DNA of 64,000 bases from Hypnocyclicus thermotrophus. GTDB lineage: Bacteria; Fusobacteriota; Fusobacteriia; Fusobacteriales; Fusobacteriaceae. Each line of letters starts with the position of its first letter. The first letter of the stretch is position 1. The notes beneath the pieces are model-generated. The model saw only the letters and a program-made list of their open reading frames with translations, was not told the origin of the DNA and ran no database searches. Both the position numbers and the translations under genes were made by a program. Shown here piece after piece: positions 1 through 64,000 of the stretch. The stretch lies in the NCBI RefSeq assembly GCF_004365575.1, contig NZ_SOBG01000004.1, forward strand, positions 186,001 to 250,000, read 5' to 3'.

Positions 1-940
1 CCGCCATCTTTAATTCTTCATCACTAAAATCAATTGGCTTTCTATAATGAGAGCTAAGTATAAAAAATCTAAGAATTCTACCTTCATATTTTTCAAGTAC
101 TTCTCTTAGAAGAAAAAAATTATTTTTCGATTTTGACATTTTTTCTCCTTTAATATTTATATACCCATTATGCATCCAATATCTAGCAAAATTTCCACCA
201 TATCCACATTTTGATTGTGCTATTTCATTTTCATGATGCGGAAATATAAGGTCTTGACCCCCGCCATGTATATCAAAATCTTTTCCTAAAAATTTATAAC
301 TCATTACAGAACATTCAAGATGCCATCCTGGTCTACCTTTTCCCCAAGGTGAACCCCAGAATGGCTCTCCCTCTTTTGCTGCTTTCCATAAAGTAAAATC
401 TAATGGATTTTTTTTCTTATCATTTACTTCGATTCTAGCTCCACTTACTAATTCATCTATTTTTTGATGTGATAATTCACCATAATTCTCTTTATATTTT
501 TCTATATCAAAATATACATCTCCTTCAGAAGCATAAGCATAACCTTTTTCTTCTAAATCTTTTACAAGTTTTATCATCTCTTTAATATTCTCTGTTGCTT
601 TAGGTCTTATCATTCCTTCTTCTTTTAAATTTATTTTTGCTGTATCTTCAAAATATGCTGTAATGTATTTTTTTGCAACTTCTTTTACTTCAATTCCTTC
701 TTCGTTAGCTCTATTTATCATTTTATCATCTATATCCGTAAAATTTTGTACATATGTTACTTCATATCCTTTATATTCTAAATATCTTCTAACAGTATCA
801 TAAAATACTGCTGGTCTTGCATTTCCAATGTGTATATAATTATAAACTGTAGGTCCACATACATACATTTTTACTTTATTAGGCTCTACTGTTTTAAAAT
901 CTTCTAATTTTTGTGTTAATGTATTATATATTTTAATCAT
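1..940 (-). CDS. cysS: Cysteinyl-tRNA synthetase, C-terminal part cut by window edge
   Basis: Class I aminoacyl-tRNA synthetase that charges tRNA-Cys in the cytoplasm. About 313 N-terminal codons are visible. The start is ATG at 940-938, with GAGGTG just upstream inside the end of cysE; the two genes overlap by 8 bases. Seen motifs: a zinc-ligand Cys in [10 protein letters not shown], the HIGH-type motif HIGNARP near residue 37, the zinc-site region GWHLECS and HHENEIAQ, and the signature KMSKS near residue 270. The remaining anticodon-binding region lies before base 1. The cysE-cysS order is a common co-transcribed pair linking cysteine synthesis and use. Confidence 0.95.
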
Positions 941-1619
941 TTTTCACCTCATTATCAGTACTATTTCTCTCTTCTGTGCTTCTTATTTTACATGTTTCAC
1001 ATTTTATTCTTTTAGCTAATTCTCTTAAGCTTCTCTCTACTTCATGCATCTCATCTAAAATTGGATCAGGTAAATCCATATGATTTAAATTTGTAATTGT
1101 ATCTTTTACTTTTTCTCCATTTATTCTTACAATTCTACCTGGTATTCCTACTACTGTAGAATTATCTGGAACATCGCTAAGTACCACAGAATTAGATCCA
1201 ATATTTACATTATTTCCTACTTTAAATGAACCTAATATTTTTGCTCCTGCTCCAATTACTACATTATTTCCAATAGTTGGATGTCTTTTCCCTTTTTCTT
1301 TACCTGTTCCTCCAAGGGTAACTCCTTGATATATAGTAACATCATCACCTATTTCTGCAGTTTCTCCTATTACCACGCCCATACCATGGTCTATAAAAAA
1401 TCTCTTTCCTATTTTTGCTCCTGGATGTATTTCTATTCCTGTAAAAAATCGACTCATCATAGCTATTAAATTTGCAAAAAATTTCAATTTTCTTTTATAT
1501 AAAAAATGTGCAATTTTATGCCAAAATATAGCATGTACTCCTGGATAAAGAAGTAAAATACATACACAATTAGTAGCTGCTGGATCTCTATCTTTTATTG
1601 ATTTTATTGTTTCAAACAT
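933..1619 (-). CDS. cysE: Serine O-acetyltransferase
   Basis: Makes O-acetylserine from serine and acetyl-CoA, the first step of cysteine synthesis. At 228 residues it is the shorter form of the family. After a helical N-terminal segment, a left-handed beta-helix of hexapeptide repeats runs from about residue 60 to 170, with the characteristic [22 protein letters not shown] and GVTLGGTG segments. A C-terminal CETC pair near residue 210 is present; I do not know its role. ATG at 1619 follows GGAGGTAAAAT. It overlaps cysS by 8 bases, so translation is probably coupled. Confidence 0.95.
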
Positions 1620-1629
1620 ATTTTACCTC

Positions 1630-2478
1630 CTATTTTCTTTCTTGTGTTATTCTATTTAATTCTCTAATAGTTAGGTGAATATCTTCATCTTTTTGAGTTG
1701 GTGTATAAATTCTAGCTCTTCTTATTTTTTCTTTTTCTAATTCGATTACTTTAAAATCAATTTCAAAATCATTTAATTTATTTTCAACTTTTCCAAATGG
1801 GTCAATCACCATAGAATTTCCAGCAAAATTAATACCATCTTCATATCCTACTCTATGAGAAAATACTACATAACTATTAAACATATCAGCATATGTTTTC
1901 AGCATATTTTCCCATGTTAATATATTTGCTGGTTGTTCATTTTGATATTCTCTTGATGGACTATTTGCTAATACAAATATATAGTCTGCTTTATCTTGAT
2001 TTAATATATACATAGTAGAGCCATGCCATGCATCTTCACATATAAGCATACCTATTCTTCCAAATTTTGTGTCAAATGCTCTTATTTTATCACCTCTAGA
2101 AAAATATCTATATTCATCAAACATTCCATATGTTGGTAAATATACTTTTCTATGAGTATGTATAAGTTTACCATCTTCTAAATAAAATGCAGAATTATAA
2201 AAATTATGCTCTTTAGTTTCTTCTACTCCACCAAATATTATAGATATTTTTTTACTATACTCTAATAAAATTTTAGGTATTTCTCCATCTTCTACCCATT
2301 TCGCTACTACTGGTACCATGTCTTTTAAAAAATATCCTGTAAGTGAAAGCTCAGGAAACACTATAATATCTGCTTTTTTTGATATGGCTTTCTCTATATT
2401 TTCTTGTAATATTTCAAGATTTTTTTCTACATCTCCTAAGTATGGTTTTATTTGTGCTAATGCTACTTTTAATTTCAT
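1630..2478 (-). CDS. Carbon-nitrogen hydrolase, nitrilase superfamily
   Basis: A 282-residue amidase-type enzyme. The catalytic triad is visible: Glu43 in FPELSLTGY, Lys111 in HRKVYLPT and Cys147 in ICEDAWH. The ICEDAW context resembles the glutaminase domain of NAD synthetases and some amidases, but there is no attached synthetase domain. The substrate cannot be read from sequence. It sits 10 bases upstream of cysE and 12 bases downstream of the citramalate synthase gene on the same strand, so these genes probably share a transcript. The family assignment is secure; the specific reaction is open. Confidence 0.85.
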   Translation of the reverse strand: MKLKVALAQIKPYLGDVEKNLEILQENIEKAISKKADIIVFPELSLTGYFLKDMVPVVAKWVEDGEIPKILLEYSKKISIIFGGVEETKEHNFYNSAFYLEDGKLIHTHRKVYLPTYGMFDEYRYFSRGDKIRAFDTKFGRIGMLICEDAWHGSTMYILNQDKADYIFVLANSPSREYQNEQPANILTWENMLKTYADMFNSYVVFSHRVGYEDGINFAGNSMVIDPFGKVENKLNDFEIDFKVIELEKEKIRRARIYTPTQKDEDIHLTIRELNRITQERK

Positions 2479-2490
2479 TTTTCTTCCTCT

Positions 2491-4068
2491 CTATTTTTTA
2501 TGTTTCTCATATTTATTATATAAATAATAATTAAACATATCTACAAGCGCTTCCCAACTTGCTTTTATTATATTTGTAGATACACCTACTGTACTCCATT
2601 CTTCTCCTGTTTCACTATTTTTAGATTCTACAAGTACTCTTACTAATGATTGTGTTGCTTCACTATTTAATATTCTTACTTTATAGTCACTAAGTGTTAC
2701 TTTTTCAAGTTCTGGATATTCATGTAATAATGCTTTCTTTAATGCTTTTGTAAGAGCATCAACAGGTCCATTTCCTTCAGCAACTGTATAGTATTCATTT
2801 CCTTCTATTTCTAATTTTACTGTTCCTTCAGATACTTCTCGAAGTTCATAATTTTCTTCACTTATTATTCTAAAACTTTTTACATTAATAAAGTCTACTT
2901 TTTTATTTAATTCTCTTTGAACTAATAATTCAAATGAAGCTTCTGCACCTTCATATTCATACCCTTTATTTACTTTTGATTTTACAGCTTTTATTACTTT
3001 TGTAATTTCATTATCATCTAAAATTATATCTAAATCAAACTCTTTTAATTTATATTTTATATTACTTTTTCCAGAAAGATCAGAAATTGATACAACCCTT
3101 TTATTTCCAACATTTTCAGGGCTCATATGCTCATAACTTTGGCTATTTTTCATTATAGCACTTACATGTACTCCACCTTTATGAGCAAATGCATTTGTCC
3201 CTACAAATGGCATTCTTATTTCATGAGCAAAATTCGATAATTCACTTACATATTTTGATAATTGTGTAAGTTTCGTTATATTATCTCCTAAAATATCATA
3301 GTTCATTTTAAGTTGTAAAATAGGTATTATCTCACAAAGATTTGCATTTCCACATCTTTCTCCGTATCCATTTATTGTTCCATGTATTTGCATAGCTCCT
3401 GCAAGTATTGATTCTATACTATTTATTGTTGCCATACCAGAATCATTATGAAAATGTACACCTATTTCTGTAGAAATATTTTCTTTTACATCTTTAATTA
3501 TATCTCTTATTTCTAAGTAATGTTGTCCTCCATTAGTATCAGCTAGTATTATTCTCGTAGCCCCTGCTTTTTCAGCTTCTTTTAATACACTTAAAGCATA
3601 CCCTTTATTCTTTTTATAACCATCAAAAAAATGCTCTGCTGTAAAAAATACCTCTTTTATTTTTTCTTTTAAGTATTTTACTGACTCATATACTATTTCT
3701 AGGTTTTTTTCAAGTGTAATTCCAAATATATCTGTTACATGTAAATCCCATGATTTACCAAATATATTAGCTACATCTGGTTCTATTTCTATTATCGTAT
3801 TTAAATTTTTATCATCTTCTATTTTATTTTTATAATATGCCGTACTTCCAAAAGCTACAATTTTTGAATGTTTTAACTTATGATTTTTTATTTCTTTGAA
3901 AAATTGATAATCTTTTGGATTTGAACTAGGCCATCCACATTCTAAAAAATCTATACCTACATCATCCATTTTTTTCGCTATTTTTATTTTATCTTCAAGT
4001 GAAAAATTCACTCCTATCATTTGACTTCCATCTCTTAAAGTAGTGTCGAATATTTCTATTTTCTTCAT
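2491..4068 (-). CDS. cimA: Citramalate synthase
   Basis: Condenses pyruvate and acetyl-CoA to (R)-citramalate, the threonine-independent entry to isoleucine. At 525 residues the TIM barrel (about 1-275) starts with the family signature FDTTLRDGSQ and carries HFHNDSGMA, whose His residues bind metal. A linker follows, then a C-terminal LeuA-type regulatory domain (about 395-520) expected to bind isoleucine. The length and the pattern near SGKSNIKYKLKEF favour the CimA branch over isopropylmalate or homocitrate synthase. ATG at 4068 follows AGGAGG. No other isoleucine genes are in view. Confidence 0.85.
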   Translation of the reverse strand: MKKIEIFDTTLRDGSQMIGVNFSLEDKIKIAKKMDDVGIDFLECGWPSSNPKDYQFFKEIKNHKLKHSKIVAFGSTAYYKNKIEDDKNLNTIIEIEPDVANIFGKSWDLHVTDIFGITLEKNLEIVYESVKYLKEKIKEVFFTAEHFFDGYKKNKGYALSVLKEAEKAGATRIILADTNGGQHYLEIRDIIKDVKENISTEIGVHFHNDSGMATINSIESILAGAMQIHGTINGYGERCGNANLCEIIPILQLKMNYDILGDNITKLTQLSKYVSELSNFAHEIRMPFVGTNAFAHKGGVHVSAIMKNSQSYEHMSPENVGNKRVVSISDLSGKSNIKYKLKEFDLDIILDDNEITKVIKAVKSKVNKGYEYEGAEASFELLVQRELNKKVDFINVKSFRIISEENYELREVSEGTVKLEIEGNEYYTVAEGNGPVDALTKALKKALLHEYPELEKVTLSDYKVRILNSEATQSLVRVLVESKNSETGEEWSTVGVSTNIIKASWEALVDMFNYYLYNKYEKHKK

Positions 4069-4076
4069 AAATCCTC

Positions 4077-4754
4077 CTATTTTGCCAAATAGATAAGATC
4101 TTCTTTAGTAGTAATTTTTATATTATCATAGTCTCCTTCAAGTATTTTTACTTTTTCATCTATTTTTTCTACAAGTGAAGAATCATCAGTTCCTAAATAT
4201 CCTTCATCTTTTGCTTTTTTATATGCTTTTTTTAGAGTTTTTATTCTAAATACTTGTGGAGTCTGTGCAGCTACTAAGCTATTTCTATTTGGCGTATGAA
4301 TTATAATTCCATTTTCATCGACAACCTTAATAGTATCTTTTACCATTACTCCTATTACTACACCACTTATATCCATATTTTTTTCTAATTCTTTATATGC
4401 TTTCTCTATATATTCTTCTTTTATAAATGGACGTACTCCATCTTGTACTGCTACTATTGCATCTTCATCTTCTATTATTTTTAATGCATTATATACAGAA
4501 TCTTGTCTTTCTTTTCCACCTTGTATTACATTTTTTACTTTTTCTATATTAAATTCTTTTACATAGTCTTTTACTTTCTCTATATATTCTCTATTTGTTA
4601 CTATAATTATATCTGTTACTAATTTATTTTTTGATATAGTTTCCAAAGTTTTTATAAAAATAGGTTTTTTATTATATTCTAAAAACTGTTTTGGATAATC
4701 AAGCTGCATTCTTTTTCCAATTCCAGCAGCTGCCACTATATAATAATATTTCAT
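4077..4754 (-). CDS. ispD: 2-C-methyl-D-erythritol 4-phosphate cytidylyltransferase
   Basis: Third step of the MEP isoprenoid pathway, making CDP-methylerythritol from CTP. The 225-residue protein has the nucleotide-binding N-terminus AAAGIGKRM, the QGGKERQDSVYNAL segment, the VQDGVRPF motif and a C-terminal KITTKEDL, all typical of IspD. Its ATG overlaps the stop of the upstream PIN-TRAM gene in an ATGA arrangement, so the two are probably translationally coupled. dxr, another gene of the pathway, is at 53138-54283. Confidence 0.93.
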   Translation of the reverse strand: MKYYYIVAAAGIGKRMQLDYPKQFLEYNKKPIFIKTLETISKNKLVTDIIIVTNREYIEKVKDYVKEFNIEKVKNVIQGGKERQDSVYNALKIIEDEDAIVAVQDGVRPFIKEEYIEKAYKELEKNMDISGVVIGVMVKDTIKVVDENGIIIHTPNRNSLVAAQTPQVFRIKTLKKAYKKAKDEGYLGTDDSSLVEKIDEKVKILEGDYDNIKITTKEDLIYLAK

Positions 4755-5530
4755 TTTTTTATTCTCCCAAATATCATTCTACCTGCAGCTGTAGGATATA
4801 CACTTGTTATTATCAATGTAACTATTTCTCCTACATGATCTCCACCATCTTCAGCTACTACCATAGTTCCATCTTGTAAGTACCCGACAGCTTGACCATC
4901 TCTATCACCTTTTTTTATAAGCTCTATAGTTAATTCTTCATTTGGAAGAACTACGAGTTTTAATGAATTTGCTAATTGATTTATATTTAATACTTTTACT
5001 CCTTGTATTGTAGCTACTTTATTTAAATTAAAATCAGTAGTTAATACATCTCCTTCAATATCTTTTGCCAATTTTACAAGTTTTGCATCTACTTCTTTTT
5101 CTGGATAATCTTTTTCTTCTATTACAATATTATATTCTTTTATTTCTTGTAGTTGTTTTACAAGATCTAGACCTCTTCTTCCTCTAGCTCTTTTCATATT
5201 ATCACTAGAATCAGATAAAGTTTGTAATTCTTCTAAAACGAATTTAGGTATAACAATATCTCCTTCTAAAAATCCAGAATTCATAATATCTAATATTCTA
5301 CCATCAATTATTATACTACTGTCTAATATTTTAGCTTTTGCTCCTTTTTCTATTTTTCTTTCTTCTAAAATTTTTTTAATATATTCAACAAAATGAACTA
5401 TTAAATAACTTAATACAATAGAAAGTACTCCTAATAATATTATTCCTTCTTTGCTATTTGAAAAACCAAATAAAACATAGATAAAAATAATATAGCTAAT
5501 AATAGTAATAAAAAAAGCTTTTAAATTCAT
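4751..5530 (-). CDS. Membrane-anchored PIN-TRAM domain protein (YacL-like)
   Basis: 259 residues. Two N-terminal hydrophobic segments (about 5-24 and 28-50) anchor a PIN nuclease-like domain from about residue 66, with acidic residues in ILDSSIIIDGRI and LTTDFNLNK. A C-terminal TRAM RNA-binding-type domain follows (about 185-250, GQAVGYLQDGTMVVAE). This matches the Bacillus YacL family, which usually has four membrane segments, so this copy looks shortened at the N-terminus. Pairing with ispD is a recurrent gene order. Molecular role uncertain; an RNA-directed function is inferred. Confidence 0.85.
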   Translation of the reverse strand: MNLKAFFITIISYIIFIYVLFGFSNSKEGIILLGVLSIVLSYLIVHFVEYIKKILEERKIEKGAKAKILDSSIIIDGRILDIMNSGFLEGDIVIPKFVLEELQTLSDSSDNMKRARGRRGLDLVKQLQEIKEYNIVIEEKDYPEKEVDAKLVKLAKDIEGDVLTTDFNLNKVATIQGVKVLNINQLANSLKLVVLPNEELTIELIKKGDRDGQAVGYLQDGTMVVAEDGGDHVGEIVTLIITSVYPTAAGRMIFGRIKK

Positions 5531-5709
5531 AATCCTAGCCCCTAAACTTTTTTCGTTTAATGGACTTTCACCTCTCTTTCATAATTTTTATTTTTCCTAA
5601 CTCTTTTTTTATAATAATTCTATTTAATATAGAATAATATAATTAATAAATTACACAAAGCACATAACTTTTAACAAAATAAAATCACTATTTAATTTTA
5701 ATTCTTTTT

Positions 5710-7824
5710 CTATTTATAATAAAAATTTATAACATCACCATTTTTAATCTTAGTTGTAAATTCTGCTTCTTTAGAGTTTACAATAATTTTTAATAATTTT
5801 CCACTTTCATGATCATTTAATAATGTTTTAGGATCATAATATTTAAATACATCTGATACAAGAGGTAGATTTTCTTCTGGAATATCAAAATCTATTTTAT
5901 CTCCATCTTTTATTTCTCTATCACTTGACACTACTTTTCCATTTAAAATAATAGATTTTTTCAATTCATCAAAAATTATCTCTTTTTCATTTACAATGAC
6001 TTTAAATTTGTTATCTGTTTCCTCTAAAATATCTTTTATTTTCATATTTCCTAATTCATTTTTTTCTATTCTTATATTATCTCCGTTTTGAATAATATAA
6101 TTTGGTGTTATTTCTTCTTCATCTTTATATATTTTTAAACCAGGAATTATCATTTCTAATTCTTTACCATTTAATATAATTTTTATTGTTTTCTCTAAAC
6201 TTTCAGAAATAACATCTTTTACCATTATTTTATTTAGTATTTCTAACTCATCTCTATCTTGAATAAGATATTTATCATCTAAACTTTTGCCATCTTTTAA
6301 TATTTTTATATCTATTTCTTTTGTTTTATCATTAAGTTTAAATTTTATTTTATCATATTTCTTTTTTAAGTCTTTTATAGAAACCACTGCATCTCTACCA
6401 TCACGAATTGGCTTTATCTCTATAGTATCACCATCTTTTATCTCTTTATCAAGACTAGCAAATTTATTATTTACTTTTATTACAGCTCTTTTTCCCATCT
6501 CACCTTTAAATATCTCTAATTTCCCATTTATTGTAACTGTTATTGCATTTCCTGGCTTACTATAAAGTAATTTTGTATCATATCCTATTGATAATAATAC
6601 TTCCATTAAAGACATATGTTTTGTAAAAGAAAATACTCTATGAGATACTTTATTTATAGAAATAGTTAAAATATTAAATTCTTTTCCTTGAAAAGCCATA
6701 TTTGCTATACCAATAGGGGTTACATATTCTGCTGTACTTAACATATTTTCACTATTTACAAGAGACTTAATTGCTTCAGTTCCTCTTACTGCTACTCTTC
6801 CAGCTACAAGTGAAACTTTTTCAGCTATTTTTTCTCTAAGTTTTGGTATAAGAGAACCTCCTCCTATCAAAATTATTGCTTGAGGGGCTCCTTCATTTAA
6901 TTCTAAAATTTTCTCTGATATTTTTAAACTTAATTTTTCAAGGATAGGATCTATTTTTTCAAAAATTTCTTTTGTTGTTATTTCATATTCTATACCTAAT
7001 ATATCTTGATATTTAACTATTTCATTATCTTTTAAAGATTTTTTTATTCTTTCTGCTTCCTCAAAATCTAATAAATAATCTTCTTCTATTTTTTCTGTAA
7101 TTTCATCTCCAGCCATAGGTACCATTCCATAACCTACCACTTTCCCAGATTTTGTTATGGCTATATCCGATGTACCTGCTCCAATATCTACAAGCGCTAT
7201 ATTGAGTTTTCTCATATCTTCAGGTACTACTACATTAATTGCGGCAATAGGCTCTAATGTAAGATTTTCTATTCCTAAATCTACTTTATTTAACATTGTA
7301 TACATACTATCCACTACTACTTTTGGTAAAAATGTAGCTAAAAGTTCTATTTCTAATTCTTCACCTTTTTGATATAATGGATTTTTTATTTCTACTCCAT
7401 CTAACTTATATTCTATCACACTATAACCTACACAATAATACTCTTTATTATTTTCATTTCCTAATGATTTTATTGTATTTTGGATAGCTAATAATTCTAC
7501 TGTCAATATATCATCTTCGGATAGTTCTTCACTTGAATCAAAAGATTTTTTAGCTTTTCCTCTAAATGTAATAAGATTACGTCCCGCTACTGCTACTGCT
7601 ACTTCTTCTATTTTTTCTTTTGTTTTATCTTCCATAGTATCTTTTAATATTTTTACTGTTTTAGCTACTTTTGATATATCATGTATTTGTCCATCAAGCA
7701 TCGCCCTACTTTCATGCTCTTTAGAAACCATATCTATTATTTTTATTTTATCCTCTTCTGTGTATTCTGCAAGTAAAAGTACTACATTTCTAGTACCTAC
7801 ATCCAGTGCATAAACTTTTTTCAA
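5710..7824 (-). CDS. FtsA-like actin-fold ATPase with long repeat tail
   Basis: A 704-residue protein. Residues 1-395 form an actin/Hsp70-type ATPase of the FtsA family: phosphate-1 loop ALDVGTRN, phosphate-2 loop LVDIGAGTSD near 212-221, and adenosine motif ILIGGGS near 318-324. FtsA is normally about 420 residues and ends in a membrane helix; here about 300 extra residues contain several short units ending in K-D/N-G-D-x-I, resembling small beta-grasp folds. The start is TTG at 7824 after GGGGTG. It lies 16 bases downstream of mutS2, not beside ftsZ. It may be a second, non-divisome actin homologue; the function is inferred only. Confidence 0.7.
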   Translation of the reverse strand: MKKVYALDVGTRNVVLLLAEYTEEDKIKIIDMVSKEHESRAMLDGQIHDISKVAKTVKILKDTMEDKTKEKIEEVAVAVAGRNLITFRGKAKKSFDSSEELSEDDILTVELLAIQNTIKSLGNENNKEYYCVGYSVIEYKLDGVEIKNPLYQKGEELEIELLATFLPKVVVDSMYTMLNKVDLGIENLTLEPIAAINVVVPEDMRKLNIALVDIGAGTSDIAITKSGKVVGYGMVPMAGDEITEKIEEDYLLDFEEAERIKKSLKDNEIVKYQDILGIEYEITTKEIFEKIDPILEKLSLKISEKILELNEGAPQAIILIGGGSLIPKLREKIAEKVSLVAGRVAVRGTEAIKSLVNSENMLSTAEYVTPIGIANMAFQGKEFNILTISINKVSHRVFSFTKHMSLMEVLLSIGYDTKLLYSKPGNAITVTINGKLEIFKGEMGKRAVIKVNNKFASLDKEIKDGDTIEIKPIRDGRDAVVSIKDLKKKYDKIKFKLNDKTKEIDIKILKDGKSLDDKYLIQDRDELEILNKIMVKDVISESLEKTIKIILNGKELEMIIPGLKIYKDEEEITPNYIIQNGDNIRIEKNELGNMKIKDILEETDNKFKVIVNEKEIIFDELKKSIILNGKVVSSDREIKDGDKIDFDIPEENLPLVSDVFKYYDPKTLLNDHESGKLLKIIVNSKEAEFTTKIKNGDVINFYYK

Positions 7825-7840
7825 AATCTAACACCCCTTT

Positions 7841-10183
7841 TTATTTTAGTGTCACAACTGTACATCCATAACCACCTTGATTTTGGTCTGCTATTTTAAA
7901 ACTTTCTACAAAACTAGCTGTCCTTAAATATTCATGTACTCCTTTTCTTAATACTCCTGTCCCTTTTCCATGTATTACATACACTTCTTTATATCCATTT
8001 AGTATTGCATCATCTAAATATTTCTCAAGATCATATATAGCATCTTCTAACATTTTACCTCGAAGATCTACTTCGGATTTAACATTGGATTTTTTTACAT
8101 TATTTACTCTAATATATTTTTGCTTATCTATTTGCTCTGATTTTTTTATATCATCATAATTAACCATAAGTTTTAGAATTCCAGCTTGTATTTGAGCTTT
8201 TTCTTTATTTGGATAATCTTTGAGTACTATTCCATCTTGATTTAAACTTTTTATAAATACTTTTTCTCCTATTTTTAAATCAAGATTTATTTTAATTTTC
8301 TTTTCTATTTTTACATTTTTAGTTTTCTCTTCTCTTATATTTTGACGAAGCATGTTTAAACTTTTTTCCGTTGCTTTTAATTCTTCTTTTTTCAATTCAT
8401 CTTTTTTTATTTTATCAATTAATGCTTTTGCTTTATTTTGAGCTTCTTTTATCATTTTATCAGCATTTTCATAAGCTTCTTTTAAAATACTATTTTTTTC
8501 TTTTTCTAGTTCTATCACTTTTTCTTCATATTCTTTTTTTAATTTTTCCGACTCTTTTTTTAACTCTTCTATCTCTACTTTTGCGTTTTCTATTTCTTCT
8601 GTTTTTTCTTTTATATTAGCTATCATATTTTCTACTTTTTTATCTTCTTCACTAATATATTTTTCTGCCCTTTCTATTATTTCTGTTGGTAATCCTAGTC
8701 TAGTCGCGATTTTTAGTGCATTACTTTCACCGGGTATTCCAAGTAATAGTCTATAAGTAGGTGATAATGTATTTGCATCAAATTCCATAGAAGCTGTTTC
8801 TACATTTTCTTCATTAAATGCATAAGCTTTTACTTCACTATAGTGTGTCGTTATAAATGATTTCACTTTTTTAGACTTTAAATAATCTATTACTGCCATT
8901 GCAAAAGCTGAACCTTCAATTGGATCTGTTCCAGAACCTAGTTCATCTAATAATACTAAACTAGATTTATTAATATTTTCTAAAATATCATGTACATTTT
9001 TCAAATGTGCTGAAAATGATGATAAACTTTGTTCTATACTTTGTTCATCTCCTATATCAGCATATACTCCTGTAAACATTCCAATTTCAGTTTTTTCATT
9101 TACTGGTATCAATATTCCACTAAGTGCCATAAGTGTATGAAGACCTGCGGTCTTTAATGCTACTGTTTTTCCACCTGTATTTGGTCCTGTAATAAGCAAT
9201 GTATTATAATTTTTTCCTATTTCAAAAGTAAGAGGAACAACTTTATCTTTTTCAATGAATGGATGTCTTGCCTCTATAAGTTTTAAATACTCTTTTTCGA
9301 TAATTTTTGGCATTATAGCATTTATTTCCAATGCATACCTTGCTTTTGAATAGATAAAATCAATATCTACTATTGCATCAGAAATTTTTAAAATTCCTTC
9401 TTTGTTCATTCTAAGCATATCTGTTGTTCTAAGTAAGATTTTTTTTATCTCTTCTCTTTCTCTTACCTGTAATTCTCTCATTTTATTATTTAATGAAACA
9501 ACTGATAATGGTTCAATAAATACTGTTTGTCCACTAGCTGACCTATCATGTTCTATTCCCTTTATCTGCCCTTTAAAATCAGCTTTTATTGGAATAACCA
9601 TTCTTCCTTCTCTTTCTGTAATAATTTTTTCTTGTATAGCCTTTGCATTAAGTGGATTAGATATTATATCATCAAATTTATTTTTTATATTAAGTGATAT
9701 ATTTTTCTTTTGCTCTCTAATATTTCTAAGTTCTAAAGAAGCGTCATCTTTCACCTCGCAACTATCATCAATTGCTTTTTCTATAATATCCTCTAATCCT
9801 TTATATACAGGAACATCTCTAAATTTCATATAAAGGTTTCTATATTTTGATTCTAAATTTTCTAATTTAGTTTTTACTCTTCTAAATGCTCTAAGAGTCT
9901 TTTTAATAGATACAAATTCTTCTGGTATTAAATACGTTCCTATTAATTCTATTCTTTTTATGTATTTTTCAATATCATTTATTCCAGATAAATCAATACC
10001 TTCATCATATTTTTCTATTTCTACTACTTCTGATACATATAAAAGTTCTTTTTTTATAACATTAATATCTTTAAATGGTGTAAGTTCTTCTATTTTCAAT
10101 TTTGTTGTATCTAATATAGAATATTTTATAATTTCCTTTTTCAGTTTGTCATATTCAAGTACATTAAATGTATGAGTATTCAT
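7841..10183 (-). CDS. mutS2: Endonuclease MutS2 with Smr domain
   Basis: About 780 residues. It has a MutS core with a clamp region, the ABC-type ATPase with Walker A GPNTGGKT and Walker B VLLDELGSGTD, a long Lys/Glu coiled coil after the ATPase (about 510-640), and a C-terminal Smr nuclease domain (VDLRGKMLEDA and HGKGTGVLRKGV). Family members suppress recombination or act in rescue of collided ribosomes; which applies here is unknown. I chose ATG at 10183, because GGGAGG lies just before it, over the GTG four codons upstream that overlaps this ribosome site. Confidence 0.93.
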   Translation of the reverse strand: MNTHTFNVLEYDKLKKEIIKYSILDTTKLKIEELTPFKDINVIKKELLYVSEVVEIEKYDEGIDLSGINDIEKYIKRIELIGTYLIPEEFVSIKKTLRAFRRVKTKLENLESKYRNLYMKFRDVPVYKGLEDIIEKAIDDSCEVKDDASLELRNIREQKKNISLNIKNKFDDIISNPLNAKAIQEKIITEREGRMVIPIKADFKGQIKGIEHDRSASGQTVFIEPLSVVSLNNKMRELQVREREEIKKILLRTTDMLRMNKEGILKISDAIVDIDFIYSKARYALEINAIMPKIIEKEYLKLIEARHPFIEKDKVVPLTFEIGKNYNTLLITGPNTGGKTVALKTAGLHTLMALSGILIPVNEKTEIGMFTGVYADIGDEQSIEQSLSSFSAHLKNVHDILENINKSSLVLLDELGSGTDPIEGSAFAMAVIDYLKSKKVKSFITTHYSEVKAYAFNEENVETASMEFDANTLSPTYRLLLGIPGESNALKIATRLGLPTEIIERAEKYISEEDKKVENMIANIKEKTEEIENAKVEIEELKKESEKLKKEYEEKVIELEKEKNSILKEAYENADKMIKEAQNKAKALIDKIKKDELKKEELKATEKSLNMLRQNIREEKTKNVKIEKKIKINLDLKIGEKVFIKSLNQDGIVLKDYPNKEKAQIQAGILKLMVNYDDIKKSEQIDKQKYIRVNNVKKSNVKSEVDLRGKMLEDAIYDLEKYLDDAILNGYKEVYVIHGKGTGVLRKGVHEYLRTASFVESFKIADQNQGGYGCTVVTLK

Positions 10184-10220
10184 CTTGCCTCCCACATAAT
10201 AAAATAAATAATTTCTTTTA

Positions 10221-10249
10221 ATTATATCATATAAAATCTAATTTTTCTA
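10221..10249 (-). promoter_or_regulatory. Weak candidate promoter for mutS2
   Basis: On the minus strand a perfect TATAAT lies at 10221-10226, 38 bases before the mutS2 start. The hexamer 17 bases upstream is TAGAAA, a poor -35. Together with the rpmB promoter it would make this intergenic region divergent. Confidence 0.35.
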
Positions 10250-10313
10250 TTATTAAAACTCTATTCTTTTTTATATTTTTCAATATTTTTTTATTTTTTA
10301 CAGTTTATTTTTC

Positions 10314-10342
10314 TTGCTTTTTTTTTAGAGTTATGATAAAAT
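10314..10342 (+). promoter_or_regulatory. Promoter of rpmB
   Basis: TTGCTT at 10314-10319, a 17-base spacer and TAAAAT at 10337-10342, ahead of an AGGAGGTG ribosome site. This is the only forward promoter needed for the monocistronic rpmB, whose transcript would stop at the terminator near 10640. Confidence 0.55.
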
Positions 10343-10374
10343 ATTATTCGGAATTTCTTTAGGAGGTGAAATTA

Positions 10375-10629
10375 ATGAGAGTATGCGAAGTTACAGGAAA
10401 AGGAACTGTTACAGGAAACCAAATTTCTCACTCACATAGAGTTACAAAAAGAATTTGGAAACCAAATTTACAAACTACTAAATTATCTATCAATGGAGTT
10501 ACTTTAAAAGTTAAAGTTTCAACTAAAGTTTTAAAAACTTTAAAAACTTTAAATGATGCTGAAACTGTAAAATATTTAAAACAAAATAAAAAAACTTTAT
10601 CTCCAAGATTAGCTGAATTAGTTAAATAA
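10375..10629 (+). CDS. rpmB: 50S ribosomal protein L28
   Basis: A small basic protein of the large ribosomal subunit, 84 residues, beginning [10 protein letters not shown] as L28 proteins do, with the [12 protein letters not shown] and WKPNLQ segments. The start is ATG at 10375, eight bases after the core of AGGAGGTG. The GTG three codons upstream is part of that ribosome site and is not used. It lies divergent from mutS2 and ends in its own hairpin terminator. Confidence 0.95.
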
Positions 10630-10635
10630 TTTAAT

Positions 10636-10672
10636 AAAAAAAGACAGTCGGTGCATAACTGTCTTTTTTTTA
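10636..10672 (+). terminator. Intrinsic terminator after rpmB
   Basis: A nine-pair stem, AAAGACAGT with ACTGTCTTT, encloses a nine-base loop and is followed by a long T run, directly after the rpmB stop. Confidence 0.85.
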
Positions 10673-10738
10673 TTTTTTGAAAATTTCAAAACAACAAAAA
10701 ATACTATTCTTTTTTTATAAATAATATTTTTTTTATTA

Positions 10739-10767
10739 TAGAATTTTCTTTTTAATAATGATATAAT
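10739..10767 (+). promoter_or_regulatory. Candidate promoter of galE
   Basis: A perfect TATAAT at 10762-10767, 33 bases before the galE ATG. The -35 position holds only a weak match (TAGAAT). It is supported mainly by position, between the rpmB terminator and galE. Confidence 0.4.
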
Positions 10768-10799
10768 TATAAAAGAATTTATAATGAAAGGGGATTTTT

Positions 10800-11810
10800 A
10801 TGAGAATTTTAGTTACTGGTGGTGCTGGTTATATAGGTAGTCATACATGTATTGAGTTACTTAATAAAGGATACGAAATTATTGTTGTTGATAATTTTAT
10901 CAATAGTAAAATGGAAGCTTTAAATAGAGTTAAAGAAATTACTAATAAAGATTTTAAAATATATAACATTGATATGTGTGATTATAAAAATTTTGAAAAA
11001 ATATTTATTAATGAAAAAATTGATGGAGTAATCCATTTTGCTGGGCTTAAAGCAGTTGGGGAATCTGTAACTATTCCATTAAAATATTATCAAAATAATT
11101 TAATTTCTACATTAAATCTTATTGAATTCATGAAAAAATATAATGTAAATAATTTAGTTTTTAGTTCTTCTGCTACGGTTTATGGCGACCCTGAAATAGT
11201 CCCTATTCCTGAAACAGCAAATTTAAATGCAACAAATCCATATGGAAGAACAAAACTTATGATAGAAGATATTCTTAGAGATTTTTCTTTAGCTAATAAA
11301 GATTTTAATGTCGCTTTACTTAGATATTTCAATCCTATTGGTGCTCATAAAAGTGGAAAAATTGGCGAAGATCCTAACGGCATTCCTAATAATTTGCTGC
11401 CATATATTTCTCAAGTTGCCATAGGAAAATTAAAAAAATTAAGAGTTTTTGGAAATGATTACGATACTATAGACGGTACAGGTGTTAGAGATTATATACA
11501 TGTTGTCGATTTAGCTCTAGGTCATATAAAAGCTATTGAAAAATTAATTACTAATCCTGGTTTAGTTACATATAATTTAGGAACTGGTAATGGTACTAGT
11601 GTTCTTGAAATGATAAAATCATTTGAAAAAGCTAGTGGTATAAAAATTGATTATGAAATTGTTAATAGACGTCCTGGAGATATTGCTAGCTGTTATGCTG
11701 ATCCTACAAAAGCTAAAATAGATCTCAATTGGGAAGCACATTATAATATAGATGATATGTGTAGAGATACTTGGAATTGGCAAAAAAATAACCCAAATGG
11801 ATATAATTAA
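10800..11810 (+). CDS. galE: UDP-glucose 4-epimerase
   Basis: Interconverts UDP-glucose and UDP-galactose, supplying galactose donors for surface polysaccharide. The 336-residue extended SDR enzyme shows the NAD motif GGAGYIGSHT at the N-terminus, the catalytic SSSATVYG and the YGRTK tyrosine-lysine pair, as expected for GalE. The start follows AAAGGGG. It lies next to, but opposite in direction from, the LPS glycosyltransferase cluster, which fits a role in core or O-chain sugar supply. Confidence 0.93.
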   Translation: MRILVTGGAGYIGSHTCIELLNKGYEIIVVDNFINSKMEALNRVKEITNKDFKIYNIDMCDYKNFEKIFINEKIDGVIHFAGLKAVGESVTIPLKYYQNNLISTLNLIEFMKKYNVNNLVFSSSATVYGDPEIVPIPETANLNATNPYGRTKLMIEDILRDFSLANKDFNVALLRYFNPIGAHKSGKIGEDPNGIPNNLLPYISQVAIGKLKKLRVFGNDYDTIDGTGVRDYIHVVDLALGHIKAIEKLITNPGLVTYNLGTGNGTSVLEMIKSFEKASGIKIDYEIVNRRPGDIASCYADPTKAKIDLNWEAHYNIDDMCRDTWNWQKNNPNGYN

Positions 11811-11833
11811 TTTAATATAAAATAAATATTTTA

Positions 11834-11875
11834 ATAAAAAAATCCTCATAATAATTTAAGAGGATTTTTTTATTA
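11834..11875. terminator. Bidirectional terminator between galE and the LPS cluster
   Basis: AAATCCTC pairs with GAGGATTT, with A and T runs on both sides, between two convergent genes. The stem includes the last codons and stop of the minus-strand heptosyltransferase gene. Confidence 0.8.
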
Positions 11876-12866
11876 TTTTAAATACTTTATCTGCTGTTAA
11901 ATTTTTCATACATTTAAAATGTTTTTTAGGACATTTTTTATCTCCATGCAACGAACATGGAGAACATTCTTCATTTTCATATAAAAGTATAGAATTTTTA
12001 TCATATTCAAACATTCCTGGGCTTGTCGGCCCAAATATTACAAATGTTTTTGTTTTTACTCCTCTTGCAATATGAAAAGGACCACTATCATTTGTAACTA
12101 CAAAATAAGCTTTACTAATAATAGCACCACTCTCTTTTAAATTCAATTTTCCTGCTAAATTTATACAAATATTACCACTTAATTTATTTATTTTAGATAA
12201 GTCTTTTTCTTCTGCTTTACTTCCTATTAATATAATATTGTAATTATATTCTTTTTTTATTAATTTTGCTAGACTTGCAAAATTTTCTTTTGGCCATTTT
12301 TTAGTTTCTTTTGATGCTCCTGGAGCAAAAACTACAAAATTTTCTATCTTCAATTTTTTTATTTTTTCTAAATGTTCTTTTAAAAAATTAAATTCTATAT
12401 TTTCACCATTATAATAAATTTGATATTTTTCTAAAGGTTTAAAGTAATTTTTTATAATTGTATTATCAACTTTATATTTTATTAATCTCATTTTAACTAA
12501 TAATGATTTCCACCATTTTCGTTTTTTATAAGTTAGTACTTCGCATTTATCTCTAGCTTTTAAAAGTTTTGATATATATATTGAACGAAATTTATTGTGT
12601 AAATCTATTATTAGATCATATTCACCTTTTAATTTCTCTTTTATAAACTTTTGTATTCCATTTTTTCCTTTATATTTATCTTTTTCAAATATTATTAATT
12701 TATTAATATTTGAATTATAAGTAATTGCATCTTTAAATTTATCCATTACAATAAAATCAATATCCCAATTCGGGTATTTTTTTTTTATCTCAGTTAAAAT
12801 TGGAGTTGTAAGTATCACATCTCCTATTGAACTAAATCTAATAATTAATACTTTTTTTCTATCCAT
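11856..12866 (-). CDS. ADP-heptose:LPS heptosyltransferase family protein (GT9), first copy
   Basis: A GT-B fold glycosyltransferase of family 9, expected to add heptose or a related sugar to the LPS inner core at the inner membrane. 336 residues. The N-terminus IRFSSIGDVILTTP is typical of the family, and the C-terminal half has FAPGASKETKKWP and TNDSGPFHIARGV. A cysteine cluster near the end (CSPC...CPKKHFKCMK) matches the neighbour and many WaaF-type proteins. I chose ATG at 12866, preceded by GGAG, over TTG at 12878. It overlaps the upstream paralogue by 8 bases. Confidence 0.85.
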   Translation of the reverse strand: MDRKKVLIIRFSSIGDVILTTPILTEIKKKYPNWDIDFIVMDKFKDAITYNSNINKLIIFEKDKYKGKNGIQKFIKEKLKGEYDLIIDLHNKFRSIYISKLLKARDKCEVLTYKKRKWWKSLLVKMRLIKYKVDNTIIKNYFKPLEKYQIYYNGENIEFNFLKEHLEKIKKLKIENFVVFAPGASKETKKWPKENFASLAKLIKKEYNYNIILIGSKAEEKDLSKINKLSGNICINLAGKLNLKESGAIISKAYFVVTNDSGPFHIARGVKTKTFVIFGPTSPGMFEYDKNSILLYENEECSPCSLHGDKKCPKKHFKCMKNLTADKVFKIIKKSS

Positions 12867-13878
12867 TATTTTCTCCAAGTTTCTTTACAATTTTTTCATA
12901 TACATAGTCTGGTTTTATCTGTTTCATACATTTAAAATGTCCTTCTGGACAATTATTTCCCCCATGAAGTCCACAAGGTCTACAATACAATCCTTTATTT
13001 TCAATAATTTCAGAAGTTTTACTATACGGATAAAATCCAAGTTCTTTTACTGTTGCTCCAAATATTGCAAATATATATGGCTTTTCAAAAGCACTAGCTA
13101 TATGTATAGGTGAACTATCATTCGTAAGCACTATATCAGCTCTTTTCATTATTTCTGCAAGATCTAATAAAGATGTTTTTCCAATTAAATTGACACTATT
13201 TTTTGTTTGTATCAATTTTAATTTCTCTTCATCTTTTCCACCAATTAATATAACTTTTAAATTTTCTATATTTTCTAATCTTTTTATAACTTCATTAAAA
13301 TATTCTGTAGGCCACATCTTAGTATACCATTTGCTTCCAGGTGCAATCACTATTATTTTTTGATTTTTTATGTTGTTTTTTTCAAAAATTTCATCTATTT
13401 TTTTTTGATTATTTTTATTTGGAAAAAGTTCTATTTTTTTTTCTAATATATCAGCATTTATTCCTTGAACTAATTGTAATAACCTATCTACTTCATGCAA
13501 ATCTTTTCTATATTCTATTAGTTTATTTAAAAATATTTTCCCTTCACTATTTTTATAACCTATTCTTACAGGTATTTTACTAAAAAAAACTATCAAAGAA
13601 CTTCTTAAATATCTATGAGGTACAAAAGCTATATCATAGTTTTCTTTTCTCAATTTTTTTACTAAATTAAAAGCCCCTTTTATTCCTTTATCTTTTCCTT
13701 TTTTATCATATATAAAAATGTTATCTAAATAAGGATTATTTTGTAAAATTAAACTCCCTGCTTTTGTTGTTACATAATCTATTTTACAATTATATAAACT
13801 TTTTATTTTTTTTATTAAAGGAGTTGATAAAACAATATCTCCAATAAATGCTGTATGAAAAATAAGTATTTTTTTCAT
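12859..13878 (-). CDS. ADP-heptose:LPS heptosyltransferase (WaaF-like GT9), second copy
   Basis: 339 residues, paralogous to the gene that follows it. It shows FHTAFIGDIVLSTPLIKKI at the start, IAPGSKWYTKMWP and LTNDSSPIHIASAF in the nucleotide-sugar half, and a terminal cysteine cluster (CRPCGLHG, CPEGHFKCMK). It probably transfers one of the inner-core heptoses; which copy acts first cannot be told from sequence. As the promoter-proximal member it overlaps the next gene by 8 bases, so the pair is likely coupled. Confidence 0.88.
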   Translation of the reverse strand: MKKILIFHTAFIGDIVLSTPLIKKIKSLYNCKIDYVTTKAGSLILQNNPYLDNIFIYDKKGKDKGIKGAFNLVKKLRKENYDIAFVPHRYLRSSLIVFFSKIPVRIGYKNSEGKIFLNKLIEYRKDLHEVDRLLQLVQGINADILEKKIELFPNKNNQKKIDEIFEKNNIKNQKIIVIAPGSKWYTKMWPTEYFNEVIKRLENIENLKVILIGGKDEEKLKLIQTKNSVNLIGKTSLLDLAEIMKRADIVLTNDSSPIHIASAFEKPYIFAIFGATVKELGFYPYSKTSEIIENKGLYCRPCGLHGGNNCPEGHFKCMKQIKPDYVYEKIVKKLGENNG

Positions 13879-13962
13879 CTAATTACCTCATTTTTTATAT
13901 TTTTATTTAGTATACATAAAAAAATATAATATTATTTAAATCTATAAATATAAAACTTATCT

Positions 13963-14748
13963 CTATAATCTAATTTTATTTTTCTTATTATATAATACTG
14001 ATTTATTAAACCCAAATATATAATAGAGTACTATTCCTGTAAAATACATTATAAATCCAGCCCAAATTACATCACTTAAAAAATGTCCCCCTTGTATATT
14101 TCTTCCTATCCCCATAATAAATCCATAAATAATACCAAAATATAACCAAAATAATCTAGTTTTTCTCTTTTTTATATAAAAAAATGGAAACATCATAAAA
14201 AATCCTACTGATGCATGACCTGCTGGAAAAGAATTATATTTTCCTTTTATTTTATATAAATCTCTAAATTTATCCCATCCAATAGCACCTTGTTTTGTTT
14301 CTAACATTTTTTCAGTTTTTTCAGTAAATACAAGTTTTCCTTTTTTTACAGGCGGTATATATTTAGCTTCACCACCAAATTCTACTATTTGACGTGGTCT
14401 AGGTCTCCCCCAATACTCTTTAAATATCATATTTACAATTATACCAGAGCCCAATAACATATATAAAAATACAAATAAAGATATTTTTCTATAATCCCTA
14501 AATGAATATATTAAAAAACTAAGAATATAAACAAATAATCCTATTAAAGCTGATAATATTCCTGGAATAGGTCCATAGTTGTAAAAAAATTTTACAATTT
14601 TTAAATTATCTAAATACCATTTACCCTCTTTATAAAATAATTTTTGCCATAATATATCTAAATTGGTCATGTAAAAGGGTATAGTAAGTAAGATTGCTAA
14701 TATTATCGGAAAAACAATTAACATAAATTGATTCTCTTTATTTTTCAT
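13963..14748 (-). CDS. PAP2-family membrane phosphatase
   Basis: 261 residues with about six hydrophobic segments. All three PAP2 motifs are present: KEYWGRPRPRQ, SFPAGHASVGF and GRNIQGGHFLSDV. An insertion of about 50 residues lies between the first and second motifs. Members dephosphorylate lipid A, undecaprenyl pyrophosphate or phosphatidylglycerol phosphate at the membrane. Its place inside an LPS locus favours a lipid A or carrier-lipid phosphatase, but that is inference. ATG at 14748 follows AGGAG. Confidence 0.85.
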   Translation of the reverse strand: MKNKENQFMLIVFPIILAILLTIPFYMTNLDILWQKLFYKEGKWYLDNLKIVKFFYNYGPIPGILSALIGLFVYILSFLIYSFRDYRKISLFVFLYMLLGSGIIVNMIFKEYWGRPRPRQIVEFGGEAKYIPPVKKGKLVFTEKTEKMLETKQGAIGWDKFRDLYKIKGKYNSFPAGHASVGFFMMFPFFYIKKRKTRLFWLYFGIIYGFIMGIGRNIQGGHFLSDVIWAGFIMYFTGIVLYYIFGFNKSVLYNKKNKIRL

Positions 14749-14758
14749 ATTTAAACTC

Positions 14759-15460
14759 CTATTTATTTATTAATTTATTTATCGTTTTTTTTATTATTTT
14801 ACTAATTTTTCTTTTTAACTTAAAAACTTCATAAAAAAATTTAGCTAATTTAAAAGAAATTTTATCTGTTTCAATATAATTATATGCTTCTGAAATATCT
14901 ACAGAAAATTTTATATATTCTATGTTTTCTAAAATTTTAGAAATAAATATATTCTTTTTTTTCAAACTCGTATCTATAGTAATTATTTCTTTTTTATTTT
15001 TTAAAAAATTTCTTTTTTGAGTATCATTATGTAAATATCCTAAACTATGGATTTTTTTTAATAATTCTATTACCTCTTTTGCATCTTCTTTTCCTACAAC
15101 TTCACCTTCCATAAATTCATATATCATATATGAGTTAAATACCATACCAAATTTTTTATATTCTACACAAGCTATAGGTATATTAGTTTTTATTCCATTT
15201 TCAAGTAAAATTTCCATACTTTTAAGATTTTTTAAAACTTCACTTTTTCTAAATAATGTTAAAAATCTAATCCATTTCCTTTTATTTTTTTCTACTGGTA
15301 TCTTTAATATCAGATTTTTATTATCATACGTTAATAATTTTACAATACTTCTTGTTGAATCTTTTAAAACTTTACCTTTTATATTATATATTTTTTCTAA
15401 TTCTTCAATCGTATATTTTTTTTCTGTAAAATTATATATTTTTATTTTATAATTTTCCAT
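14759..15460 (-). CDS. LPS core sugar kinase, WaaY/RfaY-like
   Basis: 233 residues with a kinase-type fold reduced to its essentials: a conserved Lys in LILKIPVEK, the catalytic loop HNDTQKRNFL (HxD...N) and ITIDTSL in place of DFG. This pattern fits the RfaY/WaaY family that phosphorylates inner-core heptose, and similar Kdo kinases. It sits between a PAP2 gene and a glycosyltransferase in the LPS cluster, with about 10-base gaps, so it is probably in the same operon. The sugar acceptor is unproven. Confidence 0.7.
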   Translation of the reverse strand: MENYKIKIYNFTEKKYTIEELEKIYNIKGKVLKDSTRSIVKLLTYDNKNLILKIPVEKNKRKWIRFLTLFRKSEVLKNLKSMEILLENGIKTNIPIACVEYKKFGMVFNSYMIYEFMEGEVVGKEDAKEVIELLKKIHSLGYLHNDTQKRNFLKNKKEIITIDTSLKKKNIFISKILENIEYIKFSVDISEAYNYIETDKISFKLAKFFYEVFKLKRKISKIIKKTINKLINK

Positions 15461-15473
15461 CTAAATAAAACTC

Positions 15474-16430
15474 CTATTTCTCTTTTTTTAAAAGAATATA
15501 GTTTCTAAATCCTCCTAATTGTTTTCCACCTAATATTTTTTGTTCTACAAAAGTTAATATTTTATATTTTAATTTTTCATGTTTATGTTTTTTTCTATAA
15601 GGATTTGGTTTCCCTGAATATTGTAATTTATCTTTCCAATCAAACTTTTCTATCCATTTTTTCATTACTTTTGGATGACTTTCTTTAAATACAGCTAATT
15701 TATTTAAAGGTCCATAATCAAATTCTTTAGGAGCATTTTTATAAATTTCTGCTACTTTTTTAGATCCTTTATGTACAGTATCTAAAGCTTGTTTTTTAGC
15801 TTGCATATATTGTGGTGGTCTTACCCATCCATAGTGATAAATATATGCATCAATTTCTATAACTTTTAGTTTATAAGTTCCTTCCTGTTGTCTATAATTT
15901 ATTTCATCAAAATTAGGAATTCTTCTAAAAGATTGAGCAGATTCCCAAGAATGTATTTCAGGATTATTTCTTATTATTCTTATTTCTTTAGGATACCATC
16001 CATGAGAAATATGATAATGGTCATAGTCTCCCCAAAAATGCTTATATTTAAATAAAAAACCTTCAATATTTTTATCATCTTTATATTTTTTACATGCATT
16101 AACTATTGTATCTAAATACTTTTCGTGTACTACTTCATCTGCTTGTAAATAAAAAAGCCATTCTCCACTACAAGCTTTTTTAGCTATATCTGTTTGATGT
16201 GCATTTTCCATTCCATTTGGATATTTTTCTAAATCCCAAACAGTATCAATTATTTTGATTTTATCAGAGCCAATGCTTTCAATTAATTCTCTAGTATTAT
16301 CACCTTCATCACAATCACCAATTGCAATTACAAATTCATCTACAATAGGTAAAATTGACATAACTGCCTCTTTTATTGGATAATAAAGTTTCGAGGCATT
16401 TTTTATCATACTAAAACCACTAATTAACAT
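15474..16430 (-). CDS. Family 2 glycosyltransferase
   Basis: 318 residues. The GT-A donor domain starts ISGFSMIKNASKLYYP, and an acidic metal-binding motif appears as LQADEVVH. Later segments GWYPKEIRIIRNN and YHYGWVRPP suggest an acceptor region seen in glycosyltransferases of capsule and LPS clusters. No membrane span is evident, so it should act at the cytoplasmic face. ATG at 16430 follows AAAGGAG. Sugar donor and linkage are unknown. Confidence 0.8.
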   Translation of the reverse strand: MLISGFSMIKNASKLYYPIKEAVMSILPIVDEFVIAIGDCDEGDNTRELIESIGSDKIKIIDTVWDLEKYPNGMENAHQTDIAKKACSGEWLFYLQADEVVHEKYLDTIVNACKKYKDDKNIEGFLFKYKHFWGDYDHYHISHGWYPKEIRIIRNNPEIHSWESAQSFRRIPNFDEINYRQQEGTYKLKVIEIDAYIYHYGWVRPPQYMQAKKQALDTVHKGSKKVAEIYKNAPKEFDYGPLNKLAVFKESHPKVMKKWIEKFDWKDKLQYSGKPNPYRKKHKHEKLKYKILTFVEQKILGGKQLGGFRNYILLKKEK

Positions 16431-16444
16431 ATACTTATCTCCTT

Positions 16445-18427
16445 TTAATTTTTTTTAATTCCTAGATCACAATAATATTTTTCTTCTTTAATTTTTCTTT
16501 CATATATCTTTTTATTTTTTTTATATTTTTCTTCTCTATCAACTTTTTCATGATATAAATGATATTGTATTACTTTTCTTTTTATACAATTAAATTTTAC
16601 TCCTTTTAATCGAAGCCTAGTTTCGAGATCTTTATCCTCACCATAATATGGCCCTTCATATTCTTCATCAAATCCATTTACTTCATATAAGTCTTTTTTA
16701 CTCACCATAAAATTACATCCATAAACTCCACTTTTTCTTCTTGAAGTAATAAATGGGATATAAAATGCTTCTTCTTTTCTTTTACAATCAGTAAATAATA
16801 TTACCGGTAAAGATAAAAGAGAAATATTTTTTGTTTTCACTACTTTTTTCGTTAATTTTTCACTAATATGTGTTCTTCTTCCGAATAATACATAATTTTC
16901 TTTTATATTTTTTACATATTGATAAATAAATTTATTATGTAAAACACAATCACCATCAATAAAAATTACATAACTACCTTCGGCTTTTTTTATAGCTTTA
17001 TTTAAAATTTTATTTTTTCTAAATCCTTTATCTTCTTGGTTGACATGTTTAATTTCAAAATTATATTTCTCTTGAGATTTTTTAATAAAATCTTTCATCT
17101 CTTGAGAATCGTTATCTTCAGCTACAATTACCTCAAAATTTTTATAAACCTGTTTTTCTAAAGACATAAATATTAAATCTAAATAATCAATATTTTTATA
17201 AACACTTACTACTAAAGAAACTTTAATTTTTTCCTCTTCTTTAAAAATATAAGCCAACGTTATAAAAAAATAAAAGAGATAAGCACCATGTGTAAAAAAC
17301 TCAGTATGAAATATTTGAGTAAAATAAAATCCTACAATTCCAGATAAAATACCTATTTCTATAGATTTTTGTTCTATATTTTCACTTTTTATTCTATTAA
17401 AAATACTATTAGTTATATAAAGAATGAATATAATAAATAAAATAAAAAAGATTAGACCCAAATCTATTAATATCTGTAAAAAATTATTGTGTACATTTGT
17501 TCCAAATTTTATTCCATATTTGTTTTCCTCTTGAAACTCTTTATTTTGCCTATAATAATATTCTTTCATTTTAATAGGTATATTTTTTCTACCTGCTCCA
17601 ATAAATAAATCTTCAGCAATAACACCTTTTGCTATATTCCACATTTGAAGTCTTGATATATTTGATATATCTGTTTTTGTATTAGATATACTTTTTATTC
17701 TACTTACTATTCTTTGATTATTTAAAGTATAATCTCCTATAACTACTAAACTTAAACTTAATATAAATATTAATAATACTTTTTTATTTTTTGATAATAA
17801 AATAAAAATTATTATTGCTACAAAAAAACCTATCCAAGAACCTCTTGATTTTGTTAATAATAATCCTATAAAACTTAATATAGTATTTATAAAAATCAAA
17901 TAATTTAATGTTTTTATATGGTTATATGTTTTAAATATAATTAAAGAAAAGTTAAAAATTAATACAAATACTAATATATCTCCTTCTCTTCCAGGTCCAA
18001 AAAAACCCATAAATCTCTGATTTATATTTTTAAATGTAAAAAAACCATATATTAAATTTATTAACAATCCAATTTCTAAAAAATAAATAATTTTTTTTAT
18101 ATTTTTTATATCTATATATAAATAAACTACAAAAGGAACTAAAAAATAATAATATTTTCCTAAATAATTTGGATATCCACCTTGATTAAATATATTAATA
18201 ACAAATCCTAATAAGTATAAAATTATTCCAAACTTTGCTATTGATATTATTTTTATATTAAATTTATTTATTAATATATATATAATTGTAGTGATCAGCA
18301 ATAAACTTGCTGTTATATTTGATAATGCTTTTGATGAAAAAATTGATAAAATAAATACATATAATATTATTGTTCCTATTTTTATTAAACTATTCGAAAA
18401 ACTCTTATTTAATTCTAAATTTTTCAT
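16445..18427 (-). CDS. O-antigen ligase-like membrane protein fused to a GT2 glycosyltransferase
   Basis: 660 residues in one uninterrupted frame. Residues 1-395 hold roughly ten or more membrane segments and the Wzy_C/WaaL-type landmarks: KSRGSWIGF with Arg195, and a periplasmic loop ending in VHNNFLQ with His313. Residues 401-660 are a complete-looking family 2 glycosyltransferase: LVVSVYKN, the DxD-type motif FIDGDCVLH near 491-493 and GPYYGEDKDLETRL. The ligase half should attach or polymerise chains on the periplasmic side, while the transferase half would face the cytoplasm. Each half is normally a separate protein. ATG follows GAGGTG. Confidence 0.8.
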   Translation of the reverse strand: MKNLELNKSFSNSLIKIGTIILYVFILSIFSSKALSNITASLLLITTIIYILINKFNIKIISIAKFGIILYLLGFVINIFNQGGYPNYLGKYYYFLVPFVVYLYIDIKNIKKIIYFLEIGLLINLIYGFFTFKNINQRFMGFFGPGREGDILVFVLIFNFSLIIFKTYNHIKTLNYLIFINTILSFIGLLLTKSRGSWIGFFVAIIIFILLSKNKKVLLIFILSLSLVVIGDYTLNNQRIVSRIKSISNTKTDISNISRLQMWNIAKGVIAEDLFIGAGRKNIPIKMKEYYYRQNKEFQEENKYGIKFGTNVHNNFLQILIDLGLIFFILFIIFILYITNSIFNRIKSENIEQKSIEIGILSGIVGFYFTQIFHTEFFTHGAYLFYFFITLAYIFKEEEKIKVSLVVSVYKNIDYLDLIFMSLEKQVYKNFEVIVAEDNDSQEMKDFIKKSQEKYNFEIKHVNQEDKGFRKNKILNKAIKKAEGSYVIFIDGDCVLHNKFIYQYVKNIKENYVLFGRRTHISEKLTKKVVKTKNISLLSLPVILFTDCKRKEEAFYIPFITSRRKSGVYGCNFMVSKKDLYEVNGFDEEYEGPYYGEDKDLETRLRLKGVKFNCIKRKVIQYHLYHEKVDREEKYKKNKKIYERKIKEEKYYCDLGIKKN

Positions 18428-18451
18428 AATGCACCTCTTTATTTTTATATT

Positions 18452-18580
18452 TAGTTATCTAAATAAATATATAAATTTTGTATAAAATTCATAATTTAAC
18501 TCTTCAATATTCCCGTCTAAAATATATTCTTCTCTTTCCTTATTACCTTGTACATGAATAATATAAGCCTTTATTTGCAT
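18452..18580 (-). pseudogene. Possible remnant of a family 25-like glycosyltransferase (42 codons)
   Basis: Between two glycosyltransferase genes, an ATG at 18580 opens 42 codons ending in TAA. The start (KAYIIHVQGNKERE) resembles the first strand of family 25 LPS glycosyltransferases, which begin with a hydrophobic stretch and an Arg shortly after. Nothing downstream continues the domain in any obvious frame, and the ribosome site is weak. This fits a decayed 5' end. It could also be a chance frame; the similarity is from memory. Confidence 0.35.
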
Positions 18581-18588
18581 TTTAACTT

Positions 18589-19683
18589 CTAACTTAAATC
18601 AAGTATTCTTTCTAATTCTTTTATTTGTTTATAAAAGTCAAATTCTCTAGCTTTTTCTATAAGTAATTCCTTATCAAATTTCTTATAAGTTTCTATCATT
18701 TTTATGATTTTATTTGTAATATCATTTATGTTTTCTGATTCTGCTAAATATCCGTATTTTTCAGTTATTACAATTTCTGGGATATTGCTTATATTTGTAG
18801 CTACTACCGGTTTTCCACATGCAAAACTTTCAACTAATACATAACCAAATCCTTCCCAAAGTGCTGTATGCACTAAAAAATCAACTTGTTTTAATATTTC
18901 ATATATGTCTTCTTTAAATCCAACAAATTTTATATAATTTTCTATATTTAATTTTTTTGTAAGAAGTTCTAATTCCTCTTTTAATTCTCCATCCCCAATA
19001 ATTAAAACTATAAAATCTAAATTTTTATTTTTTAATTTTTTTATAGATTCAAATAAATATTTGTGTCCTTTTTGTTTTGTTAATCTTCCTATATTTGCAA
19101 TCACTATTTTATTTTTATCAATATTGTATTCTTTTCGCAAATCTAATTTTGAATCTAATTTTAAAATATTATCTATTTTTATTCCATTATATATTACTTT
19201 TATTTTATTTTCACTTACAATATTTTGATTTTTATTTAATGTTTTTTTAGTTTCAATTGAATTTGCTATAACTATATCAACTAAATTTTTAAATATATAT
19301 CTATTTAAAAAACTATTTTTTAAAGGAATAGCACTTCCTCTTCTATATATTATTTTATTTACATTTGCTAATCTTGCTGCAGTAGCGACTAATTTTAGAT
19401 CATTTGATTGATTAATTATTACTATTTCAATATTATTTTTTTTTAAAAAATAATATATCAATAAAACCTTAAAAATATTTAAAAAACTAAGATTTTTTAT
19501 ATTTATTTCAAATAGATTTATATTGAAATTTAATAATTTTTTTTTTAATATTCCTTTTGGATTACATATAAAAAATATATTATATTTTTCATTTTGTGAT
19601 AAATAGCTAGAAGTTTCAAAATGCCATTTTTCTCCTCCACCCCAAATTTTATTACTGTTTACAAAACATATATTTTTACTCAT
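18589..19683 (-). CDS. Family 4 glycosyltransferase
   Basis: 364 residues with a GT-B fold: N-terminal acceptor domain with WGGGEKWHFE, then the donor domain with NIGRLTKQKGHKYL and the EX7E-type motif EGFGYVLVESFACGKP near residue 280. Such enzymes add a sugar to the growing core or O-chain on the cytoplasmic face. It starts 2 bases after the stop of the upstream WaaE/LgtF-like gene, so the two are tightly linked. Specificity is unknown. Confidence 0.85.
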   Translation of the reverse strand: MSKNICFVNSNKIWGGGEKWHFETSSYLSQNEKYNIFFICNPKGILKKKLLNFNINLFEINIKNLSFLNIFKVLLIYYFLKKNNIEIVIINQSNDLKLVATAARLANVNKIIYRRGSAIPLKNSFLNRYIFKNLVDIVIANSIETKKTLNKNQNIVSENKIKVIYNGIKIDNILKLDSKLDLRKEYNIDKNKIVIANIGRLTKQKGHKYLFESIKKLKNKNLDFIVLIIGDGELKEELELLTKKLNIENYIKFVGFKEDIYEILKQVDFLVHTALWEGFGYVLVESFACGKPVVATNISNIPEIVITEKYGYLAESENINDITNKIIKMIETYKKFDKELLIEKAREFDFYKQIKELERILDLS

Positions 19684-19685
19684 TA

Positions 19686-20438
19686 TTATTTATCATCCTT
19701 TAACATGTATAATTTTACTTGTATTACAAAATTATATATATAAGCTAACATAGCTAATATAAAACCATAAAAACCATCTAAAAAACCTAATTTTAATATA
19801 TACATTTTAAAAAATTTAAAAAAAGGATTAAATATTATTGTAGAAATTGAAGCTTTTTTACCTTTTTCTTTTCTTTTTATTGCACCTTTAGTAGTATAAC
19901 TATTAAATTTATTAAAATATTCTTCTAAACTTAAATAAGTATAGTGATATAATTTTTCTTTGATTTTTCCGATTTTTTCTTCTGTTAAAAAACTTTCATG
20001 TATAATGGCATCATCAAGCTTAGCTTTCCCTTTTTTAAATAATCTAACTACATAATCATTACTCCATCCACCGTATTTTATCTCTTTTCCAAAGCAAATA
20101 CTACATCTATTTATTTTATATACGTCATATTCATTATTTTTATTAAAAATTATTGTTTTTATTTTATTTGCTAGTTCTTCTGAAACTACTTCATCTGCAT
20201 CAATAATCAAAATCCACTCATTATTACATTTTTCTATTACACTATTTTTTTGTTTTCCAAACCCTTTCCACTTTTCAATAAAAACTTTCGCATTATATTT
20301 TTTAGCTATTTCTACAGTTTTATCTATACTATAACTATCAACTATAATTATTTCATCTGCTATACTTTTTATAGCCTTCAAGGTTTTTTCTATTTTCTTT
20401 TCTTCATTAAATGTAATAATTCCTACAGATAATCCCAT
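19686..20438 (-). CDS. LPS core glycosyltransferase, WaaE/LgtF-like (GT2)
   Basis: 250 residues, a family 2 transferase: VGIITFNEEKKIEKTL, IIVDSYSIDKT, the metal motif IIDADEVVS, and RLFKKGKAKLDDAIIHES, a pattern shared by enzymes that add beta-linked glucose to inner-core heptose (LgtF, WaaE). A C-terminal hydrophobic region suggests membrane association. Its ATG overlaps the msbA stop by one base, with AAGGAG inside msbA, so expression is coupled to lipid A export. The glucose assignment is inference from family. Confidence 0.8.
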   Translation of the reverse strand: MGLSVGIITFNEEKKIEKTLKAIKSIADEIIIVDSYSIDKTVEIAKKYNAKVFIEKWKGFGKQKNSVIEKCNNEWILIIDADEVVSEELANKIKTIIFNKNNEYDVYKINRCSICFGKEIKYGGWSNDYVVRLFKKGKAKLDDAIIHESFLTEEKIGKIKEKLYHYTYLSLEEYFNKFNSYTTKGAIKRKEKGKKASISTIIFNPFFKFFKMYILKLGFLDGFYGFILAMLAYIYNFVIQVKLYMLKDDK

Positions 20439-22177
20439 TATTTCTCCTTAACTTCTTTAAATTGAGTGTCATATAGTTTTTTAAATATACCATTTTTAGC
20501 AAGTAATTCATCTTTTTTTCCCACTTCTTTAACTTCCCCATTTTCCATTACAACTATTTTATCTGCACTTAAAATAGTAGATAACCTATGAGCTATTACA
20601 AAGCTTGTTCTATTTTCCATAAGTTTATCTAATGCATCTTGTACTATTTTTTCAGATTCAGTATCTAATGCACTTGTCGCTTCATCAAGTATTAATATTG
20701 GTGGATTTTCAAGCAATGCTCTTGCTATAGCTATTCTTTGTTTTTGTCCTCCACTTAATCTAACTCCTTTTTCTCCTATTTCAGTATCAAATCCATTTGG
20801 AAACTCCATTATAAAATTATATGCATTTGCCATTTTAGCTGCTTTTATTATATCTTTTTTAGTTGTCTTATGGATACTACCATATGAAATATTATCATAA
20901 ATCGTTCCTGAAAATAAAAAAGTTTCTTGTGGTACAATTCCTATATTTTTTCTAAGTGATTCAATTTTAATATCTTTAATACTAACATCATCTATTAATA
21001 TCTCACCTTTTTTTATATCATAAAATCTAGGAAGTAAATTTACTAATGTTGTTTTCCCGCTGCCACTTTTTCCTACTAAAGCTATCATCTCACCTGGATT
21101 AACGTCTAAATTAATATTTTTTAAAACATAATCTTCTTTTTCATTATATTTAAACCATAATTCTTTTATACTTACTTTTCCTTTTACTTTTTTTAATTTT
21201 TTAGCATGTTTTTGTTCTTTAATAAATTCATTGCTTTCAAGTACTTCAAATACTCTATTTATAGAATGACGTCTTGTTTGAATAGCACTTATTTTATCAG
21301 CAACACTTTTTAATGGTTCACTAATTAAACCTAAAGATGTTAAAAATGACATAAGTTCTCCTGGTGTCATTTCACCATTTATTACTAATAATCCACCATA
21401 ATATGCTATTATTGCTACTCCTAAAGTACTTGTAAACTCTACAAGTGGTCTTACTCTTGCATTAACTTTTACATTTTTTAATGTTAATCTATAATTTTCA
21501 TCATTTTTTTCTCTAAATCTATCTATTTCATATACTTCTGTAGCAAAACTTTTTATAATATTTATACCATTTAATATTTCTTGCAGTAAACTATTAAGTT
21601 TCGAAAAACTTTCTTGCATTCCTTTACCAGTGTTTTGTAATTTTTTACTATATTTTCTTACTATACCACTACTTGCAGGAATTAATACAAGACATATAAT
21701 ACTTAATTTCCAATTTAACAAAAAAACATTTCCTAAAAGAATAATTATAGTTAGTAATTGTACAACTAACTCAAATGATAACGTAACTACATTTTGAACC
21801 ATTGTAAGATCTGATATAAACCTAGTTATAAGGTCACCTATTTTTGATTTATTAAAAAAATCATGTGACATATAGATTACTTTTTCATAAAGTTCGTTTC
21901 TCATATTTCTTACCATTTTACCAGAAATATAGTTTTGTAAATATATTCTATAATAATTAAAAACTCCTTTTGCAAGCATTAATAAAATTATTCCTATTAC
22001 TACAAATTGAAGTTTTTTCAAATCTTTTGCAATAAGTACATCATCTGTAATATTTTTCATTATTTTTACAGGATATGCATTAGTTATAGAAACTAAAATA
22101 GATAATATTATTGTAGCTATTATTGAAAGTATAAACGGTTTTGCATAAGAAATTAGTTTTGATATTCTATTTTTCAT
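20438..22177 (-). CDS. msbA: Lipid A/LPS flippase ABC exporter
   Basis: A 579-residue half-transporter: six membrane segments (1-310) then an ATPase domain with Walker A GKSGSGKTT near residue 370, signature LSGGQ, Walker B ILILDEATSALD and switch His in IAHRLST. Size, architecture and location at the head of an LPS cluster fit MsbA, which flips core-lipid A across the inner membrane as a homodimer. It has its own good promoter at 22207-22235 just downstream of the tRNA terminator. A peptide or drug exporter is the alternative. Confidence 0.88.
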   Translation of the reverse strand: MKNRISKLISYAKPFILSIIATIILSILVSITNAYPVKIMKNITDDVLIAKDLKKLQFVVIGIILLMLAKGVFNYYRIYLQNYISGKMVRNMRNELYEKVIYMSHDFFNKSKIGDLITRFISDLTMVQNVVTLSFELVVQLLTIIILLGNVFLLNWKLSIICLVLIPASSGIVRKYSKKLQNTGKGMQESFSKLNSLLQEILNGINIIKSFATEVYEIDRFREKNDENYRLTLKNVKVNARVRPLVEFTSTLGVAIIAYYGGLLVINGEMTPGELMSFLTSLGLISEPLKSVADKISAIQTRRHSINRVFEVLESNEFIKEQKHAKKLKKVKGKVSIKELWFKYNEKEDYVLKNINLDVNPGEMIALVGKSGSGKTTLVNLLPRFYDIKKGEILIDDVSIKDIKIESLRKNIGIVPQETFLFSGTIYDNISYGSIHKTTKKDIIKAAKMANAYNFIMEFPNGFDTEIGEKGVRLSGGQKQRIAIARALLENPPILILDEATSALDTESEKIVQDALDKLMENRTSFVIAHRLSTILSADKIVVMENGEVKEVGKKDELLAKNGIFKKLYDTQFKEVKEK

Positions 22178-22206
22178 TTTTCACCTCTATTTTTAAATTA
22201 CATATA

Positions 22207-22235
22207 ATTATAACAAAGTTAATATCTTTTTTCAA
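22207..22235 (-). promoter_or_regulatory. Promoter of the msbA operon
   Basis: On the minus strand TTGAAA at 22230-22235, a 17-base spacer and perfect TATAAT at 22207-22212, 30 bases before the msbA ATG. It lies immediately after the tRNA terminator. Confidence 0.75.
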
Positions 22236-22266
22236 TAAATAAAAAATGCCAAGCAAATGCTTGGCA
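22236..22266 (-). terminator. Terminator of the tRNA operon
   Basis: A nine-pair stem (TGCCAAGCA with TGCTTGGCA at 22247-22266), followed on the minus strand by a run of six T, 60 bases downstream of tRNA-Met. Confidence 0.88.
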
Positions 22267-22327
22267 TAAAAAATTTATCATATAGCCTTAAAAAGGGGGT
22301 ATAAGTACTATATGGATATTGTTAAAT

Positions 22328-22404
22328 TGGTGCCGACGAGAGGAGTCGAACCTCCGACACTACGGGTATGAACCGTATGCTCTAGCCAACTGAGCTACAT
22401 CGGC
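22328..22404 (-). tRNA. tRNA with CAT anticodon (Met type)
   Basis: 77 bases with CCA encoded. Acceptor GCCGATG pairs with CGTCGGC, a D arm of GCTC/GAGC, anticodon loop TTCATAC giving CAT, and T loop GGTTCGACTCC. The first acceptor pair G-C argues against initiator tRNA, so elongator Met is most likely; a lysidine-modified Ile tRNA also carries CAT and cannot be excluded. Confidence 0.93.
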
Positions 22405-22408
22405 AAAA

Positions 22409-22496
22409 TGGTGCCTAGGGCGGGAATCGAACCCGCACGGACAAAATGTCCACAGGATTTTAAGTCCTGTGCGTCTACCTATTCCGCCACCCAGGC
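22409..22496 (-). tRNA. tRNA-Leu (TAA anticodon)
   Basis: 88 bases with CCA encoded. A long variable arm (GTGGACATTTTGTCCGT region) marks a class II tRNA, and the anticodon loop CTTAAAA gives TAA. It is the first gene of the two-tRNA transcript, with four bases between the two genes. Confidence 0.95.
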
Positions 22497-22522
22497 GTCT
22501 CATTTCTCAAAAGACAAGATTA

Positions 22523-22551
22523 ATTATATATTAAACTAATTAATATGTCAA
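22523..22551 (-). promoter_or_regulatory. Consensus promoter of the tRNA operon
   Basis: Perfect TTGACA at 22546-22551, exactly 17 bases, then perfect TATAAT at 22523-22528 on the minus strand. The expected start point is about 20 bases before tRNA-Leu. It lies just after the stop of the lytic transglycosylase gene. Confidence 0.92.
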
Positions 22552-22559
22552 TACTTTTT

Positions 22560-23300
22560 TTAAGTTTTATATTTATTTTTTAAGTAATTATAATTTTTAT
22601 ATATTTTTTTTAAATATTCTGTTTCAAAATCACCATATTTTTTTTCTAATCTTTTTGTTTTAGTTGGTCCTAAATTATATGCAATTATAGCTTTTTTTAT
22701 ATCTTTAAAATACATTATCTGCTCTAAAAGATAGGTAGTTCCTATTTCTACATTTTTTTCTACATCAAAAAGTTCTTTTTTATTTTTTACATCTTCACCC
22801 ATTTTTTTTGCGATAGCTTTTGCAGTAGTGTATTTTATTTGCATAAGTCCATATGAAGGATCTCCAGATATAATATTTGCCCTAAAACTACTTTCTGTCA
22901 TTATAAATGCTACTGGAATCCTCCAATCATATCTATATTTTTGACTTGTATCATATATTGCTCTAGACAATTTTAATTGTTCTTTTTTATCAAGTTTATT
23001 ATAACTAAGTTCTTTTACAGCATCTAAAATATTCTTATATTCTTTCAGATCTTCTATTTCTTCATCTTTTTTATTTATTATTCTATTTTTCTCTTCTATA
23101 ATTTCTAATTTTTCTATTATTTCATTTTGTAATTTTTCTATATTTTTTCTATGTTTTTCTATTTCTCTATTTCTTTGTGCAATTTCAGAAATAACTAAAA
23201 ATACTCCCAATACAATAATTAGAACAAGTGTAATAAAAGAAAATTTACTAAAACCTATTTCAAATACTATATTTTTTTCATTTTTTTTAACAAATTTCAT
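22560..23300 (-). CDS. Membrane-anchored lytic transglycosylase (SLT domain)
   Basis: 246 residues. One membrane segment (about 19-40) is followed by a coiled coil of Glu, Lys and Ile repeats (41-95), then a Slt70-type domain (110-240) with catalytic Glu136 in MTESSF, the GDPSYGLMQI motif and IIAYNLGPT. It would cleave murein glycan strands in the periplasm, held at a distance by the coiled coil. It starts after GGGGGG, just downstream of the rubredoxin terminator. Confidence 0.88.
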   Translation of the reverse strand: MKFVKKNEKNIVFEIGFSKFSFITLVLIIVLGVFLVISEIAQRNREIEKHRKNIEKLQNEIIEKLEIIEEKNRIINKKDEEIEDLKEYKNILDAVKELSYNKLDKKEQLKLSRAIYDTSQKYRYDWRIPVAFIMTESSFRANIISGDPSYGLMQIKYTTAKAIAKKMGEDVKNKKELFDVEKNVEIGTTYLLEQIMYFKDIKKAIIAYNLGPTKTKRLEKKYGDFETEYLKKIYKNYNYLKNKYKT

Positions 23301-23337
23301 ATTTTATCCCCCCACACTTAGTGGTTTATTTAAAAAG

Positions 23338-23366
23338 TAAAAACCCGGATACAATACCGGGTTTAA
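23338..23366 (-). terminator. Terminator after rubredoxin
   Basis: AAACCCGG pairs with CCGGGTTT around an eight-base loop at 23341-23364, followed on the minus strand by T-rich sequence. It closes the oxidative-stress gene group. Confidence 0.8.
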
Positions 23367-23373
23367 AATCTAT

Positions 23374-23532
23374 TTAAGCTTCTTCAAATTGATCTTTACC
23401 TACAGCACACACTGGGCATACCCAATCTTCTGGTAAAGCTTCAAATGAAGTTCCTGGTTCTATTCCTGCATCAGCATCTCCAATTTCAGGATCATATACA
23501 TATCCACAAACTACACAAACGTATTTTTTCAT
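23374..23532 (-). CDS. Rubredoxin
   Basis: A 52-residue iron protein. The ATG at 23532 follows AGGAGG. Two CxxCG-type loops bind the single Fe: [12 protein letters not shown] near the start and [13 protein letters not shown] near the end, with [12 protein letters not shown] between them, all canonical. It transfers electrons to rubrerythrin or superoxide reductase in anaerobes. It is last in the run of dfx, ferritin, rubrerythrin and rubredoxin genes on this strand. Confidence 0.95.
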
Positions 23533-23576
23533 AATTATCTCCTCCTAGTTATTATTATATTGTTTTTTATATAAAA

Positions 23577-24152
23577 TTAATAATTTTTTTCTTTTATTTC
23601 AAAATATGATTTTGGATGTAAACATGCTGGACATTTTTCAGGTGCAAATTCACCTTCGTGTACATATCCACAATTTCTACATTTCCATCTTGTTACTTCT
23701 GATTTTTTAAACACTTCGTCATTTTCTATATTTTCAGCTAATTTTCTATATCTTTCTTCATGTTCTTTTTCTACTTTTGCTATCATTCTAAATGCAGTTG
23801 CTACATCTTTAAATCCTTCTGCCTCTGCTTCATCAGCGAATGCTGGATATAATTCTGTCCATTCTTCGTTTTCACCTGCTGCTGCTGCTTTTAAATTTTC
23901 AACAGTTGTTCCTATTTTACCTGCTGGATACATAGCTGTAATTTCTACACCTTCTCCAGATTCTAAAAATTTAAAAAATCTTTTAGCATGTTCTTTTTCA
24001 TTTTCAGCAGTTTCTTGAAATATAGCTGATATTTGTTCATAACCTTCTTTTTTTGCCACACTTGCAAAATAAGTATATCTATTTCTTGCTTGTGATTCTC
24101 CAGCAAAAGCTTTTAATAAATTCTTTTCTGTTTTAGTTCCTTTAATTGACAT
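23577..24152 (-). CDS. Rubrerythrin
   Basis: A 191-residue peroxide-reducing enzyme. The ferritin-like four-helix domain (1-145) carries diiron ligands in [31 protein letters not shown] and [12 protein letters not shown]-terminal rubredoxin-like domain has two Cys pairs ([10 protein letters not shown] and [11 protein letters not shown]). It reduces hydrogen peroxide to water in the cytoplasm with electrons from rubredoxin, encoded 44 bases downstream. ATG at 24152 follows GGGGGG. Confidence 0.95.
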
Positions 24153-24176
24153 ACTACCTGTCCCCCCTTATTTCTA

Positions 24177-24704
24177 TTAATTATTTTGAATTGTAGATGA
24201 ATTCAATGGTACTTGAGCTACTCTTTGACCAAGTTCTCTATCAATCATAAATAATCCTGTTCCTTCTCCATTAATTAATTTTAATTGATTCAAAATTTTA
24301 AGCATATTTGCTTCTTCTTCAACTTGTTCACTTATAAACCATTGTAACATATTCATTGTAGCATAATCTTTTTCTTGTTGCGCTAAAAAAAGAACTTCGT
24401 TTATACTTTCAGTAATAAAACATTCATGTTTATAAATATCTTCAAACACCTCTATTACATCATTCCATTCTTTTTCTACAGCGTTTATAGTTTTTAATCT
24501 TACTTTCCCACCTACTTCATTTATATAAGTATAAATTCTCATAGCATGAGACATCTCTTCTTCCCATTGAACTCTCATAAAATTAGCAAATCCTGGTAAA
24601 TCACGAGCTTCAAAATAAGATGACATTCCTAAATAAAGATATGCAGAATAAAATTCTTTATTTAATTCTTCATTTAAAGCATTTAAAACTTTTTCTTTTA
24701 ACAT
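24177..24704 (-). CDS. Non-haem ferritin
   Basis: 175 residues, a bacterial FtnA-type iron-storage protein. The four-helix bundle has ferroxidase-site residues in LNKEFYSAYLYLGM, QWEEEMSHAM and the later ISEQVEEEANM. It oxidises and stores iron as a 24-mer cage, limiting Fenton chemistry. It lies between the superoxide reductase and rubrerythrin genes, within a single-direction run likely controlled by the PerR-like gene upstream. Confidence 0.93.
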   Translation of the reverse strand: MLKEKVLNALNEELNKEFYSAYLYLGMSSYFEARDLPGFANFMRVQWEEEMSHAMRIYTYINEVGGKVRLKTINAVEKEWNDVIEVFEDIYKHECFITESINEVLFLAQQEKDYATMNMLQWFISEQVEEEANMLKILNQLKLINGEGTGLFMIDRELGQRVAQVPLNSSTIQNN

Positions 24705-24721
24705 TTACTGCCCCCTAATAG

Positions 24722-25111
24722 TTATTTTAATCCTTTCCATAACCCATGTAGATTACAATATTCTCTCGCATATAATACTTCATTAGATTTTTCTACTATG
24801 AATTTTGCTTCTGGTTTATCATTTGGCGTTAAATTTTTTCTATAAACTTTTCCATCTACAACAAGTTCAATCATTGTTATATAGTGTTCTTCCGTCATTG
24901 GATGCGCTGTATTTTCACCTACTCTTACTACATATCCATCTTCTATTTCTTCTATAAATGGTACATGTTTTTCTGTAGATGAATCAGCCGTTTTTTCTTC
25001 TAAAAACTCCATTTCTTGTCCACAACAAACAAGATCTCCTTGACCTGCTTTTAATACTTCTACTATATTTCCACAAAGATTACATTTATAAATACCTAAT
25101 AATTTTGCCAT
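24722..25111 (-). CDS. dfx: Desulfoferrodoxin (superoxide reductase)
   Basis: 129 residues in two domains. Residues 1-36 form a desulforedoxin-like Fe centre with CNLCG and the adjacent Cys pair in LVCCGQEM. Residues 38-129 form the superoxide reductase domain, with ligands in [16 protein letters not shown] and [10 protein letters not shown] (a Cys and four His around the catalytic Fe). It reduces superoxide to peroxide without producing oxygen, which suits an anaerobe, and peroxide then goes to rubrerythrin. ATG follows AGGAGG. Confidence 0.95.
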
Positions 25112-25171
25112 TCTTTTACCTCCTAAATAAAATTTCTATTTCTTATATACCATAAAAAAATAATTTTCCTT

Positions 25172-25205
25172 TAAAAAAAGATAAAAAAATTTTATCTTTT
25201 TTTTA
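25172..25205 (-). terminator. AT-only hairpin at the end of the perR-like gene
   Basis: A long palindrome built almost entirely of A, T and GATA/TATC with T runs on both sides, overlapping the stop codon. It may end some transcripts before dfx or allow partial read-through. Confidence 0.5.
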
Positions 25206-25611
25206 AGCATTCACTGCATATTCCTTTAAAATATATATGGTGTTCATTTACTTGATAACCATTTAATTCTAGAATATCAGCTTTTTCTGGAGAAATTTCA
25301 ATATCTTTTACTTCTCCACAATTCTCACATTTAAAATGTGCATGTAAATCTACATCTGCATCATATCTAGTTTCGTTTTCCTCTATTACTATCATTATAG
25401 CAATCTTTTTTTCAATAAATAGATTTAAAGTATTATATACTGTGGTTTTTGATAATGTCGGTATTTCCTCAATAATAGCTTTATATATCATATCTACTGT
25501 AGGATGATTTTTATTCTTTACTAAATACTCAAAAATCTTAATTCTTTGATATGATGGTTTAATACCGTGACTTTTTAAATATTCACTAATATTTTCAATA
25601 ACTATTCCCAT
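25192..25611 (-). CDS. Fur-family peroxide/metal regulator, PerR-like
   Basis: 139 residues. An N-terminal winged helix (SYQRIKIFEYL, LSKTTVYNTLNLF) is followed by a dimer domain with DLHAHFKCENCGEVKDI and CSECLKKR; the two CxxC pairs make the structural zinc site. The Asp in VKDIE is at the position that marks PerR over Fur in well-studied cases, and the neighbours are peroxide and superoxide defence genes. It therefore probably represses them until its iron-bound His is oxidised. The PerR reading is inference. Confidence 0.8.
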   Translation of the reverse strand: MGIVIENISEYLKSHGIKPSYQRIKIFEYLVKNKNHPTVDMIYKAIIEEIPTLSKTTVYNTLNLFIEKKIAIMIVIEENETRYDADVDLHAHFKCENCGEVKDIEISPEKADILELNGYQVNEHHIYFKGICSECLKKR

Positions 25612-25640
25612 GATTACCGCCTCTTTCGTTTTTTAAATTT

Positions 25641-25663
25641 GTAATCATTTCAATTATGATAAT
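25641..25663. promoter_or_regulatory. Candidate PerR/Fur operator
   Basis: An imperfect inverted repeat, TAATCAT then seven bases then ATGATAA, lies over the -10 region of the promoter for the Fur-family gene. Placement and arm sequence fit autoregulation; the spacing differs from the classic 7-1-7 box. Confidence 0.5.
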
Positions 25664-25687
25664 ACTATAAAAAATGAAGTTTGTCAA
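25659..25687 (-). promoter_or_regulatory. Promoter of the perR-like gene
   Basis: On the minus strand perfect TTGACA at 25682-25687, 17 bases, TATTAT at 25659-25664. It lies in the gap after the histidine kinase stop and overlaps the inverted-repeat operator. Confidence 0.75.
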
Positions 25688-25691
25688 TACT

Positions 25692-26801
25692 TTATTTAGG
25701 AAGTCGAATATAAAATGTTGTTCCTTTATTAGTAAGTGATTCAAATCTTATTCTACCATTATGTGCATCTATTATTTTTTTTACACTCGCTAATCCAAAA
25801 CCTGTTCCTTTACTTTTTCCAAAAGTTGCTCCTAATGTAAATAATTCATCTTTTATCTCTTCTGGTATTCCTTTTCCTGTGTCAGATATTATAATTTTTA
25901 AGGTTTTATCATATTCAATAACTTCTACCTTTATTTCTCCCTCTCCATGTGGAAGAGCTTCTTCTGCATTTTTTAAAATATTCCAAAAAACATTATGTAA
26001 TTTATCCCTATCTCCATATACATATATATTTTCATCTATTTTTAATTTTACTAAATGTTCTATATTTAATAAATTTATTACATCTAAAAACAACTCTTTT
26101 ACATTAATATAAGTCTTATCTAATATCATATCATTAATTCCTGCAGCAATATTTAATATATCTTGAAGCATTGTTTTTAATCTATCTATTCCTTGTTCCA
26201 TTTTTTCATAAAATAATTCTTTTTTCTCTTTTGAATCTGTCATTTTTAAAAGTTCTAAATATCCTGCAAGACCTGTAAGTGGATTTTTTAAATCATGTAC
26301 AATAGTAGATACTGATTCACCTATTACAGAAAATTTATGCATATCTTTTATATGCTGTTCTTCATATTTTTTTATATTTTGTACATCTCTAATTGTTACT
26401 ATAACATAGTCGCTATTTTCAAATCTAAATGGAAGGGCGTTTAATAAAATCTTTATTTTTTTAGTTTTATTAGTTAAAAATATATTTAGATATCCTTGTC
26501 TATTATAGATAGCTTTTTTAGTTTGTCTTACTTCTTTTACTATATTTCTAATAAAGCAATCTCTAATTAAAGGATTATCATCTTCTATTTCTACATCTAG
26601 TTTACACTCTACTTCTTTACCAGATTCATCAGAAAAAATTATTTCTTTATTTTGTTTTAAAAAAATCTGCACTTTTGCATTTACTTTTGTAAGTCTTCCT
26701 TTATTATCAAAAATAAATATCATTTCTGGCAAAGAATCTAATATAGCTCTAAAAATAGGTGCTTTTTCAAATTCTTTTTCCAATTCTGTAACAATACTCA
26801 T
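25692..26801 (-). CDS. Soluble PAS-type sensor histidine kinase
   Basis: 369 residues without a membrane segment. A PAS-like sensor (about 12-145) precedes the dimerisation helix with His169 in VHDLKNPLTG, then an ATPase domain with the N box NILKNAEEAL, G1 DTGKGIPEE and G2 GTGFGLASVKKI. It should autophosphorylate in response to a cytoplasmic signal. No response regulator is encoded nearby, so it is an orphan here. It starts 28 bases after the Hanks-type kinase gene, with GGAGGGG before its ATG, so the two are likely one transcript. Confidence 0.88.
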   Translation of the reverse strand: MSIVTELEKEFEKAPIFRAILDSLPEMIFIFDNKGRLTKVNAKVQIFLKQNKEIIFSDESGKEVECKLDVEIEDDNPLIRDCFIRNIVKEVRQTKKAIYNRQGYLNIFLTNKTKKIKILLNALPFRFENSDYVIVTIRDVQNIKKYEEQHIKDMHKFSVIGESVSTIVHDLKNPLTGLAGYLELLKMTDSKEKKELFYEKMEQGIDRLKTMLQDILNIAAGINDMILDKTYINVKELFLDVINLLNIEHLVKLKIDENIYVYGDRDKLHNVFWNILKNAEEALPHGEGEIKVEVIEYDKTLKIIISDTGKGIPEEIKDELFTLGATFGKSKGTGFGLASVKKIIDAHNGRIRFESLTNKGTTFYIRLPK

Positions 26802-26828
26802 TTTAACCCCTCCAATTTTTACAACTAA

Positions 26829-29405
26829 CTATTGTTTTTCGCTTTTTAACTTATTAATTTGTAAAAGAAGTTCATCTATTACTTCATCAGAATATCCAAA
26901 TCCTAGTTTTTTCTTTGCACTTGCTACTATTTCATATACTGTTGATTTAATTTTTTCATTATCATTTACTACATATTTATAATTATTTTCTATTTCTTCA
27001 ATTTTTGTTTTTTCTTGGGCTAAAGTGTATTCTAAATTTTTTATATACTCTTTTTTTTCTTCTACTATTTTTTCTAATTCTTTTTCTCGTTCTAATTTTT
27101 CTTTAAAATCATTATTTATTTTTTCTTTTTGAAGTTCAAGTGCTTTTCTTATTTGTTCTAGTTCTTTTATTCTTTTTTCATTTTCATTTTTTTCTTCTTC
27201 TAATCTACTATTTAATTCTTTCATTTTTTCCATTTTTATTTCTAAATTATTATGTTTGTCATTTAATTCCACAAACCTTCTTCTAAGTTCTGTTGCTGGT
27301 ATATGTTGAGGATTATTTCTTTCTTTTTCCTCTTCACCTAATATAAAACTATCAAACTTTTTACTATTTAATATTTTTATAAATCTATCTAAATAATCTA
27401 TTGCTTTTAATACTGCTTGATTCTTATCATCTCTATTATTTATTCTGCTTTTACAGAAAGGATATACTACTTTTTCACTACTTTTGATAAAATTTTCTTC
27501 TTTTTCATCTTCATTTAATAATGATACTCTTCTATGTAAACAGTTTAATGCATAATGCATAGCATAAATAAAATATATATAATTATAATTTAATAATTTT
27601 AATATTTTTCTTGTTTCTTTTACTGAATAAGTAATTAAAAATGTAATGTATTTTGCATATTCTAAGAAGCTTTTCTTTTGAATATTATCTTTTTCCATAT
27701 CTTTTGCAAAATCAAGATAATCTTCTGGATTAAAAATAAAATTTTCTATTTTACTTTTGTCTGTATCCTCTTCATAGAATTTTTCAATTTGAGCACAAAG
27801 TGGTGCTAAATCCACCCACATATTTTTAAAAAATGGTATACTATCAAGTTCGCTTAACATTTCTGCAAATTGATTTTCTGCAGTTTGAAGCTCATCTTTT
27901 TCTAGTCCACCAAAAAATAATGTATATAAGAATATAGCTCCTACTCCATAAATATCAGTAGCAAATGACCATTGTCTAAGTTCTGTGGTTCTTGGAATAG
28001 ACATCCATGCTCCTGTTTCAATAATTTCTTTAGAAGCAATAATTATTTTTCCATGAAAAATTTTCCAATAATTTTTACTACATAATAATATTTTATTACC
28101 ATTTTCCGTTATTCCTACATCTTCTATTTGAAATATATATTCTCTAATTTGAATTTTATCCCCTGGAATTAAAAGAGATGAATCATATTTAGGATTTTCT
28201 TCTATTTCTTTCGGATATTTAAATTCTTTTATATTTTCTATAACTTCTTCTTTTACAATATCTTCTTCAAGAAGTTCTCCTCGCCATCCAAGAAGTATTC
28301 TTACTGTATCATCTTCATTATTTACAAATACAGCTGTATCAGCGTTTTCTCTTTCTATATCACTTTTTCTTTCAGGTGCATAAAAAGGTGATGTTCTTTC
28401 TTTACTAAGAGTAGGCCCTAATATTCTACTAAAATGTTCATCAGATACTTTATTTCCATCAATTATCCCTACATCATGTTTATTAAAACTACCATAATCA
28501 ATAAGTTTATAATTTTTAGGATTAGTATAATTCCCCATATACATAATATTTGCTGGTCTAATATCTGAATGAATAATATTTCTATGGTGCAATGAATTAA
28601 GACCATCTAATAATGTTCTATTTAATTCCAGATAATTAATTAAATCCCATTCTTTATTTTTTCTATTTATTATTACCTCTGATAGCGTACTATTTCCCCA
28701 TTCATATACAATAGAAGGAAGTCCTACATACCAAAGTTTATTATATTCATTTTCTTCTTTTAAAAACTCTAATACATCTAGATAGCTTATTACTCTTCTA
28801 TTTTCTATTGGTTCATACAAAACTATGGTTTTTTGCCATGGACTATTTCCATCCATTGCATTTTTCTTTAATTTTTCAAAATCTTTCTTATTTTCTAATG
28901 GTAATTCTTCTAATTTAACACCTTCTGGAAAAAGTTTTATTTCTCCTTCTTCATCAACTTTTATCCCACAAAATCTTGGCATTTTTCCTTTGTTATATTG
29001 CACTGCAATAATTTGTCCATTTTGTTTTCTTGCTTCTTCGCTAGTTGAATTAATGCTTTGTATTGGTTTTTGAATAATTTTTTCTGAAAGTAAAGAACCT
29101 CTTAATAATCCATCTCTCCCTATATCATCTTGAGTAGTAAAAATTTCTGTTACATTTTTCTCTTCTTCATTTAAAAGTTCACATATATATGCATTTTCTT
29201 TTAAAGTATCAGCTAAAAGTCTCGGAATTTTTAACGCATAAACTCCGCCTCTATCATTTTTCAACTGTATTACTACACCAAGTGCTCCCTCATAACATGT
29301 TCCTTTAGTATATCCATTTTTATCAATAGGAATATACCATTTTTCATCAATATAAAGTTTATACTCTTTCTTTTCTGATTCATTTACTTTAATATTTTTA
29401 CTCAA
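26829..29405 (-). CDS. Hanks-type protein kinase with inserted domain and C-terminal coiled coil
   Basis: 858 residues. Kinase landmarks: Lys59 in YALKIPR, catalytic loop HSDIRPANIM with Asp281 and Asn286, metal motif LIDYGS with Asp303, APE at 343-345 and the helix F Asp484 in ATDIYGVGA. About 130 residues (347-480) are inserted between APE and helix F, including a beta-rich segment (LIPGDKIQIREYIFQIED). A middle helical region (520-690) and a coiled coil (about 705-830) follow. The start is TTG after GGAGGG. It is co-directional with the histidine kinase. Substrate unknown; no extracellular or membrane part is seen. Confidence 0.75.
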   Translation of the reverse strand: MSKNIKVNESEKKEYKLYIDEKWYIPIDKNGYTKGTCYEGALGVVIQLKNDRGGVYALKIPRLLADTLKENAYICELLNEEEKNVTEIFTTQDDIGRDGLLRGSLLSEKIIQKPIQSINSTSEEARKQNGQIIAVQYNKGKMPRFCGIKVDEEGEIKLFPEGVKLEELPLENKKDFEKLKKNAMDGNSPWQKTIVLYEPIENRRVISYLDVLEFLKEENEYNKLWYVGLPSIVYEWGNSTLSEVIINRKNKEWDLINYLELNRTLLDGLNSLHHRNIIHSDIRPANIMYMGNYTNPKNYKLIDYGSFNKHDVGIIDGNKVSDEHFSRILGPTLSKERTSPFYAPERKSDIERENADTAVFVNNEDDTVRILLGWRGELLEEDIVKEEVIENIKEFKYPKEIEENPKYDSSLLIPGDKIQIREYIFQIEDVGITENGNKILLCSKNYWKIFHGKIIIASKEIIETGAWMSIPRTTELRQWSFATDIYGVGAIFLYTLFFGGLEKDELQTAENQFAEMLSELDSIPFFKNMWVDLAPLCAQIEKFYEEDTDKSKIENFIFNPEDYLDFAKDMEKDNIQKKSFLEYAKYITFLITYSVKETRKILKLLNYNYIYFIYAMHYALNCLHRRVSLLNEDEKEENFIKSSEKVVYPFCKSRINNRDDKNQAVLKAIDYLDRFIKILNSKKFDSFILGEEEKERNNPQHIPATELRRRFVELNDKHNNLEIKMEKMKELNSRLEEEKNENEKRIKELEQIRKALELQKEKINNDFKEKLEREKELEKIVEEKKEYIKNLEYTLAQEKTKIEEIENNYKYVVNDNEKIKSTVYEIVASAKKKLGFGYSDEVIDELLLQINKLKSEKQ

Positions 29406-29441
29406 CTAGATACCCTCCATATTTTAGTTTTATTCATTATT

Positions 29442-29470
29442 ATATTAACACTTTTTAGTCACATATTCAA
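29442..29470 (-). promoter_or_regulatory. Candidate promoter of the kinase pair
   Basis: TTGAAT at 29465-29470, 17 bases, TAATAT at 29442-29447 on the minus strand, about 37 bases before the TTG start of the Hanks-type kinase. Confidence 0.45.
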
Positions 29471-29490
29471 TAAGCAAAGATATATATTTC

Positions 29491-29943
29491 TTAAATTTTA
29501 AACATCATATATAATCTATCTATACCTTTTCCATATTCATCTTTTAACTCTTTTTCTATCTCAAATCCCAACTTTTCATATAGTTTTATTGCTTTTATAT
29601 TTTCTTTATCTACTGTTAATACTATATTTTTTATTGTTTTTTTATTTTTAATAATATACTCTTTTAGTTTTTCTAAAAAAACTTTTCCTATTCCTTTAGA
29701 TTGATATTTTATATCTACACAAAATCCATATATATATATAGTATTATTATCCCAATTATTTATTAGTTCTGCTACTGCTAATATTTTATTATTTTCTTCA
29801 ATGGCTAAAACTTTTCCATATCTTATTATTGGTTTTAATATCCAATAATCAACACCGCCATTTTTTCCAAAAATTCTTTCTTCAATTTTTATTATTTGTT
29901 CTATATATTCTTTTTCATTTGATAAAATTTCTATAAACTTCAT
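29491..29943 (-). CDS. GNAT-family N-acetyltransferase
   Basis: 150 residues with the GNAT fold. The acetyl-CoA pyrophosphate-binding turn is YQSKGIGKVFLEKL near residue 83, preceded by the IYGFCVDIKY strand, and the C-terminal KAIKLYEKLGFE is typical. It resembles RimI-type enzymes in size, but the acceptor (a protein N-terminus or a small molecule) cannot be inferred. It follows truA by 9 bases and likely shares its transcript. Confidence 0.8.
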   Translation of the reverse strand: MKFIEILSNEKEYIEQIIKIEERIFGKNGGVDYWILKPIIRYGKVLAIEENNKILAVAELINNWDNNTIYIYGFCVDIKYQSKGIGKVFLEKLKEYIIKNKKTIKNIVLTVDKENIKAIKLYEKLGFEIEKELKDEYGKGIDRLYMMFKI

Positions 29944-29952
29944 ATACTCACC

Positions 29953-30684
29953 CTAATAATTTATTTCACAAAGATATAATCCTTGTGGCTCTGCTAATAT
30001 TTTTTCATCATTAATATTTGGATCTTTTAATTTGTTTATAATATAATTTTCGTCTCTTTCTCCAAAATATACTGCTAAAGCACTTCCTATTATAATTCTA
30101 ACCATAGACTTTAAAAATGCATTTGCTTTTAAATAAACTATTGTATAGTTATTCTCTCTATAACATTTTATTTCTTTTATTTCTCTAAAATTATTTTTTG
30201 CTTCACAATCTGATTTTCTAAAACTATCAAAATTATGTTCACCTAATAAAGGAGTTAATATTTTTTTTAATTTTTCTTCATTTATTTCCTCTTTTACATT
30301 CATCACTTTATCATAATCAAAAGGATTTTTTTGAGAACACATTTTGTAAATATACGCTCTATCTTTAGCTGAAAACCTAGAATTAAACTCTAATTCAACT
30401 TCTTTCGTATCTAATATATGAATATCTTTTGGAAGTCCTCTATTTAAAATATATGTAAGTTTTTCTACTGGTATAGTTTTATTATTAGTTAAAAAATTTG
30501 AAACTTGAAAAAGTGCATGAACACCTCTATCTGTCCTACCAGATGTTTTTATTGTTATTTTTTCTCTAAATAATTTATTTAAAGCTTTTTCTATTTCTCC
30601 TTGTACTGTCCTAAATTCATTTTGTCTTTGCATACCATAAAAGTTACTACCATTATATTGATATGTTATTTTAATATTCCTCAT
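29953..30684 (-). CDS. truA: tRNA pseudouridine(38-40) synthase
   Basis: 243 residues. The catalytic Asp lies in TSGRTDRGVHA near residue 51, with YNGSNFYGMQRQ at the start and FLKSMVRIIIGSAL in the second half, all diagnostic for TruA. It converts U38-40 in the anticodon arm of many tRNAs. It is separated from the upstream arginine operon by a strong hairpin terminator; ATG follows AGTAGGAG. Confidence 0.93.
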   Translation of the reverse strand: MRNIKITYQYNGSNFYGMQRQNEFRTVQGEIEKALNKLFREKITIKTSGRTDRGVHALFQVSNFLTNNKTIPVEKLTYILNRGLPKDIHILDTKEVELEFNSRFSAKDRAYIYKMCSQKNPFDYDKVMNVKEEINEEKLKKILTPLLGEHNFDSFRKSDCEAKNNFREIKEIKCYRENNYTIVYLKANAFLKSMVRIIIGSALAVYFGERDENYIINKLKDPNINDEKILAEPQGLYLCEINY

Positions 30685-30752
30685 TATTTTCTCCTACTTA
30701 AAATTTATCTATTTCTTTATTATATCAAATATAATTAAAATAAAAAAGACCT

Positions 30753-30786
30753 TAAAAAAACAAGAGGTAAATCCTCTTGTTTTTTA
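30753..30786. terminator. Terminator of the arginine operon
   Basis: CAAGAGG pairs with CCTCTTG, with A and T runs on both sides that extend the stem. It includes the argB stop codon and lies before truA. Confidence 0.82.
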
Positions 30787-31656
30787 CTTAACTATCATTG
30801 TTCCTATTCCTTCTTTTGTAAATATTTCTAATAAAAGAGAATGTTCTATTTTACCATTGATTATATGTACTTTACCGGCACCTTTATCAAGTGCATTTAA
30901 ACAAGCAGATATTTTTGGCAACATTCCACCTACTATTATTTTATTATTTATTAATTTTTCTACTTCTTCTTCAGTTACTTTATTTATTAAAGAACCTTTA
31001 TCATCTATATCTCTCATTATTCCCATTACATCAGTTACAAATATAAATTTATCTGCTTTTAATGCTCCTGCGACTTCACCTGCCACATAGTCAGCGTTTA
31101 TATTATACGTAGTCCCTTCTTCATCAGATCCAACTGGACATACTACAGGAATATATCCTTTTTCTATTAAAGTATTTACTATATCAATATTTATTTTCTT
31201 TACCTTTCCTACATATCCTATATCAATTTTTTCTCCATTTTTTTCTATATATTTTTTTTCAGCTAATATAAGATTACTATCTTTTCCACTAAGACCTATT
31301 GCTTTCCCACCATTTTTATTTATTATTGCTACAATATCTTTATTTACTTTTCCAGCTAAAACCATTTCTACTAATTCGACTGTTTCAATATCTGTTACTC
31401 TATTTCCTTCAATGAATTCTACTTTCTTATTTACTTTTTTTAATATCTCATTTATTGCAGGTCCTCCTCCATGAACTACTACCGGATTCATTCCTACATA
31501 TTTCATTAAAACTATATCTCTAATAAAATCTTGTTTTAATTTTTCATCTGTCATTGCACTACCACCATATTTTATTACAATAGTTTTTCCTGAAAACTCT
31601 TTTATATATGGCATAGCCTCTAATAAAATATTAGCTTTTTCTATTATTTTTTCCAT
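30784..31656 (-). CDS. argB: Acetylglutamate kinase
   Basis: Phosphorylates N-acetylglutamate, the second step of arginine synthesis. About 290 residues of the amino-acid kinase fold: VIKYGGSAM near the start, VVHGGGPAINE, and KISACLNALDKGAGKVHII near the end. I chose ATG at 31656 after GGGGGA; the TTG at 31668 is four codons upstream and overlaps that ribosome site. It is the last gene of the arginine run, followed by a terminator. In many species this enzyme is feedback-inhibited by arginine. Confidence 0.95.
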   Translation of the reverse strand: MEKIIEKANILLEAMPYIKEFSGKTIVIKYGGSAMTDEKLKQDFIRDIVLMKYVGMNPVVVHGGGPAINEILKKVNKKVEFIEGNRVTDIETVELVEMVLAGKVNKDIVAIINKNGGKAIGLSGKDSNLILAEKKYIEKNGEKIDIGYVGKVKKINIDIVNTLIEKGYIPVVCPVGSDEEGTTYNINADYVAGEVAGALKADKFIFVTDVMGIMRDIDDKGSLINKVTEEEVEKLINNKIIVGGMLPKISACLNALDKGAGKVHIINGKIEHSLLLEIFTKEGIGTMIVK

Positions 31657-31712
31657 ATATTCCCCCAATATATTTTATTAATTTTTATACACTTTATTTA
31701 ATTTGATTTATC

Positions 31713-34700
31713 TTACATTTCCAAGTATTCTTTTACAGTATAATAATTTTTATTTTCTGTTGCTTCATATACTTTTAAGTAAAGTTCTGCTGTTTCTATT
31801 GCGGTAAATAAAGCTATTTTATTTTCTGCAGCTTTTCTACGTAATTTAAATCCAAATGTCTTAGTATTGTTTCCAAATGTAGGTATATTTATTATTAATT
31901 CTATCTTTTTTTCTTTTAATTTATTTGAAATATCTTCTTTGTCAAGCTCTATTATATCATAAAATTCTTTAAGATATTTATATGTATTTCCACTACTATA
32001 TATTTTAAAACCTTTATTTATGTATTTTTTTACAATTTCTTTTCCTTTTTCTTTACTAATATCACTAAATGATACATATACTTTTTTATTTTCTATTTTT
32101 CCTACTCCACATGCTTTAAAACCTTTATATATAGCGTTTTCTAGTTTTTTATCAATTGCTAATATCTCACCTGTAGATTTCATTTCTGGTCCTAAAAAAA
32201 TATCTACATCTGCTAATTTTTCTGTAGAAAACACCGGAAATTTTAAAGAATAAAACTCTTTTTCTTTGGCAAGCCCTGTTCCGTATTTCATATTTTTTAA
32301 TTTATCTCCAAGCATAATATCTACAGCTATTTTTACCATAGGAATTCCAGTAACTTTACTTAATATTGGTACTGTTCTACTTGCTCTAGGATTTACTTCT
32401 ATTATGTATAACTCATTTTCATAATATACATATTGTATATTTATCAATCCTTTGGTTTTTAAATTTATAGCTATTTTTCTAGTAGTTTCTACTAATTTAT
32501 CTTTCAATTCATTTGATAAAGTAATTGGGGGATATGCTGATATACTATCTCCTGAATGTATACCTGTTTTTTCTATATGTTCCATAATTCCAGGTATAAG
32601 AACATCTTCACCGTCAGATATAGCATCTACTTCAATTTCTGTTCCATATAAATATTTATCTACAAGTATAGATACTGCATCTAATTTTTTAGCATCTTCA
32701 AAATATTCTACTAACTCCTTATCAGTATTTATAACCTTCATAGCTCTACCACCTATTACATAAGATGGCCTAACTATTACTGGATACCCTATTTTTTCTA
32801 TCAGTTTTCTTGCTTCATCTATTGTAGATACCGCATCTCCAATAGGGCTTTTTATCTTAAGATTTTCTAAAAATTCTCTAAATTTTTCTCTATCTTCTGC
32901 TAAATCTATTGAGTTAAAATCACTACCAAGTATTTTTATTCCTGATTTTTCAAGTCGTTCTGTAAGATTTATTGAAGTTTGTCCTCCAAATTGTACAATT
33001 ACACCTTCTGGATTTTCTTCTCTTACTATATTAATTACATCATCTATATATAATGATTCAAAATATAGTTTGTCAGATGTATCAAAATCTGTACTTACTG
33101 TTTCAGGATTATTGTTTATAATTATTGCTTCATATCCTCTTTCTTTGGCTGCCCATATAGCATGTACAGAGCAATAATCAAACTCTATTCCTTGCCCTAT
33201 TCTTATTGGTCCAGAACCTATTATTATTATTTTTTTATTATTCGTAATTATATTTTCATCTGTACTTTCATAACAAGAATAATAATAAGGAGTTACTGCT
33301 TCAAATTCTCCACTACACGTATCAACCATTTTATAGGTTGGATATAAATTTGATTCTTTTCTTATATTATCTAATTCTTTTTTTGTTATTTTAGATAGTC
33401 TGATTATTTCATCATCTACAAATCCTATTTTCTCTGCTTTTTTTATATATTTTATATTTTTAGGATTTTCTTCTAATTTTTTTTCTAAATCTATTATATT
33501 ATGAATTCCTTTTAAAAACCATCTATCAATTTTAGTGTAGTTAAAAATATCTTCTATTTTATATTTTCTTCTGAAAAGTTCTGCAATAGCAAATATTCTA
33601 TCACTATTATTTGTAACTAATTCATTTATAAGTTTTTTATCGCTTTTTTCTTTTAATCCGCTATAATTAAGTCCTGTATAACCACCTTCTATACTACTTA
33701 TAGCTTTCATAAGAGCCCCTTCAAAGGTTCTATCTATTGCCATAACTTCTCCTGTAGCTTTCATTTGAGTAGAAAGCGATTTACTTGCTGTTTTAAATTT
33801 ATCAAAAGGCCATTTAGGTAACTTTAAAACTATATAATCAATAGCTGGTTCAAAAAATGCACTTGATTTTTTAGTGACACTATTTTTTAATTCATCCAAG
33901 CTATATCCGAGAGCTATTTTGGCAGCTATTTTGGCTATTGGATATCCTGTAGCTTTTGATGCAAGTGCAGAAGAACGGCTTACTCGCGGATTTACTTCTA
34001 TTACAATATATTCATAAGAATTTGGATTTAATGCAAACTGTACATTACATCCTCCTTCTATATCTAATGCCGATACTATTTTAAATGATGATTCTCTAAG
34101 CATTTGATATTCTTTATTTGATAAAGTTTGAGAAGGTGCCACAACTATACTATCACCTGTATGTATTCCCACTGGATCTAAATTTTCCATATTACATACA
34201 GTTATACAGTTCCCTTTTTTATCTCTCATTACTTCGTATTCTATCTCTTTCCAGCCAGCTACACTTTGTTCCACAAGTACTTGATGAATAGGACTTAGCT
34301 TTAATGCTCTTTCGCATATTTCTATAAATTCTTTTTCATTACTTGCTATTCCTCCACCTGTTCCGCCAAGTGTATAAGCAGGACGAAGTATTATTGGGTA
34401 TCCTATTTCTTTTGTGAATTTTATTCCTTCCTCAAGCTTATGGATAATTTTACTTTTAGCTATAGGTTCTCCTATTTTTTCTAAAAGCTCTTTAAATTCT
34501 TCTCTATCTTCTGCTTTTTTTATAGCTTCTATATTTATTCCTAATAATTCTACTCCATATTTATCAAGTATTCCTTTGTCATATAATTTCATTGCTAACG
34601 TAAGAGCTGTTTGCCCTCCAAAACCAGCTAAAATACCATCTGGTTTTTCTTTTATTATTATTTTCTCTATTACATCTGTCGTTAATGGTTCTATATATAC

Positions 34701-34874
34701 TTTATCTGCTATATTTTCATCTGTCATTATTGTTGCAGGATTACTATTTATAAGTATTACTTCTATCCCTTCTTCTTTTATTGCTTTACATGCTTGCGTC
34801 CCAGAATAATCAAATTCTGCTGCTTGTCCTATTATAATAGGCCCAGAACCAATTAATATTACTTTTTTTATCAT
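31713..34874 (-). CDS. carB: Carbamoyl-phosphate synthase large chain
   Basis: 1053 residues, the ATP- and ammonia-using subunit that makes carbamoyl phosphate for arginine and pyrimidines. Two homologous ATP-grasp halves are seen, beginning LIGSGPIIIGQAAEFDYSG and IIGSGPIRIGQGIEFDYC, each with NPRVSRSSAL or NPRASRTVP motifs, and a C-terminal MGS-like allosteric domain (about 930-1050). It starts three bases after carA. The surrounding arg genes suggest arginine-linked control. Confidence 0.96.
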   Translation of the reverse strand: MIKKVILIGSGPIIIGQAAEFDYSGTQACKAIKEEGIEVILINSNPATIMTDENIADKVYIEPLTTDVIEKIIIKEKPDGILAGFGGQTALTLAMKLYDKGILDKYGVELLGINIEAIKKAEDREEFKELLEKIGEPIAKSKIIHKLEEGIKFTKEIGYPIILRPAYTLGGTGGGIASNEKEFIEICERALKLSPIHQVLVEQSVAGWKEIEYEVMRDKKGNCITVCNMENLDPVGIHTGDSIVVAPSQTLSNKEYQMLRESSFKIVSALDIEGGCNVQFALNPNSYEYIVIEVNPRVSRSSALASKATGYPIAKIAAKIALGYSLDELKNSVTKKSSAFFEPAIDYIVLKLPKWPFDKFKTASKSLSTQMKATGEVMAIDRTFEGALMKAISSIEGGYTGLNYSGLKEKSDKKLINELVTNNSDRIFAIAELFRRKYKIEDIFNYTKIDRWFLKGIHNIIDLEKKLEENPKNIKYIKKAEKIGFVDDEIIRLSKITKKELDNIRKESNLYPTYKMVDTCSGEFEAVTPYYYSCYESTDENIITNNKKIIIIGSGPIRIGQGIEFDYCSVHAIWAAKERGYEAIIINNNPETVSTDFDTSDKLYFESLYIDDVINIVREENPEGVIVQFGGQTSINLTERLEKSGIKILGSDFNSIDLAEDREKFREFLENLKIKSPIGDAVSTIDEARKLIEKIGYPVIVRPSYVIGGRAMKVINTDKELVEYFEDAKKLDAVSILVDKYLYGTEIEVDAISDGEDVLIPGIMEHIEKTGIHSGDSISAYPPITLSNELKDKLVETTRKIAINLKTKGLINIQYVYYENELYIIEVNPRASRTVPILSKVTGIPMVKIAVDIMLGDKLKNMKYGTGLAKEKEFYSLKFPVFSTEKLADVDIFLGPEMKSTGEILAIDKKLENAIYKGFKACGVGKIENKKVYVSFSDISKEKGKEIVKKYINKGFKIYSSGNTYKYLKEFYDIIELDKEDISNKLKEKKIELIINIPTFGNNTKTFGFKLRRKAAENKIALFTAIETAELYLKVYEATENKNYYTVKEYLEM

Positions 34875-34877
34875 AAC

Positions 34878-35948
34878 TTACTCCCCTCTCACTAATGTTA
34901 AAAATTCATCAAATAAATATTCTGTATCATGAGGTCCAGGACATGCCTCTGGATGAAATTGAACAGAAAATATTGGATAATCTTTATGACGAATTCCTTC
35001 TACTGTATCATCATTAAGATTTCTAAAAGCTACTTCAAATCCAGTATTTTCTAAACTTTTTTCATCTACTGCATATCCATGGTTTTGAGAAGTTATAAAA
35101 GATCTATTTTTTTTATAATCAATTACACCGTGATTTCCACCACGATGTCCAAATTTCATTTTATATGTATCTGCTCCAGCAGCTAAAGATATTATTTGGT
35201 TTCCCATACAAATCCCAAAAATTGGAAGTTTATCAAATAAATTTTTAATGCACGCTATTGCTTTTATAGCATATTTGGGATCTCCTGGTCCATTACTAAC
35301 TAATAGTCCATCTACTTTATGTGCTAAAATTTCTTCTGCTTTTGTTCCATATGGAAAAATCTTTATATTAATATCTCTTTTCTTTAAATTATCTAAAATA
35401 TTATTTTTTAATCCTAAATCAAGTACTCCTATTGTCTCTTTATTTCCTTTTATTTCTATTATCTCTTTTACTCCTACTTCTGTCATACTACTTTCTATAT
35501 TTAAAGGTTTAGAAAATAATTCTTTTAACTCTTTTTCATCTAATTTTTTCGGAGAAATAATTGAATTCATAACTCCTATATCTCTTATTTTTATTGTAAG
35601 TGACCTAGTATCAATATTACCTAAAATTGTAAGATTTTTCTGTTTTGCAAACTCTTCTAAAGAATCTTTGTTCATAAAATTGCTAGGTGTTTTTTCTAAA
35701 TTTTTTACTATTAGACCAGAAGCATAAACATCTTGTGATTCATTATACATATCATTTGTTCCATAATTTCCAATAAATGGATAGGTAAGTATAACTATTT
35801 GTTTTGCATATGACGGATCTGTTAAAATTTCTTGATAGCCTGTCATAGATGTATTAAAAACTAACTCTCCATATTTTATATTTTCTTCACCGTACAAATT
35901 TCCTTCATAATAACTACCGTCTGATAGATATAAATATCCTTTTTTCAA
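34878..35948 (-). CDS. carA: Carbamoyl-phosphate synthase small chain
   Basis: The glutaminase subunit, about 356 residues. N-terminal GYLYLSDGSYYEG and MTGYQEILTDPSYA are family marks; the C-terminal class I amidotransferase has catalytic Cys in FGICMGNQ and His-Glu in VQFHPEACPGP. The start is uncertain: TTG at 35948 sits seven bases after GGGGGG, while an ATG at 35963 overlaps this site and lacks a good one of its own. I favour TTG. It precedes carB by three bases. Confidence 0.92.
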   Translation of the reverse strand: MKKGYLYLSDGSYYEGNLYGEENIKYGELVFNTSMTGYQEILTDPSYAKQIVILTYPFIGNYGTNDMYNESQDVYASGLIVKNLEKTPSNFMNKDSLEEFAKQKNLTILGNIDTRSLTIKIRDIGVMNSIISPKKLDEKELKELFSKPLNIESSMTEVGVKEIIEIKGNKETIGVLDLGLKNNILDNLKKRDINIKIFPYGTKAEEILAHKVDGLLVSNGPGDPKYAIKAIACIKNLFDKLPIFGICMGNQIISLAAGADTYKMKFGHRGGNHGVIDYKKNRSFITSQNHGYAVDEKSLENTGFEVAFRNLNDDTVEGIRHKDYPIFSVQFHPEACPGPHDTEYLFDEFLTLVRGE

Positions 35949-36011
35949 TATTCTTCCCCCCATTATAGTCTTTAAACTATATTTTAAAAAAGTTTTAAAT
36001 CATTATGATTT

Positions 36012-37229
36012 TTAACTTCTATAAGAGCCATTTATTTTTACATAATCATAAGTAAGATCACATCCCCAAGCAGTTGCTGAATGCTCTCCAGTTTTAAAAT
36101 CAGCTATTACTATTACTTCTTTTTCTAAAAGTATCTCTTTTACTTTGTCTTCATTAAAAATAATAGGCAATCCATTTTCAAATACTTTTATTTCACCTTT
36201 TCCTGATTTGAAATACAAATCTAAAGTATTGGGAGTAAATTGTACTCCTGAGTATCCCATAGCACATAATATTCTTCCCCAATTTGCATCTGCTCCAAAA
36301 AATGCTGCTTTTGTTAAATTAGAAGTAATTATACTTTTAGCTAAAATTTTGGCTTCTTCTTCATTTTTATAATTTACTACATTCACTTCTAATAATTTAG
36401 TTGCACCTTCACCATCTGCAGCTATCATTTTAGCAAGCTCTATATTTACATATTCAAGAGCTTCTTTAAATTTATTAAAATTTTTATCTTCTTTATCAAT
36501 AAGTTTATTCTTAGCTTTTCTACTTGACAAAATTATACAAGTATCATTTGTACTTGTATCTCCGTCAACAGATATCATATTAAAAGATTTATCTATTGTA
36601 GGCTTAAATGCTTTTTCTAACATATCTTTTGTTATATTTATATCTGTAACTATAAATCCAAGCATTGTAGCCATATTTGGATGTATCATTCCAGAGCCTT
36701 TAGCTATTCCAGCTATTTTTACTTTTTTACCATCTAATTCTAATTCTACACCTATTTCTTTAGGCTTTGTATCTGTTGTCATTATAGCTCTTGCTATACT
36801 ATGTTTATCATTATGATTTTGAACTTCAGTACATATTTTTTCAATTCCACTTAATATTTTATCCATAGGAAGTTGTACTCCTATTATCCCCGTCGAATTC
36901 ACAAGCACTTCTTCACTTTCTATCTCTAAATGTTTTGCTATATTTTTAGCTATAATTTCTGTATTTTGATAGCCAACTTCTCCTGTGCATGCATTTGCAT
37001 TTCCACTATTTATTATAACAGCTTTTATATTTTCATTTTCTATATTTTTCATATTATATATAACAGGAGCAGCTTTTATAACATTTTGTGTAAAAACTCC
37101 AGAAGCTATTGCACCATTTTTAGCATATATTAAAGCTAAATTTTCTCTTTTCTCTTTTCGAAGTTTAGCATCTATTCCAATAGATTTAAAACCTTCTACA
37201 TCATTTATTGTTATATCTTTTTTTATCAT
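36012..37229 (-). CDS. argJ: Glutamate N-acetyltransferase ArgJ
   Basis: Recycles the acetyl group from N-acetylornithine to glutamate, and in some species also uses acetyl-CoA. 405 residues. The autocleavage site is in AKGSGMIHPNMATMLGF, with Thr188 as the new N-terminal nucleophile of the beta chain. I chose ATG at 37229, which follows GGGGGA; the upstream ATGs would overlap the preceding GNAT gene. Bi- or monofunctionality cannot be told; no argA is in view. Confidence 0.94.
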   Translation of the reverse strand: MIKKDITINDVEGFKSIGIDAKLRKEKRENLALIYAKNGAIASGVFTQNVIKAAPVIYNMKNIENENIKAVIINSGNANACTGEVGYQNTEIIAKNIAKHLEIESEEVLVNSTGIIGVQLPMDKILSGIEKICTEVQNHNDKHSIARAIMTTDTKPKEIGVELELDGKKVKIAGIAKGSGMIHPNMATMLGFIVTDINITKDMLEKAFKPTIDKSFNMISVDGDTSTNDTCIILSSRKAKNKLIDKEDKNFNKFKEALEYVNIELAKMIAADGEGATKLLEVNVVNYKNEEEAKILAKSIITSNLTKAAFFGADANWGRILCAMGYSGVQFTPNTLDLYFKSGKGEIKVFENGLPIIFNEDKVKEILLEKEVIVIADFKTGEHSATAWGCDLTYDYVKINGSYRS

Positions 37230-37245
37230 GATATTCCCCCAATTT

Positions 37246-37680
37246 TTAGACATCATTAAATATTTCTAAAAAATTATTTTTATTTATGAGCTCATGAAAA
37301 CCAAATTTTTTATAAAATTCTTTCGCATTAGTTGTATATAATAAAAATCTTCTCAGATTTTTTAATTCTTTATATTCTACTACTGATTTTATTAAAAATT
37401 CACCTAATTTTTGTCCTCTATAAGCTTCATCTATATATACATCACATAAATATGCAAAAGTAGCATAGTCTGTCACAACTCTAGCTATTCCAATATGTTT
37501 ATCGTTATCTAACAAAGAAAAACATAAAGAATTTTTAAATGATTTTTCTATTAACTCTTTACTTCTTTTATTTGCCCAGTGTGCATTCGAAAGATGATCA
37601 TACACTGATTGAATATTTATTTTATTTGGATCTGTTGTTACTAAAAAATTATCTTTCTTTACTTCATAGTACTTTTGCAT
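37246..37680 (-). CDS. GNAT acetyltransferase inside the arginine operon
   Basis: 144 residues. The acetyl-CoA turn is YRGQKLGEFL near residue 93, with GIARVVTDYATFAYLCDVYI before it and FYKKFGF near the end. This pattern matches a widespread GNAT family of unknown acceptor. Placement between argC and argJ recalls short N-acetylglutamate synthases found in some arg operons, but sequence alone does not support that strongly. ATG follows GGAGG; gaps are 12 and 16 bases, so it is clearly in the operon. Confidence 0.8.
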   Translation of the reverse strand: MQKYYEVKKDNFLVTTDPNKINIQSVYDHLSNAHWANKRSKELIEKSFKNSLCFSLLDNDKHIGIARVVTDYATFAYLCDVYIDEAYRGQKLGEFLIKSVVEYKELKNLRRFLLYTTNAKEFYKKFGFHELINKNNFLEIFNDV

Positions 37681-37692
37681 ATTTATCCTCCA

Positions 37693-38733
37693 TTAAATAT
37701 ATATAGATATATTTTCAATCCCCATATTCTCTTCTAAATCAAATAATACATTCATATTTTGTATTGCTTGTCCTGCTGCACCTTTAACTATATTATCTAT
37801 TACTGAAGTAATAATCACTCTATTTGTTCTATTATCTATATTTATAGTTATATCACAATAATTTGTTCTTTTAACATCTTTTGTTTGCACATCTATTTCT
37901 CTTATTCTAACAAATTTATTTTCTTTATAAAACTCTTTATATATCTCTAGTAACTCTTGTTTAGTTTTATTAATCTTTAAATTTGCATAAATAGTCGAAA
38001 GAATTCCTCTACTCATTGGAATAAGTGTTGGAGTAAATGTAATTTTTATATCTTTATTTGCTAATTTCGACATTTCTTGTTCTATTTCTGCAGTATGTCT
38101 ATGAGAAGCTACTTTATAAGCTTTTACATTTTCTGTTGCTTCACAGTAAAGCTTATAAATGTCAATTCCTCTACCCGCTCCAGATATTCCAGATTTTGCA
38201 TCTACTATTATATTTTTTGTATCAATAAATTTCTTTTTTAAAAGTGGAGCTATTCCTAATAGTGTAGCTGTTGGATAACATCCAGGATTTGCTATTACTT
38301 TACTATTTTTTATACTTTCTTTATCTTTTAATTCTACTAATGCATATTCAGATTCTTTTAAAAGGGATTCATATGGATGCTCTATTTGATACCACTTCTC
38401 AAATTCTTCTTTGCTATCAAGTCTATAATCAGCTCCAAGATCTATTACTTTAACCCCTTTATCAACTGCTTTTTTTACGAGTTCTATTGATTTACCATGT
38501 GGTAATGCTAAAAATAATACATCTATTTCATCATATTTTTCTAATGCTTCTTCAGTAGACACTAAAACGTTATCTATTATTCCATAATAATTAGTATATA
38601 CATCAGAATATTTTTTACCACTATATGAATTCGAACTTAAAAATATTATCTCTACTTCTTTATGATATTTTAATAGATAGACAAGTTGTTGTCCTGCATA
38701 TCCAGTTGCTCCTATTACTCCTGCTTTTATCAT
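37693..38733 (-). CDS. argC: N-acetyl-gamma-glutamyl-phosphate reductase
   Basis: Third step of arginine synthesis, NADPH-dependent. 346 residues, with the Rossmann start IGATGYAGQQL, catalytic Cys152 in NPGCYPTA, and DAKSGISGAGRG, all diagnostic. ATG follows AAGGGGG. The 124-base gap to argG upstream is the longest inside the arginine operon; I see only a weak possible stem there. Confidence 0.95.
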   Translation of the reverse strand: MIKAGVIGATGYAGQQLVYLLKYHKEVEIIFLSSNSYSGKKYSDVYTNYYGIIDNVLVSTEEALEKYDEIDVLFLALPHGKSIELVKKAVDKGVKVIDLGADYRLDSKEEFEKWYQIEHPYESLLKESEYALVELKDKESIKNSKVIANPGCYPTATLLGIAPLLKKKFIDTKNIIVDAKSGISGAGRGIDIYKLYCEATENVKAYKVASHRHTAEIEQEMSKLANKDIKITFTPTLIPMSRGILSTIYANLKINKTKQELLEIYKEFYKENKFVRIREIDVQTKDVKRTNYCDITINIDNRTNRVIITSVIDNIVKGAAGQAIQNMNVLFDLEENMGIENISIYI

Positions 38734-38857
38734 TTTTCCCCCTTATTAATTTTTTAAAATACTTTTTAGATTTATTTTGAAACCACAGAATACACATTAA
38801 ATTTTTTATTAATTCCACGGTTCCCTTAAAAATATTTTCCCATACTTTCTAATTTGT

Positions 38858-40066
38858 TTATTTTGAATTTTTACTTTTAATTAAACTCTGTACTTTTGTT
38901 GGTAATGAAAATAATTTTATAAATCCTTCTGCATCTTTATGATCATACATATCACTAGCTCCAAATGATGATATTCCTTCGTCATATAATGCATATTTAG
39001 ATATTCTTGCTGCTGGTTTTATATTTCCTTTATATAATTTTAATTTTACTTTTCCACTTACATTTTCCATTATGCTATCAATAAAAGCATCTAATCCATC
39101 TTTTAATGGAGTAAACCATAATCCACTATAAGTTAAATCACCATATTTTTGAGCTACTGTTTTTTTGAATGACATTGTATCTTTATCAAGACAAATTGAT
39201 TCTAATTCTTGAAGAGCTGCATAAAGCAATGTTCCTCCTGGTGTTTCATATATTCCTCTTGATTTCATTCCTACAATTCTATTTTCAATAATATCAATAA
39301 CTCCAATTCCGTGTTCTCCAGCTATTTTATTTAATTTTGTAACTAAAGATACTGCATCTAATTTTTCATTATTTACAGCTACTGGAACTCCCTTTTTAAA
39401 CTCAATTTCTACATATTCTGCTGTATCTTTTGCTTGTTCTAAAGGTTTTACCATCATATATATTTCATCTTTATGTTCATTTTCTAAAAATTCAATATCT
39501 CCTCCCTCATGACTTATATGCCATAAATTTTGGTCTCTTGAATATATTTTTTCTTTTGTTACAGTTAATTTTATTCCATGAGCATTAGCATAATCTATTG
39601 CATCTTCTCTTGATTTTATATCCCATATTCTCCAAGGTGCAATTATTTTAATACTTTGGTCAATAGCCGCTATCCCAGTTTCAAATCTAACTTGGTCATT
39701 TCCTTTTCCTGTACACCCATGACATATATATTTTGCTCCCTCTTTATGAGCTACTTCTACAAGTTTTTTTGCTATTAATGGTCTTGCATGAGACGTTCCT
39801 AATAAATATTTATGCTCATATACAGCTCCGGCTTTTAAAGCTTTAAATGCATATTCTGTTAAAAATTCCTCTTTACAGTCTTCTACATATACTTTTGATG
39901 CACCAGATTCTATTGCTTTTATTTTTACTTGTTCCATATCATCATCTTGTCCTACATCTACACAACAAGCAATTACCTCTAAATCGTAGTTTTCTTTTAA
40001 CCATGGTATAGTAATCGATGTATCTAATCCTCCTGAATATGCTAATACAACTTTATCTTTCTTCAT
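38858..40066 (-). CDS. argG: Argininosuccinate synthase
   Basis: Joins citrulline and aspartate with ATP. 402 residues. The ATP PP-loop motif is AYSGGLDTS at residues 9-17, followed by the family segments [13 protein letters not shown] and [14 protein letters not shown] at 40066 follows GGAGGG. It is 27 bases downstream of argH in the same operon and precedes argC. Confidence 0.96.
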
Positions 40067-40093
40067 AAATAATCCCTCCTATAAATCTTTATT

Positions 40094-41467
40094 TTAATTT
40101 TTTAAAAATTTTTCTGCCTCTTTTAATTGTCTTTCGACTTCACTATACGATGTACCACCATAAGAATTTCTATCTTTTATACAAGTTTCTATTTTTGCTT
40201 TTTCTATAATATCTTCTTCAAATTTTTCATTAAATTTTTTATATTCATCAAAAGTAAGTTCGTTCAAGTATTTATTATTTTCTTCACAGTAAGCTACAAG
40301 TTTTCCTACAACTTCATGCGCCTCTCTAAAAGGTATTCCTTTTTTTGCTAAATAATCAGCTATATCTGTTGCATTTATAAATCCTTTATAAATATCTTTT
40401 ATCATATTTTCTTTATTTACTTTTATTGTTGCAAGCATCTCTTTAAAAATTTCTAATGATATTTTTATATTATCTATTGAATCAAATACTCCTTCTTTAT
40501 CTTCTTGTGTATCTTTATTATATGCTAATGGCAATCCTTTCATTACAGTAAGTATAGAGATAAGATTTCCATAAATTCTACCTGTTTTTCCTCTTACAAG
40601 TTCAGCTATATCTGGATTTTTCTTTTGTGGCATAATAGATGAACCTGTAGAATACGCATCATCAAGATTTATAAATCCAAATTCACTAGTAGCCCAAAGT
40701 ATAATTTCTTCTGAAAATCTTGACATATGCATAGCTATCATAGCTATTACAAAATTTGTTTCTGCAATAAAATCTCTATCACTTACACTGTCTAAACTAT
40801 TATTTGTTACTTTACCAAATCCAAGCTCTTTTGCAACAAAATGTCTATCTATATTATATGTAGTTCCTGCAAGTGCCGATGCTCCAAGTGGCATTACATC
40901 TACTCTTTTATAAAGATCGTTTAATCTATCATAATCTCTTTTTAACATTTCAAAATATGCTAATAAATGATGTGCAAAAAGTATAGGTTGTGCTCTTTGA
41001 AGATGGGTATATCCAGGTAATATAACTTCTTTATTATTTTTTGCAACTTCTTTTATTACTTTTAATAAATCAATTATTATTTCTTTTATATTTTTTATTT
41101 CTTTTTTTAAATAAAGTCTTATATCAAGAGCAACTTGATCATTTCTACTTCTAGCTGTATGCAATTTTTTCCCTGTATCACCTATTTTTTGTATAAGTCT
41201 TTTTTCTATTGCCATATGTATATCTTCATCAGCTAATGAAAATTCTAATTCATCATTATCTATTTCTAACTCTATTTCTTTTAATGCTTTTTCTATTTTT
41301 TCTTGCTCTTCTTTAGATATAATATTTTGCTTAGCAAGCATTTTTGAATGCGCTATGCTTCCCATAATATCTTCTTTATACATTCTTATATCAAAAGTTA
41401 TTGATGCATTAAATTTTTCTAGTAATTTTGAACTTTCTTTATTAAATCTTCCTCCCCAAAGCTTCAT
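40094..41467 (-). CDS. argH: Argininosuccinate lyase
   Basis: Last step of arginine synthesis, releasing arginine and fumarate. 457 residues, beginning MKLWGGRF, with SRNDQVALD, the conserved lyase signature SSIMPQKKNPD near residue 280 and DKEGVFDS. ATG at 41467 follows AGGGG; the open frame extends 31 codons upstream, but that part lacks family similarity. It is the first gene of the arginine operon, behind a palindrome at 41521-41553 and a TATAAT at 41495-41500. Confidence 0.96.
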   Translation of the reverse strand: MKLWGGRFNKESSKLLEKFNASITFDIRMYKEDIMGSIAHSKMLAKQNIISKEEQEKIEKALKEIELEIDNDELEFSLADEDIHMAIEKRLIQKIGDTGKKLHTARSRNDQVALDIRLYLKKEIKNIKEIIIDLLKVIKEVAKNNKEVILPGYTHLQRAQPILFAHHLLAYFEMLKRDYDRLNDLYKRVDVMPLGASALAGTTYNIDRHFVAKELGFGKVTNNSLDSVSDRDFIAETNFVIAMIAMHMSRFSEEIILWATSEFGFINLDDAYSTGSSIMPQKKNPDIAELVRGKTGRIYGNLISILTVMKGLPLAYNKDTQEDKEGVFDSIDNIKISLEIFKEMLATIKVNKENMIKDIYKGFINATDIADYLAKKGIPFREAHEVVGKLVAYCEENNKYLNELTFDEYKKFNEKFEEDIIEKAKIETCIKDRNSYGGTSYSEVERQLKEAEKFLKN

Positions 41468-41494
41468 ATTTTCCCCTTTCAGTTTTCCTTTTTT

Positions 41495-41553
41495 ATTATA
41501 GGACTTTTTTGTTTGGCTTAAAAATATACACTGTAAAAAACAGTGCATATTTT
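41495..41553 (-). promoter_or_regulatory. Arginine operon upstream region: -10 box and palindrome
   Basis: TATAAT at 41495-41500 lies 28 bases before the argH ATG, with only a weak T-rich -35. Immediately upstream a ten-pair inverted repeat (ATATGCACTG / CAGTGTATAT on the minus strand) covers 41521-41553 and is followed by a short T run. It could be an operator for an arginine repressor, or the terminator of the upstream transporter genes. Confidence 0.5.
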
Positions 41554-41646
41554 TTGTCACTATTTTTTATTTTCAAAGTCTATTTATTTTTTCCTTCTTT
41601 TAAATTATACCTAGACCTCATCTTTTTTCCTTTCAAAACATTTTAA

Positions 41647-42372
41647 TTATTTACTAAAATATTTATCATAAAGTTTTTTATATTCTCCATTTGCTTTTAT
41701 TGTTTCAAATGCTTTATTTAATTTTTCTAATAATTCTTTATCTTCTTTTCTTAAAGCTATTGCATATTCTTCTGTTACAGATACTCCTTCAATTACTTTT
41801 ATCCCTTTATTTTGTTTCACATAATTTTTTGCTGGTTCTGAATCAAGTACTACAGCATCTATTTTATCCGCTTTTAAATCTAGTATAGCAGCATAAGAAG
41901 CATTATATTTTTTTACATTTACATCTTTTATATCACTTACTATTAAATCTCCTGTAGTTCCAATCATTGCTCCTACTTTTTTACCTACTAAATCATCAAA
42001 TGATTTTATATTATTTTGATTTTCTCTAACTATTATTACTTGACTTGTAGAATAATAACTTTTTGTAAAATTTACAGATTTTTTTCTTTCTTCTGTAGCT
42101 GTCATTCCAGATACTACTAAATCTATTTTTTTGGTTTGTAATGCTGGTAATAATCCATCGAAACTCATATCTTTTACTTCATATTTAATTCCTGCTTCTT
42201 TTGTTAATAATTCAATTAGTTCTATATCAAATCCAATTATTTTATCTCCTTCTCGATATTCAAATGGTGGAAATTCCGCATTCGTTCCTACTACATAAGT
42301 TTTTTCTTTATTTCCTCCACATCCCACTAAAAATATTGTTGCTAATATTACTAAAGTTAAAATTTTCTTCAT
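41647..42372 (-). CDS. Polar amino-acid ABC transporter, substrate-binding lipoprotein
   Basis: 241 residues. The lipoprotein signal ends in FLVGC with Cys18 as the acylated residue, followed by a family 3 solute-binding domain: VVGTNAEFPPFEYREG, IGFDIELIELL, GMTATEERKKSVNFT and the hinge DAVVLDSEPA. It delivers substrate to the permease-ATPase encoded upstream. The sequence type is common for basic or polar amino acids; closeness to the arginine operon makes arginine or ornithine a reasonable guess, not proven. Confidence 0.88.
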   Translation of the reverse strand: MKKILTLVILATIFLVGCGGNKEKTYVVGTNAEFPPFEYREGDKIIGFDIELIELLTKEAGIKYEVKDMSFDGLLPALQTKKIDLVVSGMTATEERKKSVNFTKSYYSTSQVIIVRENQNNIKSFDDLVGKKVGAMIGTTGDLIVSDIKDVNVKKYNASYAAILDLKADKIDAVVLDSEPAKNYVKQNKGIKVIEGVSVTEEYAIALRKEDKELLEKLNKAFETIKANGEYKKLYDKYFSK

Positions 42373-42436
42373 AAAATATTCCTCCTTATTTTTTATTTAT
42401 TTTAAAATATTAATATTTTTTATATTCATTAATTTT

Positions 42437-43168
42437 CTAATGGTTTAAAACTTTTGATAAAAACTCTTTTGTTCTTTCGTGACTAGGATTTTCAAATATT
42501 TTTTTAGGTTCATCATCTTCTAGTATATTCCCTCTATCCATAAAAAATACTCTACTAGCTACATTTTTAGCAAATCCCATTTCATGAGTCACAACTAGCA
42601 TTGTCATTCCCTCTTTTACTAAAGTTTTCATTACTTCAAGTACTTCATTTACTACTTCAGGATCAAGTGCGCTTGTAGGTTCATCAAATAATAATATACT
42701 TGGTTTCATTGCAAGTGCTCTAGCTATAGCTATCCTTTGTTTTTGCCCCCCTGATAAACTATTAGGATAAACATACGCTTTTTCTTTTAATCCTACTTTT
42801 TCAAGAAGTTCAAATGCTATTATTTCTGCTTCTTTTTGTGTAAAATTTTTAATTTTTATAGGCCCTAATGTAAGATTTTCAAGCACTGTTTTATGCGGAA
42901 ACAAATTAAAATGTTGAAAAACCATTCCTATTTTTTCTTCTCTTACTTTATTTATATCTGTCTTTTTATCTAAAATATCTATTCCATCAATATAAATATG
43001 ACCATTTGTTGGTTCTTCTAAAAGATTTAAGCATCTTAAAAATGTTGATTTCCCACTTCCAGAAGGTCCAATTATTGCTACAACTTCTCCCTTTTTTATT
43101 TCTTTATTTATTCCTTTTAATACTTCTAATTCTCCATAATATTTATGTAAATCAACAATTTTAATCAC
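42437..43168 (-). CDS. Polar amino-acid ABC transporter, ATPase
   Basis: 243 residues. Walker [12 protein letters not shown]-loop [10 protein letters not shown], signature LSGGQKQR, Walker [14 protein letters not shown] and switch His in VVTHEMGFA match the GlnQ/HisP group. It powers the permease encoded just upstream, with which it overlaps by 8 bases (43161-43168), so translation is coupled. Confidence 0.93.
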
Positions 43169-43883
43169 TTTTTCTCATTCCCTTCTCTACAACTCTCATA
43201 AATTTAGTAAATAAACTAGTAAGTACCAAATATATAAATCCAACTGCTAATAATGGCTCTACCCCTCTATAAGTTTGACTTGTAATAATATTAGCCGATC
43301 TAAGTAAATCAACTCCTCCAATAAATCCTACTATAGATGTTTCTTTAAGAAGTGTTATAAATTCACTTACAAGTGTTGGTAATATTTTTTTTATTGCTTG
43401 CGGAATGATAATTTCTTTCATTGCTAATCTATAAGGCATACCTAAAGCTTTTGCTGCTTCCATTTGCCCTTTATCTAATCCTTGAATTCCTGCTCTTATT
43501 ATTTCAGCTACATAAGCTGCACTATTAAGTCCAAAAGCAAGACCAGCTACTATAAAAACAGGTGTATCTCTAAGCGCTCCTACAAATACAATATTAGCTA
43601 ATATCATCAATTGTACGACTGCTGGAGTTCCTCTAACTAAATCTACATAAAGTAATGCAAACAATTCTAAAGGATTAAATTTTTTTATTTCTTCATTTAA
43701 ATGTTCAAATTTTTTTAAAGGATAAAAACGAGAAAGTCTAAATAATGCAAGTATTATACCTACTACAAGTCCAATAAAAGCTGCAAAAATCGTAACTCCT
43801 ACTGAAAAACCCAATCCTTTTATAATATACATATATCTTCCATCATTAATAAAGATATTTTTTAATGTTTCTAAATAACTCAT
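43161..43883 (-). CDS. Polar amino-acid ABC transporter, permease
   Basis: 240 residues with about five membrane segments and the cytoplasmic EAA loop [18 protein letters not shown] that docks the ATPase. The [12 protein letters not shown] segment is typical of the His/Glu/Gln/Arg permease family. It is the first gene of the transporter operon, with GGAGGTAG before its ATG, preceded by a leader of about 330 bases that contains terminators and a small reading frame. Confidence 0.92.
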
Positions 43884-43922
43884 TCTACCTCCTGTATTTA
43901 TATATAAATATTTTTTTGTAAT

Positions 43923-43943
43923 AAAAAAAGCCTATAATAGGCT
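43923..43943 (-). terminator. Terminator in the transporter leader
   Basis: AGCCTA pairs with TAGGCT around a three-base loop and is followed by seven T on the minus strand, 40 bases before the permease start. Its first arm also pairs with an upstream antiterminator segment. Confidence 0.75.
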
Positions 43944-43980
43944 ATAGAGATTTAAAATTATACAAAATCTATAGACTATT
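43936..43980 (-). promoter_or_regulatory. Antiterminator competing with the leader terminator
   Basis: On the RNA, AAUAGUCUAUAG (43980-43969) can pair with CUAUAGCCUAUU (43947-43936): five pairs, one mismatch, six pairs. The second arm includes the first arm of the terminator at 43923-43943, so the two structures exclude each other. The first arm begins four bases after the stop of the leader reading frame. Confidence 0.6.
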
Positions 43981-43984
43981 CCTA

Positions 43985-44047
43985 TTAATAAATTTTATTT
44001 AGTTTTATAATATTTTTTTCATTCCTAAAATTCCTTAAATTTTTCAT
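43985..44047 (-). CDS. Leader peptide candidate, 20 codons
   Basis: ATG at 44047 is preceded by GAGGTG at ideal distance, and the frame ends in TAA at 43985. The peptide has two arginines, both coded by AGG at codons 5 and 8, plus five asparagines and four lysines, which are common in this AT-rich genome. It lies just before the antiterminator/terminator pair. A ribosome finishing at the stop would cover the first antiterminator arm, while one stalled at the AGG codons would leave it free. A regulatory peptide is the likely role. Confidence 0.6.
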   Translation of the reverse strand: MKNLRNFRNEKNIIKLNKIY

Positions 44048-44216
44048 TTTAATTCACCTCGAATAATTTATAAATAAAAAATACCCCTGTTAATACCCCT
44101 TTATTGGAGAAAGTTATATTTATTATTTTCTCCCCATAAAGGTATACTACCAAGGGTAAGTTATACTCACAAGAGAAATTCTTTCTCCTGATCTTTGCAC
44201 AATTTTAATTTAGCTA

Positions 44217-44245
44217 ATTGTAACAAACAATCAAAAGATTGTCAA
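44217..44245 (-). promoter_or_regulatory. Promoter of the amino-acid transporter operon
   Basis: Perfect TTGACA at 44240-44245, 17 bases, TACAAT at 44217-44222 on the minus strand. It lies after the terminator of the nucleotidase gene and about 335 bases before the permease start. Confidence 0.85.
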
Positions 44246-44307
44246 TAATTTTTTATATATTTTTTATGTTTTGAATATATATTTTATATAAATAACTGTT
44301 TTTATTA

Positions 44308-44348
44308 ATAAAAAAGCATATATAGAAATTCTATATATGCTTTTTTTT
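44308..44348. terminator. Terminator after the double 5'-nucleotidase gene
   Basis: GCATATATAG pairs with CTATATATGC, flanked by A and T runs, three bases after the stop of the minus-strand gene. Confidence 0.85.
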
Positions 44349-44350
44349 AA

Positions 44351-47300
44351 TTAATTATCTAATGGTAATCTTAATGTTTGATCAATGTAAATTAAATCAG
44401 GATTTTCTAATCTGTTTATTAGCGCTAAATCTTTTACAATACTCAAAATTTCTTTATCACTTAAAGTATTGTCTGCAGCTTTAATTATATTCCATAAACA
44501 ATCTCCTGGTTCTGCTTTATATTCTGTTACTGGTATCATTATTCCTTCTATATTTGGTACTTTTACCTCTTTTTCTTTTTCTATTGCTTCTTCTAATACA
44601 TCTCTTATTTGAACATATGTATCTACTACTTCTTTTGCTCCTTTAAAGTTGTATTTATCTCCTCCACCTAATATAAAATCATTTGTTGTTAATGTATACC
44701 ATTTATCATCTTCTACTATTGTTCCATCTTCTAATGCCAACATTTCTACTCTATGTTCATATTCTTTATCTGGATTATACACTACATATAATCCTGCAAA
44801 TTGTCCATCTGTCATGTAATCTGCATCTATTCCATGATCTATTAACTCTTTTAAGTGTTTTCCACTTACTTTCATTGTTACTAATTGATTATCAAATGGC
44901 ATTACTTCATAAAGGTCACCCATTGTTATGTCTCCTTTATATAGACTTCTTCTTAGTCCTCCTCCATTTGTTAATCCTATTTGTGTTCCTGTTGCTTTTC
45001 TCATTATGTCTGCTGCCCAATAACCTAATGGTGTTAAATTTTTTGCACTTCTATCATGTATTAAATCTTCATTTAGTTTTCCTACTACTTTTCCTAAAAT
45101 TGGTTTTAATTTTTCTTCTCTCATTTCATATCTTAATTTCGCTTCTTTTGATACTGGTATATCTTCTTTATGTTTATATGCTAAATCTACATATGCATTT
45201 ACTGTTAATTTGTTTTCTTTATCAAACATTAGTTCTATTCTTCCTAAGGCTCTTCCATATTTATATGCTTGTACTACTGGTATTCCATTTATTTTTCCTG
45301 ATACTATTTTATGACTATGTCCTGTCACTATTGCATCTATTCCTTTTACTTTTGATAATCTTTCTATTTCATCTCCTGTTATTTCTTTTGTATCTCTATC
45401 TTGGACTGTTGGTACATGTGTTAATGCTATTATTGCATCTGGTTTCCCTTCTGATGCTTTCCCTGACATTAAATATTCTACCCATTCTTTAGCTGCTTTT
45501 TCTACTGGTATAAATTTTAAATCTTTTACATTTTCTACTTTTGTTTGATAAGCTGTTGATTCTGTTGATAAACCTATAAATGCTATTTTTTTACCTGCTA
45601 TTTCTACTATTCTATATGGCATTGCCCATGATACTGGTTTATTTGTTGCTTTATCATATATGTTTGATGCTAAAAAGGCTACTCCTTTATCTTCCCATTC
45701 TTTTATTTTTTCTACTCCCCAGTCAAATTCATGATTCCCTATTGCTGAACCTACTAAATCAAGTAATTCAAACATATCATTTACTGGTGCTCCTACTGTT
45801 AAGTTTGATATTGCTGTCCCTTGATAGTTATCTCCTGCTGATACTACTAATACATTTGGATTTTCTTTTTTTAATGCATCTACATATCCTACTATTTTAG
45901 CCATTCCTAGCTCTTTTCTACCTTCTTTTACATGACCATGAAAATCATTAAATGTTACTATATCAATTTTTACATCTCTAGGAAAATCATATATATTTAA
46001 TGATTTTACATTTAATGTTCTTCCATCTTTCGATCTAGGTATTTGAATTTCTCCCGATCTTACTTTATCTAATATTTCTTCTTTTCCTGGATAATCAAGT
46101 TTAATTCCTACAATTTTCCAGTTGTTTTCAACTTTAGGAGATAGTTTTCCTCCCATTTCTTTTGTATATTTAATTATAAGATCTCTTATTCTTCCTGCAT
46201 CTTGCATTTCTGCATAAGAATCAAAATATTTATCTTCTGGTTTTACAAGCCCTAATGATAATAATGTACCAAATCTATAGTTATTTACTGCTAGTTTATA
46301 AGTTTTATTTTTATCAAATGGTTTACCATTAAATATTACATTTTTTATTCTATTTCCAGGTTCTTGAGATAAATCTATTTCATAATTTACTCCATAGAAC
46401 ATATCGTAATTATATCCTCTAACATTTTCATTAAATGAAATAGTTATATCTCCCTCTTTCCAAGTATTATAGTAAGAAGCTGACCATTCCATATATTTTA
46501 ATAAATTTTCACCTGTTATATTCACTCCTACTAATGTATTTGGATATTTATAGATATATGCTACATCTTTTTTCTTAAATGGTCCTTTTTTAAGATTTGA
46601 ACCAAAATTAAATAATGCTGCTGATGAAATATCTGCATTTGCATATTTTTTTTGTACTCTATTTATTAAATTAATTACTGCTGTATCTTGAAGTTGAGCA
46701 GTTGGCATAGTTGTTACTTTATCAGCTTTTGTTATATAATCTACACCTTTTATAAAATCATCTGTTACTTCACCAATAACTGTATTTGCATCAGCTAATG
46801 ATTTTTCATGTACATATTTAAATTTTTCAAGCATTTCTTTATCAGGTTCTACTTCTTTTGTAGATAGATTAGCTGCTTCTACACCCTTTACTTCCCAATT
46901 TCCATCAGTTTTTACTAATTTTATTCCTGCTACTGCAAGTGATGAACCATATTTACCAGGTTCTATTATTTTTACTCCATTTACATCTTCTACATAAGTA
47001 GCATGTTCATGCCCACCAAATATTACTGAAAACTCTGGAAAAGCTTTTGCTAAATCATATATTCCAGCTCCTCCATATTCTCCTTTTCTTCCTAAATGAA
47101 ACGCTCCTATTAATACATCAAAATTATCTCCTATTTCATCTAAAGTTGCTTGAAGACTTCTTTTTGTTTCTTGAAAAATCAAATTTTTAAAATGTTCAGG
47201 AGTTGAAGCTTCCCATTTTGGTATATGTGGTGGAGTAATTCCTATTACTACTACTCTAGCACCATTTACAATAAACTCTTGATATGGTTGTACAAAATAA

Positions 47301-47932
47301 GAACCATCATCTTTATTAAAAATATTTGCAGAAATTACACTACCTTTAAAACTATTAATATTTTTTATAAGAAAATCTTTACCAAAATTAAATTCATGAT
47401 TTCCTATAGTCCAAGCATCTGTTCCCATAAAATTCATTGCTTCTACCATAGGATGTGGATTCATATCATTAAATAATTCTGCACTATTATCTTGTACTGT
47501 ATCTCCATTATCTAATAATATCATATTTGGATTTTCTTTTCTTAATTGTTTTACTAAAGTATATATTTTAGCATATCCCGCATCTTTATCCTCCGAATCG
47601 ATTGCATAATCATACGGATAAATTCTTCCATGCATATCAGAAGTTAAAGCAATTACAACTTCTTGTTCATTTAAATCTTCTGTTCCTTTTATTACTGGTG
47701 GATTATTTTTATTTGTTACTACTAAATCTTCCACTTTTCTTTCCTCTGCTTTAGTTTCTTCTACTTTTGCAGATTCTGTTACTTTAATAGCTTCTTCTGC
47801 TTTTGGAGTTTCTACCACTGTTTCTGTTTTTGTAGGAACTTCATTTACTACTTCTTTTTTTACAGTGTTACTATTACACGAAACTATTGTGATTAACAAT
47901 GTAAAAAGGATAAATAGTTTTTTTAATTGCAT
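44351..47932 (-). CDS. Double-domain 5'-nucleotidase/phosphodiesterase lipoprotein with LysM
   Basis: About 1193 residues. ATG at 47932 follows AGGAGGGG; upstream codons are discarded. A lipoprotein signal ends in ITIVSC, and a Glu/Lys/Val-rich linker follows. First enzyme unit (about 90-620): SDMHGR, DNGDTVQD, GNHEFNFG and GGHEHA, resembling cyclic-nucleotide phosphodiesterase/3'-nucleotidases. Second unit (about 640-1130): FNDFHGH, SAGDNYQGT, GNHEFDWG and GHSHK, a 5'-nucleotidase. A LysM-like murein-binding segment (PGDCLWNII) ends the protein. The second unit is identical to the next gene upstream over 1456 bases. It probably salvages extracellular nucleotides. Confidence 0.88.
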   Translation of the reverse strand: MQLKKLFILFTLLITIVSCNSNTVKKEVVNEVPTKTETVVETPKAEEAIKVTESAKVEETKAEERKVEDLVVTNKNNPPVIKGTEDLNEQEVVIALTSDMHGRIYPYDYAIDSEDKDAGYAKIYTLVKQLRKENPNMILLDNGDTVQDNSAELFNDMNPHPMVEAMNFMGTDAWTIGNHEFNFGKDFLIKNINSFKGSVISANIFNKDDGSYFVQPYQEFIVNGARVVVIGITPPHIPKWEASTPEHFKNLIFQETKRSLQATLDEIGDNFDVLIGAFHLGRKGEYGGAGIYDLAKAFPEFSVIFGGHEHATYVEDVNGVKIIEPGKYGSSLAVAGIKLVKTDGNWEVKGVEAANLSTKEVEPDKEMLEKFKYVHEKSLADANTVIGEVTDDFIKGVDYITKADKVTTMPTAQLQDTAVINLINRVQKKYANADISSAALFNFGSNLKKGPFKKKDVAYIYKYPNTLVGVNITGENLLKYMEWSASYYNTWKEGDITISFNENVRGYNYDMFYGVNYEIDLSQEPGNRIKNVIFNGKPFDKNKTYKLAVNNYRFGTLLSLGLVKPEDKYFDSYAEMQDAGRIRDLIIKYTKEMGGKLSPKVENNWKIVGIKLDYPGKEEILDKVRSGEIQIPRSKDGRTLNVKSLNIYDFPRDVKIDIVTFNDFHGHVKEGRKELGMAKIVGYVDALKKENPNVLVVSAGDNYQGTAISNLTVGAPVNDMFELLDLVGSAIGNHEFDWGVEKIKEWEDKGVAFLASNIYDKATNKPVSWAMPYRIVEIAGKKIAFIGLSTESTAYQTKVENVKDLKFIPVEKAAKEWVEYLMSGKASEGKPDAIIALTHVPTVQDRDTKEITGDEIERLSKVKGIDAIVTGHSHKIVSGKINGIPVVQAYKYGRALGRIELMFDKENKLTVNAYVDLAYKHKEDIPVSKEAKLRYEMREEKLKPILGKVVGKLNEDLIHDRSAKNLTPLGYWAADIMRKATGTQIGLTNGGGLRRSLYKGDITMGDLYEVMPFDNQLVTMKVSGKHLKELIDHGIDADYMTDGQFAGLYVVYNPDKEYEHRVEMLALEDGTIVEDDKWYTLTTNDFILGGGDKYNFKGAKEVVDTYVQIRDVLEEAIEKEKEVKVPNIEGIMIPVTEYKAEPGDCLWNIIKAADNTLSDKEILSIVKDLALINRLENPDLIYIDQTLRLPLDN
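44515..45970 (-). repeat. 1456-bp direct repeat, copy 1
   Basis: From about 44515 to 45970 the sequence matches 48227-49682 at a constant offset of 3712; I found no difference in the lines compared, and the encoded proteins are identical. It covers the second enzyme unit of the double nucleotidase and the start of its tail. Outside these limits the two genes diverge at once. Confidence 0.93.
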
Positions 47933-47989
47933 AATTTCCCCTCCTATTTTTATTTGTTTTTCAAATAAATAATTTAACACTACATTATA

Positions 47990-48018
47990 ATTTTATATTA
48001 TTTTTTATAAAATTTCAA
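47990..48018 (-). promoter_or_regulatory. Candidate promoter of the double nucleotidase gene
   Basis: TTGAAA at 48013-48018, 17 bases, TAAAAT at 47990-47995 on the minus strand, within the 133-base gap between the two nucleotidase genes. Confidence 0.45.
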
Positions 48019-48065
48019 ATTTATTTACTTTATTATACTAAAATATTATTTACTTTTCTTCGATA

Positions 48066-49751
48066 TTAATTTAATGGTACTTTTAATGTTTGATCAATGT
48101 AAATTAAATCAGGATTTTTAATTCTATTTATTAATACAAGATTTGATATTGTTTCTGATATTTTTGTATTATCTAATTTAGAATCAAATGAAGTTATTAT
48201 TTTCCATAATGAATCTCCTGATTTCACTTTATATTCTGTTACTGGTATCATTATTCCTTCTATATTTGGTACTTTTACCTCTTTTTCTTTTTCTATTGCT
48301 TCTTCTAATACATCTCTTATTTGAACATATGTATCTACTACTTCTTTTGCTCCTTTAAAGTTGTATTTATCTCCTCCACCTAATATAAAATCATTTGTTG
48401 TTAATGTATACCATTTATCATCTTCTACTATTGTTCCATCTTCTAATGCCAACATTTCTACTCTATGTTCATATTCTTTATCTGGATTATACACTACATA
48501 TAATCCTGCAAATTGTCCATCTGTCATGTAATCTGCATCTATTCCATGATCTATTAACTCTTTTAAGTGTTTTCCACTTACTTTCATTGTTACTAATTGA
48601 TTATCAAATGGCATTACTTCATAAAGGTCACCCATTGTTATGTCTCCTTTATATAGACTTCTTCTTAGTCCTCCTCCATTTGTTAATCCTATTTGTGTTC
48701 CTGTTGCTTTTCTCATTATGTCTGCTGCCCAATAACCTAATGGTGTTAAATTTTTTGCACTTCTATCATGTATTAAATCTTCATTTAGTTTTCCTACTAC
48801 TTTTCCTAAAATTGGTTTTAATTTTTCTTCTCTCATTTCATATCTTAATTTCGCTTCTTTTGATACTGGTATATCTTCTTTATGTTTATATGCTAAATCT
48901 ACATATGCATTTACTGTTAATTTGTTTTCTTTATCAAACATTAGTTCTATTCTTCCTAAGGCTCTTCCATATTTATATGCTTGTACTACTGGTATTCCAT
49001 TTATTTTTCCTGATACTATTTTATGACTATGTCCTGTCACTATTGCATCTATTCCTTTTACTTTTGATAATCTTTCTATTTCATCTCCTGTTATTTCTTT
49101 TGTATCTCTATCTTGGACTGTTGGTACATGTGTTAATGCTATTATTGCATCTGGTTTCCCTTCTGATGCTTTCCCTGACATTAAATATTCTACCCATTCT
49201 TTAGCTGCTTTTTCTACTGGTATAAATTTTAAATCTTTTACATTTTCTACTTTTGTTTGATAAGCTGTTGATTCTGTTGATAAACCTATAAATGCTATTT
49301 TTTTACCTGCTATTTCTACTATTCTATATGGCATTGCCCATGATACTGGTTTATTTGTTGCTTTATCATATATGTTTGATGCTAAAAAGGCTACTCCTTT
49401 ATCTTCCCATTCTTTTATTTTTTCTACTCCCCAGTCAAATTCATGATTCCCTATTGCTGAACCTACTAAATCAAGTAATTCAAACATATCATTTACTGGT
49501 GCTCCTACTGTTAAGTTTGATATTGCTGTCCCTTGATAGTTATCTCCTGCTGATACTACTAATACATTTGGATTTTCTTTTTTTAATGCATCTACATATC
49601 CTACTATTTTAGCCATTCCTAGCTCTTTTCTACCTTCTTTTACATGACCATGAAAATCATTAAATGTTACTATATCAATTTTCACTCCTTCTGCAAATGC
49701 GAAAACAGAAATTAATAAAAATAATGCCAATGTTTTCAATGTTTTTTTCAT
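48066..49751 (-). CDS. Secreted 5'-nucleotidase with C-terminal LysM
   Basis: 561 residues. A standard signal peptide (about 1-20, ending in FAFAEG) is followed by a metallophosphatase domain with DFHGH, GDNYQGT, GNHEFDWG and GHSHK, then the 5'-nucleotidase C-terminal domain (TNGGGLRRSLYKGD, MPFDNQLVTMKVSG) and a LysM-like tail (KSGDSLWKIITSF) that would hold it on murein. Unlike its neighbour it has no lipobox. About 485 residues are identical to the second unit of the adjacent gene, whereas the signal and LysM parts differ. ATG follows GGAGG. Confidence 0.9.
   Translation of the reverse strand: MKKTLKTLALFLLISVFAFAEGVKIDIVTFNDFHGHVKEGRKELGMAKIVGYVDALKKENPNVLVVSAGDNYQGTAISNLTVGAPVNDMFELLDLVGSAIGNHEFDWGVEKIKEWEDKGVAFLASNIYDKATNKPVSWAMPYRIVEIAGKKIAFIGLSTESTAYQTKVENVKDLKFIPVEKAAKEWVEYLMSGKASEGKPDAIIALTHVPTVQDRDTKEITGDEIERLSKVKGIDAIVTGHSHKIVSGKINGIPVVQAYKYGRALGRIELMFDKENKLTVNAYVDLAYKHKEDIPVSKEAKLRYEMREEKLKPILGKVVGKLNEDLIHDRSAKNLTPLGYWAADIMRKATGTQIGLTNGGGLRRSLYKGDITMGDLYEVMPFDNQLVTMKVSGKHLKELIDHGIDADYMTDGQFAGLYVVYNPDKEYEHRVEMLALEDGTIVEDDKWYTLTTNDFILGGGDKYNFKGAKEVVDTYVQIRDVLEEAIEKEKEVKVPNIEGIMIPVTEYKVKSGDSLWKIITSFDSKLDNTKISETISNLVLINRIKNPDLIYIDQTLKVPLN
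48227..49682 (-). repeat. 1456-bp direct repeat, copy 2
   Basis: Partner of 44515-45970, in the same orientation. It spans nearly the whole mature enzyme of the single nucleotidase. No inverted ends, transposase or target duplication are visible, so it looks like gene duplication or conversion and not an insertion element. Confidence 0.93.
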
Positions 49752-49975
49752 ATTCTCCTCCTTGTATTTTAAATTTTAGAGAAAATTTATTTTTTTCTCT
49801 ATATATAATAAACTTTTTTTGTAAACGGTATCATTTTTTTTAATTAAACCTCTTTAAAATTTTTAGTTTCTATATAATATTACCCTATTTTTTTTTAAAT
49901 TTCAAATTTATTTATTAATAATGATATTTAATATTAACGACATATGTCAAATGTTTTTTATAATTAAATTCATAA

Positions 49976-50003
49976 TAAAAAAAGACTGCAAAATTGCAGT
50001 CCC
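49976..50003 (-). terminator. Terminator after the ferredoxin genes
   Basis: GACTGCA pairs with TGCAGTC around a four-base loop, with seven T following on the minus strand, about 20 bases after the second ferredoxin stop. Confidence 0.88.
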
Positions 50004-50022
50004 TAAAATATATTCACTTGAT

Positions 50023-50187
50023 TTATCCAGCTATTGCTTCTACTGGGCATACTCCTTCACATGCTCCACAATCTATACATGCTTCACTAATTTCATATTT
50101 TCCATCTGCTTCACTTATTGCTGATACTGGACAAGTTCCTTCACATGCTCCACATCCTATACATGTTTCTTTATCTATTACGTACAT
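50023..50187 (-). CDS. 2[4Fe-4S] ferredoxin, downstream copy
   Basis: 54 residues: a small clostridial-type ferredoxin. Two CxxCxxCxxxCP motifs (CIGCGACEGTCP and CIDCGACEGVCP) bind two cubane clusters. It carries low-potential electrons in the cytoplasm for pyruvate oxidation, hydrogenase or nitrogen and carbon metabolism typical of anaerobes. It is nearly identical to the copy 38 bases upstream, differing at a few bases and lacking one Ala codon near the end. ATG follows AGGAGG. Confidence 0.95.
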   Translation of the reverse strand: MYVIDKETCIGCGACEGTCPVSAISEADGKYEISEACIDCGACEGVCPVEAIAG

Positions 50188-50200
50188 TACATTACCTCCT
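50023..50200 (-). repeat. Tandem ferredoxin repeat, copy 1
   Basis: About 178 bases, including the coding region and ribosome site, repeated at 50226-50406 with only a handful of changes and one extra codon. This is a recent tandem duplication. Confidence 0.9.
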
Positions 50201-50225
50201 ATTAAATATATACTCTATTTATTAT

Positions 50226-50393
50226 TTATCCAGCAGCTATTGCTTCTACTGGGCATACTCCTGCACACGCTCCACAATCTATACATGCTTCACTAATTTC
50301 ATATTTTCCATCTGCTTCACTTATTGCTGATACTGGGCAAGTTCCTTCACATGCTCCACATCCTATACATGTTTCTTTATCTATTACGTACAT
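50226..50393 (-). CDS. 2[4Fe-4S] ferredoxin, promoter-proximal copy
   Basis: 55 residues, a paralogue of the downstream copy, with the same two four-cysteine motifs (CIGCGACEGTCP, CIDCGACAGVCP) and ending AIAAG. The Glu-to-Ala change in the second motif and the extra Ala are the visible protein differences. It lies 34 bases downstream of a strong promoter, so this copy is transcribed first and the duplicate raises dosage. Confidence 0.95.
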   Translation of the reverse strand: MYVIDKETCIGCGACEGTCPVSAISEADGKYEISEACIDCGACAGVCPVEAIAAG

Positions 50394-50406
50394 TACATTA
50401 CCTCCT
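50226..50406 (-). repeat. Tandem ferredoxin repeat, copy 2
   Basis: Partner of 50023-50200, offset 206 bases over most of its length. The match stops just upstream of the ribosome site, so the promoter was not duplicated. Confidence 0.9.
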
Positions 50407-50426
50407 TCAAATTTTATTACATTAAT

Positions 50427-50455
50427 AATATACTGTTTTTAAGCTATATTGTCAA
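50427..50455 (-). promoter_or_regulatory. Promoter of the ferredoxin genes
   Basis: Perfect TTGACA at 50450-50455, 17 bases, TATATT at 50427-50432 on the minus strand, 34 bases before the first ferredoxin ATG. Confidence 0.85.
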
Positions 50456-50654
50456 GAACTTATTTATTTTAAAGGGATTTAAACGTTTATATTGTTTTGA
50501 GATTCAAATATTTTATAGTTTTAAAAAATATTTTTTTCACTTAATATGTACAGTATATATTTACATTCTTTTTTCATTAGTTTTCTTATACTTTTACATT
50601 ATTATTTTTCACAATTTTATTTGAAAATCAAAATTTTTGTGAATTTATAAATTA

Positions 50655-51674
50655 TTATTTTTTAAAAATGTTTTTTATATCATTTCCTGTAATTATAAAA
50701 AACAGTAATATAAGAATAACCATTCCTATTAGATGTACTCTTTCTTCTATTTTTTTATTTATTTTTATTCCTATCATTTCTAAAATTACAAATATAATTC
50801 TCCCGCCATCAAGAGCAGGAAATGGTAATAAATTAAATATCCCTATATTTACAGATAACATAGCAGTAAGCCATACAAGCAATATTTTCCCTGTTTTTAC
50901 AAATTCATCTACAATTCTTACCATGCCTATAGGTCCTGATACTTCATCAGATTTAACTTCTCCTTTAACAAGCATTTTAAGACCTTTAAATACTGTAGAA
51001 AAAAGTTCATTAAAAGATTTAACCCCTTCTTTAATTCCTTCAATAAAACCATATTTAGAATGAATATATTTAGGATTTATCCCTATCATATATTTTTGAT
51101 TTTTTTCATCATATATAAGCTTTATTTTTTTTTCTATTAAAACACCATCTCTTTCAATAACCATATTTAACTTATCTTTTTTTATATTTCTCATTATTAC
51201 TGTTATATCATTCCAATTTTCTATTTTTATATTATCTATTTCTTTAATTTTATCTCCTACTTTCAAGTCATTATAAGCTGGAGCTTTTTCGCTTATATAT
51301 CCTATACTTCCATCATCAACAATATCGTATTTTCCGCTAATAAATGTAAGCGACATCATAATAATAAACGCTAATACAAAATTCATAAATACCCCTGCAA
51401 ATAAAACTATAAATCTTTGATATGCAGGTTTTGAATTAAATCCATTTTCAACTGGTTTCTCTATATCCATTCCATCAATATTTACAAAACCACCCATTGG
51501 AATTCCTCTTACACTATATTTAGTATAAGATTTTTTATAACTTAATAATTCTGGACCCATTCCAATCGAAAATTCACTAATTGGCATTTTAAAAACTCTT
51601 GCAGCTAAAAAATGTCCCAACTCATGAATAAATATAATTATACTTAATATTAATAAAGTAATCAATAAAGTCAT
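50655..51674 (-). CDS. rseP: Site-2 protease RseP family (M50), intramembrane metalloprotease
   Basis: 339 residues. The zinc motif HELGH is at residues 17-21 in the first membrane segment; a PDZ domain lies at about 125-200, and the second metal motif is in LLPFPALDGGRI near residue 290. It cleaves membrane-bound anti-sigma factors or signal peptide remnants within the membrane. It ends the uppS-cdsA-dxr-PAP2-tmk-rseP run; dxr-rseP neighbourhoods are common. Substrate here is unknown. ATG follows GGAGG. Confidence 0.92.
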   Translation of the reverse strand: MTLLITLLILSIIIFIHELGHFLAARVFKMPISEFSIGMGPELLSYKKSYTKYSVRGIPMGGFVNIDGMDIEKPVENGFNSKPAYQRFIVLFAGVFMNFVLAFIIMMSLTFISGKYDIVDDGSIGYISEKAPAYNDLKVGDKIKEIDNIKIENWNDITVIMRNIKKDKLNMVIERDGVLIEKKIKLIYDEKNQKYMIGINPKYIHSKYGFIEGIKEGVKSFNELFSTVFKGLKMLVKGEVKSDEVSGPIGMVRIVDEFVKTGKILLVWLTAMLSVNIGIFNLLPFPALDGGRIIFVILEMIGIKINKKIEERVHLIGMVILILLFFIITGNDIKNIFKK

Positions 51675-51688
51675 TACTCCTCCTTAAT

Positions 51689-52369
51689 TTATTTTTCTAA
51701 AATATCTTTAACAACATGATAAACTTCATTATGTATTTCTTCTATACTTTTAATCTGACCTTCTTCATTTACACATTCTATCTTATACCAATTTTCTATT
51801 TTAGCTATTTCTAATGAATTTTCATATGATTTTTTCATATATTCTATATCTTTTTCATGTATATCTTTTTCTTTTTTTCCTGTTATTTTATTCTCTCTAT
51901 TCGAGATAAGTTCTAAAGCTTGTTTTGTAGGCATATTTAAAAATATAACTATGTCTGGTATTGGCAATGCTATTTTATTATATTCCAAGTCTTTTAACCA
52001 ATTCAAATACTCTATTTTTTTATGATATTCTTTTATTTTTGCTCCTTGATGTATCATATTTGAAGTTGTATATCTATCAGATACTACTATTCCATTTTCT
52101 TGATAAAAATTCCCCCATTCTTTATTAAATGAAGCATATCTATCTATTGCATACATAGTAGATATTGGATATGGATTTATTTCTTTTACATTATCCCCAA
52201 ATTCTCCTCTTAAATACATTTTAATTGGTTCACTTGCTTTACTCTCATAATTTGGAAAACTAATAAGCTTTATTTTTTTATTTTCATTTTTTAATCTTTT
52301 ATAAAGTCTTTCTGTTTGAGTTTGTTTTCCACTTCCATCACTACCTTCTATAACTATTAACTTTCCCAT
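51689..52369 (-). CDS. tmk: Thymidylate kinase
   Basis: 226 residues. The P-loop is EGSDGSGKQTQTERL near residues 8-20, followed by SFPNYES and the DRY motif VVSDRYTTSNMIHQG. The form resembles the Gln-containing P-loop type found in some bacteria and in deoxynucleoside kinases, but length and DRYxxSN context favour dTMP kinase, which makes dTDP for DNA synthesis. It lies between PAP2 and rseP with gaps of 10-14 bases. Confidence 0.85.
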   Translation of the reverse strand: MGKLIVIEGSDGSGKQTQTERLYKRLKNENKKIKLISFPNYESKASEPIKMYLRGEFGDNVKEINPYPISTMYAIDRYASFNKEWGNFYQENGIVVSDRYTTSNMIHQGAKIKEYHKKIEYLNWLKDLEYNKIALPIPDIVIFLNMPTKQALELISNRENKITGKKEKDIHEKDIEYMKKSYENSLEIAKIENWYKIECVNEEGQIKSIEEIHNEVYHVVKDILEK

Positions 52370-52379
52370 TTATATCCTC

Positions 52380-53138
52380 CTAATTTATTAATAAAAAATA
52401 TTCATAAAAATAATACCCAATACTTGATCCTAGTACTGCTCCTAACATTACATCGCTTGTCCAATGTTTTTTAGATATTATTCTAGATACACCCACAAAA
52501 CAAGCTATTATAATAAATATAAAGTTATTATAATATAAATATAAAGGAACCATTGCAGAAAATATAGACGTTGTATGTCCCGATGGACTACTTAAATATT
52601 CATGCTTAAACATTTTCTTCTCTAAAATAGCTTCTTTAAATTTAAATAAATCAAAATTATTAAGTTTTTTTTCTGGACGTTTTCTTGTTATAAAAGGTTT
52701 TATTATATTTACAAATATACCTGAAAAAATAGAACTTATTATAGTTATTAAAAATAGTCTTTCTATACTGTTATCTAAATTTAAAAATTTTATAAAAATA
52801 ACTACTATTATTAATAAAGCTGATAAAATATCACCTTTTCCTATCATATACCCTAATTTCCCCCAAAAATAAAATAAAATTGTATTATTCTCAAAAAAAT
52901 ATTTTGTAATTACTTTATCTATAAATTTAATTATTAAATATTCTATAACTAATATTAAAACTAAATAAAAAATATTAATTCTTGAAAAAAAATTAATCAT
53001 TACATATCTCATCATATCTAAAAAATTGATTGTTTTTGTTATTTCTATTATTATAAGTATATATAAAGGATAAAAAATAAATTGAATTGTATCATTTCTA
53101 TCAAAAAATTGCTTTATTCTTTTATGTGTTTGATCCAT
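52380..53138 (-). CDS. PAP2-family membrane phosphatase, second copy
   Basis: 252 residues with about six membrane segments and the three PAP2 motifs KPFITRKRPEKK, SPSGHTTSIFS and SRIISKKHWTSDV. It starts at the dxr stop with a one-base overlap, in an operon with uppS and cdsA. A natural job would be dephosphorylating undecaprenyl pyrophosphate or phosphatidylglycerol phosphate; context supports the first, but the substrate is inferred. It differs strongly from the PAP2 protein in the LPS cluster. Confidence 0.83.
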   Translation of the reverse strand: MDQTHKRIKQFFDRNDTIQFIFYPLYILIIIEITKTINFLDMMRYVMINFFSRINIFYLVLILVIEYLIIKFIDKVITKYFFENNTILFYFWGKLGYMIGKGDILSALLIIVVIFIKFLNLDNSIERLFLITIISSIFSGIFVNIIKPFITRKRPEKKLNNFDLFKFKEAILEKKMFKHEYLSSPSGHTTSIFSAMVPLYLYYNNFIFIIIACFVGVSRIISKKHWTSDVMLGAVLGSSIGYYFYEYFLLIN

Positions 53139-54283
53139 TATAAATATTCCCTTCTAATTTTATCTCTTATTTCTCTATCTACTTCTAATATTACATTCAA
53201 GTTATCTATATTTATAGTTTTATGATTATTCATTTCATTTTCTATTATTTTATAAATATCTAAAAATTTTATTTTATTATTTAAAAAAAGTTCTACCGCC
53301 ATTTCGTTTGCTGCATTAAATACAATTGGCATACTTTTTCCTATTTTTCCTGCAAAAAAAGCTAATTCTATACCTCTAAATACTTTATTATCTACTTCCT
53401 CAAAAGTTAAATTCGAATATTTCATAAAATCTAGTCTATCAATAATCTTATTCTCTAGTCTTTCTGGATAGCTAAAAGCGTATTGAATAGGTATTTTCAT
53501 ATCTGGAACTCCCATTTGTGCAACAATACTATTATCAACAAATTCTACCATTGAATGAATTATGCTTTGTGGGTGTATTACTACTTTTATTTTATCATAG
53601 TCTATATTAAATAATTGGTGTGCTTCAATTACTTCAAGCCCTTTATTTATAAGTGTAGATGAATCTATCGTTATTTTTTTACCCATACTCCAATTAGGAT
53701 GTTTTAATGCATCTTCTAATTCTACATTTTTTAAAAATTCTATAGTTTTCCCTCTAAATGTTCCTCCACTACCTGTCAATACTAAATTTTTTACTTCTTT
53801 ATCTTTTCCTGCTAATAATGATTGAAATAATGCTGAATGTTCACTGTCTACAGGTATTATTTCTGCTTTATATTTTTTTAATAAACTATTAATATAGTCT
53901 CCTCCCGCTACCATTGTTTCTTTATTAGCAAGTGCTATTCTTTTTTCTTTTTTAATAGCTTCTATAGTAGCTTCAAGTCCTATTGCTCCACTTACTGCAG
54001 TTAAAATAATATCTGTTTCATTAAGTTTTCCTATTTCTTTAAGGCCTTCTTTTCCATAAAATATTTCGATATTGTTAAATTCGTTTTTCAAAAATTTATA
54101 TCCTTCTTCTGTTCCTATTGCTACATATTTAGGTTTAAATTCTTTTATTTGTTTTGCTAAAAATTTATAATTACTATTAGCTGTTAAAGCTATTACATTA
54201 AACTCATTTTTCAATTCTCGTATAATTTCTAATGCATTTGTTCCTATACTTCCTGTAGATCCTAAAATAGATATATTTTTCAT
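53138..54283 (-). CDS. dxr: 1-deoxy-D-xylulose 5-phosphate reductoisomerase
   Basis: 381 residues. It commits DXP to the MEP isoprenoid pathway using NADPH. N-terminal [13 protein letters not shown] binds NADPH; the catalytic region has [13 protein letters not shown] with metal-ligand acidic residues, and ASGGTF-like GSGGTFRG follows. I chose ATG at 54283, the family start (MKNISILG), with a GGAAGAG upstream; the open frame extends 21 codons further without similarity. It overlaps the PAP2 gene by one base. Confidence 0.94.
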
Positions 54284-54313
54284 TTTTTCTCTTCCTCTCT
54301 CTAAAATAATTAT

Positions 54314-54343
54314 AGAAAAATAAAAGACCCAAAAGTCTTTTAT
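54314..54343 (-). terminator. Hairpin before dxr
   Basis: ATAAAAGAC pairs with GTCTTTTAT and is followed by a T run on the minus strand, between cdsA and dxr. It would separate the two unless read through. A weak promoter-like TTGACT with TATTCA 16 bases on lies just upstream (about 54353-54380), so a start near the hairpin is possible. Confidence 0.55.
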
Positions 54344-54393
54344 CATTAAAGTTGAATATAAAATGATTCTTTTGAGTCAATATATTTAATAGT

Positions 54394-55209
54394 TTATACT
54401 ATAAAAAATTTTATATAATAATACATAAGTGGTAATACAAATATTAAGCTATCATACCTATCTAAGATACCTCCATGTTCTCCTAATATATGTCCCGAAT
54501 CTTTTATTTCATATTCTCTTTTAAAAATTGATTCTACTAAATCTCCAATTTGACCAAAAAATGAAACTATTACTGGTATTATAATTAAATGTATTATTTT
54601 TATACCATCAAAAAATACTATATTTATTAAAAACATTGTAATAATCGTAAAAATAATAGAACCTATAGAACCTTCAATAGACTTTTTAGGACTTATTACA
54701 CTTAATCCCTTTTTAAAAAATTTTCTTCCAATATTCATACCTACAATATATGCAAAAGTATCTGATATCCATACTAAGGTTTGTATTGTTATTAACCATA
54801 ATTTCCCTTCTACTAAGAAGCTTATCGCTAATATATGTGAAAACATAAATGATACATATATTACTGGTAATAATGTATTCATAAAATATTCACTTGTATT
54901 TTGTATTTGATTTCTCAAAACTCTATAAGTTAATAATATAATTATTCCCACAACAAATAAGGCAGTTCCATGTTTAAAATTTATATATCCCATTTTTTGT
55001 AAATAATATCCATTTGGTATTATTAAACCAAAAAAATATCCTAAATATTTATTATATTTTTTATTTCCATAAGATAGCATTTTATAAAACTCAGACATTC
55101 CAAAAATTATAACTAAATTAGTAAAAATAAGTAATGGAATTCCCCCTAAATAATATATGAGCAATGTCAAAATAACTAATACAATAGCTATTATTATCCT
55201 ATTTATCAT
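54394..55209 (-). CDS. cdsA: Phosphatidate cytidylyltransferase
   Basis: Makes CDP-diacylglycerol, precursor of all phospholipids. 271 residues with about eight membrane segments and the C-terminal CdsA signature region (SPKKSIEGSIGS and GEHGGILDRYDSL). I chose ATG at 55209, eight bases after GGAGG; a TTG five codons earlier overlaps that site. It overlaps uppS by 11 bases, indicating coupled translation. Confidence 0.92.
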   Translation of the reverse strand: MINRIIIAIVLVILTLLIYYLGGIPLLIFTNLVIIFGMSEFYKMLSYGNKKYNKYLGYFFGLIIPNGYYLQKMGYINFKHGTALFVVGIIILLTYRVLRNQIQNTSEYFMNTLLPVIYVSFMFSHILAISFLVEGKLWLITIQTLVWISDTFAYIVGMNIGRKFFKKGLSVISPKKSIEGSIGSIIFTIITMFLINIVFFDGIKIIHLIIIPVIVSFFGQIGDLVESIFKREYEIKDSGHILGEHGGILDRYDSLIFVLPLMYYYIKFFIV

Positions 55210-55900
55210 TAGATAATCCTCCAAATCTTCGTTCTCTTTTCATATAATCTAAAATAGCTATTCTAAATTCTTTTATACTAAAATCAGGCCATAGTGTATT
55301 AGTTATATAAAACTCAGAATATGCTATCTCCCATAATAAAAAATTACTTATTCTAAATTCACCACTTGTTCTTATAACTAATTCTGGATCAGGAAGTTCA
55401 GGACCACCATAAAGTTTTTTTTGGATGTCCTCTTCTGTTATCTTTTCTTTTTTTTCTAATAATAATTTATTTACAGCATCTATTATTTCTTGTCTTCCAC
55501 CATAATTAAATGCAATATTAAGTGTTATACCATCATTTTTATCTAAAAATTCCACTGTCTCATCCATTAATTTTAATACATCTTTAGATACATTATCTCT
55601 TCTACCTAAAAATTTTAATTTTACATTATTTTTATTTAAATCTTTTCTTTCTTTTTTTAAATATTCTTTTAATAAAAACATAAGTCCTTTTACTTCATCT
55701 TCAGGTCTTTTCCAATTTTCAGTTGAAAATGCATATAAAGTAAGATATTTTATTCCTAATTCTTTTGCTTCAATTAATATATTTTTTATTACTTTCATAC
55801 CTGCCTTATGTCCAAAAATCCTTGGTTGTCCTTTAGATTTTGCCCATCTTCCATTCCCATCCATTATTATAGCTATATGTTTTGGTACTTTTTTATTCAT
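55199..55900 (-). CDS. uppS: Isoprenyl (undecaprenyl) diphosphate synthase
   Basis: 233 residues, cis-prenyltransferase making the C55 lipid carrier for murein and O-antigen. The N-terminal IAIIMDGNGRWAKSKG carries the catalytic Asp, and FSTENWKRP, FNYGGRQEI and DLVIRTSGE-like LVIRTSGEFRISNFLLWE follow, all diagnostic. It heads the envelope-lipid gene run, with a good ribosome site (GAGGATAA) before its ATG. Confidence 0.95.
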   Translation of the reverse strand: MNKKVPKHIAIIMDGNGRWAKSKGQPRIFGHKAGMKVIKNILIEAKELGIKYLTLYAFSTENWKRPEDEVKGLMFLLKEYLKKERKDLNKNNVKLKFLGRRDNVSKDVLKLMDETVEFLDKNDGITLNIAFNYGGRQEIIDAVNKLLLEKKEKITEEDIQKKLYGGPELPDPELVIRTSGEFRISNFLLWEIAYSEFYITNTLWPDFSIKEFRIAILDYMKRERRFGGLSNDK

Positions 55901-56002
55901 TTATCCTCACCTAGTCTTTTTTATTTCACTAGCTATTTTACCATAATTATATTATTTTTTCTACTATAATTAATTTTTAATAACTTTAAAATAAATAGTT
56001 TC

Positions 56003-56041
56003 AAAAAAAATAAAGCTGTTGAATTACTCAACAGCTTTATT
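56003..56041 (-). terminator. Terminator of the alpha ribosomal operon
   Basis: An eleven-pair stem AAAGCTGTTGA with TCAACAGCTTT, and T-rich sequence after it on the minus strand, nine bases past the rplQ stop. Confidence 0.85.
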
Positions 56042-56049
56042 TTAAAATT

Positions 56050-56403
56050 TTATTTTACTAATTCTATTATAGCTAATTCCGCTGAATCTCCTCTTCTTAC
56101 ACCAGTTTTTAATATTCTAGTGTAACCTCCGTTTCTTTCAGCATATTTTGGAGCTATATCAGAAAATAATTTAGCAACTACAGCATCATCTCTTAAAAAT
56201 GCAAATGCTCTTCTTCTTGCTGCTAAATCTCCTTTTTTTCCTAAAGTAATCATTCTTTCAGCAAATTTTCTCAATTCTTTTGCTCTTGTTACAGTAGTTT
56301 CTATTCTCTCTTCTCTAAGTAAAGAAATAGTTAGATTCATCATCATAGCTTTTCTATGATCAGCTCTTCTACCTAATTTTCTATATGACATATTATGACG
56401 CAT
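56050..56403 (-). CDS. rplQ: 50S ribosomal protein L17
   Basis: 117 residues: [24 protein letters not shown] and [15 protein letters not shown] are the L17 family marks. It lies at the polypeptide exit region of the large subunit. Last gene of the alpha operon after rpoA, followed by a strong terminator. ATG follows GAGGAGG-rich sequence. Highly basic, as expected. Confidence 0.96.
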
Positions 56404-56426
56404 TTAAAGCCTAACCTCCTCTTTCA

Positions 56427-57395
56427 CTAATCTGCAGAATTAGCAGTTAGATCATAACCTAATTCTTTCATTTTTTCGATTATTTCATCTAAAGATTTTC
56501 TTCCAAGATTTTTTATTTTTAATAATTCATTTAATCCTAAGTTAGATAATTCTCCAACTGATTCAATTCCTGCTTTTTTTAAACAGTTATATGATCTAAC
56601 AGTTAAATCTAACTCATCTATTTTCATATTTATTCTTTCATCTATTTCTTCTTCTACTACATCTTCTTCTATATCTATAGGCTCTCTTAAATGCTCCATT
56701 TTATTTCCAATATCAAGTAAAGAATTAAAATGCATCTCTAAAAGCTCTACAGCATAAGATATAGCATCTTTTGTATCTACACTTCCATCAGTTTCAACAG
56801 TAAGTGTTAATTTATCAAAGTCAGTCATTCTACCAACCATTGTATCTTCAATTTTATAACTTACTTTTCTAATAGGAGTATAAATAGCATCAACTGCTAT
56901 ATAATCTATAGGCCATCCTGTTCTATCAATATCCTCTGCTACTACAAAGCCTTCTCCAGTATCAACTAAAAATTCTATGTTTAATTCTCTATCAGTAGTA
57001 ATAGTAGCTATCACTTGATCAGGATTAATTATTTCGATTTCAGGATCAGGCAAAATATCCGCTCCAGTTACTACTTTTGGTCCTTTTACATTAAGAACCA
57101 TTCTTTTTTCACCTGGAGTGTCAGTTTTTATTACTAACTCTTTTATATTTAAAATAATATCTGTTACAGCTTCTTTAATTCCATCAACAGCTGAAAACTC
57201 ATTTAATACTCCATCAATTCTAACAGCTTTTACTGCAGAACCAGGAATAGATGATAATAACACTCTTCTAAGTGCATTACCTACTGTGTTTCCATATCCT
57301 CTATATAATGGTTCTACAACATATTTTGTTATAAATTTATTTTCAACTATTTCTGTAACATTAATATTATTTGCTATTTTTTCTATTTTTAACAT
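56427..57395 (-). CDS. rpoA: RNA polymerase alpha subunit
   Basis: 322 residues. The N-terminal assembly domain (1-230) has EPLYRGYGNTVGNALRRVLL, and the C-terminal domain (250-315) binds DNA and activators (LTVRSYNCLKKAGIESVGEL, IKNLGRKSLDEI). It dimerises to scaffold the polymerase. It lies between rpsD and rplQ as in most bacteria. ATG at 57395. Confidence 0.97.
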   Translation of the reverse strand: MLKIEKIANNINVTEIVENKFITKYVVEPLYRGYGNTVGNALRRVLLSSIPGSAVKAVRIDGVLNEFSAVDGIKEAVTDIILNIKELVIKTDTPGEKRMVLNVKGPKVVTGADILPDPEIEIINPDQVIATITTDRELNIEFLVDTGEGFVVAEDIDRTGWPIDYIAVDAIYTPIRKVSYKIEDTMVGRMTDFDKLTLTVETDGSVDTKDAISYAVELLEMHFNSLLDIGNKMEHLREPIDIEEDVVEEEIDERINMKIDELDLTVRSYNCLKKAGIESVGELSNLGLNELLKIKNLGRKSLDEIIEKMKELGYDLTANSAD

Positions 57396-57440
57396 ATCTT
57401 CAACTCCCTTTGGATTTTAAAAGGATAGAACACTAGCTTA

Positions 57441-58028
57441 TTATCTAGAGTAAAATTCAACTATTAACGCTTCATTGATTTCAAAATCTAAAGCATCTCT
57501 ATTAGGATTTTGTAATACTTTTCCTGCAAAATTAGCTTTGTCTAAATCTAACCATGAAGGTACTCTTACTGCTTCTACTGCTTCTTTTACAAACTCAATG
57601 TTTCTTGAAGCTTCAGAAAGAGATACAACATCTCCAACTTTTACTCTATATGAAGCAATATTTACTTTTCTTCCATTTACTAAAACATGACCATGAGAAA
57701 CTATTTGTCTAGCTTGTCTTCTAGTTTTAGCAAATCCTAATCTAAATACTACATTATCTAATCTTCTTTCTAAATATTGAAGTAATAATTCACCTGTTAC
57801 TCCTTCTCTTCTTGTAGCTTCTTTATATAATTTATAAAACTGTTTTTCCATTACTCCATATATAAATTTAGCTTTTTGTTTCTCTCTTAACTGAACAGCA
57901 TATTCAGTAGGTTTTTGATTTGCATTTGGTCTAGGACCTCTATTTGATTTTTTATTTACACCTAAAACAATAGGATCTATTCCAAGCGCTCTACATCTTT
58001 TTATTATAGGCTGTCTATTTCTTGCCAC
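57441..58028 (-). CDS. rpsD: 30S ribosomal protein S4
   Basis: 195 residues of the zinc-free form (only a single Cys in the N-terminal part). The S4 RNA-binding domain is near 90-150: ERRLDNVVFRLGFAKTRRQARQ and HGHVLVNGRKVNI. S4 starts small-subunit assembly and in some bacteria represses the alpha operon. The start codon is GTG at 58028 after AGGAAAAAC, one of several non-ATG starts in this operon. Confidence 0.96.
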   Translation of the reverse strand: MARNRQPIIKRCRALGIDPIVLGVNKKSNRGPRPNANQKPTEYAVQLREKQKAKFIYGVMEKQFYKLYKEATRREGVTGELLLQYLERRLDNVVFRLGFAKTRRQARQIVSHGHVLVNGRKVNIASYRVKVGDVVSLSEASRNIEFVKEAVEAVRVPSWLDLDKANFAGKVLQNPNRDALDFEINEALIVEFYSR

Positions 58029-58078
58029 TTTGTTTTTCCTCCCTTATTTACAAAAATTACAACAACAATTAGATAATA

Positions 58079-58468
58079 CTACACTCTTCTTCTTTTTGGT
58101 GGTCTACAACCATTATGAGGTACAGGTGTAACATCAACTATTTTAGTTACTTCAAGCCCTGCAGCTTGTAGTGATCTTATTGTAGATTCTCTTCCTGAAC
58201 CAGGACCTTTTACTCTAACTTCTACTTTTTTCATCCCATTTTCTACAGCTACTTGTGCCGCTTGTTCAGCAGCTATTTGCGCAGCAAATGGAGTTCCTTT
58301 TTTAGTTCCTTTAAATCCTGATGTACCTCCAGATTTCCATGACACAACGTTTCCTTCTGTGTCTGTAATAGCTATAATAGTATTATTAAAACTAGAATGT
58401 ATATACGCAATTCCAACTGGAATATTTTTTAATTTTTTCTTTTTACTTGTTACTCTTTTTTTAGCCAA
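58079..58468 (-). CDS. rpsK: 30S ribosomal protein S11
   Basis: 129 residues with the family marks [16 protein letters not shown] and [15 protein letters not shown], ending [14 protein letters not shown]11 lies on the small-subunit platform. The start is TTG at 58468, eight bases after GGAGG; no in-frame ATG precedes the conserved part. Between rpsM and rpsD. Confidence 0.96.
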
Positions 58469-58508
58469 AACAGCTACCTCCTTAATATAAAATTACACAA
58501 CAATAAGT

Positions 58509-58871
58509 TTATTTTTTCTTAGAAACTAGCTTTTTAGGTCCTTTTCTTGTTCTAGCATTAGTTTTTGACTTTTGTCCTCTTACTGGAAGATTCATTCTAT
58601 GTCTAAGACCTCTATAACATCTAATATCTAATAATCTTTTTATATTTAATCTAATCTCTTTTCTTAAGTCACCTTCAACTTTTATTCCATCAATTATAGC
58701 TCTTATTTTATTTACTTCTTCTTCTGTTAAATCTTTAACTCTTGTATCAGGGTTTATTCCAGCTTCTGCTAGTATTTGTTGAGAAGTTGGTTTTCCGATT
58801 CCGTAAATATAAGTTAATGCTATTACAACTCTTTTATTTCTAGGAATATCTACTCCTGCTATTCTTGCCAA
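58509..58871 (-). CDS. rpsM: 30S ribosomal protein S13
   Basis: 120 residues, beginning [14 protein letters not shown], with [30 protein letters not shown] and [10 protein letters not shown], as expected. S13 sits in the small-subunit head and contacts P-site tRNA and the B1 bridges. The start codon is TTG at 58871, eight bases after GGAGG. It follows a candidate promoter at 58915-58943. Confidence 0.96.
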
Positions 58872-58914
58872 CTTAATTTCCTCCTTAAATATTAAAATCT
58901 ATATATCCGTCAGT

Positions 58915-58943
58915 AATATAAACCGACTAAATACTTTCTTCAA
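58915..58943 (-). promoter_or_regulatory. Internal promoter before rpsM
   Basis: TTGAAG at 58938-58943, 17 bases, TATATT at 58915-58920 on the minus strand, in the 134-base gap between rpmJ and rpsM. It would give separate transcription of the alpha operon part. Confidence 0.55.
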
Positions 58944-59005
58944 CATGCATCTAAAAATATTTTAGATTAAAAAGCTCTACAGCTAAACATGTCTTTACAG
59001 CAAAA

Positions 59006-59119
59006 CTATCCTTGAACTTGTTTGTGCTTAGGATTTTCACATATAACTCTTATTTTTCCGTGTCTTTTTATTACTTTGCATTTATCACAGATTGGTTTCA
59101 CTGATGCTTTTACTTTCAT
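59006..59119 (-). CDS. rpmJ: 50S ribosomal protein L36
   Basis: A 37-residue zinc-type protein, [14 protein letters not shown] at the start, with a zinc knuckle from CDKC, a later Cys in [11 protein letters not shown] and a His. ATG at 59119 follows GGAGGGAGG-like sequence. It lies 18 bases after infA, its usual neighbour. Confidence 0.96.
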
Positions 59120-59137
59120 TACTCCTCCCTCCTTTTC

Positions 59138-59356
59138 TTATTTTTTTCTATATACTATTCTTCCTCTAGAAAGATCATATGGAGATATTTGCACTGTTAC
59201 TTTATCTCCTGGAAGTATTTTGATATAGTTCATTCTCATTTTACCTGAAATGTGAGCAAGTATTACATGTCCATTTTCTAATTCTACTTTAAACATTGCA
59301 TTTGGTAAAGCTTCTAATATTTTACCTTCTAATTCAATTACATCTTCTTTTGCCAT
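59138..59356 (-). CDS. infA: Translation initiation factor IF-1
   Basis: 72 residues, an OB-fold protein that occupies the ribosomal A site during initiation. The sequence [19 protein letters not shown], then [19 protein letters not shown] and [13 protein letters not shown], is canonical. ATG at 59356 follows AGAGGTGG. A candidate promoter lies in the 92-base gap after map. Confidence 0.97.
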
Positions 59357-59388
59357 TTTTATTCCACCTCTTTTTAAAGCGTCATTTC

Positions 59389-59417
59389 ATAATATCATAA
59401 TTCATTCAAAAAGTCTA
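59389..59417 (-). promoter_or_regulatory. Candidate promoter before infA
   Basis: TAGACT at 59412-59417, 17 bases, TATTAT at 59389-59394 on the minus strand. The -35 is only a four-of-six match. Confidence 0.35.
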
Positions 59418-59448
59418 CTCTTTTTTGTTGATTTTTTTAAGTTTCGAC

Positions 59449-60219
59449 TTAATCTAATTCACTTAAGATTACCGCTTTCCCGCCAATTATTGCAACTGAA
59501 TGCTCAAAATGTGCACTTCTTTTTCTATCTTTTGTTACAGCTGTCCAACCATCTGATAATAATTCAACTTTATAAGTTCCTACATTTACCATAGGTTCAA
59601 TTGCTAAAACCATTCCATTCTCTATTTTTATACCTCTACCTTTTCTACCATAATTTGGTATCATAGGTTCTTCATGCATTTTAATTCCTACACCATGTCC
59701 ACAAAAATCTCTTACAACAGAAAAACCATTTTTTTCTACGTACTTTTGGACTGCATTTCCCATATCCCCTAATCTTTTCCCAACTACAAGATTTTCTATA
59801 GCAATTTCTCTAGCTTTTTCTGTTACTTTCAATAATTTTTTACTTTCTTCATCAATTTCGCCAACTGGATATGTTATTGCACTATCACCAATATACCCAT
59901 TTAAATTTGTAACTACATCTATACTTACAATATCACCATCTTTTAAAATTATATCTTTTGATGGAATACCATGTACAACTGCTTCATTTACAGATATACA
60001 ACTTACTGCTGGATATGGATTCCCGTATTCTTTTCCATATCCCTTTGATTCACCAGTAGCATTATTAGAAAGTAAATAATCTTCTATTATTTTATCTATT
60101 TCATAAGTAGATATCCCTGATTTTATATACTTTGGTAAAACTTCTTTATATAATTTTGCTATAAGCTGATTTGCTTCTTTAATTTTTTTTATCTCTTCTA
60201 TACTTTTTATAATTACCAT
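59449..60219 (-). CDS. map: Methionine aminopeptidase, type I
   Basis: 256 residues; removes the N-terminal Met from new proteins. Metal ligands appear in SIDVVTNLNGYIGDSA (two Asp), FCGHGVGIKMHEEP (His), and IEPMV plus the C-terminal EHSVAI (two Glu). It lies between adk and infA, as in many bacteria. ATG at 60219, 11 bases after the adk stop. Confidence 0.96.
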   Translation of the reverse strand: MVIIKSIEEIKKIKEANQLIAKLYKEVLPKYIKSGISTYEIDKIIEDYLLSNNATGESKGYGKEYGNPYPAVSCISVNEAVVHGIPSKDIILKDGDIVSIDVVTNLNGYIGDSAITYPVGEIDEESKKLLKVTEKAREIAIENLVVGKRLGDMGNAVQKYVEKNGFSVVRDFCGHGVGIKMHEEPMIPNYGRKGRGIKIENGMVLAIEPMVNVGTYKVELLSDGWTAVTKDRKRSAHFEHSVAIIGGKAVILSELD

Positions 60220-60230
60220 ATAATTCCTTT

Positions 60231-60857
60231 CTAATTTAAAACAGCTATAATGTCTTTAGTTACTTCATTCACAGTTTTAGTTCCATCTATTTCTACAAGT
60301 ATTCCTTTGTTTTTATAAAAATCAAATAAAGGCGCTGTTTGATTATGATATGCATCTAGCCTCTTTTTAACAGTTTCTTCTGTATCATCTGCTCTTTGAT
60401 AAAGGTCTTCTTCTTTTTCATCTACTGGAGGATTAAATTTAATATGATATATTTTTCCTGTAGATTTAGATACTCTTCTTCCTGTTATTCTTTCAATTAT
60501 ATCTTCATCTGGTACATTAAGCGAAATCACTTTATCTAAAGATATATTTAATTCTTTTAATAACTCTTCTAAAGCTTCTGCTTGAGGAATAGTTCTAGGA
60601 AACCCATCTAAAATAAAACCACTTTTACAATCTTCTTCTTTTAATCTATCCTTTATTATTCCTATTATTATATTGTCTGGTACCAATTTGCCATCATCCA
60701 TATATCTTTTAGCTTCTTTTCCCATTTCTGTTTCATTTTTTACAGCTTCTCTCAAAATATCTCCTGTAGAAATTTGAGGTATTCCATATTTTTCTATTAA
60801 AAATTTTGCTTGAGTTCCTTTTCCTGCTCCAGGTGCGCCAAATAACATTAAATTCAT
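60231..60857 (-). CDS. adk: Adenylate kinase
   Basis: 208 residues; interconverts AMP, ATP and ADP. The P-loop [14 protein letters not shown] is at the N-terminus, followed by [23 protein letters not shown] and [16 protein letters not shown]. The lid lacks the four zinc cysteines found in some Gram-positive enzymes. It lies after secY, separated from it by two strong hairpins. Confidence 0.96.
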
Positions 60858-60895
60858 TTTTTTTCACTCCTTAAAATTAATCTATATATACAAAT

Positions 60896-60958
60896 GGGAG
60901 AATCCAAATTCTCCCTTTTATTAAAATTTAAGAACTGAGGCTTAAATAATTAAGCCTC
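60896..60958. other. Two strong hairpins between secY and adk
   Basis: GGGAGAAT with ATTCTCCC (60896-60915) and GAGGCTTAA with TTAAGCCTC (60937-60958), each with four-base loops. Neither has a proper T run on the minus strand, so they are poor minus-strand terminators; the first has a T run on the plus strand. They may set RNA ends or stability within the operon. Confidence 0.6.
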
Positions 60959-60979
60959 AAACCCTAAATAATAAAGTAT

Positions 60980-62263
60980 CTATTTTATAAATCCTTCATA
61001 ATTTCTCATTACTAATTGTGCATTAATTTGTTGAACTGTATCAAGCACAACTCCAACCATGATTATTACTCCAGTTCCACTAAACACTTGTGGAATTCCA
61101 GTAGCATTAGATACTAGAGTTGGTATTATAGCAATAATTGCTAAAAATAGAGCACTTACCCAAGTTATTCTAGTAACTATTTTTTCTAAATATTCAACTG
61201 TTTCATTTCCTGGTCTAATCCCAGGTATTGTTCCTCCACTTTGTTTTAAGTTATCTGCAACTTTTTCAGGATCAAACATCATCGCAGTATAAAAGAAAGC
61301 AAAAAACATTATAAGTATTGCATAAATTGTTAAATAAAACGGATGAGTATTAGTAAATATTCTACTTAATAATACATAACCAGGCATAGTTGATGGTAAT
61401 GCTTTTATTATCATTGTTGGTAAAACCATTAGTACTGAAGCAAATATTACAGGCATTATTCCCGCTACATTTACTTTAATTGGTAAATATGTGTTTTGTG
61501 CTACTACACTTTTCCCAACACTTCCTCTTCCTACGTATTGAATAGGTATTTTTCTTTGTCCTAATTGGAAAAGAACTATTACAGCTATTACTACAAACGA
61601 AAGTAATACTAGAAGTGCTAATAACGGAACTAAGTATTTACTTCCACTCATTTTTTGCACTGTACTTATTAATCCAGATGGTAATCTAGAAATAATATTT
61701 AAGAAAATAAGTTGTGACACTCCATTTCCTATTCCATATACACTTATTTGTTCTCCAAGCCACATTAAAAATACTGTACCTGCAGTAAGTGTAGTAATTG
61801 TATTTATTGAAAATGCAACTCCTGGTGTTGTAACTAATCCCATAGTTCCTAACCATACAGTTACACCTAAACCTTGAACAACTGCAATTACAATTGTTAA
61901 ATATCTAGTCCATTGTGTTATTTTTTGTCTACCAGCTTCCCCTTCTTTTCTAATATCATCTAATTTAGGAATAATAACTGCTAAAAGCTGCATTATAATC
62001 GAAGCATTAATATAAGGCATTACCCCTAAAGCAAATATAGACACCTTTGTAAAAGCTCCTCCAGAAAACATATTGATAAAACTAAGTAAATCATTTTGAG
62101 TTACCATGCTTTTAAGTCTATCTATATCTACACCAGGAGCAGGGATATGAGTCCCTACCCTAGCAATTAAAAACATTAATAAAGTGAAGAGGATTTTTTT
62201 TCTCAACTCAGGTAATTCATTAATACTCTTTAGCTTATTTTTAAATTTTTCCCATGAAGACAC
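60980..62263 (-). CDS. secY: Protein translocase subunit SecY
   Basis: About 427 residues with ten membrane segments; the channel subunit of the Sec translocon. Marks include GVMPYINASIIMQLL, GGTIPGIRPGNETVEYL and IPIQYVGR. The start is uncertain: GTG at 62263 lies eight bases after GAGAGG, whereas GTG at 62272, three codons earlier, overlaps it. I favour 62263. It lies between rplO and adk, the usual place. Confidence 0.95.
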   Translation of the reverse strand: MSSWEKFKNKLKSINELPELRKKILFTLLMFLIARVGTHIPAPGVDIDRLKSMVTQNDLLSFINMFSGGAFTKVSIFALGVMPYINASIIMQLLAVIIPKLDDIRKEGEAGRQKITQWTRYLTIVIAVVQGLGVTVWLGTMGLVTTPGVAFSINTITTLTAGTVFLMWLGEQISVYGIGNGVSQLIFLNIISRLPSGLISTVQKMSGSKYLVPLLALLVLLSFVVIAVIVLFQLGQRKIPIQYVGRGSVGKSVVAQNTYLPIKVNVAGIMPVIFASVLMVLPTMIIKALPSTMPGYVLLSRIFTNTHPFYLTIYAILIMFFAFFYTAMMFDPEKVADNLKQSGGTIPGIRPGNETVEYLEKIVTRITWVSALFLAIIAIIPTLVSNATGIPQVFSGTGVIIMVGVVLDTVQQINAQLVMRNYEGFIK

Positions 62264-62289
62264 CTGGCTCACCTCTCAAATTTTTTTGA

Positions 62290-62775
62290 TTATTTAGTTG
62301 CATTTTTAGCTACATCAGCAAAAGTTTTTATTTCGATTATTTCAACTTCTCCTCCAGCAGCTTCTATTTTATTTTTAGCTTCTTTTGACACTTTATGAGC
62401 TACAACTTTTAATTTTTTTGTTAGCTCGCCATTAGCTAATATTTTTATACCATCATTTAATTTTTTAACTATTCCTTTTTCTAATAAAACTTTAGGAGTA
62501 ACTGTATCTCCATCATTAAATGCGGCTTCTAATCTATTTAAATTTAAAACAGTATATACTTTTTTAAAGTAAAAATTTGAGAATCCTCTTTTAGGAACTC
62601 TTCTGATTAAAGGCATTTGTCCACCTTCAAAAGCAAATGGAATAGTAGCTCCTGCTCTTGATTTTTGTCCATTATGACCTTTACCAGCTGTTTTACCATT
62701 ACCAGATCCATTACCTCTACCAACTCTTTTTCTAGATTTTCTAGCATTAGCTGGTGATAATTCATTTAGTCTCAA
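62290..62775 (-). CDS. rplO: 50S ribosomal protein L15
   Basis: 161 residues, beginning [20 protein letters not shown] with the Gly-rich [14 protein letters not shown], and the C-terminal [13 protein letters not shown]15 is a late assembly protein of the large subunit. The start is TTG at 62775, with GAGGAGG inside the end of rpmD; the L15 family starts exactly here, so the TTG is well supported. Confidence 0.96.
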
Positions 62776-62778
62776 ATT

Positions 62779-62958
62779 TTACACCTCCTCTACTTCTAAT
62801 AAGTATGAAACTAATTTAACTTTTCCTTCTATATCAGGTGTTTTTTCATGCTCAACTATTTGATTAATTTTTCTTAATCCTAATGACTTAACAGTTGCTA
62901 CATGATTAGGTTTTCTACCACTTACGCTTTTTACAAGCTTTATTTTAAGCTTAGCCAT
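62779..62958 (-). CDS. rpmD: 50S ribosomal protein L30
   Basis: 59 residues: [32 protein letters not shown] and a C-terminal [11 protein letters not shown], as in bacterial L30. ATG at 62958 follows GGAGGGAA. Its last codons form the ribosome site of rplO, 3 bases on. Confidence 0.95.
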
Positions 62959-62969
62959 TTGCTTCCCTC

Positions 62970-63467
62970 CTAGCTTAAGATATCTTTAACTTCTTTTCCT
63001 CTAAGTTTTGCTATTTGCTCAGCACTTCTTAAAGTTTTTAACCCTTCAATAGTTGCTCTAGCAACATTGTTTTTATTTTTAGATCCTCTTATTTTGGTAA
63101 GAATATCATGTACTCCAACAAGCTCTAATATTTCTCTTGCTGAAGAACCAGCAATTACTCCAGTCCCTTTTGTAGCAGGTTTTAATAAAATATTAGTCGC
63201 TCCAAATTTTCCAATTTGTTCATGAGGAATAGTTCCATTTTTTAATGCTACAGTTATCATATTTTTCTTTGCATTAGCTATTGCTTTTCTTATAGCATCA
63301 GGTACACCATTTGCTTTTCCAAGTCCTATACCTACTTTTCCATTTTCATCTCCAACAGCTGCTAATACAGAGAAAGAGATTGTTCTTCCTCCAGTAGTTG
63401 TTTTTGAAACTCTATTTATTCTTAATATTCTTTCTTTTAATTCAACATTATTATTATTTTTAGCCAA
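62970..63467 (-). CDS. rpsE: 30S ribosomal protein S5
   Basis: 165 residues with [35 protein letters not shown] and VRGSK-like [10 protein letters not shown] segments. S5 helps decoding accuracy; it lies between rplR and rpmD. The start is TTG at 63467, about ten bases after AAGGAGG. No upstream in-frame ATG is present. Confidence 0.96.
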
Positions 63468-63486
63468 AGTCTCTCTTCCTCCTTCC

Positions 63487-63855
63487 TTAGAATTTTAGAC
63501 CAGCTTCTCTAGCTGCATCAGCTAAAGCTTTTACTTTTCCAGTATAGATGTATCCAGATCTATCGAATACAACTTCAGTTATTCCTTTTGCTAAAGCTCT
63601 TTCAGCAATTTTTTTACCTACAATTTTAGCAGCTTCAACATTTCCACCATTTGTTACTTCCGCTCTTAATTCTTTATCAATTGTAGAAGCTGAAACTAAA
63701 GTAACAGCGTTTACGTCATCTATTATTTGAGCAAATATATTTTTATTTGATCTATATAAAGACAGTCTTGGTTTAGAAGCCGTTCCATTTATTCTTTTTC
63801 TTATTTTTAAATGTTTTCTTCTTCTAACTTTTTGTCTATCTACTTTTTTAAACAA
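63487..63855 (-). CDS. rplR: 50S ribosomal protein L18
   Basis: 122 residues with [32 protein letters not shown] and the C-terminal [20 protein letters not shown], all typical; binds 5S rRNA. The start is TTG at 63855, eight bases after GGAGG. It follows rplF by 29 bases. Confidence 0.96.
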
Positions 63856-63884
63856 TCGACTTACCTCCTTTGCCTTATACTACT

Positions 63885-64000
63885 CTAAGCTTTTTTACCT
63901 TCTTTTCTTCTAATAATTTCATCAGAGTATTTAACACCTTTTCCTTTATAAGGTTCAGGAGCTCTTTTTGCTCTGATCTCAGCAGCAACTTGTCCTACTA
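63885..64000 (-). CDS. rplF: 50S ribosomal protein L6, C-terminal end, cut by window edge
   Basis: Only the last 38 codons are visible: [20 protein letters not shown] and [15 protein letters not shown], the standard L6 C-terminus, ending in TAG. The position before rplR fits the spc operon order. Confidence 0.95.

Follow-up and report, generated by a model that had tools for sequence, protein, structure and literature searches.

Tandem leader elements of an arginine biosynthesis and amino-acid uptake operon in Fusobacteriaceae: a probable transcription attenuator that carries a conserved RNA element

Attenuators of the trp, his and ilv type join an amino-acid-rich mini-ORF to an antiterminator and a terminator that share one arm, with a biosynthetic operon downstream. 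Arginine codons act as sensors in two described leaders: in the orf34 leader of Salmonella speF the codons AGG CGG sense arginine via ribosome pausing (PMC6386406), and in the rbfL leader of Staphylococcus aureus arginine is sensed by AGA/AGG codons read by a scarce tRNA-Arg(UCU) (PMC13009471). An amino-acid-rich leader peptide together with a conserved RNA fold is found in the LEU element of actinobacterial leuA (PMC1262725).

The leader considered here lies in a 64,000-nucleotide stretch of Hypnocyclicus thermotrophus DNA, analysed as a whole (the window), and has counterparts across the Fusobacteriaceae. It shares the listed features of the trp/his/ilv type and differs in being arginine-specific and in carrying an extra conserved RNA element, here called M, as well as tandem terminators (T1 and T2). 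The speF leader acts through Rho termination, unfolding of the ribosome-binding site and RNase G and governs polyamine synthesis (PMC6386406), whereas the Fusobacteriaceae leaders have intrinsic terminators ahead of arginine genes. The rbfL leader works by translational occlusion of the rbf ribosome-binding site, without a terminator and with stalling lowering expression (PMC13009471), unlike the terminator-bearing leader of the window; the LEU element is a pseudoknot whose base stem pairs the leucine codons with the leuA Shine-Dalgarno (SD) sequence (PMC1262725), whereas M is an internal-loop hairpin beside terminators. Leader-peptide attenuation is a known kind of control, and the conserved element M is the new and more interesting part. 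No description of leader control of arginine genes in Fusobacteriaceae was found in the literature searched, which was mostly non-subscription and is weak evidence on this point, and no report of an arginine attenuator with tandem terminators and a conserved element was found in it. We consider the leader to be probably a transcription attenuator in tandem form that serves an operon of arginine synthesis and amino-acid uptake, in which M is likely a second arginine-related control.

Table 1. Positions of the leader modules, the operon genes and further features of the window.
Feature	Coordinates	Strand	Description
Promoter	44217..44245	(-)	TTGACA-17-TACAAT; 11/12 consensus, TG before -10
Element M	44156..44208	(-)	UUGUGC-AAAGAU-[CAGGAGA..UCUCUUG]-UGA-GUAUAA; core about 44202-44161
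T1	44072..44158	(-)	Terminator-like hairpin UACCCUUG...CAGGGGUA with U-run; folds; same hairpin in G001
SD of leader peptide 1	44060-44055	(-)	GAGGTG
Leader peptide 1	43985..44047	(-)	MKNLRNFRNEKNIIKLNKIY, then stop; 20 codons; from sequence and comparison with relatives
AGG codon 5	44035-44033	(-)	In leader peptide 1
AGG codon 8	44026-44024	(-)	In leader peptide 1
Stop of leader peptide 1	43987-43985	(-)	TAA; followed by 4 nt (TAGG), then antiterminator 5' arm
Antiterminator 5' arm	43980-43969	(-)	AATAGTCTATAG; 12 nt; from sequence and fold
Antiterminator 3' arm	43947-43936	(-)	CTATAGCCTATT; overlaps first arm of T2; from sequence and fold
T2	43943-43929; with U-run to 43923	(-)	Intrinsic terminator, AGCCTAT-TAT-AGGCT and U-run
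Amino-acid ABC permease	43161..43883	(-)	Polar amino-acid type; first operon gene
Amino-acid ABC ATPase	42437..43168	(-)	
Substrate-binding protein	41647..42372	(-)	Best matches glutamine and Lys/Arg/Orn families, under curated cut-offs
Leader peptide 2	41580..41621	(-)	MRSRYNLKEGKNK, then stop; second and fourth codons AGG; lies after the binding-protein gene and ahead of argH
Hairpin 3' of leader peptide 2	41520..41551	(-)	Short U-run; weak terminator candidate
argH, argG, argC, GNAT acetyltransferase, argJ, carA, carB, argB	30784..41470	(-)	
argG-argC gap	38840-38770	(-)	Inverted repeat AACCGTGGAAT...GTATTCTGTGGTT, long and imperfect; no U-run
Nucleotidase/phosphoesterase-like ORFs	44351-47980; 48066-49751	(-)	Adjacent; long nearly identical stretch in common
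S4-Fusobacteriales leader	58936-59000	(-)	Rfam ribosomal-protein leader, 58 bits; expected family element

The part of the leader next to the operon (module 2) has the layout of an attenuator. The initial annotation had described here a 20-codon frame with a ribosome site and AGG at its fifth and eighth codons, a 12-base segment four bases after the stop able to pair with a segment overlapping the first terminator arm, and a terminator 40 bases before the permease start, and all of these are present. The two arms form a duplex of 11 pairs with one U.C mismatch, and T2, ~40 nt upstream of the permease ATG at 43883, is the sole terminator in the 800-nt stretch scanned, where 0.1 is expected. In isolation the antiterminator has a predicted energy of -10.0 kcal/mol and is more stable than T2, at -5.8 kcal/mol. 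The account was incomplete: it missed the promoter, M and T1 upstream in the same transcript, and leader peptide 2. Both strands of the window contain 4 SD-preceded short ORFs with at least two AGG codons, vs 2.75 expected in Markov-shuffled windows; the window mini-ORF taken alone is therefore not beyond chance, and the evidence for it comes from its conservation.

Upstream regions of the orthologous permease were gathered from Fusobacteriaceae locus by locus. An SD-preceded mini-ORF with at least two AGG codons occurs at 28 of the 30 best permease loci and at no fewer than 47 of the ~54 orthologous loci with enough upstream sequence; conservation of the frame in relatives had been chosen beforehand as a point on which the proposal could fail, and on this point it held. 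Typical peptides begin with MLRNFRIR, MIRRFRIR, MLFRNDRNRV or MKFRNNRIRN. Among arginine codons, AGG accounts for 103/147 (70%) in the leaders (41 distinct peptides) vs 28/481 (6%) in the long genes of the window, and arginine makes up 17% of leader codons vs 3% of those in window genes; since the leaders were selected for arginine codons, the arginine density is inflated and the AGG share is affected less.

In G001, a second genome of the same genus, the homologue of leader peptide 1 reads MRNLRNLRKRKKIEN before its stop, with three AGG codons and one AGA, and the antiterminator 3' arm is CTATAGCCTGTT. Arm pairing is kept in this one other genome of the genus, with a change from A-U to G-U. 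The stop-to-arm distance is 4 nt in the window vs 18 nt in G001, and a mechanism of plain occlusion by the terminating ribosome is therefore not conserved. Classical attenuation, as initially proposed, is partly supported; the geometry of the stop relative to the arm does not carry over. Across relatives the stop stands 0-61 nt from the AAAGAU core of M, and several genera have the mini-ORF without M. Equilibrium folding with ribosome positions gave a T2 probability in the window of 0.59-0.70 with a stalled ribosome vs 0.85 with the ribosome at the stop; this small shift is mostly absent in relatives, and for G001 folding predicts a T2 probability close to zero in either state.

The 61 tRNA genes of the genome were all read, and their arginine anticodons are UCU, ACG and UCG only; as there is no CCU tRNA, AGG has to be decoded through wobble pairing with tRNA-Arg(UCU), a tRNA that is encoded by one gene and also reads AGA, the common codon. 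The earlier suggestion of a scarce AGG-reading tRNA is not upheld, as the tRNA in question is the reader of that common codon. The preference for AGG in the leaders may come from slow wobble decoding or from a role in RNA pairing; AGGAUAAGG stands opposite a downstream CCUUAUC in many relatives. The C-terminal domain of ArgR was found in none of the 61 Fusobacteriaceae genomes by a search that was positive in 8 of 14 control genomes.

Behind the leader lies an operon of 11 genes, from 43883 down to 30784, that combines arginine synthesis with an amino-acid importer, in agreement with the arginine operon context initially noted. The products of argH, argG and argC score above NCBIfam cut-offs and the GNAT acetyltransferase was assigned by Pfam; the remaining genes we take, by inspection of their sequences, to be argJ, carA, carB and argB. 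Profile scores of the importer favour glutamine, cystine and Lys/Arg/Orn families, with all equivalog matches below cut-off, and its substrate is not established. Leader peptide 2 is conserved in G001 as MRSRYNFKEEKNK; the U-run of the hairpin that follows it is poor in that genome. Arginine attenuation is well supported by the conservation of the mini-ORF, its AGG share, the lack of ArgR, the arginine operon and this second mini-ORF. Elsewhere in the window, two nucleotidase/phosphoesterase-like ORFs encode a 1209-aa protein and a 561-aa neighbour, most of which is contained in the former; judged by their sequences, the pair seems to have arisen through tandem duplication and fusion not long ago.

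Upstream of the mini-ORF lies module 1, formed by a near-perfect promoter, M and T1, with a predicted transcript start ~160 nt before the mini-ORF. The core consensus of M is G-H-AAAGAU-[stem]-UGAGYAUA, with a 6x3 internal loop that is near-invariant across 43 distinct sequences (columns 13-17 and 80-82 almost invariant) and a variable apical loop. A covariance model was built from a first alignment of 29 sequences, later extended to the 43. All six pairs of the stem show changes on both sides in both sets; in the larger one 97.1% of the cells are paired and the covariation score was reached by 0/500 shuffles, slid controls being far lower. The window copy scores 47.2 bits against the model (E 9.7e-8 in the 47-locus search, 9.8e-7 genome-wide), and a blind fold of the G001 leader gave exactly both M stems and the 6x3 loop. 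No covariance model of Rfam 15 matches M; the Rfam matches obtained were tRNA, the S4-Fusobacteriales leader and an unrelated TPP riboswitch, and a known RNA family was accordingly rejected. A further candidate, the loop sequence AUG-AGY-AUA as a second start codon, was discarded: ATG, GTG or TTG stands at this position in all sequences but one, with no SD and with reading frames of no common length, and the Y is explained by a G-Y pair. In a global fold the 5' strand of M (AAAAUUGUGCAAAGAUC, 44208-44190) pairs over ~16 nt with the T2 antiterminator loop (43970-43951), both on the minus strand, and this pairing can form in G001 too, with GUGC/GCAC kept; as two sequences only are involved and a U-rich strand faces an A-rich one, the modelled pairing is possibly cross-talk or AT-rich chance.

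Matches to M at E<=0.1, some weak single ones included, occur in 34 of the 61 Fusobacteriaceae genomes and 10 of 14 genera, and at E<=0.01 in 32 genomes of the family and 8 genera. Genomes from the other families of the phylum gave no match at E<=0.01, and in a set of 35 loci that carry a homologous permease, almost all of them from groups other than Fusobacteriaceae, the model found nothing. All 47 matches gathered with E below 0.01 stand before arginine-related genes: artQ-like permeases, argC-argJ-carA or argC-argJ-argB, argH, a transporter with argH behind it, or an amino-acid permease. Weak matches near non-arginine genes (E 0.009-0.05 per genome) were treated as noise. Loci L194 and L195, of two related species, have ~30-bit matches upstream of a MarC-like gene that are probably noise as well; L194 also has an aspartokinase and an asd-like dehydrogenase near its weak match.

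At most of these loci the mini-ORF comes first, then M, T1 and T2. M stands immediately behind the promoter and lacks a preceding arginine mini-ORF in the window genus and at loci L179 and L183, and the layout of L179 (promoter, M, terminator, gene) is riboswitch-like. M without an upstream peptide and the peptide without M show that the two modules are separable. L183, in genome G043, appears to have arisen by deletion: the importer genes are gone, apart from what seems to be a C-terminal piece of the binding protein, and the M leader is kept before argH. At L182, L187 and L188 the peptide, M, T1 and T2 are followed by a second AGG mini-ORF and a further hairpin before argC. Downstream of the M-bearing permease of L179, a TPP riboswitch (2237-2336 of that locus) precedes a thiamine-type gene.

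In many loci the helix around M (P1, GGCU...AGCC) overlaps the 5' arm of T1. Pairing of the GGCU type with the T1 arm gave a combined p of 0.004 in a shuffle test on 14 representatives, and a comparison of own with foreign segments by duplex energies was not significant (p 0.32); competition between P1 and T1 in relatives is suggestive. In the window genus no antiterminator or competitor of T1 was found.

Kink-turn motifs, as in T-box, SAM-I and lysine riboswitches, have a 3-nt bulge, tandem G.A/A.G pairs and then U.U between two flanking stems. M resembles them in its AAA bulge, G.A/A.G and U.U between two stems, and the composition of its loop fits a kink-turn, the non-canonical pairs being proposed from the sequences. 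It differs from them in that about half of the sequences would have A.G as the closing pair of the outer stem, in an outer strand GYAUA conserved beyond the needs of pairing and in having no accompanying riboswitch core.

We infer from this anatomy that ribosomes would translate the AGG-rich mini-ORF of module 2 and that, when charged tRNA-Arg(UCU) is short, they would stall on AGG, leaving the 43980-43969 arm free to form the antiterminator, with transcription of the operon as the outcome; with plentiful arginine, translation would continue and T2 would form. Module 1, the kink-turn-like M with the T1 hairpin, would most likely be a second arginine-related control of readthrough, in which M would bind a partner, be it a small molecule, a protein or a tRNA. 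Most relatives have M between the peptide and T1, and there both modules would appear to act on one terminator. If M favours antitermination, arginine has the wrong sign as its ligand, and a partner that rises in starvation, or a protein, is as likely.

The leader peptide could instead be the sole regulator, M being a passive structure that senses nothing, such as a kink-turn lending stability to the antiterminator or setting the pace of RNA polymerase. A compact fold would aid the antiterminator in most relatives, where M sits inside the T1-competing helix, and the genera that keep the peptide without M agree with this. We regard it as unlikely, given that in the window genus, L179 and L183 M follows the promoter without a preceding arginine mini-ORF, and that its near-invariant loop bases exceed the needs of a passive stem.

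An aptamer for arginine (or for ornithine or citrulline) that controls T1 would account for the position of every confident M match before arginine-related genes, for the layout of L179 and for a near-invariant internal loop below a variable apical one. A conserved structured element beside a terminator and before ligand-related genes is what such a riboswitch presents, the switching partner being suggestive only. Against this, ligand binding inside a helix that competes with T1 should favour transcription, the wrong sign for feedback, the core is very small and the window genus offers no switch partner for T1, all of which makes this reading unlikely.

M might also act in the manner of a T-box: the AGA triplet of its loop would bind uncharged tRNA-Arg(UCU) at the anticodon and thereby stabilise the antiterminator. 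The sign would fit induction by starvation, the invariant AAAGAU contains AGA, and tRNA-Arg(UCU) ends in GCCA, matched by the UGGC of many P1 strands. This is very unlikely: the window genus lacks UGGC, as do the clades that have no T1 (UUGACU, UUGCCU), which makes a complement of T1 the better explanation for it, and AGA/UGAG fit sheared pairs. Membership of M in the T-box family was rejected, since Rfam gave no T-box match and UGGN is absent in many loci. A chance origin of the frame in the window, with arms that pair by AT-rich chance, could draw on the 2.75 ORFs of this kind expected in a shuffled window and on the cheapness of pairing at low GC; it is hardly credible, as Arg(AGG)-rich mini-ORFs occupy the same place across the family and the arms are kept in G001.

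The preferred reading remains a tandem attenuator of arginine synthesis and uptake. From its sequence, M appears to be an uncatalogued, strongly conserved RNA structure that stands almost only before arginine genes. More tentatively, and with the odds against it, M may be a natural bacterial riboswitch of the arginine pathway or a sensor of tRNA-Arg, of a new structural class with a kink-turn-like internal loop; a phrase search of the literature for 'arginine riboswitch' returned one passing mention, which makes M a concrete candidate for that question. If this were true, M and the arginine leader peptide would report on free ligand and on tRNA charging within a single leader. The wobble reading of AGG by tRNA-Arg(UCU) makes these leaders a clean case for codon choice in attenuators. 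For the ArgR-less Fusobacteriaceae, AGG mini-ORFs together with an element absent from Rfam offer a family-wide, testable RNA answer to arginine control and, since the family includes human-associated species, the control of arginine uptake is of wider interest.
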